DNA of 23,845 nucleotides from Syntrophaceae bacterium UBA1163 (GTDB lineage: Bacteria; Desulfobacterota; BSN033; UBA1163), in assembly GCA_002311635.1 (NCBI GenBank), contig DBZJ01000139.1:1-23845 (forward strand), in the 5' to 3' direction. The position numbers were made by a program, and so were the translations under genes. Position 1 is the first letter of the stretch, and each line of letters begins with the position of its first letter. The notes under the pieces were generated by a model. That model saw only the letters and a list, made by a program, of their open reading frames with translations, made no database searches and had not been told where the DNA came from. Below are positions 1-23,845 of the stretch, piece after piece.

Positions 1-1
1 G

Positions 2-1867
2 GGCTCAAAGAAAACGGAATCGAAAGTGAATAAGGCTGTCGAGAAAAAAGTCTACAAAAAGGAGGAAGGAGAGGCGCTCTTCCGGAATATTCTTTTCACC
101 ACAGATTACGGAAAACTGAGCGATGCTGATCTCGTGATTGAGGCTGCTTTCGAGAGGATCGATGTCAAGAATAAAATCTTTGCGCAATGTGAGCAGGTAT
201 GTCCGAAGACAGCCATCCTGGCCTCCAACTCTTCTCACATGGTCCCTGACGAGATCTTCGAAAAGGTAAAGGACAAAACGCGGTGCCTGGCCCTCCATTA
301 CTTCTTCCCAGCAGAGAGAAATATGGCGTTTGAGATCATTCCGGCGAAGCAGACCGACCCTTCGTTGGTCGAATATTTGGCGAAATTCTACGAATTCATC
401 GGCAAGGCCCCGATCCGGGTGAAGGGTCGTTACGGCTTTGCTTTGAATCCTATTTTTGAGGGAATCTTCCTTGCCGCCGCTTTGGCGGTCGAGAAGGGGC
501 TTGCCAGCGTCAAGCAGGCAGATGCCATCGTTCAGAAAGCGCTCGGAATGGGTGTGGGGCCATTCACAGCTCACAATCTTGCGGGTGGAAATCCCCTCAC
601 CCAGCATGGTCTCACGGGGATGACTTCAGCGATCATGCCTTGGTTCCGTTCCCCGAAGATATTGGACGACCAAGTCAAATCGGGCAAACCCTGGGGAACA
701 GCCGGAAGAGGCGAGACCGTTGAGTATACCCAAGAGGTCCATGAGGCGGTTTCCGACAGAGTGATCGGGGCTTATTTCGGGATGGCCTGCGAAATCGTGG
801 AGAGCGAGATTAGCAATATCAGCGATATGGATTTGGGAGTGGATGTGGGACTGGTGATGTCTCCCCCTTTTCAAATGATGAACAAAGTCGAGATCAAGAA
901 GTCTTTGGAATTGGTAGAAGCCTATGCCAAAGAGAATCCCGGGTTTAAGGTGGCCGGGATCCTCAAGAAGCAGGCGGCATCGGGCAGACCCTGGAAGATC
1001 CCGGTGGTGATTAGAGAGGATAAAGGCGATATCGCTGTTGTTAAGATTCGGAGGCCAAAGGTCCTCAATGCGCTCAATGAGGACGTTTTCGAGCAGTTAA
1101 AAGAGATCTTCCTCGACATCCAGAAGGATCCAAAGATCAAGGGCGCGGTTCTGACAGGCTTCGGAACAAGGGCTTTTGTCTCCGGTGCGGACATTGGAAT
1201 GCTGGCCTCTCAAAAAACGGCCAAGGAAGGAGAAGAGGGATGTCTCAAGAACTATTCTGTCCTGGATCTGATCGAGAATCTGGGTAAGCCTGTGGTCTGC
1301 GCCATGAATGGGCTTGCCTTTGGCGGCGGAAATGAAATCGCCATGGCCTGCACTGCACGGATTGCCAAGAAGGGTCAGAAGGTCTTGGCGGGTCAGCCCG
1401 AACCAAAGCTTGGTTTCATCCCTGGAGCGGGCGGAACCCAGAGACTTCCAAGATGGATAGGATTGGAAAGGGCCTGGCCCATCCTTCGGAGCTCGAACCC
1501 CATTTCCTCAGCTCAGGCCAAAGAGATCGGCTTGATCCAGGAGGAGGTGGAGGGCGATGTCGTCGAGGCCGGTATCAATTGGGTAAAGAATATTCTCTCG
1601 GGGAAAGTGAAGGTTCCTTCAATCCCCAAAGGCCCCATCCCTGTCCCCTCGAAGCTTCCAGAGGTCGATATCGGACATTTGAGCCGGAAGATTGATTCAC
1701 TCCTCCAAAAGGCCATTTTGGAAGGCGCAAAAATGCCCCTTGCAGACGGATTGAAACTCGAAGCCAAGATCTTTGGCGAATGTTTCGCGACCGAGGACAG
1801 GAATATCGGGATCGATAATTTTATGAAACATGGCGCGAAGGTAAACGCAAACTTTGTCCATAAATAA
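2..1867 (+). CDS. 3-hydroxyacyl-CoA dehydrogenase / enoyl-CoA hydratase fusion, 5' partial
   Basis: Bifunctional beta-oxidation enzyme that would hydrate an enoyl-CoA and oxidise the resulting 3-hydroxyacyl-CoA with NAD. The frame is open to the window edge, so the GTG at 26 is probably internal; the Rossmann glycine motif lies upstream and is not visible. Numbered from that GTG, residues 1-130 are the rest of the NAD domain, with the catalytic pair seen as H91 (LALHYFFPA) and E103 (FEII). Residues 135-310 are the C-terminal dehydrogenase domain. Residues 330-530 are a crotonase domain with SGADIGML, E437 in GGGNEIAMAC and E459 in GQPEPKLGF, the two catalytic glutamates. The dehydrogenase-first order is the reverse of FadB/FadJ and matches archaeal-type fusions. 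Next to aromatic genes it may serve pimeloyl-CoA-like or glutaryl-CoA steps; the substrate is inferred. Confidence 0.88.
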   Translation, partial: GSKKTESKVNKAVEKKVYKKEEGEALFRNILFTTDYGKLSDADLVIEAAFERIDVKNKIFAQCEQVCPKTAILASNSSHMVPDEIFEKVKDKTRCLALHYFFPAERNMAFEIIPAKQTDPSLVEYLAKFYEFIGKAPIRVKGRYGFALNPIFEGIFLAAALAVEKGLASVKQADAIVQKALGMGVGPFTAHNLAGGNPLTQHGLTGMTSAIMPWFRSPKILDDQVKSGKPWGTAGRGETVEYTQEVHEAVSDRVIGAYFGMACEIVESEISNISDMDLGVDVGLVMSPPFQMMNKVEIKKSLELVEAYAKENPGFKVAGILKKQAASGRPWKIPVVIREDKGDIAVVKIRRPKVLNALNEDVFEQLKEIFLDIQKDPKIKGAVLTGFGTRAFVSGADIGMLASQKTAKEGEEGCLKNYSVLDLIENLGKPVVCAMNGLAFGGGNEIAMACTARIAKKGQKVLAGQPEPKLGFIPGAGGTQRLPRWIGLERAWPILRSSNPISSAQAKEIGLIQEEVEGDVVEAGINWVKNILSGKVKVPSIPKGPIPVPSKLPEVDIGHLSRKIDSLLQKAILEGAKMPLADGLKLEAKIFGECFATEDRNIGIDNFMKHGAKVNANFVHK

Positions 1868-1916
1868 GAATCGGAAACAAAAATTTCTCCCTCTCCCCTG
1901 GTAGAAGATGGAGGTT

Positions 1917-1937
1917 ATGCTGAACTGGTTTCAGCAT
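1917..1937. repeat. Perfect 8-bp inverted repeat between the HAD-ECH gene and hcrB
   Basis: ATGCTGAA, loop CTGGT, TTCAGCAT. It lies in the 110-bp gap after the fusion gene. No T-tract follows, so it is a poor intrinsic terminator. It could be an operator or an mRNA hairpin at the head of the hcr transcript. I saw no convincing -35/-10 pair in this gap. Confidence 0.5.
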
Positions 1938-1977
1938 CTCGTTCAATGCGTTTGTATGAGTTTGAAAGGAACGAACG

Positions 1978-2964
1978 GTGCGCCTGCCGAAATTTGAATA
2001 CCTCGAACCGAAAACTCTTCAAGAAGCAGTCAGAGCCCTCGCCTCGGACGCTAAAAGATCCGTTCTCCTCGCTGGAGGAACAGACCTTTTGGTCAACATG
2101 AAACATAGAGTCATTGAGCCCAAACAGGTCATCAACCTTAAGACGATTCCAAAACTAGCCTATGTCAAGAATGTGAAGGATGAACTGAGGATCGGAGCTT
2201 TGGCCACCCTCCACGATCTCTCTTCGTCACGGGTGATTCAGGAGAGATTCCCTATTCTTTCCCATGTGGCTACGAAAGTCGGAGCTTACGCCCTTCAGGC
2301 CATGGGGACCCTGGGTGGAAATCTCTGTCAGGGGAATCGGTGCCGGTTCTATAATCAATCCGCTTTTTGGAGAGGCGCGAAACCCCCGTGTTACAAGGCA
2401 GGAGGGAAACTCTGCCACGTGGTCCGGAAACCCGGAGAATGTCATTCCACCTATTGTGGGGATATGGCTCCCGTACTCATCGCTTTGGAGGCCCAAGTCA
2501 GGGTTGTGGGACCAAACGGAGAACGGGTACTCTCTCTTAGCAAGCTATACTCTCGGGATGGGAAAAGACCTCTCTCCCTAAGAAAGGGTGAAATCTTGAA
2601 AGAGGTGCTCATCCCCCCTCCTTCCGGAAAAACCCTCTATCTCAAATGGAGACGAAGGGAGTCCATCGAATTTCCTATCGTCTCCTTAGCTCTTCATATT
2701 GAAAAAGACGGAACTGAAAAAATTGGAAAGGCGAGGATTATTTTTAGCGCAGTCGGCTCCGGACCGGTAGAGACGATAGGAGCAGAAGAGATGCTGGAGA
2801 GTTCGTCTCTTGACAATCGAACCATCGAGAGGGTCTCCAATCAGGCCGCCAAAGAAATTTCCCCGATGCGGACCTCCATTTATTCCCCCTCTTACAAGAG
2901 AAGGATGGCGGGAATTCTGTTGAGGCAAGCATTGGAGAATTTCCAAATTCCAAATCCCAAATAA
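1978..2964 (+). CDS. hcrB: 4-hydroxybenzoyl-CoA reductase, FAD/[4Fe-4S] (beta) subunit
   Basis: FAD-binding subunit of the molybdenum enzyme that reductively removes the para hydroxyl of 4-hydroxybenzoyl-CoA, giving benzoyl-CoA. The 328-residue protein has the FAD motif AGGTDLLV (residues 32-39) and the second FAD motif TLGGNLCQ (111-118). Between the FAD domain parts is an insertion with C122, C138, C146 and C155, in the context RCRFYNQSAFW. The Thauera HcrB loop binds an extra [4Fe-4S] cluster with four cysteines, as I recall at these same positions; ordinary xanthine dehydrogenase FAD subunits lack it. Start is GTG at 1978 with AAAGGA about 8 bases upstream. The last residues (QIPNPK) are encoded by a dispersed repeat. 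It is followed by the [2Fe-2S] and Mo subunits. R. palustris HbaD is the equivalent protein. Confidence 0.9.
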   Translation: MRLPKFEYLEPKTLQEAVRALASDAKRSVLLAGGTDLLVNMKHRVIEPKQVINLKTIPKLAYVKNVKDELRIGALATLHDLSSSRVIQERFPILSHVATKVGAYALQAMGTLGGNLCQGNRCRFYNQSAFWRGAKPPCYKAGGKLCHVVRKPGECHSTYCGDMAPVLIALEAQVRVVGPNGERVLSLSKLYSRDGKRPLSLRKGEILKEVLIPPPSGKTLYLKWRRRESIEFPIVSLALHIEKDGTEKIGKARIIFSAVGSGPVETIGAEEMLESSSLDNRTIERVSNQAAKEISPMRTSIYSPSYKRRMAGILLRQALENFQIPNPK

Positions 2965-2968
2965 AACC
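2938..2968 (+). repeat. Dispersed AT-rich repeat forming the hcrB 3' end
   Basis: Core CCAAATTCCAAATCCCAAAT, followed by AAA. It supplies the last codons and stop codon of hcrB. A close copy lies at 7328-7357 after livK, and inverted relatives at about 7421-7460, so this is a family of short dispersed repeats. Confidence 0.6.
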
Positions 2969-2976
2969 CAATGCCC

Positions 2977-3002
2977 ACCCTCTCCCTTGGAGGAGAGGGT
3001 GG
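2977..3002. repeat. GC-rich palindromic dispersed repeat, type CCCTCTCC/GGAGAGGG
   Basis: CCACCCTCTCC, short loop, GGAGAGGGTGG: 11-bp arms. It lies between hcrB and hcrC. Relatives are at 5967-6012 and 13728-13780, and a degenerate arm near 1889-1913. It would form a strong hairpin in the hcr mRNA between two cistrons. Confidence 0.65.
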
Positions 3003-3025
3003 AGGTGAGGGGAAAAGAGGTTGTT

Positions 3026-3487
3026 GTGAAACGTATCATCACACTCAACGTCAATGGTGAAGAGTTCGAGTTCCTCACAGAAGTCCACAGAACCCTTCTT
3101 GAGGTTTTGAGAGAGGACCTGGGTCTGACAGGAACAAAGCGCGGTTGCGATTTGGGCACCTGCGGAGCTTGCACCGTCCTGATCGAGGGGAAACCTTATC
3201 TTTCTTGCTTGACCTTAGCCGCTGATGTCCAGGGAAAGAAGATTGTCACCATCGAAGGCCTCGCTCAAGACGGAGAACCTCACCCTCTTCAGAAAGCCTT
3301 CGTCCAAAAGGGGGCCATCCAGTGCGGATTCTGCACACCCGGGATGATCCTGATGGCCAAGGCCTTCCTCGACGAAAACCCCAATCCCTCAGAGGAAGAA
3401 GTGAAGCAGGCAATCTCCGGAAACATCTGCCGTTGCACCGGCTATACAAAGATTGTGGAGGCGATTCTATCGCTAACTCATAAATAA
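3026..3487 (+). CDS. hcrC: 4-hydroxybenzoyl-CoA reductase, [2Fe-2S] (gamma) subunit
   Basis: Small electron-transfer subunit carrying two [2Fe-2S] clusters that link the FAD/[4Fe-4S] subunit to the molybdenum site. The plant-type ferredoxin domain has C41, C46, C49 and C61 (GCDLGTCGACT). The C-terminal helical domain has C100, C103, C135 and C137 (QCGFCTPG and ICRCTGY). I chose the GTG at 3026 (153 residues) because AAGAGG lies five bases upstream and family members begin just before the first beta strand. A longer frame from TTG at 2987 would translate the palindromic repeat and is unlikely. Family proteins are about 150-165 residues. The cysteine pattern alone fits any xanthine dehydrogenase family small subunit; the assignment rests on the neighbouring HcrB-type subunit. 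Confidence 0.9.
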   Translation: MKRIITLNVNGEEFEFLTEVHRTLLEVLREDLGLTGTKRGCDLGTCGACTVLIEGKPYLSCLTLAADVQGKKIVTIEGLAQDGEPHPLQKAFVQKGAIQCGFCTPGMILMAKAFLDENPNPSEEEVKQAISGNICRCTGYTKIVEAILSLTHK

Positions 3488-3496
3488 TGGAAGTAC

Positions 3497-3541
3497 GGAC
3501 ACAGGACACGGACACGGTCACGAAATTTCGAGGAGTTCCTC
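3497..3541 (+). promoter_or_regulatory. hcrC-hcrA gap: short tandem repeat, palindrome and hairpin-embedded ribosome binding site
   Basis: Three GGACAC units at 3497, 3504 and 3510 and a degenerate GGTCAC at 3516 are followed by the palindrome CGAAATTTCG (3521-3530). Next comes GAGGA-GT-TCCTC (3530-3541), which ends directly at the hcrA ATG. The Shine-Dalgarno GAGGAG lies inside this last small stem, so it could be partly hidden. Confidence 0.45.
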
Positions 3542-5821
3542 ATGAATAAATTGGATGTGGTTGGAAAGCGAGAACCCATGCTCGACGCATGGGAGAAGGC
3601 AACGGGCCGGGCACGGTTCACAGACGATCTTGCCTTTCCGGGCATGCTTTACGGAAAGATATTGCGAAGCCCTCTTGCCCATGCGAAAATCCTCCACCTT
3701 GATCTCACCGGAGCAGAGAAAGTGACCGGAGTCAAGGGAGCAATTGGAGGAGAGGATATTCCAAAGAAAAAATATGGCATTGTTCCCATGGCGAAGGATG
3801 AATACGCGCTCGCCATCGGCAAGGTTCGCTACGTCGGGGACGAAGTCGCGGCGGTTGTCGCAACCTCCCTGGATGCGGCAGAGGAGGCCCTTTCGAAGAT
3901 CCAGGTGGATTACGAAGAACTCCCGGCGGTCTTCGACCCCGTCGAGGCGATGCAGCCCGGGGCTCCCGTTATCCACGAGGAAGTCCACAACAACGTAAGC
4001 GCTTCCATCCGGAAGGAATTTGGAAACGTGGAGAAGGCCTTCGGTGAATCGGACTTTCTTTTTGAAGATACCTTTGAGACTCAGGCCGTCAACCACTGTC
4101 CGCTCGAACCTCAGGCCGCCCTGGCCGTAGTCGATCCTTCAGGAAAAGTGACGCTCTACGCTTCCACTCAAATTCCTTTCTTTCTCAGAAGGAATCTGGC
4201 AACCACACTCGACATTCCGGAAAGCAAGGTTCGCGTGATCAAGCCAAAAGTCGGAGGAGGATTTGGCCAGAAAATCGACCTCTATGCCAAGGACTTCTGT
4301 GCCGCTTTCTTCGCCATGAAAACAAAGAAACCTGTCAAATTCGTCTATGAACGCGAAGAAGTTTTTACCTCAACCAGACAGCGACACCCGATGCACATTC
4401 AACTCAAGACAGGGATGCGAAAGGACGGAACCATCCTGGCCCAGCAGTTCAAGGTCATTGCGGACGGAGGTGCCTATAACAGCACAGCCCCCCTGATGAT
4501 TACCCTGGCTTGTTATTTTATCATGCTCCCATACCGTCTGGAAAACCTTCTCTTTGAAGGCTACCACGTTTACACCAATAAGCCTGTCGGAGGTGCCATG
4601 AGGGGGCACGGAATTCCTCAAGTCCGATTTGCGGTCGAGGCTCAACTCGATCACGTTGCTGAAAAGATGGGCATCGACCCGTTGGACCTCCGATTAAAAA
4701 ATGCCTTTCAGGCTGGGGCACCTCATCCTGCAAAACTGCGAGTCCAGACCTGCGGGTTTAGTGATACGCTGAAGACGGCGGCAAAAGGGATCGGCTGGGA
4801 GGAGAAGAGAGGCAAGCTCCCCTTCGGCAGGGGTGTGGGCCTCGCGGGCGCCAGCTTCCCGAGCGGGGTCAGCAATATGAGCCACATCTCCTCGGGTGCC
4901 ATGGTGAAGATCGAGCGGGACGGCAGCATTACGCTTCTGACTGGCGCCGCGGACATCGGCCAGGGCGCTGAGACCGTCATCTCTCAGATCGTTGCAGAGG
5001 AGCTGGGCGTTCCTCTCGAGGATATTCGGATTACCGCTGCCGATACAGAGATCACCCCCCTCGACCCCGGAACATTCGGCAGCGGCGTCACATTGAGGGC
5101 AGGCAATGCAGCCAAAATAGCTTCTCAAGAAGCCAGAGAAAAGCTCTTCGAAGCCGTGGCGGAGAAGATGGAAGTCAACGTTAAGGAACTGGAAGCCAGG
5201 AATCGCCGAATTTATGTCAAAGGAAGTCCTGAAAGGGGAATGTCTTTTAAAGAGGCGATTAAATTCTATCAATATTCGGACCGCCCCATGCCTATCATAG
5301 GCCGCGGTTCTTACCAGCCTCCGGCCAAAGAGCCCACTACGCTTCTCAAAGAGGATGGAAATTTTTCTCCCGCCTATTCTTTTATGACTCAGGCCGCTGA
5401 AGTGGAGGTCGATACAAAAACAGGAAAGGTGAAAGTCTTAAAGATGGTGGCAAGCCACGATTGCGGCAAGGCCATCAATCCCATGCTGGTGGAAGGTCAG
5501 CTGGAGGGGTCTGTCGTCGGAGGAATGGGACAGGCGCTTTATGAAGAAGTGATCACAGAGAAAGGACGGGTCCTGAATCCGTCGTTCCTCGACTATGGCA
5601 TCCCAACGGCCATGGAGGCTCCTTCCATTACCTCTGTGGAGGTCGAGACGAACGATCCAGAGGGCCCCTTCGGCGCCAAAGAATCGGGGGAGGGAACCCA
5701 GTTAGCCCCGGCGCCGGCCATCATAAATGCCATTTATGATGCCATCGGCGTCAGGTTCAAAACCCTTCCGGTCACACCTGAAAAGATTCTCCAGGCCCTT
5801 GACGAGAAGAAGAAAGAATAA
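3542..5821 (+). CDS. hcrA: 4-hydroxybenzoyl-CoA reductase, molybdopterin (alpha) catalytic subunit
   Basis: Catalytic subunit of the xanthine oxidase family that holds molybdopterin cytosine dinucleotide and dehydroxylates 4-hydroxybenzoyl-CoA. Length is 759 residues, close to the about 769 of Thauera HcrA. The N-terminal a/b hammerhead domain (residues 1-130) starts with the typical KREPMLDAWEKATGRARFTDD-like opening. Cofactor-binding motifs are GGGFGQK (238-244) and GGAMRGHGIPQ (350-360). The active-site glutamate is E714 in GAKESGEG. It is preceded by GAGGAG. It is the last gene of the hcrBCA set; this order differs from hcrCAB of Thauera. Sequence alone cannot exclude another aromatic CoA substrate, but the HcrB-type partner makes 4-hydroxybenzoyl-CoA the best guess. 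Confidence 0.88.
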   Translation: MNKLDVVGKREPMLDAWEKATGRARFTDDLAFPGMLYGKILRSPLAHAKILHLDLTGAEKVTGVKGAIGGEDIPKKKYGIVPMAKDEYALAIGKVRYVGDEVAAVVATSLDAAEEALSKIQVDYEELPAVFDPVEAMQPGAPVIHEEVHNNVSASIRKEFGNVEKAFGESDFLFEDTFETQAVNHCPLEPQAALAVVDPSGKVTLYASTQIPFFLRRNLATTLDIPESKVRVIKPKVGGGFGQKIDLYAKDFCAAFFAMKTKKPVKFVYEREEVFTSTRQRHPMHIQLKTGMRKDGTILAQQFKVIADGGAYNSTAPLMITLACYFIMLPYRLENLLFEGYHVYTNKPVGGAMRGHGIPQVRFAVEAQLDHVAEKMGIDPLDLRLKNAFQAGAPHPAKLRVQTCGFSDTLKTAAKGIGWEEKRGKLPFGRGVGLAGASFPSGVSNMSHISSGAMVKIERDGSITLLTGAADIGQGAETVISQIVAEELGVPLEDIRITAADTEITPLDPGTFGSGVTLRAGNAAKIASQEAREKLFEAVAEKMEVNVKELEARNRRIYVKGSPERGMSFKEAIKFYQYSDRPMPIIGRGSYQPPAKEPTTLLKEDGNFSPAYSFMTQAAEVEVDTKTGKVKVLKMVASHDCGKAINPMLVEGQLEGSVVGGMGQALYEEVITEKGRVLNPSFLDYGIPTAMEAPSITSVEVETNDPEGPFGAKESGEGTQLAPAPAIINAIYDAIGVRFKTLPVTPEKILQALDEKKKE

Positions 5822-6049
5822 GAGATCCATTCAGTTTCTCTCGGATGCGATTCCTCACGATCTCTTAGTATTACGTCTCAGAAATTCCTTGAATAAGTAT
5901 TGAGGTCCCGTTTTATAAGAGCAAAGATGCTCTCTATTGCACCTCGTCAATGATTCCAGGGCCTTGCCCCTCGCCCCATCCCTCTCCCCGGCGGAGAGAG
6001 GGGAGTGAGGGGGCTGGATCTCCCCCTTCTATCTTCAACTCAAAAAGGC
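5822..6049. other. Intergenic region after hcrA with hairpin and GC-rich repeat
   Basis: No gene seen. A small hairpin AGAGCA-AAGA-TGCTCT lies at 5918-5933. A large GC-rich palindromic repeat lies at about 5967-6012 (CCCCATCCCTCTCC ... GGAGAGAGGGGAG), the same family as 2977-3002. Neither has a clean T-tract, though the large one may still reduce read-through from hcrA into livK. Confidence 0.55.
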
Positions 6050-6079
6050 TTGACAACGTTCTCTCGGGCAAATGATAAT
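6050..6079 (+). promoter_or_regulatory. Sigma-70-type promoter of the liv operon
   Basis: TTGACA (6050-6055), 18-base spacer, GATAAT (6074-6079). This predicts transcription start near 6086 and a leader of about 45 bases before livK. Confidence 0.65.
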
Positions 6080-6097
6080 AACTCAAATTCTGTAATA

Positions 6098-6113
6098 TGT
6101 TAATCACTTAACA
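6098..6113. promoter_or_regulatory. Candidate operator downstream of the liv promoter
   Basis: Perfect inverted repeat TGTTAA-TCAC-TTAACA, about +12 to +28 from the predicted start. The position fits a repressor site. Its arms differ from the GTTCAC-N4-GTGAAC sites near the IclR gene, so a different regulator may act here. Confidence 0.4.
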
Positions 6114-6130
6114 CGGTTAGGAGGTGGAAA

Positions 6131-7318
6131 ATGAAAAAAATGTCAGTCATTTTTGCTGTGTCGTTTCTTGCGGCTTTTTTTGCAGGCAGTCTCTTCGCAC
6201 AAGAGGTGAAGTTCGCCATTCCTCTTCCTCTAACGGGGACGAACGCAAAATTCGGCGAAATAGAAAAAAGGTCTTATGAGATTGCCATGGAAGAGATCAA
6301 CGCCAAAGGCGGGGTGAAAGGCAAAAAGATTGTTCTGGTGTTCGAAGATTCCCAGGGTAAACCGGAGGTAGCGAGGTCTATCGCAGAAAAGCTGATTGAT
6401 GTAAAGAAGCAGCCCGTCATCTTCGGGGAATACAGTTCTTCCTGTTCAAAAGCTATTGCAGCTGTTGCAGAAGAGAGGAAAACTCCTTACCTGGTGGTGA
6501 CCGGCGCCACGGACGACATCACGCAACAGAACTACAAGTATGTGTTTCGTTTGAACCCCACGAATGCCTACTATGCGAGCGGGCTGATATCCTTCTTCAA
6601 AGAAGTCGTAAAGCCCATGTCGATTGCCATCCTGTATGAAAGCTCCGATTTCGGCACTTCCGGTGCAGAGGACATGGTCAAACAGGCCGAAAAATTCCCG
6701 ATGAAAGTTTTGACGAAAGAGCAATACGAAAAAGGGGCGGTTGATTTTAAACCGATCCTCTCCAAAGTCAAGTCAGAAAAACCGGATGTGATCTACATGG
6801 TCTCTTACGTGATGGATGCATCCTTGCTGATGCGGCAGATCAAAGAGCTTAGGATCGATGCAAAGCTTTATGCGGGCGGCGCAGCGGGTTTTGCCATTCC
6901 CGAATTCATCCAAAGTGCCAAGGAAGCGGCGGAATACGTGGTCACAGCCACGCTCTGGAGTCCGCAGGTGGTTTACCCGGGGGCCAAGGAGTTTGCTGAG
7001 AAATACAAGAAACTCTACCAGGACTATCCTTCTTATCACGGTGCGGAGGCATATTCGGCCCTTTATATCATCAAGGATGTTCTGACCAGGGCAAAGTCTT
7101 GGACACCCGATGGCATTCGGGTGGCCATGAAGGGAACGAATATGGTAACGGCCTTCGGTCCGATTAGATTCGAGGATAAAGCGGGCTATACGAATCAGAA
7201 CTTCATGGACACCCTGGTGTTGCAGGTGATCAATGGCCAGTTCGAAACCATCTGGCCCCAGAAATACGCCACCAAGAAGTACGTTTATCCGATCCCAAGA
7301 TGGAGGGATAGGAAGTAG
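6131..7318 (+). CDS. ABC transporter periplasmic substrate-binding protein, LivK/aromatic acid type
   Basis: Periplasmic receptor of a hydrophobic amino acid/aromatic acid (HAAT) importer. The 395-residue product begins with a clear Sec signal peptide (MKK, hydrophobic core to residue 21, likely cut after SLFA at residue 23). The mature part starts with EVKFAIPLPLTGTNAKFGE, typical of Peripla_BP_6 (type I) receptors. Start is ATG at 6131 after TTAGGAGGTG, a strong Shine-Dalgarno. It is first in a five-gene set with permeases and ATPases. Members of this family bind branched-chain amino acids, amides, or aromatic acids (for example the HbaE and CouP receptors of R. palustris). Placement right after hcrBCA favours an aromatic carboxylate, but ligand choice cannot be read from the sequence. 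Confidence 0.85.
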   Translation: MKKMSVIFAVSFLAAFFAGSLFAQEVKFAIPLPLTGTNAKFGEIEKRSYEIAMEEINAKGGVKGKKIVLVFEDSQGKPEVARSIAEKLIDVKKQPVIFGEYSSSCSKAIAAVAEERKTPYLVVTGATDDITQQNYKYVFRLNPTNAYYASGLISFFKEVVKPMSIAILYESSDFGTSGAEDMVKQAEKFPMKVLTKEQYEKGAVDFKPILSKVKSEKPDVIYMVSYVMDASLLMRQIKELRIDAKLYAGGAAGFAIPEFIQSAKEAAEYVVTATLWSPQVVYPGAKEFAEKYKKLYQDYPSYHGAEAYSALYIIKDVLTRAKSWTPDGIRVAMKGTNMVTAFGPIRFEDKAGYTNQNFMDTLVLQVINGQFETIWPQKYATKKYVYPIPRWRDRK

Positions 7319-7522
7319 ACCGACAAGCACCAAATTCCAAGTCCCAAATCTCAAATAAATTTCAATCATCCAAATTCGAAACGAAATAGGTTTGGTCATT
7401 TTGAAATTCGGGTTTGGAGCTTATTTGGGATTTGGGATTTGCGGTTTGGAATTTAATGCACGGATATTGCCGAAGGCACAGGGGCTTGAACGGTTGAAGT
7501 GTTGCGATAGGAAGGAAAACCG
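7319..7522. repeat. livK-livH gap filled by inverted AT-rich dispersed repeats
   Basis: A CCAAATTCCAAGTCCCAAAT-type unit (7328-7357) faces a TTATTTGGGATTTGGGATTTG-like unit (about 7421-7460), giving a long imperfect hairpin between livK and livH. The left unit matches the hcrB 3' end repeat. Such a structure could stabilise the upstream livK message, which is usually needed in excess over the permeases; this role is inferred. No gene is seen in the gap. Confidence 0.55.
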
Positions 7523-8449
7523 ATGGCGGCCCAGGTTGAGCTTTTTTTGCAGACCCTGATCTCCGGCTTTTTGCTCGGCGGCCTCTATGCCCTGATCGGT
7601 TTAGGCATGGCCCTGATCATGGGCGTGATGAGAATCATCAACCTTGCCCATGGCGACCTCATGATGGTGGCCATGTATGTGGCCTACTGGCTTTTTACGC
7701 TGTTCCATATCGACCCCTATCTCTCCGTTTTCGTGGCAACGCCTCTCCTGTTTTTCCTCGGGGTTGGGCTTCAAAAATTTCTGATCAATCCGGTGATGAA
7801 GGTGGAATCCATCCTGCCTCACAATCAGGTGATCCTCACCGTGGGTATCGGGATGATCCTTGCCAATCTGGCAACGGTCTTTTTCACGTCCAACTATCGC
7901 TCCACGCCGGTCAGCTATGCGTCAAAGGCCTGGTATCTGACCGACTTCTGGAAAAACGCTCCCATTGAGCTCTCTCTTTCTGCCCCGTGGTCCTTGTCTT
8001 TTTTAGCGGCGGTGATCATTACCGTTGCGCTCTGGTTTTTTCTTACCAAAACCGACACGGGTAAATCCATCAGAGCAACGGCGCAGGATATCGACGCTGC
8101 CCTCCTGATGGGAGTCAATGTGGGAGTGATGAGAGCGGTCACATTCGGCATTGGCGCAGCCCTGGTCGGGGGAGCCGGGTGTCTCTTCATCCCAATCTAC
8201 TATCTTTATCCCTCTCTCGGAAAACAATTCACGAATGTCGGATTTGTGATCACCGTCCTCGGTGGAATGGGCTCTACGGAAGGGGCGATTATCGGCGGAG
8301 TCATTCTTGGAATCTTTGAATCCATGACGGCGACGTATCTCGGTATGGGGTGGGCTCCTGTAGGCAGATTCCTGATATTTGTGGCCGCCCTGGTTTTTCT
8401 ACCGGGTGGAGTGGCTTCCATATTGCGAAAGCAGAGGTTGGGAAAATGA
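7523..8449 (+). CDS. livH: ABC transporter inner-membrane permease, LivH family
   Basis: First membrane-spanning subunit of the importer. The 308-residue protein is strongly hydrophobic with about eight membrane segments. It has the family hallmark INLAHGDLMM near residue 39 and a cytoplasmic coupling region (TDTGKSIRATAQDIDAALLMGV) that contacts the ATPases. The start ATG at 7523 follows AGGAAGG. Its stop overlaps the next gene by four bases (ATGA), showing translational coupling with livM. The substrate is set mainly by the binding protein. The symbol denotes family, not proven leucine transport. Confidence 0.85.
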   Translation: MAAQVELFLQTLISGFLLGGLYALIGLGMALIMGVMRIINLAHGDLMMVAMYVAYWLFTLFHIDPYLSVFVATPLLFFLGVGLQKFLINPVMKVESILPHNQVILTVGIGMILANLATVFFTSNYRSTPVSYASKAWYLTDFWKNAPIELSLSAPWSLSFLAAVIITVALWFFLTKTDTGKSIRATAQDIDAALLMGVNVGVMRAVTFGIGAALVGGAGCLFIPIYYLYPSLGKQFTNVGFVITVLGGMGSTEGAIIGGVILGIFESMTATYLGMGWAPVGRFLIFVAALVFLPGGVASILRKQRLGK

Positions 8450-9387
8450 AGAAGTTCATGCCGCCGATCATCCTTGCCGTTCTCTGCTTTTTACCCCTGG
8501 TCGGGCTGAGTTCTTATGCGATGCATATCCTGGTGCTGGTCATCATGTGGTCCATCATTGGAATGGGGTGGAATCTTCTCGGAGGATACTGCGGCCAAGT
8601 ATCTTTCGGCCATGCGGCATTCTTCGGCATGGGCGCTTATTCGTCGGGCCTCCTCTACTATCATTTCGGGATATCTGGATGGTGGGGGCTTCTGGTAAGC
8701 ATCCCCGTCCTAACGATCACTTCCCTGGTGATCGGATTTATCTGTTTGAGGCTGAGGGGCGCTTATTTCGCCCTTGCCACACTCGCCCTGGGAGAAGTCC
8801 TGAGGGTGACCGCGGAAAACCTCGTGAAATTCACACAAGGGGACCTCGGCATATTGATCAAACAGAGGACATGGGTTGAGAAGACATGGTACTTCTACGT
8901 GATACTATTGCTTGCTGCAGGTTCCTTCCTTTTAGTAAAGAAGGTGATGGAGTCCAAGCTCGGATATTATTTCGTGGCCATTCGGGAGGATCAAGACGCC
9001 GCAAACTCTTTGGGGATAAACACAACCCTTTACAAAACCATCGCCCTCTGCCTGAGCGGGGTACTTACAGGAATGGCGGGTGCCTTTTACATGAATTATA
9101 TGGGATACATCGATCCAACGACCGTTTTCCCTCTCTACGACATATCCATCGTGACCGTCATGGTGGTGATGGTCGGAGGAGTGGCCACTTACTGGGGGCC
9201 TGTGATCGGAGCTCTCATCATGGTCTTCCTCGCCGAAGTGATCAGATCCATGCCCAAAATCGGTGCTGCACATCAAACGCTCTTCGGAATCCTTTTAATC
9301 TTTATCATCATCTTTTTGCCTAATGGGATCGTCGGAGACTTTCGAAAGATCACAGGACTCTTTAAACCCCGAGGAGCCTTGAAATGA
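8446..9387 (+). CDS. livM: ABC transporter inner-membrane permease, LivM family
   Basis: Second permease subunit, 313 residues, partner of LivH. The start is ATG at 8446 inside the livH stop (ATGA overlap). An upstream in-frame start at 8350 would lie within livH and is rejected. Visible family motifs are GGYCGQVSFGHAAFFGMGAY (residues about 46-65) and LRGAYFALATLALGE (103-117). The coupling loop AIREDQDAANSLGI lies near residue 181. It overlaps livG by four bases. Confidence 0.85.
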   Translation: MKKFMPPIILAVLCFLPLVGLSSYAMHILVLVIMWSIIGMGWNLLGGYCGQVSFGHAAFFGMGAYSSGLLYYHFGISGWWGLLVSIPVLTITSLVIGFICLRLRGAYFALATLALGEVLRVTAENLVKFTQGDLGILIKQRTWVEKTWYFYVILLLAAGSFLLVKKVMESKLGYYFVAIREDQDAANSLGINTTLYKTIALCLSGVLTGMAGAFYMNYMGYIDPTTVFPLYDISIVTVMVVMVGGVATYWGPVIGALIMVFLAEVIRSMPKIGAAHQTLFGILLIFIIIFLPNGIVGDFRKITGLFKPRGALK

Positions 9388-10106
9388 GCTTGCTCCAAAT
9401 CCAACATGTCTCAAAGCGATTCGGAGGACTCGCAGCCCTCACGGACGTATCTTATTCTGTCGAGAAAGGGAAGATCCTCGGTCTGATCGGTCCGAACGGT
9501 GCGGGGAAAACGACTCTCTTTAACGTCGTAAACGGATTCTACCCGCCTACGAAGGGAGAGGTTCTCTTCAAGGAAGAAAGAATCTCTCATTTGCAGCCCT
9601 ATCAGATATGCAAACGGGGAGTTGGACGGACCTTTCAGGTTGTCAGACCTTTACAAAGAATGACGGTGCTTGACAATGTCATCGCATCGGCCTTTCTCCG
9701 AGCAAAGGACAAAGCAGGGGCTGAGAGGATAGCTCTCGACGCTCTTCAGTTTACCGGTCTTTATGACGACCGAAGTCTCGTTTCGAAAAGCCTCCCTCTG
9801 GGAAAGAGAAAAAAACTTGAGATTGCGAGAGCTCTTGCCACACAACCCGAAATGCTTCTTCTCGACGAGTCCTTTGCCGGACTCAATCCCTTCGAGCAGA
9901 ATGAGCTGATCGATATTATCAGAAAAGTGAAAGCCAAGGGCATCACGATCATGATCATAGAGCATCACATGAAAGTGATCATGTCCCTTTCTGATCAGGT
10001 GGTCGTCCTGAACTATGGTGAAAAAATAGCAGAAGGAACCCCTAAGGAGATAGGGAATAACCCTCTGGTGATCGAAGCGTATCTTGGAGAGGCAGAACGT
10101 GCTTGA
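9384..10106 (+). CDS. livG: ABC transporter ATP-binding protein, LivG family
   Basis: One of two ATPases energising the LivHM pore. The 240-residue protein has Walker A GPNGAGKTTLFN (about 35-46), a Q-loop region in VGRTFQVV, Walker B MLLLDESFAGLNP (about 153-165) and the H-loop histidine in IMIIEHHMKVI. The ABC signature is unusual: LPLGKRKKLEIARALA, where LivG proteins normally have LSYGQ. The glycine is kept but the serine and glutamine are changed. The LivG-specific C-terminal segment LGEAERA is present. It overlaps both neighbours (ATGA with livM, eight bases with livF). Confidence 0.85.
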   Translation: MSLLQIQHVSKRFGGLAALTDVSYSVEKGKILGLIGPNGAGKTTLFNVVNGFYPPTKGEVLFKEERISHLQPYQICKRGVGRTFQVVRPLQRMTVLDNVIASAFLRAKDKAGAERIALDALQFTGLYDDRSLVSKSLPLGKRKKLEIARALATQPEMLLLDESFAGLNPFEQNELIDIIRKVKAKGITIMIIEHHMKVIMSLSDQVVVLNYGEKIAEGTPKEIGNNPLVIEAYLGEAERA

Positions 10107-10803
10107 AATTAAGAATATTGACGTCCTTTATGGAGATGTTCAGGTCATTTGGGGTGTCTCGTTTGAGGTGAAGGCCAAGGAAATCGTAGCCATGATCGGT
10201 GCCAACGGGGCGGGGAAATCTACGATTCTAAGAACCATCTCCGGTATCCTGAGACCTAAAATGGGAGAGATATTATTCGAGGGCAAACCGATCTACAAAA
10301 TAGATCCTTTCAAGCTGACCGAGCTGGGAATTGCTCACGTGCCGGAAGCCCGAAGACTCTTTGTGGAGATGACCGTCGAAGAAAACTTGGACATGGGATC
10401 TCTTCGAGGAGAGGCAAGGGTTCGTCGTGAAAAGACAAAAGCCATGGTCTTCGAATTATTGCCAAGACTGAGAGAGCGAAGGAGACAGCTCGCCGGAACC
10501 TTAAGCGGCGGAGAACAACAGATGCTCGCCGTAGGAAGGGGATTGATGTCGTTGCCCAAACTTCAGATGTTTGACGAACCTTCTCTGGGCCTTGCCCCTC
10601 TCCTGGTCAGAGAGGTCTTCCATACGATCCGAAAGATCAACGGCGAGGGGACGACGGTACTCATCGTGGAGCAGAATGTAAAACAGACCCTTTTGGTAGC
10701 CGATAGAGGGTATGTGCTCGAAACGGGAAAGATCACCCAACAGGGGACAGGCCAGGCGTTACTCGGCGACGAGCATGTCAAGACAGCCTACCTCGGCGTT
10801 TAA
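10099..10803 (+). CDS. livF: ABC transporter ATP-binding protein, LivF family
   Basis: Second ATPase of the importer, 234 residues. I start it at GTG 10099 (VLEIKNIDVLYG) because GGAGAGG lies six bases upstream and LivF proteins start with MLEVxNL; the TTG at 10084 lies upstream of that Shine-Dalgarno. Walker A is GANGAGKSTILR, the signature is the canonical LSGGEQQMLAVGRGL and Walker B is LQMFDEPSLGLAP. The pair therefore has one canonical (LivF) and one degenerate (LivG) signature. It is the last gene of the liv set and converges on the IclR gene. Confidence 0.86.
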   Translation: MLEIKNIDVLYGDVQVIWGVSFEVKAKEIVAMIGANGAGKSTILRTISGILRPKMGEILFEGKPIYKIDPFKLTELGIAHVPEARRLFVEMTVEENLDMGSLRGEARVRREKTKAMVFELLPRLRERRRQLAGTLSGGEQQMLAVGRGLMSLPKLQMFDEPSLGLAPLLVREVFHTIRKINGEGTTVLIVEQNVKQTLLVADRGYVLETGKITQQGTGQALLGDEHVKTAYLGV

Positions 10804-10921
10804 GTCTCGGGCTCTTCCGGCTATTCCCTCGTGTAACTCCCCCCCCCCGTCCCGCTGAACTTAAGTGTAACCCTCTTTGTGTCCCCTTAACCTAAGGGTT
10901 AACGGTTCCGAGGATGCACGA
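10804..10921. other. Gap between convergent livF and IclR gene
   Basis: Contains a run of ten C (10839-10848) and overlapping palindromes at 10884-10902 (CCCTTA-ACC-TAAGGG and TTAACC-TAAG-GGTTAA). There is no T-tract, so intrinsic termination is not clear. The C-run length should be treated as uncertain. Confidence 0.5.
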
Positions 10922-11686
10922 TTAATGCTCTCTTATAGTACGACTGATGTCCTCGGCGGACTTCCGAATTTCCAACACGACCTTCTGCATCTTTTGGTCA
11001 TTCAGGCTCGAACTAAACCCCACGACCCAGATCGCAGCCGGTGGAGGTGAAGCGGCCAGAATGGGCGCGGCGACGGCTCTCACGCCAGGAATATATTCCT
11101 CATCGTCAATCGCATAGCTCTTCTTCTTCGTCTCTTCCACTTCTTTGAAAAACCTCTTGGGATCAAGGATTGACTTTGAAGTGAACTTAACCAATCCCAT
11201 TCTTCGGATGATCTCCTTTACTTTCTTATCATCAAACTGGGAGAGAAAGGCCTTTCCTGTTGCCCCGGCCAGAAGCGGTAGCCTCGTCCCCGGAGGCGAG
11301 GTGATTTTCATCTCATGGTGCGATTCCACCACATCCAAAATGGTGATGTGATCCCCGTTCATTATCCCAAGAAAAACGGTTTCCCCGACCTTTTCCCTCA
11401 ACCTTTCTATCGGAATTCTCGCCACGTCCCTCAGCTTCATCCTGCCATGCGCTCTCCTGCCGAGTTCCAGAAGGGTATACCCGACCGAATATTTCTTGTG
11501 GAGCGGGTCTCGAACCAATACTCCCAATTCCTCCAGGGCAGAGGTGATGCCGTGGACCGTGCTTTTCCCAATCTTGAGCTGTTTGGAGAGCTCGCTGATG
11601 CCCAGACCGTTTGAAGCATCTGAAACCGCGGAAAGAATCTTGAAAGCCTTTTTGACCGAGGGAGCCGAATAAGTTATTTTTCTCAT
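10922..11686 (-). CDS. IclR-family transcriptional regulator
   Basis: A 254-residue regulator with an N-terminal winged helix-turn-helix (about residues 11-75; GISELSKQLKIGKSTVHGITSALEEL-like recognition region) and a C-terminal IclR effector domain (about 85-250; PLLAGATGKAFLSQ and GVRAVAAPIL are typical). IclR proteins often sense aromatic or short organic acids. I choose ATG at 11686 rather than GTG at 11707: GGTGA precedes it and the family begins just before SAPSVKKAFKIL. Two palindromes of the GTTCAC-N4-GTGAAC type overlap its promoter and leader, suggesting autoregulation. The same palindrome occurs twice before the AOR operon, which suggests that operon is a target. The effector is unknown. 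Confidence 0.87.
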   Translation of the reverse strand: MRKITYSAPSVKKAFKILSAVSDASNGLGISELSKQLKIGKSTVHGITSALEELGVLVRDPLHKKYSVGYTLLELGRRAHGRMKLRDVARIPIERLREKVGETVFLGIMNGDHITILDVVESHHEMKITSPPGTRLPLLAGATGKAFLSQFDDKKVKEIIRRMGLVKFTSKSILDPKRFFKEVEETKKKSYAIDDEEYIPGVRAVAAPILAASPPPAAIWVVGFSSSLNDQKMQKVVLEIRKSAEDISRTIREH

Positions 11687-11688
11687 GC

Positions 11689-11704
11689 GTTCACCAGGTT
11701 GAAC
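11689..11704. promoter_or_regulatory. Candidate IclR operator O1 (leader of the regulator gene)
   Basis: GTTCAC-CAGG-TTGAAC, one mismatch from GTTCAC-N4-GTGAAC. It ends three bases before the regulator start codon and covers its ribosome binding site. Confidence 0.6.
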
Positions 11705-11711
11705 CACGCTA

Positions 11712-11741
11712 ACAGTACCAGATTCTGTTCACCTTTGTCAA
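11712..11741 (-). promoter_or_regulatory. Promoter of the IclR gene
   Basis: Reading the minus strand: TTGACA (plus-strand 11736-11741), 18-base spacer, TACTGT (11712-11717). The -35 box is inside operator O2. Confidence 0.5.
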
Positions 11742-11742
11742 C
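11727..11742. promoter_or_regulatory. Candidate IclR operator O2 (overlaps the regulator -35 box)
   Basis: GTTCAC-CTTT-GTCAAC, one mismatch from GTTCAC-N4-GTGAAC. O1 and O2 are 38 bp apart centre to centre. A further half site TGAAC follows at 11744-11748. Confidence 0.6.
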
Positions 11743-11779
11743 ATGAACCTGCAAGCCATAACCCGTAATCAACCAATCT

Positions 11780-11830
11780 ACCAGCCCCAGCCTTCAGGCT
11801 GCACGTTTACGCAGGCTAAAGCCTGCGCCT
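11780..11830. repeat. Pair of small GC-rich palindromes
   Basis: CAGCC-TTCA-GGCTG (11788-11801) and GCAGGCT-AA-AGCCTGC (11811-11826), in a context resembling dispersed extragenic repeats. They separate the IclR regulatory region from the NrfD promoter. Confidence 0.55.
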
Positions 11831-11925
11831 ACCATTTATGGTCACGGATCGTGGGCAAAGGACCAGGATTTTCTGGTCATACACATTAGGTGATGATCGC
11901 ACGCCTTGGGAATGGGGAGAAAATA

Positions 11926-11953
11926 TTGACAAAATATTTGGATATGATATTAT
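11926..11953 (+). promoter_or_regulatory. Sigma-70-type promoter of the NrfD / ferredoxin genes
   Basis: TTGACA (11926-11931), 16-base spacer, TATTAT (11948-11953); start expected near 11960. A weak GTTC-N8-GAAC element at 11970-11985 just downstream resembles, but poorly matches, the IclR-type operators. Confidence 0.55.
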
Positions 11954-12031
11954 TAATCAAAAAGAGGCTGTTCATTCCAAAGAACTCTTTTCTCCTTCAT
12001 CCGATGGACAATAGGCTTCAGAGTAGAAGGT

Positions 12032-13084
12032 ATGAGGGCAGGATATACTCATCCGATAAGAAATTCAAGATATCTTAGGCCCCAAGAGGAGTGGAAGGGG
12101 ATGATCGCCGTTTACCTCTATCTGGCAGGGATGGGAGCCGGTGCGTTTATCATCGGCACTCTGATCGGCTGGTTCAATGTCAAATTAGATCCACCCATCC
12201 TCTCTTCCATCGATCTTTTCGGCCTTACCCTGAACCTTTCAGCCGTCCCGATCCTTTGGGGACCAGTTATGGTCGCCATCGGCACCCCTTTTCTTATTTT
12301 AGACCTGGGAATCAAATGGAGATTTATGTATGCTTGCCTGAACCCGAGAACCTCCTGGGTGGCACGAGGATTCGTCATCCTTTCCATCTTCATTGTTCTC
12401 GGTCTGGCTCTCCTTGCTAAATCTATTCTGCCTTTTGAATGGCTCCATCAGGAATCAGTCCTCTGGCGGATTCCGGAGATCGTCGCTTTCATCTTTGCTT
12501 TCGGCACCGCCATCTACACCGGAATTCTCCTGAAGGCGACAAAGTCCATCCCCTTATGGAATACCAGTCTCCTCCCCCTTCTCTTCTTGGTATCAGGACT
12601 CTCCACCGGATCAATGGCCATCATCCTTTCCACCATGGGAACCGGTTTTTTCTCCCATGACGCCGGAGCATTGAAGGTCTTGATGCATGGGGAACAGTTT
12701 CTGGTTGTAGTGGAAGCGATCGTCCTTTATCTCTTCCTTTCCAGGAGGCATCGGGCCTCAGAACAGGGAAAGGATTCGGTTCGTCTCCTCGTATTTGGTG
12801 AGATGAAAATGATCTTCTGGGGAGGAATTGTCTTGCTGGGCTTCGTCTTCCCCATTATTCTTGAAAATGTCGCATCGCTCTTCCATGGAAATGCGGTGTT
12901 GATGTTTGCCGCAGGCATCCTTCTCCTCTGCGGCGGTTTTTTCCTCCGTTTGGGCATCCTCCGTGCCGGAATCAGGGATCAAATTCCTATGCATCGATTG
13001 ATGGAAATTCAGTATAACGCGACGGCCCAGAAAACAAAGGAGTTAGCAGCTGGAAAACCAACGAATTTGTCCTTAGCCCCTTAG
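12032..13084 (+). CDS. NrfD/PsrC-family quinone-interacting membrane protein
   Basis: Membrane subunit that in known complexes passes electrons between an iron-sulfur partner and the quinone pool. The 350-residue protein has eight predicted membrane segments (about 24-48, 68-90, 109-130, 147-167, 179-202, 218-236, 261-280, 288-310). It has the NrfD opening EEWKGMIAVYLYLAGMGAGAF. The start is uncertain: ATG 12032 keeps the conserved EWKG but its AGAAGG is only one base away, while ATG 12101 has GAGGAG at normal spacing but loses EWKG. It is followed 151 bases later by a four-cluster ferredoxin, the usual NrfD partner type. No catalytic molybdenum or tungsten subunit adjoins it; the nearest candidate is the AOR at 17193, whose own ferredoxin is a paralogue of this one. 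Pairing with the AOR is inferred. Confidence 0.82.
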   Translation: MRAGYTHPIRNSRYLRPQEEWKGMIAVYLYLAGMGAGAFIIGTLIGWFNVKLDPPILSSIDLFGLTLNLSAVPILWGPVMVAIGTPFLILDLGIKWRFMYACLNPRTSWVARGFVILSIFIVLGLALLAKSILPFEWLHQESVLWRIPEIVAFIFAFGTAIYTGILLKATKSIPLWNTSLLPLLFLVSGLSTGSMAIILSTMGTGFFSHDAGALKVLMHGEQFLVVVEAIVLYLFLSRRHRASEQGKDSVRLLVFGEMKMIFWGGIVLLGFVFPIILENVASLFHGNAVLMFAAGILLLCGGFFLRLGILRAGIRDQIPMHRLMEIQYNATAQKTKELAAGKPTNLSLAP

Positions 13085-13212
13085 ACGATTCACGCTTGCG
13101 CGCCCTGCCTCCGCTGGAGCGGCTTCGCGCAGGCAGGCGTAGCGCTTCAGCCCCTAAACCTAGTCCCGCGTCTCGCGGGATACAGCGCAGGCACGCTCAC
13201 GGGCCACGTTTT
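13085..13212. repeat. Mosaic palindromic repeat between NrfD gene and ferredoxin gene
   Basis: CCTGCCT (13104-13110) pairs with AGGCAGG (13131-13137), and TCCCGCG-TCT-CGCGGGA lies at 13164-13180. The CCTGCCT/AGGCAGG element recurs at 13755-13773. High GC and nested hairpins are typical of extragenic repeats. Confidence 0.6.
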
Positions 13213-13235
13213 GATCAAGAAAAAGGAGATCTGGA

Positions 13236-13721
13236 ATGGACGAAAAAGTATTGATCGTTGACCAACAGAAGTGTACTGGCTGCCGCTTGTGCGAGATGGT
13301 GTGTTCCGTATTTCATACGGGGGCAAGCAATCCAAGCCGTTCCAGGATCAAGGTGATCAAGTGGGAGGACGTGGGGCTGTATCTTCCCATGGCCTGCAAC
13401 CACTGCGAAAAAGCCTATTGCGTCGAGGTATGCCCGACAAAGGCCTGCCACCGAGAACCCGAAAACAATAACCGCGTGACCATCGACAAAAAACTGTGCA
13501 TCGGATGTCGAACCTGTGTCGTCGCCTGTCCCTTTGGTCATCCTTTCTTCGATGTCAGCGAAAGGGTCACTGTGAAATGCGATCACTGTGACGGTGATCC
13601 GCAGTGCGTTCGATTCTGTGACGTCAAGGCCATCTCTTTTTTGGATGCAGACAAGACAACCATAGCCAGGAAGCGAGAGTCTGCCAGCAGGTTTATTGAC
13701 TCTATGAGACGAGGAAGGTAA
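13236..13721 (+). CDS. Four-[4Fe-4S] ferredoxin-like electron transfer subunit (HycB/DmsB type), NrfD partner
   Basis: Electron-transfer protein of 161 residues with 16 cysteines in four groups: C13/16/19/23, C54/57/62/66, C88/91/94/98 and C115/118/124/128, enough for four [4Fe-4S] clusters in the usual crossed pairing. There is no signal peptide, so a cytoplasmic face is expected. Start is ATG 13236 with AAAAGGAGA upstream. It is a clear paralogue of the protein at 19245 (shared KCTGCRLCE, CSVFH, SRIK, KWE, LYxPM, DGDPQCVRFCD). Its place behind the NrfD gene suggests it is the soluble arm of a membrane quinone module. C71 is an extra cysteine not in the usual pattern. Confidence 0.87.
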   Translation: MDEKVLIVDQQKCTGCRLCEMVCSVFHTGASNPSRSRIKVIKWEDVGLYLPMACNHCEKAYCVEVCPTKACHREPENNNRVTIDKKLCIGCRTCVVACPFGHPFFDVSERVTVKCDHCDGDPQCVRFCDVKAISFLDADKTTIARKRESASRFIDSMRRGR

Positions 13722-13997
13722 CCCCACCTACCCCTCTCCCCTTTTCGAGGAGAGCCTGCCTGCGGTAGGCAGGGGCAGAGCAGGGGGTCAAATTGTCTCT
13801 GCGAGGAATGAAATGACGAAACGATCTCGCATTCACGAAGAGAGATTGCCACGCCTGCGTGCCGAAACATTTATCTGCACAAAGCGTTTCTACTAAGGAG
13901 AGCACTCCGGCGTGCAGGCACGCTCTCCCGCTAAGACGGGATCGCTCGCAATGACAAGACAATGAGACGGTGGCGCACAAAACGGGAGGCCCCTCCC
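13722..13997. repeat. Mosaic dispersed-repeat block between two convergent genes
   Basis: No gene. The left part is a CCCTCTCC-type palindrome (CTCTCC 13734-13739 with GGAGAG 13749-13754), with CCTGCCT-GCGGT-AGGCAGG nested beside it (13755-13773). The right part, on the minus strand, reads TCATTGCGAG ... GGCAATCTC (about 13810-13965), the familiar 'GTCATTGCGAGC...GCAATCTC' dispersed repeat seen in several bacterial groups. Inside it is a GC-rich insert (13902-13940) with CGTGC-AGG-CACG and CCCGCTAAGACGGG hairpins, so repeats are inserted in repeats. Confidence 0.65.
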
Positions 13998-15656
13998 TCA
14001 ATTTTTTCGTTTATACAGCTGCATCAATCCTGTTCTCGGGCAAGTATAGATTAAGTCATAGCCTTTCTTGATTTGTTGGAATATCGACTTCGTGGCTTCA
14101 AGATTTCTCTGACGCTCTTGAATACCCCAAACAAGAACATAATCAACTTGTCCCCCGGTGCGTCCCGCGTATGTGAGGAAATCGACTTGAGGCGGTTCCC
14201 ACACGATGGATCTGTCCTTAATCCCGATATGATCGTAGGGATTAAGACTTGATCGGAAGAGAACCGGAAAATATCTGTAGGCCCCCGCTTCGTAATTCGT
14301 AAATTCTACGACATGCCTCTGGGCGGCGATGTAACCAGAGACATGGAGGAAAGGCCGGACCTTCAGTGAGAGAACCCTTCCATCGGGTCCGTGGCCCTGG
14401 GAATCGAACACCAGAGGCAAAAGGGTTTTATTGGGCTCAATCAAATGCATTCCCGAGAGATATTCTGCCAGATAATTATTAAGCTCGGAGTATTTCAATG
14501 TGTGCAGCCCTAATGAGGCCGCCGTAATAACAATCGCAACGAGCAGGATTCCCCGCTTCACGGCTTTCAGATAAGGCTGGACTCCGAACCAGAGAACGAA
14601 TCCAAAAAAAGGATAGAGGTTAAGCCGGTCGGTAATGAAAGAACCCTCTGACATAGCATTAGGGGCTAAAAAGTAAATCAGGGCATACCCAAGAACGACG
14701 GCGAGAAGACCATCCCAACCGTCCAGCCGTCTCTGCTTTATCTTTGACACCGCAAGGTACAAGAAGAGACCCGCAAAAAGAATTCCCAGCCCTATAGAGC
14801 AGAAAGACTCCTCTCTCTGAAATGATACCAGTGATTCCATTTGCATCAGGTCCTTGAGCATCCAATAAAAAGACCTCCTTATCCCTATCTCTGGAGATTC
14901 TACTCCCTGCCAGGAAAGGAACATCACAACTACGATGACTGTCGGTAAAAATGCCAAAATGAGGGGTACGACTCGTCTGTCGAATGCTTTCCGGAGCACT
15001 TGGAAGTCGAATCGCGACTCACGTTTATCCCGTATCAGGTCGAACAAAATAAGCCAAACCGTCAAGAGAGCAATACCCATATAGGCCATCACAAGCGAAA
15101 CAATATGACAGAAATAAAGCAATAACGAAAGCAAAGCGAGCTTTATCGTCTTTCGCAGTGTAAGCTGGCCATGGTTCCTCATCCAATAGCCCACCAAGAA
15201 AAAGAAGACTGGCAGGCTATAAGAGAAAGAGTAGAAACCCATATGCAATGGGTAATTATAAATAAACGGGAACATCAGGAAAGTAAGGAATCCCGAGTCG
15301 GGACGAATCCCTCTCAGCGCATAACGAATTGACAGGGGTAAGAAGATGATATAACCGCTTAGGAAGATCTTCTCTGCGATGAAAGTTGGCACGATATACA
15401 TCAAACCCGCCAAGACAAGATGTCCGAGCCAAGTGGGTTCGAGACGCGTATTGAGGATATAGTAATCCCGGAGAATAGACCGATCAGGATTGAAGTAATC
15501 GAAAAGAATATTGGCGTTTTCAATGTGGGTGGGTCCGTCTTGCGAGGGGAAGGAGTGGAATACCCAGATGGGAATTAAGTGAGCCAAAATAAGGATAAGC
15601 AACATAAGATTTTCACGATTTTTTAGCCGAACGCACACACGATTCCAGATTTTCAT
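13998..15656 (-). CDS. Polytopic membrane protein, GT-C glycosyltransferase-like, function unknown
   Basis: Large inner-membrane protein with about ten hydrophobic segments, then a soluble C-terminal part of roughly 150 residues. The first loop after TM1 carries FHSFPSQDGPTHIENA; an acidic residue there resembles the loop-1 catalytic acid of GT-C transferases (PMT/ArnT-like), which use lipid-linked sugars. That is a weak resemblance and I do not assign a function. The frame is open to 15764; I prefer ATG 15656 (MKIWN, 552 residues, directly before TM1), with ATG 15683 and 15764 as alternatives; none has a clear Shine-Dalgarno. It is divergent from the lipoprotein gene and unrelated in content to the aromatic genes on both sides. 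Confidence 0.6.
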   Translation of the reverse strand: MKIWNRVCVRLKNRENLMLLILILAHLIPIWVFHSFPSQDGPTHIENANILFDYFNPDRSILRDYYILNTRLEPTWLGHLVLAGLMYIVPTFIAEKIFLSGYIIFLPLSIRYALRGIRPDSGFLTFLMFPFIYNYPLHMGFYSFSYSLPVFFFLVGYWMRNHGQLTLRKTIKLALLSLLLYFCHIVSLVMAYMGIALLTVWLILFDLIRDKRESRFDFQVLRKAFDRRVVPLILAFLPTVIVVVMFLSWQGVESPEIGIRRSFYWMLKDLMQMESLVSFQREESFCSIGLGILFAGLFLYLAVSKIKQRRLDGWDGLLAVVLGYALIYFLAPNAMSEGSFITDRLNLYPFFGFVLWFGVQPYLKAVKRGILLVAIVITAASLGLHTLKYSELNNYLAEYLSGMHLIEPNKTLLPLVFDSQGHGPDGRVLSLKVRPFLHVSGYIAAQRHVVEFTNYEAGAYRYFPVLFRSSLNPYDHIGIKDRSIVWEPPQVDFLTYAGRTGGQVDYVLVWGIQERQRNLEATKSIFQQIKKGYDLIYTCPRTGLMQLYKRKN

Positions 15657-15690
15657 CTCGCTACTTGGCACGGGCAATGTCATCGCATTG

Positions 15691-15705
15691 CAATAACGTT
15701 TATTG
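15691..15705. repeat. Small palindrome upstream of the membrane protein gene
   Basis: CAATAA-CGT-TTATTG, perfect 6-bp arms, upstream of the preferred start at 15656. Possible operator for that gene; no other support. Confidence 0.3.
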
Positions 15706-15876
15706 GTACGAGGTTCCCGGCTTCTTTCCAATGCGATGTTTATTCCGTAAAATACAATAACCAAATATGGAGGTCAAATGATATTTCGCAAATGGAACAA
15801 TTCGGGGCCATTTGCGGAAGTTCAGGGGAGAGTGTTAAACTTTTGGGACATTTCCCTTAGCACCTGGAGGCGAAAT

Positions 15877-16518
15877 ATGGTCAAGAGGAAAGGGTTACTG
15901 ATTATTGTAATTTTCGTTCTAATGATGGGATGCGATAAATCACCTGTTCGTGAGGAGGTCAAGGTTGATCGCAGTCTTCCCGTGGGCAAGATAGCAGGAA
16001 ATCAATTTGTTGGCATCAGGTATCCATTTAAAATCTCAGCTCCTCCCCATTGGAAAATAACCACTGAGATTCCAGATTTTATGGAGGAACTGGGCTATGT
16101 AAGAGATGGATTGAAATCGTCGCAGCTCTTCCTCTTCAACCCTTTAACTCACTCGAACTTTCAGATTGATTTCCAACCGGCCGGTAGGCATGCAAAGTTC
16201 AGCCAGGCGATGATCGAGGTACTCACAGGTATGATGACAGAAGGGACGATTTCCGAATTCAAGGAAGATTATGGAAAGGATCTTCAGGTGGAGACCGATC
16301 CCACAGAACCGATCTCCCTGAAGGGTGTCCAGTACGCGGCGAAGAAATATGTCACCTTTTCCATCAACGGGGTAAAGCGAGAGCAAGGATGGATTTATGC
16401 TTTCACGGAACCTTACCAGATCTTTATTCTTTACGTCATCCTGGAGAAACCAGGGGCAAACGACCGCGACGATATGAAGCAGATGTTAGATTCCTTCGAG
16501 GTTATCCCGAAAAAATAG
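15877..16518 (+). CDS. Putative lipoprotein, function unknown
   Basis: A 213-residue product with a type II signal peptide: MVKRKG, hydrophobic core, lipobox LMMGC with the acylated cysteine at residue 19, then DKSPV. The mature part resembles no family I can name; it has a repeated beta-like pattern (FVGIRYPFKISAPPHWKI; QYAAKKYVTFSINGVKREQGWIYAF) reminiscent of PsbP/DUF1795-type fat-binding folds often seen on bacterial lipoproteins. I choose ATG 15877 because CTGGAGG lies six bases upstream and it gives a proper signal peptide. An in-frame ATG at 15778 also has a good GGAGG, but would add 33 residues that hide the signal sequence. It is divergent from the membrane protein gene. Confidence 0.7.
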   Translation: MVKRKGLLIIVIFVLMMGCDKSPVREEVKVDRSLPVGKIAGNQFVGIRYPFKISAPPHWKITTEIPDFMEELGYVRDGLKSSQLFLFNPLTHSNFQIDFQPAGRHAKFSQAMIEVLTGMMTEGTISEFKEDYGKDLQVETDPTEPISLKGVQYAAKKYVTFSINGVKREQGWIYAFTEPYQIFILYVILEKPGANDRDDMKQMLDSFEVIPKK

Positions 16519-16606
16519 GTCCACGAGCTACCTCCTTTACTGACATGACGAGGGGCCGAATCTTGGACCGGATTTCCGCAGATGGACTTTTCTCACATGT
16601 GTGGCG

Positions 16607-16622
16607 GTTCACCATTGTGAAC
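16607..16622. promoter_or_regulatory. Candidate IclR-type operator, distal AOR site
   Basis: GTTCAC-CATT-GTGAAC, perfect 6-bp arms. Symmetry continues outward (GGC ... GCC), giving about 24 bp with few mismatches. It lies about 175 bp upstream of the -35 box, so it may act by looping with the proximal site or serve another promoter. Confidence 0.6.
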
Positions 16623-16647
16623 GGCCTTGAAACGGAGGTGTAGACGC

Positions 16648-16719
16648 ATGGAGAATAAACCAATTCTTACTAAATATTACCTCTGGCTGAAAATAATTAC
16701 CCTTTCAAGAGACCATTAA
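16648..16719 (+). CDS. Possible 23-residue leader peptide
   Basis: ATG GAG AAT ... TAA, preceded by CGGAGGTG nine bases upstream, a good ribosome binding site. The product would be MENKPILTKYYLWLKIITLS plus RDH. It lies between the two operators. It has no homologue I recognise and may be chance. Confidence 0.25.
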   Translation: MENKPILTKYYLWLKIITLSRDH

Positions 16720-16781
16720 GCCAAGTGGGCGGACGGAAAGATCTCACAACGATATCAACATCTTATAATGTAAATTTACCC

Positions 16782-16810
16782 TTGACAAAGAAATAAATGT
16801 GGCTTATTAG
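16782..16810 (+). promoter_or_regulatory. Promoter of the zinc ribbon-AOR-ferredoxin operon
   Basis: TTGACA (16782-16787), 17-base spacer, TATTAG (16805-16810). Start expected near 16817, so the proximal operator lies at about +30 to +45. Confidence 0.5.
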
Positions 16811-16845
16811 TTTATTAACTGTTCGCATCTCGGCATACCTTGCCA

Positions 16846-16861
16846 GTTCACTATCGTGAAC
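16846..16861. promoter_or_regulatory. Candidate IclR-type operator, proximal AOR site
   Basis: GTTCAC-TATC-GTGAAC, perfect 6-bp arms, 7 of 8 positions symmetrical in each half. Its place just downstream of the promoter suits repression. Confidence 0.62.
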
Positions 16862-16924
16862 ACGAATCCTAAGGTTGGGGTTTGAATCCGTTTTCGTTTT
16901 TTGTCTTCAAGAAAGGAGGTTCTT

Positions 16925-17206
16925 ATGGTTGATCAGAAGGAAGGACTTTCGACAGCTGAGAGCCTGCGTAAGACCCGCAGCTACGGGCAGGTTAGGTGCC
17001 ATAACCCCAGCTGCATGGGAAGACTTCAGCCCCAAGCCGGAGTAAACCAAGTGAAATGCCCCGCTTGTGGCATGGAATATCGAGTGGCGTGGATCAAAAG
17101 TGGTTTTCCTCGCATCAGAGGTCCCGTGTGGGATGTAAACCAAAGATTAGCGGAGGAGGCGTTCGAGAGAAAAATGAAGGAGGAAAGGAAAGATGGCCCT
17201 AAATAG
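16925..17206 (+). CDS. Small zinc-ribbon protein translated with the AOR
   Basis: A 93-residue protein with two cysteine pairs, C-x4-C (RCHNPSC, residues 25 and 30) and C-x2-C (KCPACG, 45 and 48), in the form of a zinc ribbon, followed by a charged C-terminal helix (about 75-93). Start is ATG 16925 with AAAGGAGG upstream; starts further 5' lack support. Its last 14 bases overlap the AOR gene, so the two are translationally coupled and probably needed in fixed ratio. I do not recognise a specific family. It may help assemble, or form a small subunit of, the tungsten enzyme; this is inferred only from the overlap. Confidence 0.75.
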   Translation: MVDQKEGLSTAESLRKTRSYGQVRCHNPSCMGRLQPQAGVNQVKCPACGMEYRVAWIKSGFPRIRGPVWDVNQRLAEEAFERKMKEERKDGPK

Positions 17207-19133
17207 GAAGATAGCGTACATTGATCTCTCCACTGGCAAAATAGAAATCAGGCCTATACCGATCGACGTGCGGCGAAAATTCCTGGGAGGCCGAGGACTG
17301 GATGCCTACCTACTTTATAATCACACAAAGAAGGGATGCGATCCCCTTGGGCCTGACAATACGCTCATGGTGAGCGGCGGAATTTTGACTGCCACCTTGG
17401 CTTCGGCAACTGCCAGAACTCATGTCATGGCCAAATCCCCGCTTGGAGGCCTGCTGGGAAGTTGTAATATGGGAGGCTTCTTTGCTCCCGAGTTGGCCTG
17501 GGCAGGCTTTCATCATCTTGTGATCAAGGGGAAGGCGGAAAAGCCGGTCTACCTATGGATTCACAACGGCAAAATCGAAATCCGCGATGCTCGCGGGCTT
17601 TGGGGCAAGACCACCACCGAGACCCAATGGGCCATCCGCGAAGAATTGGCGGATGAGGACATTAAAAGTTTGGTCATCGGCCAAGCCGGTGAAAATAAAG
17701 TCCGGATTGCCAACGTCATGACCGGGATCAAAAATTCCGGCGGCAGGACCGGAATGGGAGCGGTCATGGGCTCAAAGAATTTGAAGGCCATTGCCGCCCG
17801 CGGCACCATGGATATCAAGATCGCCTACCCGAAGGAAGCCCTCGACTACAACAAACGCTTTATCGATCAGATCACGAGCGCCAAGGTAAACCAGACTCAG
17901 GGAGCCCTCGGTACCCCCTTTATCTGGGGAGCCACCAATTCCTGGGGGGGCGTCCGATGCAGAAACTTTCAGTACAACCAAGAACTCTATTGCGACGAAA
18001 TTGAACCGGAAGCCCTCGATGAGGTCTGCGCGGAAACGATGGGCCCCTACCACATGGCCGGCTGCTTCGGCTGTCAAGTCCACTGTCGGGCCAAGTATAA
18101 GATTCCTACCGGGCCTTATGCGGGAGTCTACGATGAGGGACCGGAGTATACCTCCCAGGGCGCTTTTTGCGGAGAGCCGGATTGCCGGAGCATTGAAACT
18201 CTGCTGACCGGCAATCACTTGGTGGATCAGTGGGGAATGGATAACCTCGAGACCGGAAGTCTGATCTCCTGGGCGATGGAGCTCTATGAACTTGGAATCT
18301 TGACCAAGAAAGAGACCGACGGCCTGGAGCTAACCTTTAGCAATGATGAGGCGCTCCTTGAGATGACAAGACGCATTGCTTTCAGAGAGGGATGGCTGGG
18401 AAATGCCTTGGCCGAAGGCGGGATCATCGCCTCTGAAATGATCGGAAAAAATTCGTTTGATTACTTGATCCAGGTGAAAGGGGTAAGCAATCTTCACTCC
18501 GATGAGCGAGCAACGCCCGCTTTGGCCCTAAACATTGCGACCGCTTCCCGCGGCTCAGACCATTTGAGAAGCCGCCCCGCGATTGACCTGTACCATTTAC
18601 CCGTAGAAGTGATGAGAAAGATCTACAGTAACCCGGTACCCTACGATGGACCGTTAAGCTCGGAACATACGGAGTACATTGGCAAGCCGTGGCAGGTCTT
18701 CTGGCATGAGAACTGTTATATGGCCGTGGACTGCCTCGGTATCTGTAAGTATCACACCGTCTTCCTGGGTGCCACACTTCCCAATTTTGAAGATTGGACG
18801 AAAGTGCTTCGGTACAATACGGGGCTGGAATTTACCCCCCGAGAGATTTGGGACATTGCGGAGCGATGCAACATGATCGAGCGGCTGTTTAACCTCCGAG
18901 AAGGGTTGCAGAGAGAAGACCTCAAGAAAGGAGATATGCTCAATCACCGTTATTTTGACGAGCCCTGCCGCCGTGGAGCACCCGATGTCGTCGGCAGAGT
19001 CATCGACCGTGAGAAATTCAAAAAGATGGTCGATGAGTTGTATGAATACAAGGGCCTTGATAAGAACGGTATTCCGAAGCCCGAAACGCTCAAGAGGCTT
19101 AGCCTGGAAAACGAGCCAGCGCACTTGGTGTGA
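17193..19133 (+). CDS. Tungsten aldehyde:ferredoxin oxidoreductase (AOR) family enzyme, active-site variant
   Basis: Member of the AOR family, which bind a tungsto-bispterin and one [4Fe-4S] cluster; the family includes aldehyde oxidoreductases and BamB of class II benzoyl-CoA reductase. Length is 646 residues (P. furiosus AOR 605, BamB about 650). The cluster ligands are C291, C294, C298 (CFGCQVHC) and C518 (LGIC). The N-terminal pterin domain shows LGGRGLDAYLL and KSPLGGLLGSCNMGGFF. By motif alignment to Pyrococcus AOR, active-site His448 is kept (H457, SRGSDH) but Glu313 is Thr320 (GPEYTS). Extra cysteines C326 and C331 lie just after. Sequence detail around the cluster is unlike my recollection of BamB, so I do not call it BamB. 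The zinc-ribbon gene overlaps it and a four-cluster ferredoxin follows, like the large and FeS subunits of Aromatoleum AOR. Confidence 0.88.
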   Translation: MALNRKIAYIDLSTGKIEIRPIPIDVRRKFLGGRGLDAYLLYNHTKKGCDPLGPDNTLMVSGGILTATLASATARTHVMAKSPLGGLLGSCNMGGFFAPELAWAGFHHLVIKGKAEKPVYLWIHNGKIEIRDARGLWGKTTTETQWAIREELADEDIKSLVIGQAGENKVRIANVMTGIKNSGGRTGMGAVMGSKNLKAIAARGTMDIKIAYPKEALDYNKRFIDQITSAKVNQTQGALGTPFIWGATNSWGGVRCRNFQYNQELYCDEIEPEALDEVCAETMGPYHMAGCFGCQVHCRAKYKIPTGPYAGVYDEGPEYTSQGAFCGEPDCRSIETLLTGNHLVDQWGMDNLETGSLISWAMELYELGILTKKETDGLELTFSNDEALLEMTRRIAFREGWLGNALAEGGIIASEMIGKNSFDYLIQVKGVSNLHSDERATPALALNIATASRGSDHLRSRPAIDLYHLPVEVMRKIYSNPVPYDGPLSSEHTEYIGKPWQVFWHENCYMAVDCLGICKYHTVFLGATLPNFEDWTKVLRYNTGLEFTPREIWDIAERCNMIERLFNLREGLQREDLKKGDMLNHRYFDEPCRRGAPDVVGRVIDREKFKKMVDELYEYKGLDKNGIPKPETLKRLSLENEPAHLV

Positions 19134-19244
19134 TACAAAACCAATTTTAACGAATGATACCGAACGGATCGAATTCAACAAGGATTCGCCATACTCGTTT
19201 TTATTCGGATCATTTGTTTATCCACCCGAAAGGAGAGAGAGTGA

Positions 19245-19751
19245 ATGGAACCCATGGGTAAAGTTCTTGCAATCACCCCCGAGAAATGCACTGGCTGCAG
19301 GCTTTGTGAGCTCGTTTGCTCCGTTTTCCATGACGGCGTATCCAATGCCGATCGGAGCCGCATAAAAATTATGAAATGGGAGTCAGAAGGCCTTTATATT
19401 CCGATGTCCTGCCAGCAGTGTCAGGACGCCCCCTGTATGATGGTTTGCCCCGTGAAGGCCATCTCCCGGGATGAGAAACTCAGCCGGGTCATGGTGAACC
19501 ACGATATCTGTATCGGCTGCCGTTCCTGTGTGGCGGTCTGTCCCTTTGGTGCGATGAATTTCAGCGCCATTGACAGAAAGAATTTTAAGTGCGATCTCTG
19601 CGACGGAGACCCGCAGTGCGTCCGTTTCTGTGACATGAAAGCCGTGGATTATGTGGAGGCCAACCGGGTGAGCATCTTGAAGAAAAAGGCTGCCGCCGAG
19701 AAAATCTCTGTGGCGCGGAGAGAAGCCGCAGCCTTAGAACGAGAAATGTGA
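19245..19751 (+). CDS. Four-[4Fe-4S] ferredoxin-like subunit, AOR partner
   Basis: A 168-residue electron-transfer protein with 16 cysteines for four clusters: C15/18/21/25, C56/59/64/68, C89/92/95/99 and C116/119/125/129. It ends in a lysine/alanine-rich charged helix (about 145-168) absent from its paralogue at 13236. Start is ATG 19245 after AAAGGAGAG. It lies 111 bases behind the AOR gene and probably accepts electrons from it, as AorA does in the Aromatoleum AorABC enzyme. No NAD- or FAD-binding third subunit follows, so the next acceptor is unclear; ferredoxin, or the NrfD module through the paralogue, are possible. Confidence 0.87.
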   Translation: MEPMGKVLAITPEKCTGCRLCELVCSVFHDGVSNADRSRIKIMKWESEGLYIPMSCQQCQDAPCMMVCPVKAISRDEKLSRVMVNHDICIGCRSCVAVCPFGAMNFSAIDRKNFKCDLCDGDPQCVRFCDMKAVDYVEANRVSILKKKAAAEKISVARREAAALEREM

Positions 19752-19757
19752 TGCCCT

Positions 19758-20030
19758 TCATCCTCCGGCAAGCATCACAACGAGATGGATTTCGTCACCC
19801 TCCTTGACGGGTTTGACGAGTTCATTCGGATACGCAGTGGCATCATTTATAAAAATTTCAACATTGTTTTGCAGTTTATCTTTTGTGGCAAACAGGACTT
19901 TCCCCATCTCTGGAAACTGCCTAATGAGTTGACTCAAACATTCACCTACTGTTCTCCCCTCTACTGCCACCACCTCCAAGCCGTTGGTGAATTGACGATG
20001 CGTTTTGTGAATGTGGACAGCAACAGGCAT
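19758..20030 (-). CDS. MoaD/ThiS-family sulfur carrier protein
   Basis: A 90-residue ubiquitin-fold protein that ends in the functional Gly-Gly (VVMLAGG). In this family the C-terminal glycine carries a thiocarboxylate used to make the dithiolene of molybdopterin or tungstopterin. Start ATG has GATGAGG upstream. It is the last gene of the SDR-acyl-CoA dehydrogenase set, 38 bases after the dehydrogenase, and converges on the AOR ferredoxin gene with a gap of six bases. MoaD-like genes accompany AOR genes in several genomes (aorD in Aromatoleum), so a role in the AOR cofactor is likely; the HcrA molybdenum cofactor is another possible client. Confidence 0.83.
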   Translation of the reverse strand: MPVAVHIHKTHRQFTNGLEVVAVEGRTVGECLSQLIRQFPEMGKVLFATKDKLQNNVEIFINDATAYPNELVKPVKEGDEIHLVVMLAGG

Positions 20031-20068
20031 CGTTACCTCATCCCTACCGAGAGGGAATTACAATTTGT

Positions 20069-21214
20069 TTATTTCGATTTTAAGAGCGTATGGGCCACTA
20101 CCATTCTTTGGATCTGATTGGTTCCTTCAAAAATCTGGATCACCTTCGCATCTCTCATCATTCGCTCAAGAGGATGCTTTTTGGTGAGACCCTGCCACTG
20201 CAGAATCTGGACAGCTTCCGTCGTCACCTTCATGGCCACATCGGAGGCGAAATACTTCGACATGGCGGAGAACATCTGAACCGGAGTCCCCTTCACCTTT
20301 TCATCCATCATCTCCGCGGCCTTATAAACCAGAGCTCGTGCTGCCTCAACCTCGACCGCCATATCAGCCAACTTGAATCGAACTCCCAGACTATCTCCCT
20401 TCCCTTCTCCCAAGCCTTTTCCCTTGGCAAACTGGATCAGATAATCTAAAGCACCTTGCGCCAGGCCCACTGCCTGTGCGCCGATGGCCGGTCTCGATCG
20501 ATTGAGCGTTCTCATCATCAGCCACCAGCCCGCTCCTTCATCTCCAAGCCTTTGGGCCACGGGAACCTTGACATCTTCCAAAATGACTTCCGTGGTATTG
20601 GAGCCTCGAATGCCCATCTTCTCTTCCGTTTTCCCTACGGAAAGCCCGGGAGTCCCCTTTTCCACCACAAAGCCTGTGATTCCTTCTATTCTCTTGTCAG
20701 GATTCGTCGTGGCAAAGACGGTATAGAAATCAGCCACGCCGCCGTTTGTGATGAAACATTTCCGGCCGTTGATGACATAATGGTCGCCCTGTAATACGGC
20801 TTTAGTATGGACCGAGGCGGCATCCGAACCGGAGTCCGGCTCGGTGAGACAAAAACAGATCAGACCTTTCTCCTTGGCCAATCGCGGTAACACCCTCTCC
20901 TTCAGTCCACTTGTTCCTCCCAAAACTACGGGCATGGTCCCTACGGCCTGAACGATTACGAGGAGGGAAGAAGAGGCGCAGACATTGGCGATCTCTTCGG
21001 CGACCAGGCAGAAAGAAGTAACGTCCGCATCCATTCCCCCATACTCTTTGGGAATGAGGAGGCTTAAAAAGCCATGTTTGGAATACGCCTCGGCAAGATC
21101 CCAGGCAAATTCGCCCTCGGTATCAATCTCTGCCGCCCGCGGGGCAACCACATTTTTAGCGACCTCTCTGGCCTTTGTTCTCCAACTTTCTCTCCGCTCT
21201 GCGATATCGCTCAT
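20069..21214 (-). CDS. Acyl-CoA dehydrogenase
   Basis: FAD-dependent acyl-CoA dehydrogenase of 381 residues, about the family norm. Family signatures are LTEPDSGSDA (123-132), the FAD/substrate region KCFITNG (152-158), the MGIRGS motif (200-205) and RMMRDAKVIQIFEGTNQIQR at the end, with E363 as the catalytic base. A glutamate here is the general acyl-CoA dehydrogenase state; cyclohex-1-ene-1-carboxyl-CoA dehydrogenases of Syntrophus/Geobacter are reported to use aspartates. GAGGAGAG precedes the ATG. It sits 21 bases after the SDR gene. Candidate substrates are cyclohexanecarboxyl-CoA (BadJ-like), pimeloyl-CoA or glutaryl-CoA; sequence reading cannot choose. Confidence 0.88.
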   Translation of the reverse strand: MSDIAERRESWRTKAREVAKNVVAPRAAEIDTEGEFAWDLAEAYSKHGFLSLLIPKEYGGMDADVTSFCLVAEEIANVCASSSLLVIVQAVGTMPVVLGGTSGLKERVLPRLAKEKGLICFCLTEPDSGSDAASVHTKAVLQGDHYVINGRKCFITNGGVADFYTVFATTNPDKRIEGITGFVVEKGTPGLSVGKTEEKMGIRGSNTTEVILEDVKVPVAQRLGDEGAGWWLMMRTLNRSRPAIGAQAVGLAQGALDYLIQFAKGKGLGEGKGDSLGVRFKLADMAVEVEAARALVYKAAEMMDEKVKGTPVQMFSAMSKYFASDVAMKVTTEAVQILQWQGLTKKHPLERMMRDAKVIQIFEGTNQIQRMVVAHTLLKSK

Positions 21215-21235
21215 CGGTCCACTCTCCTCAACGTT

Positions 21236-21976
21236 CTACATATTCGATCCGCCGGAAACATCCACCGTAGCTCCGGTCATAAAACTCGCCTCATCTGATG
21301 CCAGGAAAGCCACAACATTGGCAACTTCCTCGGGTTGTCCAATCCGTCCCAAAGGAGTATGATCGAGAATCCTATTTTTGTATTTCTCCGGCATTTTGGC
21401 AATGGTGGGGGTCAAAGTCAATCCTGGCACGACCACGTTGACATTGATCTGATAACGTCCGAGCTCTCTGGCAACGCTTTTGGTCAGACCCAAGATCCCT
21501 GCTTTCGCAGCGCTGTAACTGATCGCCGCTATCCCCCCGCTTTTTCCGTAAATGGAAGAGATATTTACGATCTTGCCATAGCGGTTCTCGATCATATGAG
21601 GAGCAACGGCCAGAATGCAGTTCAGGGTTCCTTTCAGGTGGACGCTCAATACCGCATCCCAATCTTCCTCTTTCACCTTTAGAAGCGTCGCTCCCCGGTC
21701 AAACCCAGCATTGTTGACCAAGATATCGATTCTATTCCAGGCGCCCAATACCTGACTCACCATGGTCTGAACCGCTTTTTGATCTGCTACATCCAGAGCA
21801 ATGGACATGGCTTTTCTGCCCAGAGCCTCAACCTCTCCCGCCGTTTGAGCACCGGTATCCGCATTCCTCTCGGCAATAACCACATCCGCTCCTTCCTGGG
21901 CCATCTTCAATGCAATGCTCCGACCGATTCCTTGCCCTGCCCCGGTAACAATCGCCTTCTTGTCCTTGAGTCTCAT
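21236..21976 (-). CDS. Short-chain dehydrogenase/reductase (FabG/BadH-like)
   Basis: NAD(P)-dependent alcohol dehydrogenase of 246 residues. The cofactor motif is TGAGQGIG (residues 11-18), followed by NNAG, the catalytic serine in VNISS and the YSAAK pair. The C-terminus GATVDVSGGSNM is typical. In the same operon as an acyl-CoA dehydrogenase and near Dch/BamA it may oxidise a hydroxy-alicyclic acyl-CoA, as BadH does for 2-hydroxycyclohexanecarboxyl-CoA. It is not the usual 6-hydroxycyclohexenecarbonyl-CoA dehydrogenase (Had/BamQ), which belongs to the zinc alcohol dehydrogenase superfamily. The start ATG at 21976 has no strong Shine-Dalgarno, but a good promoter lies 50 bases upstream. Confidence 0.84.
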   Translation of the reverse strand: MRLKDKKAIVTGAGQGIGRSIALKMAQEGADVVIAERNADTGAQTAGEVEALGRKAMSIALDVADQKAVQTMVSQVLGAWNRIDILVNNAGFDRGATLLKVKEEDWDAVLSVHLKGTLNCILAVAPHMIENRYGKIVNISSIYGKSGGIAAISYSAAKAGILGLTKSVARELGRYQINVNVVVPGLTLTPTIAKMPEKYKNRILDHTPLGRIGQPEEVANVVAFLASDEASFMTGATVDVSGGSNM

Positions 21977-22027
21977 CTTTTTACTAAGAGAAGTTAGGAT
22001 ATTCCTTGGGTGACTGAAATAGAAAAA

Positions 22028-22056
22028 ATTCTAACAGATGGGCTGGTGGTCGTCAA
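22028..22056 (-). promoter_or_regulatory. Promoter of the SDR-ACAD-MoaD operon
   Basis: On the minus strand: TTGACG (plus 22051-22056), 17-base spacer, TAGAAT (plus 22028-22033). Start expected near 22021, leader about 45 bases. Confidence 0.62.
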
Positions 22057-22063
22057 TCTATTT

Positions 22064-22083
22064 GTTATTCTACGTGTTATTCT
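22064..22083 (-). promoter_or_regulatory. Direct repeat directly upstream of the SDR operon -35 box
   Basis: Two perfect copies of AGAATAAC (minus strand) separated by ACGT, period 12, ending seven bases before the -35 box. The place is right for an activator site. Confidence 0.45.
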
Positions 22084-22150
22084 TGCCCCGCCCCAGTTTT
22101 TTTGAAACTTTACGAAGTGTTAAAGAGTGCGTTGGCAGGAGGGGATGAGG

Positions 22151-22184
22151 AAAAAGAGGGGAGGCCATAGGGAGACCTCCTCTC
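22151..22184 (-). terminator. Rho-independent terminator after dch
   Basis: On the minus strand, stem GAGAGGAGG ... CCTCCCCTC (one mismatch) followed by TTTTT (plus 22151-22155). It begins five bases after the dch stop codon and separates dch from the SDR operon. Confidence 0.7.
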
Positions 22185-22188
22185 GATA

Positions 22189-22956
22189 TCAACTGTCTTT
22201 CCAGGCGGGTTTTCGCTTATCTAAGAAGGCTTTCAGTCCTTCAATGGCATCGCTGGTTTTCATCAAACGATCCAAGTAGATCTTCTCAATGGTTTGGAGT
22301 CCCCTTTCAGGGTCGTCATTCAGACCGGCAAGTGTTGCCTCCTTCGTCAATTTCAGAACAATCCCACTCAACTTCTTAAACTTCTCTACAAATCGGTCCA
22401 CTTCTTCCGCGAGGGAGGCTTCGGGAACGATCTTATTGATCATCCCCAAGGCCAATGCCTCCTGAGCCTTAATGACGTCTCCAGACAGAATCAGTTCCAG
22501 CGCCTTCTTCCGTCCCATCATTCTCGGGAAGGCCAATGCGGCAATGGGCGGGAAGACTCCGACCTGGATCTCAGGCTGTCCGAACTTTGCCCTCTCCGTT
22601 GCCATCACCATATCGCAATAAACAGCTAATTCGCATCCTCCCCCGAGAGCTGAGCCGTTCACGACTGAAATCGAAGGGACCTTCAGAGCATCCATCAGGC
22701 GAAACATTCTATGGAAGACCTCGATCATCTTATAAACCAAATCGCCCAGATGTTCTCCGACGTCCACGCCGGCCGAAAATGCCTTCCCCACGGCCTGAAT
22801 GACCAGGAGTTTCAGGCCTTTTTCCTTCAAGAGTCCCTCAAAGTAGGTATTGATCTCCTCCATCATCTCGATATCGAGGACATTGAGGGGAGGCCGGTTC
22901 AGCGTAAGCGTAGCTACCCCCTCTTTGAGCTCTGTCTGAATATGTTTATATGCCAT
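22189..22956 (-). CDS. dch: Cyclohexa-1,5-diene-1-carbonyl-CoA hydratase
   Basis: Crotonase-family enzyme that adds water to the dienoyl-CoA made by benzoyl-CoA reductase, giving 6-hydroxycyclohex-1-ene-1-carbonyl-CoA. The 255-residue protein shares the Dch/BamR hallmarks: AFSAGVDVGEHLGD (compare FSFGASVDEHMPD of Thauera Dch), GQPEIQVGVFPP, and the C-terminal SDAIEGLKAFLDKRKPAW. The oxyanion-hole GGGCELA is present. Start is ATG 22956, with GGGAGGTGAT directly upstream; the GTG at 22965 is part of that ribosome binding site. It follows bamA but is set off from it by a terminator, and has its own terminator downstream, so it may be monocistronic. BamR is the name for the Geobacter orthologue. 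Confidence 0.88.
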   Translation of the reverse strand: MAYKHIQTELKEGVATLTLNRPPLNVLDIEMMEEINTYFEGLLKEKGLKLLVIQAVGKAFSAGVDVGEHLGDLVYKMIEVFHRMFRLMDALKVPSISVVNGSALGGGCELAVYCDMVMATERAKFGQPEIQVGVFPPIAALAFPRMMGRKKALELILSGDVIKAQEALALGMINKIVPEASLAEEVDRFVEKFKKLSGIVLKLTKEATLAGLNDDPERGLQTIEKIYLDRLMKTSDAIEGLKAFLDKRKPAWKDS

Positions 22957-22979
22957 TGGAATCACCTCCCTTTACCATG

Positions 22980-22996
22980 ACTCGTGAACGTGAATG
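22980..22996. promoter_or_regulatory. Possible half sites upstream of dch
   Basis: GTGAAC-GTGAAT in tandem in the dch leader. One unit equals the half site of the IclR-type palindromes, but the inverted partner is absent. Weak. Confidence 0.2.
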
Positions 22997-23035
22997 GTGA
23001 TGCCCCAACAGTAGATTTGCCAAAGACAAATCCCT

Positions 23036-23084
23036 AAAAAGGTACCCTTTGGGCCAGAGATTATTTTTTGCCCAAAGGGTACCT
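23036..23084 (-). terminator. Strong rho-independent terminator after bamA
   Basis: Perfect 15-bp stem: AGGTACCCTTTGGGC (23040-23054) and GCCCAAAGGGTACCT (23070-23084), 15-base loop. On the minus strand it ends in TTTTT (plus 23036-23040), 20 bases after the bamA stop. The loop has six T in a row on the plus strand. Confidence 0.85.
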
Positions 23085-23103
23085 GCGTCATCAACCCTCC
23101 TTG

Positions 23104-23845
23104 CTACTTTTGAGGTTTTCCCAACACTTCCTCAAAGAATTTTTCATCCAGGATCTTGCTTTCCGCAATATTCTGACGGTACTTGATGAAGTTGATGACA
23201 TCCTGGCCGGTGATCTTTTTGGTATTGAAGGCCCCGAAGCCGAGGAACGCCTCGCCCATCATATTGGCCGCCAGCCAGTGCCTGTTGTAGTTTTTCGAGT
23301 AGTCCCAGAAAAATTTCTTTTTGGCCCGGACCGAATCAATCGACTTAATCAGGCAGCCTGGAAACAGATTGGTGAACGTCCAAACGATCTTATCCACCTC
23401 GGCGTCGAGCAGCGAGAAGTCATAATCGTTGTTTTTCAGTTTGTTGTTCACCCACTCTCTTGCCTTTTTGAATTCTTCACCCGTCTTAAATTCTCCGTAG
23501 ACAATCTCACCATTCTCAACATACTTATCGGTGATGACCTGCGGGTTGCGCACCCAATTCCCCTTCTCATCCTTAAGGACGGGAACGCACTTGGAGATGA
23601 GGGTCTTCATCTTCATCTTGTAAGCGCTCCACATCTCGCAGCTCACGCAGTTCCACATGGCGTCTTCCATCCCCAGGAACCACGGCAGAAAGTCGGAAGA
23701 GCCGCCATCCGGAGCAGAGCCATGCCGGGGACCCGCCTGTCCGTAGATGGCCAGGTCCGAAGAGATCGCCAGGTCGCAGGCCATTCCAATCTCCTGGCCG
23801 CCTGCCACCCTCATCCCATTTACACGGCAGATGACGGGCTTCTTA
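23104..23845 (-). CDS. bamA: 6-oxocyclohex-1-ene-1-carbonyl-CoA hydrolase, 5' partial
   Basis: Ring-opening hydrolase of the benzoyl-CoA pathway (BamA/Oah): it adds two waters to 6-oxocyclohex-1-ene-1-carbonyl-CoA and yields 3-hydroxypimelyl-CoA. The last 247 codons are in the window; the frame is open through the edge (KKPVICRVNG before the internal ATG at 23814), and about 130 N-terminal residues are missing compared with the usual 375-380. Diagnostic segments are VICRVNGMRVAGGQEIGMA, GQAGPRHGSAPDGGSSDFLP, SCEMWSAYK and GEFKTGEE. BamA is a standard marker gene for anaerobic aromatic degradation. Its neighbour dch catalyses the step two before it. The dehydrogenase between them (Had) is not in the window. 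Confidence 0.92.
   Translation of the reverse strand, partial: KKPVICRVNGMRVAGGQEIGMACDLAISSDLAIYGQAGPRHGSAPDGGSSDFLPWFLGMEDAMWNCVSCEMWSAYKMKMKTLISKCVPVLKDEKGNWVRNPQVITDKYVENGEIVYGEFKTGEEFKKAREWVNNKLKNNDYDFSLLDAEVDKIVWTFTNLFPGCLIKSIDSVRAKKKFFWDYSKNYNRHWLAANMMGEAFLGFGAFNTKKITGQDVINFIKYRQNIAESKILDEKFFEEVLGKPQK

Follow-up and report, generated by a model that had tools for sequence, protein, structure and literature searches.

The window, meaning the whole stretch of 23,845 nucleotides analysed here, carries the gene of an IclR-type regulator (iclR), a divergent nrfD-fer1 operon and a ZnR-AOR-fer2 operon, together with predicted promoters and the predicted operators O1 to O4 (Table 1). The regulator matches IclR_C (PF01614, 134.5 bits against a cut-off of 24), HTH_IclR (PF09339, 46.8 bits against 22) and the IclR structure 1mkm (E 6e-29), pointing to an IclR-family protein with an N-terminal HTH and a C-terminal effector domain. 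All named IclR equivalogs in NCBIfam (BhcR, KdgR, PcaR/PobR, IclR and AllR) scored below their cut-offs, the best being BhcR at 165.5 bits against 350, and only one full-length homolog of the regulator was found at E <= 0.001 in its own assembly (4,084,907 bases in 248 contigs, 90.6% complete). The iclR start codon is also used by orthologs of 68-77% identity in 15/16 other genomes of the window's own family (f1); an alternative longer reading frame from GTG 11707 would cross O1.

The AFOR_N and AFOR_C domains place the predicted product of AOR in the AOR family of tungsten oxidoreductases. Against solved structures it scored 283 bits with 9mqx, 282.5 with 1aor and 242.6 with 8c0z, and its identification as the benzoyl-CoA reductase BamB is disfavoured by the 186 bits obtained with 4z3w. 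Glu313, a residue with a functional role in P. furiosus AOR, has no Glu counterpart here: the window has Thr320 at this position, and 8 of 8 aligned orthologs likewise have Thr. These eight orthologs all have His at the His448 position. ZnR, whose place upstream of AOR is conserved in relatives, matched nothing in Pfam or NCBIfam.

Table 1 Predicted genes, promoters and operators in the window. Transcription starts are predictions from consensus hexamers; weight-matrix (PWM) scores within f1 are partly circular, because f1 sites were among the training sites of the matrices.
Feature	Position	Strand	Description
iclR	10922..11686	-	IclR-family regulator, 254 aa from ATG at 11686
O1, predicted iclR operator	11689..11704		IclR sense GTTCAACCTGGTGAAC; PWM 18.1, third in window
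Predicted iclR promoter	11712..11741	-	-35 TTGACA 11736-11741, -10 TACTGT 11712-11717, start ~11704
Predicted nrfD promoter	11926..11953	+	-35 TTGACA 11926-11931, N16, -10 TATTAT 11948-11953, start ~11961
O2, predicted nrfD-fer1 operator	11970..11985		GTTCATTCCAAAGAAC; degenerate in own genome; centre +16.5
nrfD	12032..13084	+	NrfD-family membrane subunit; Pfam NrfD 121.4 bits
fer1	13236..13721	+	4Fe-4S protein; Pfam Fer4 families
O3, predicted upstream AOR operator	16607..16622		Perfect; centre -203.5 from predicted start; PWM 24.1
Predicted AOR promoter	16782..16810	+	-35 TTGACA 16782-16787, N17, -10 TATTAG 16805-16810, start ~16818
O4, predicted downstream AOR operator	16846..16861		Perfect; centre +35.5; PWM 24.6, best in window
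ZnR	16925..17206	+	Zinc-ribbon-like, 93 aa from ATG; first gene of AOR operon
AOR	17193..19133	+	AOR-family large subunit; Pfam AFOR_N 250.4, AFOR_C 313.6 bits
fer2	19245..19751	+	4Fe-4S AOR small subunit; best structures are small subunits of AOR complexes 9mqx and 8c0z

Frequency of the palindrome

The palindrome has the core GTTCA-N6-TGAAC and the strongest form GTTCAC-N4-GTGAAC. The initial annotation had listed four such sites, all of which are present: 16607-16622 and 16846-16861 are perfect, and 11689-11704 and 11727-11742 each carry a single mismatch. Its further statement that the window holds no other full match proved accurate, a whole-window pattern scan finding none beyond these four even at <=1 mismatch. 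Dinucleotide shuffles of the window (n = 400) contained a mean of 0.0325 such sites and a maximum of one, with four reached in 0/400. At <=3 mismatches the window contains 12 sites against 7.6 expected, which is not significant (9/100 shuffles reach 12); among these 12 is 11970-11985, whose position matches an operator conserved in relatives.

The window's own assembly contains no perfect match other than the AOR pair. Eight sites have <=1 mismatch, four of them in the window and four elsewhere, compared with six for the reversed palindrome, which served as the control pattern in the same genomes; outside the window the motif is therefore at background level. Three of the four outside sites lie within ORFs (>=80 aa), and the fourth, on contig C156, falls between ORFs. 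The looser core pattern was searched in the own assembly (seven sites, three within the window; reversed control, two) and in eight f1 relatives (41 sites, 21 of them at the proposed targets; reversed control, three). Additional regulon members are possible, because the remaining 20 core sites fall outside these targets. One candidate, a site pair at 6566 and 6649 of contig C49 with a TonB-receptor-like ORF and a tungstate-type transporter downstream of it (both named from translations), was dropped: a match to the transporter's binding protein is present in 7/8 of the f1 relatives searched, and 0/41 core sites share a contig with one.

Conservation at three promoters

Operator quality is graded, with perfect sites at AOR, an inner mismatch at iclR and an outer mismatch at nrfD. 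O1 spans predicted +1 to +16, includes a GGTGA ribosome-site-like stretch and stops 2 bp short of the ATG. Its counterpart was found in 22 of 24 iclR loci, other families included, and was absent in G018 (48% identity) and G045; in the 21 iclR loci with a predicted promoter, the operator centre lies at +6.5 to +12.5. Such a conserved operator at the regulator's own promoter points to a local, autoregulated regulon. The initial annotation had located its two iclR sites over the -35 box and the ribosome-binding region, which is correct as sequence, and had taken both for regulator sites, which fails for 11727-11742. This stretch consists of the -35 box of iclR and a half-site due to chance: the -35 TTGACA is present in 22/24 loci and f1 relatives keep it without the palindrome, the right half being common to 0/15 of them. 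A palindrome-like match (PWM >= 7) at the iclR -35 occurs only in G000 among 16 f1 loci, and the score of 12.0 in the window compares with a shuffle maximum of 15.4. The stretch is not counted as an operator, because its palindrome is not conserved in relatives.

The initial list of targets is supported for iclR and AOR and had missed a third, nrfD-fer1. The PWM score of O2 (13.3, fourth in the window) falls within the shuffle range, as 3/40 shuffled windows reach 12.5. Its support is positional, because the score alone does not exceed chance: a counterpart lies at +16.5 to +18.5 in 16/16 f1 loci, and TTGACA-N16-TATNAT is found in 16/16 f1 nrfD loci. In G007, nrfD-fer1 is on a separate contig from iclR and AOR, yet nrfD keeps an operator pair, one member of which is centred at +16.5 (counted by hand on the sequence). 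The operators thus follow the genes, since this nrfD retains its pair on its own contig. A second operator was not found in G017. NrfD is a probable membrane partner of AOR.

Across the comparison set of 59 genomes, the reversed palindrome had no match. Within f1, 28/28 perfect sites sit 50-392 bp upstream of the orthologous ZnR-AOR operon, and 17/17 AOR promoters have two operators (28 sites perfect, six with one mismatch). A TTGACA promoter lies between both operators in all 17 upstream regions examined, G007 apart. The downstream operator is centred at +33.5 to +37.5 in 15/17 promoters, the exceptions being G004 (+146.5) and G006 (+28.5). The upstream operator ranges from -70 to -212; 12/17 lie at -70.5 to -75.5, and those of G001, G006 and the window itself fall between -192 and -212. 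The resulting pair spacings are 107-110 bp (11/17 promoters), 119, 121, 222, 226, 239 (the window's own) and 241 bp, and among these 17 promoters from related genomes no helical phase was common to all and none was clear. In a blind conservation scan, each of the two alignments had its two most conserved windows at the operators, and the AOR -35 and -10 were also among the most conserved. Among the matches listed, other families also have iclR adjacent to AOR or close by, and at loci L137 and L138 operator pairs lie between divergent iclR and ZnR. The 420 bp preceding ZnR yielded no site in G017, G020, G031, G045, G054 and G033; in G031 and G045, AOR lies within a longer operon.

Proposed control and its alternatives

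IclR-family proteins bind as dimers or tetramers, and their group 1 consensus reads GTYCRY-W4-RYGRAC in its even form (Suvorova and Gelfand 2021, PMC8222616). GTTCAC-N4-GTGAAC fits this consensus, with a centre that is here only mostly A/T. Group 1 examples include PcaR of C. glutamicum (GTTCGC-N3-GCGAAC) and NpdR (GTTCMRYATMRTGAWS) (PMC8222616). Like the local regulators of group 1, the present one would have a small regulon with targets in or near aromatic metabolism; tandem sites in group 1 are mainly 18-22 bp apart, with three and four turns also over-represented (PMC8222616), whereas here the paired sites stand 107-241 bp apart around the promoter. Operator pairs that bracket a promoter are an unusual layout, and COG2414 (AOR) is absent from the main text of PMC8222616. 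The central proposal of the initial annotation, a small regulon in which a shared palindrome ties the IclR regulator to itself and to AOR, is supported, because the motif is not scattered, is kept at orthologous AOR (perfect) and iclR (with one mismatch), and matches the IclR-family consensus. E. coli IclR, which acts at aceBAK, belongs to the same family and is an autorepressor. It differs in its other targets and in an A/T-rich motif of another group (PMC8222616).

We consider it probable that the locus encodes an IclR-type repressor that acts locally, on its own gene and on an AOR/NrfD module, with the AOR pair bridged and repression released by an effector. The palindrome would be the operator of the IclR-family protein of 10922-11686, a binding that we hold to be highly probable, and control is likely to be repression rather than activation. 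Occupancy of O1, which covers the predicted start and ribosome site, would repress iclR; occupancy of O2, just downstream of the start, would repress the divergent nrfD-fer1 operon; and O3 and O4, two strong operators bracketing the promoter, would repress ZnR-AOR-fer2, most likely with a dimer of dimers bridging them. An effector would lift this repression, and our guess is that a metabolite of the aromatic/benzoyl-CoA route around the locus probably plays this role; sensing of a pathway intermediate, as initially predicted, is only suggested, because aromatic-catabolism genes adjoin.

For the bridging itself we see about an even chance. GalR at the gal operon similarly uses two operators that bracket promoters, an arrangement found in 17/17 f1 AOR promoters, and the gal loop of 113 bp (PMC4693257) compares with the 107-110 bp pairs and with 239 bp in the window. 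GalR belongs to an unrelated family, and gal is strictly phased and needs HU (PMC4693257), whereas bridging here is a proposal. A less probable arrangement is one without a loop, in which the operators work independently: the one downstream would hinder RNA polymerase close to the promoter, and the one upstream would play an auxiliary part. The nearly fixed downstream position, the variable upstream position, the lack of clear helical phasing and the single operator near the start that seemingly serves iclR (O1) and nrfD (O2) would agree with it. However, the upstream operator is kept at every one of the 17 AOR promoters, as well conserved as the downstream one, and the GalR-OI complex at gal, though from another family, does not by itself block elongating polymerase (PMC4693257).

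It is unlikely that the regulator instead serves as an activator of AOR, bound at an upstream site around -73, and represses only its own gene. The IclR family includes activators, PobR and PcaU among them, and about -73, where most upstream operators cluster, is a distance used by upstream activators. Against this stand the far upstream sites of the window, G001 and G006, the more fixed downstream site and the consensus -35 TTGACA that the promoters retain. Very improbable is binding of the palindromes by a different transcription factor: the pairing of IclR protein and palindrome is drawn from sequence, but the motif occurs at iclR itself across families, matches the group 1 consensus (PMC8222616), and is missing in G033, whose AOR is 64% identical and which is without a close IclR relative. 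It is scarcely credible that the palindromes arose as chance repeats or serve as RNA hairpins: arms of six bases with a four-base spacer could pair in RNA, and leader transcripts would include the sites of iclR and nrfD and the downstream one of AOR, but the upstream AOR sites precede the predicted start and are equally conserved, and chance is refuted by the assembly counts, the 59-genome search, the shuffles (0.03 sites with <=1 mismatch) and the blind conservation scan.

Implications for AOR and the IclR family

Aromatoleum aromaticum aorABCDE similarly combines an AOR large subunit and a 4Fe-4S small subunit with a MoaD-like gene nearby; the Aromatoleum AOR has three subunits, whereas an AorC-like FAD subunit is absent here and NrfD-fer1 is nearby instead (PMC6365974, PMC13328260). 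The accessible text of PMC6365974 contains 0 occurrences of IclR. In Geobacter metallireducens, the AOR-family genes bamB and Gmet_1802 and the IclR-type gene Gmet_2064 are all induced at least 10-fold on benzoate, and an operator or link between the AOR-family and IclR-type genes was not found in the accessible text of that paper (PMC1924859). The AOR of the window is nearer AOR than BamB. The literature searched, mostly without subscription papers, yielded no IclR-AOR regulon.

The reading as a self-regulating repressor bears on both protein families. Of 92 tungsten oxidoreductase clades, only five include a member with a defined physiological role (2026 classification, PMC13328260). Here, a dedicated regulator with a conserved operator suggests that AOR is inducible and would tie it to the aromatic/benzoyl-CoA gene neighbourhood, while the shared operators predict that NrfD and fer1 work together with it. 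Few IclR operators have been sampled from this part of the tree, Delta-Epsilonproteobacteria making up 2.27% of group 1 (PMC8222616), and long-range cooperation in the IclR family can be tested directly on the pairs that bracket the promoter. More tentatively, an IclR tetramer may loop ~110 to 240 bp at the AOR promoter and, with graded operators, co-control a tungsten AOR and an NrfD/iron-sulfur membrane module; if true, this would bring to light a respiratory AOR complex of Desulfobacterota, so far unrecognised, in electron exchange with quinones.

Distribution of the palindrome among genomes

The initial annotation had listed four sites of the palindrome GTTCAC-N4-GTGAAC, two perfect and two with one mismatch, and all four coordinates proved exact. 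Sites with at most one mismatch arise by chance at a mean of 0.0325 per window, and four were reached in 0 of 400 dinucleotide shuffles. Across the 4.08 Mb assembly of the organism itself, the pair upstream of the AOR operon (zinc ribbon-AOR-fer2) accounts for all perfect matches; eight sites have at most one mismatch (reversed control pattern, 6), four of them in the window, and three of the four one-mismatch sites outside it lie within ORFs of at least 80 aa.

Features of the window discussed in the text
Feature	Position	Basis or context
Perfect palindromes	16607-16622, 16846-16861	Motif search of window
Palindromes with one mismatch	11689-11704, 11727-11742	Motif search of window
nrfD-side operator, degenerate	11970-11985	
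588-aa protein	13998-15764	Between nrfD-fer1 and AOR operon
246-aa protein	15778-16518	Between nrfD-fer1 and AOR operon
Aromatic-type neighbourhood	1978-5821, 22189-23814 and neighbours	Relatives of 4-hydroxybenzoyl-CoA reductase, 6-oxocyclohex-1-ene-1-carbonyl-CoA hydratase

Of the 16 other genomes in the window's family, 15 (all except G015) hold a regulator ortholog with 68-77% identity, and close AOR orthologs were likewise found, that of G002 spread across two contigs and that of G015 present only as its start at a contig edge. Named records holding close regulator relatives are titled mostly as deltaproteobacterial or Syntrophaceae metagenome-assembled genomes. Among 59 genomes, the perfect motif occurs 36 times, 28 times in the family (15/17 genomes; none in G006 or G007) and eight times in 7 of 42 others, and the reversed pattern has no perfect occurrence. 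The search of whole genomes and relatives suggested by the initial annotation found the perfect motif concentrated upstream of orthologous AOR operons, with 28 of 28 family sites starting 50-392 bp upstream of the opening zinc-ribbon gene. The AOR of G033 (64% identity), whose genome contains no close regulator relative, has no site in the 420 bp upstream of its zinc-ribbon gene.

The looser core GTTCA-N6-TGAAC yielded 41 sites in eight relatives (reversed control, 3), of which 21 belong to the three targets and 20 lie at other places; given the latter, weak further regulon members may exist. On contig C49 of the organism's own assembly (L207:6566-6664), a TonB-receptor-like ORF and a tungstate-type transporter flank two such sites with a spacing of 83 bp; none was found on the transporter's contig in seven relatives.

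Operator placement at the three targets

The proposed shared palindrome holds, with one site removed and one site and one target added. Seventeen AOR promoters from 16 family genomes were analysed (two copies in G005; G007 treated separately), and every one carries two operators, 28 perfect and six with one mismatch, bracketing a predicted promoter that combines TTGACA with an A/T-rich -10. The downstream operator is centred at +33.5 to +37.5 from the predicted start in 15/17 (G006, +28.5; G004, +146.5), and the upstream one at -70.5 to -75.5 in 12, -85.5 in two and -192.5 to -212.5 in three, including the window; the two operators of a pair lie 107-110 bp apart at 11 promoters, 119-121 bp at two and 222-241 bp at four. 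Because the downstream operator varies more in its distance to the start of the coding sequence (first base -50 to -392), it is positioned relative to the promoter. The G005 copies of the AOR start (L094, contig C34; L095, contig C3), with pairs spaced 108 and 107 bp, represent either a duplication or assembly strain variants.

Among 24 iclR loci compared, 22 carry an operator in the 32 bp preceding the assigned start codon (absent in G018 and G045), centred at +6.5 to +12.5 in all 21 with a predicted promoter. Of the two iclR sites annotated initially, 11689-11704 has these counterparts; 11727-11742 was rejected as an operator, being the -35 box (TTGACA in 22/24 loci), whose palindrome-like match occurs only in the window among 16 family loci. 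The gene-distal inner base of the iclR operator is not C in 21/22, mostly A, and differs from most AOR sites; as a guess, this tunes affinity or spares the ribosome site a hairpin. An ATG of the iclR reading frame lies inside the operator sequence in G006 (L096), where operator and start codon may overlap.

A second conserved operator, GTTCATTATGAAGAAC or similar, lies on the nrfD side, centred at +16.5 to +18.5 from a predicted TTGACA-N16-TATNAT promoter in 16/16 family loci and at +13.5 to +15.5 in G020, G031 and G054; it is absent in G017. The weight-matrix score of the window's copy (13.3) alone falls in the shuffle range. The iclR-side and nrfD-side operators are 127-133 bp apart in 11 family loci and, owing to extra sequence, 200-301 bp apart in G000 (the window's genome), G002, G009, G014 and G016. 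In a conservation scan that was given no motif, and with these five omitted because of insertions, the two most conserved 16-column windows of the intergenic alignment (11/16 loci) are both operators, the second off by one base. Both operators also rank top in the AOR upstream alignment (11/17 promoters, those with short spacing), with the ribosome site and then the -35 box ranked next.

The operators follow the genes in rearranged loci. The divergent neighbour of iclR in G007 is the AOR operon, which carries an nrfD-type operator; nrfD-fer1, on a separate contig, again has GTTCACTATTATGAAC plus GTTCATTATGAAGAAC, the latter at +16.5 (manual count). Adjacent, divergent iclR and AOR were also observed in G017, G041 and G042, and in the divergent operon of G031 and G045 a pair of iron-sulfur genes, which Pfam assigns in G031 to the CCG and 4Fe-4S types, precedes zinc ribbon, AOR and fer2, with no clear operator found in G045. 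Within the named loci L137-L145, operator pairs lie between divergent iclR and zinc ribbon in L137 and L138 (IclR 53% identical), ATTCA-N6-TGAAC pairs lie upstream of zinc ribbon-AOR in L142 and L143, the single operator of L141 lies at a contig edge, and no operator occurs in L139, L140, L144 or L145. With the weight matrix, only five positions in 883 kb (L140-L199) score at least 15, all of them being the sites upstream of zinc ribbon-AOR. The AOR beside iclR in G020 (L117:11302-11721) is 80% identical over its first 49 residues and then reads as X, probably a masked stretch.

The AOR enzyme and its gene neighbourhood

In the window, relatives of 4-hydroxybenzoyl-CoA reductase subunits reach 773.5 and 271.2 bits against cut-offs of 994.55 and 404.55. 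At its edge lies a 6-oxocyclohex-1-ene-1-carbonyl-CoA hydratase fragment, which reaches 312.4 bits across 236 aa against a cut-off of 464.45. The AOR also has relatives of enoyl-CoA hydratase, acyl-CoA dehydrogenase and SDR genes and a Liv-type transporter around it, and by predicted gene content this is a neighbourhood for the anaerobic degradation of aromatics. On that basis, the effector may reasonably be guessed to be an aromatic metabolite. The 588-aa and 246-aa proteins have no Pfam matches.

The window AOR is nearer to true AORs than to BamB. Glu313 of Pyrococcus furiosus AOR (numbering taken from the alignment) is replaced by Thr (residue 320) in the window AOR (17193-19133) and 8/8 aligned orthologs, and is Glu in 4/7 paralogs; His448 is retained in the window AOR and aligned orthologs. 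Enzymes of this clade may have a chemistry other than aldehyde oxidation.

Mode of regulation

The motif fits the IclR group 1 consensus of PMC8222616, which describes IclR proteins as binding DNA as dimers or tetramers. That paper emphasises tandem sites 18-22 bp apart, whereas the members of an AOR pair are separated by over 100 bp and have a promoter between them. This arrangement is closer to that of GalR at the gal operon, whose promoters are enclosed in a 113-bp loop (PMC4693257). We favour a bridging dimer-of-dimers of the regulator, which would repress AOR from the operator pair. Operators acting independently are our second choice, and activation of AOR by the regulator ranks third. 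Judged from comparative genomics, the IclR-AOR regulon is strongly supported as a further case of a known type.
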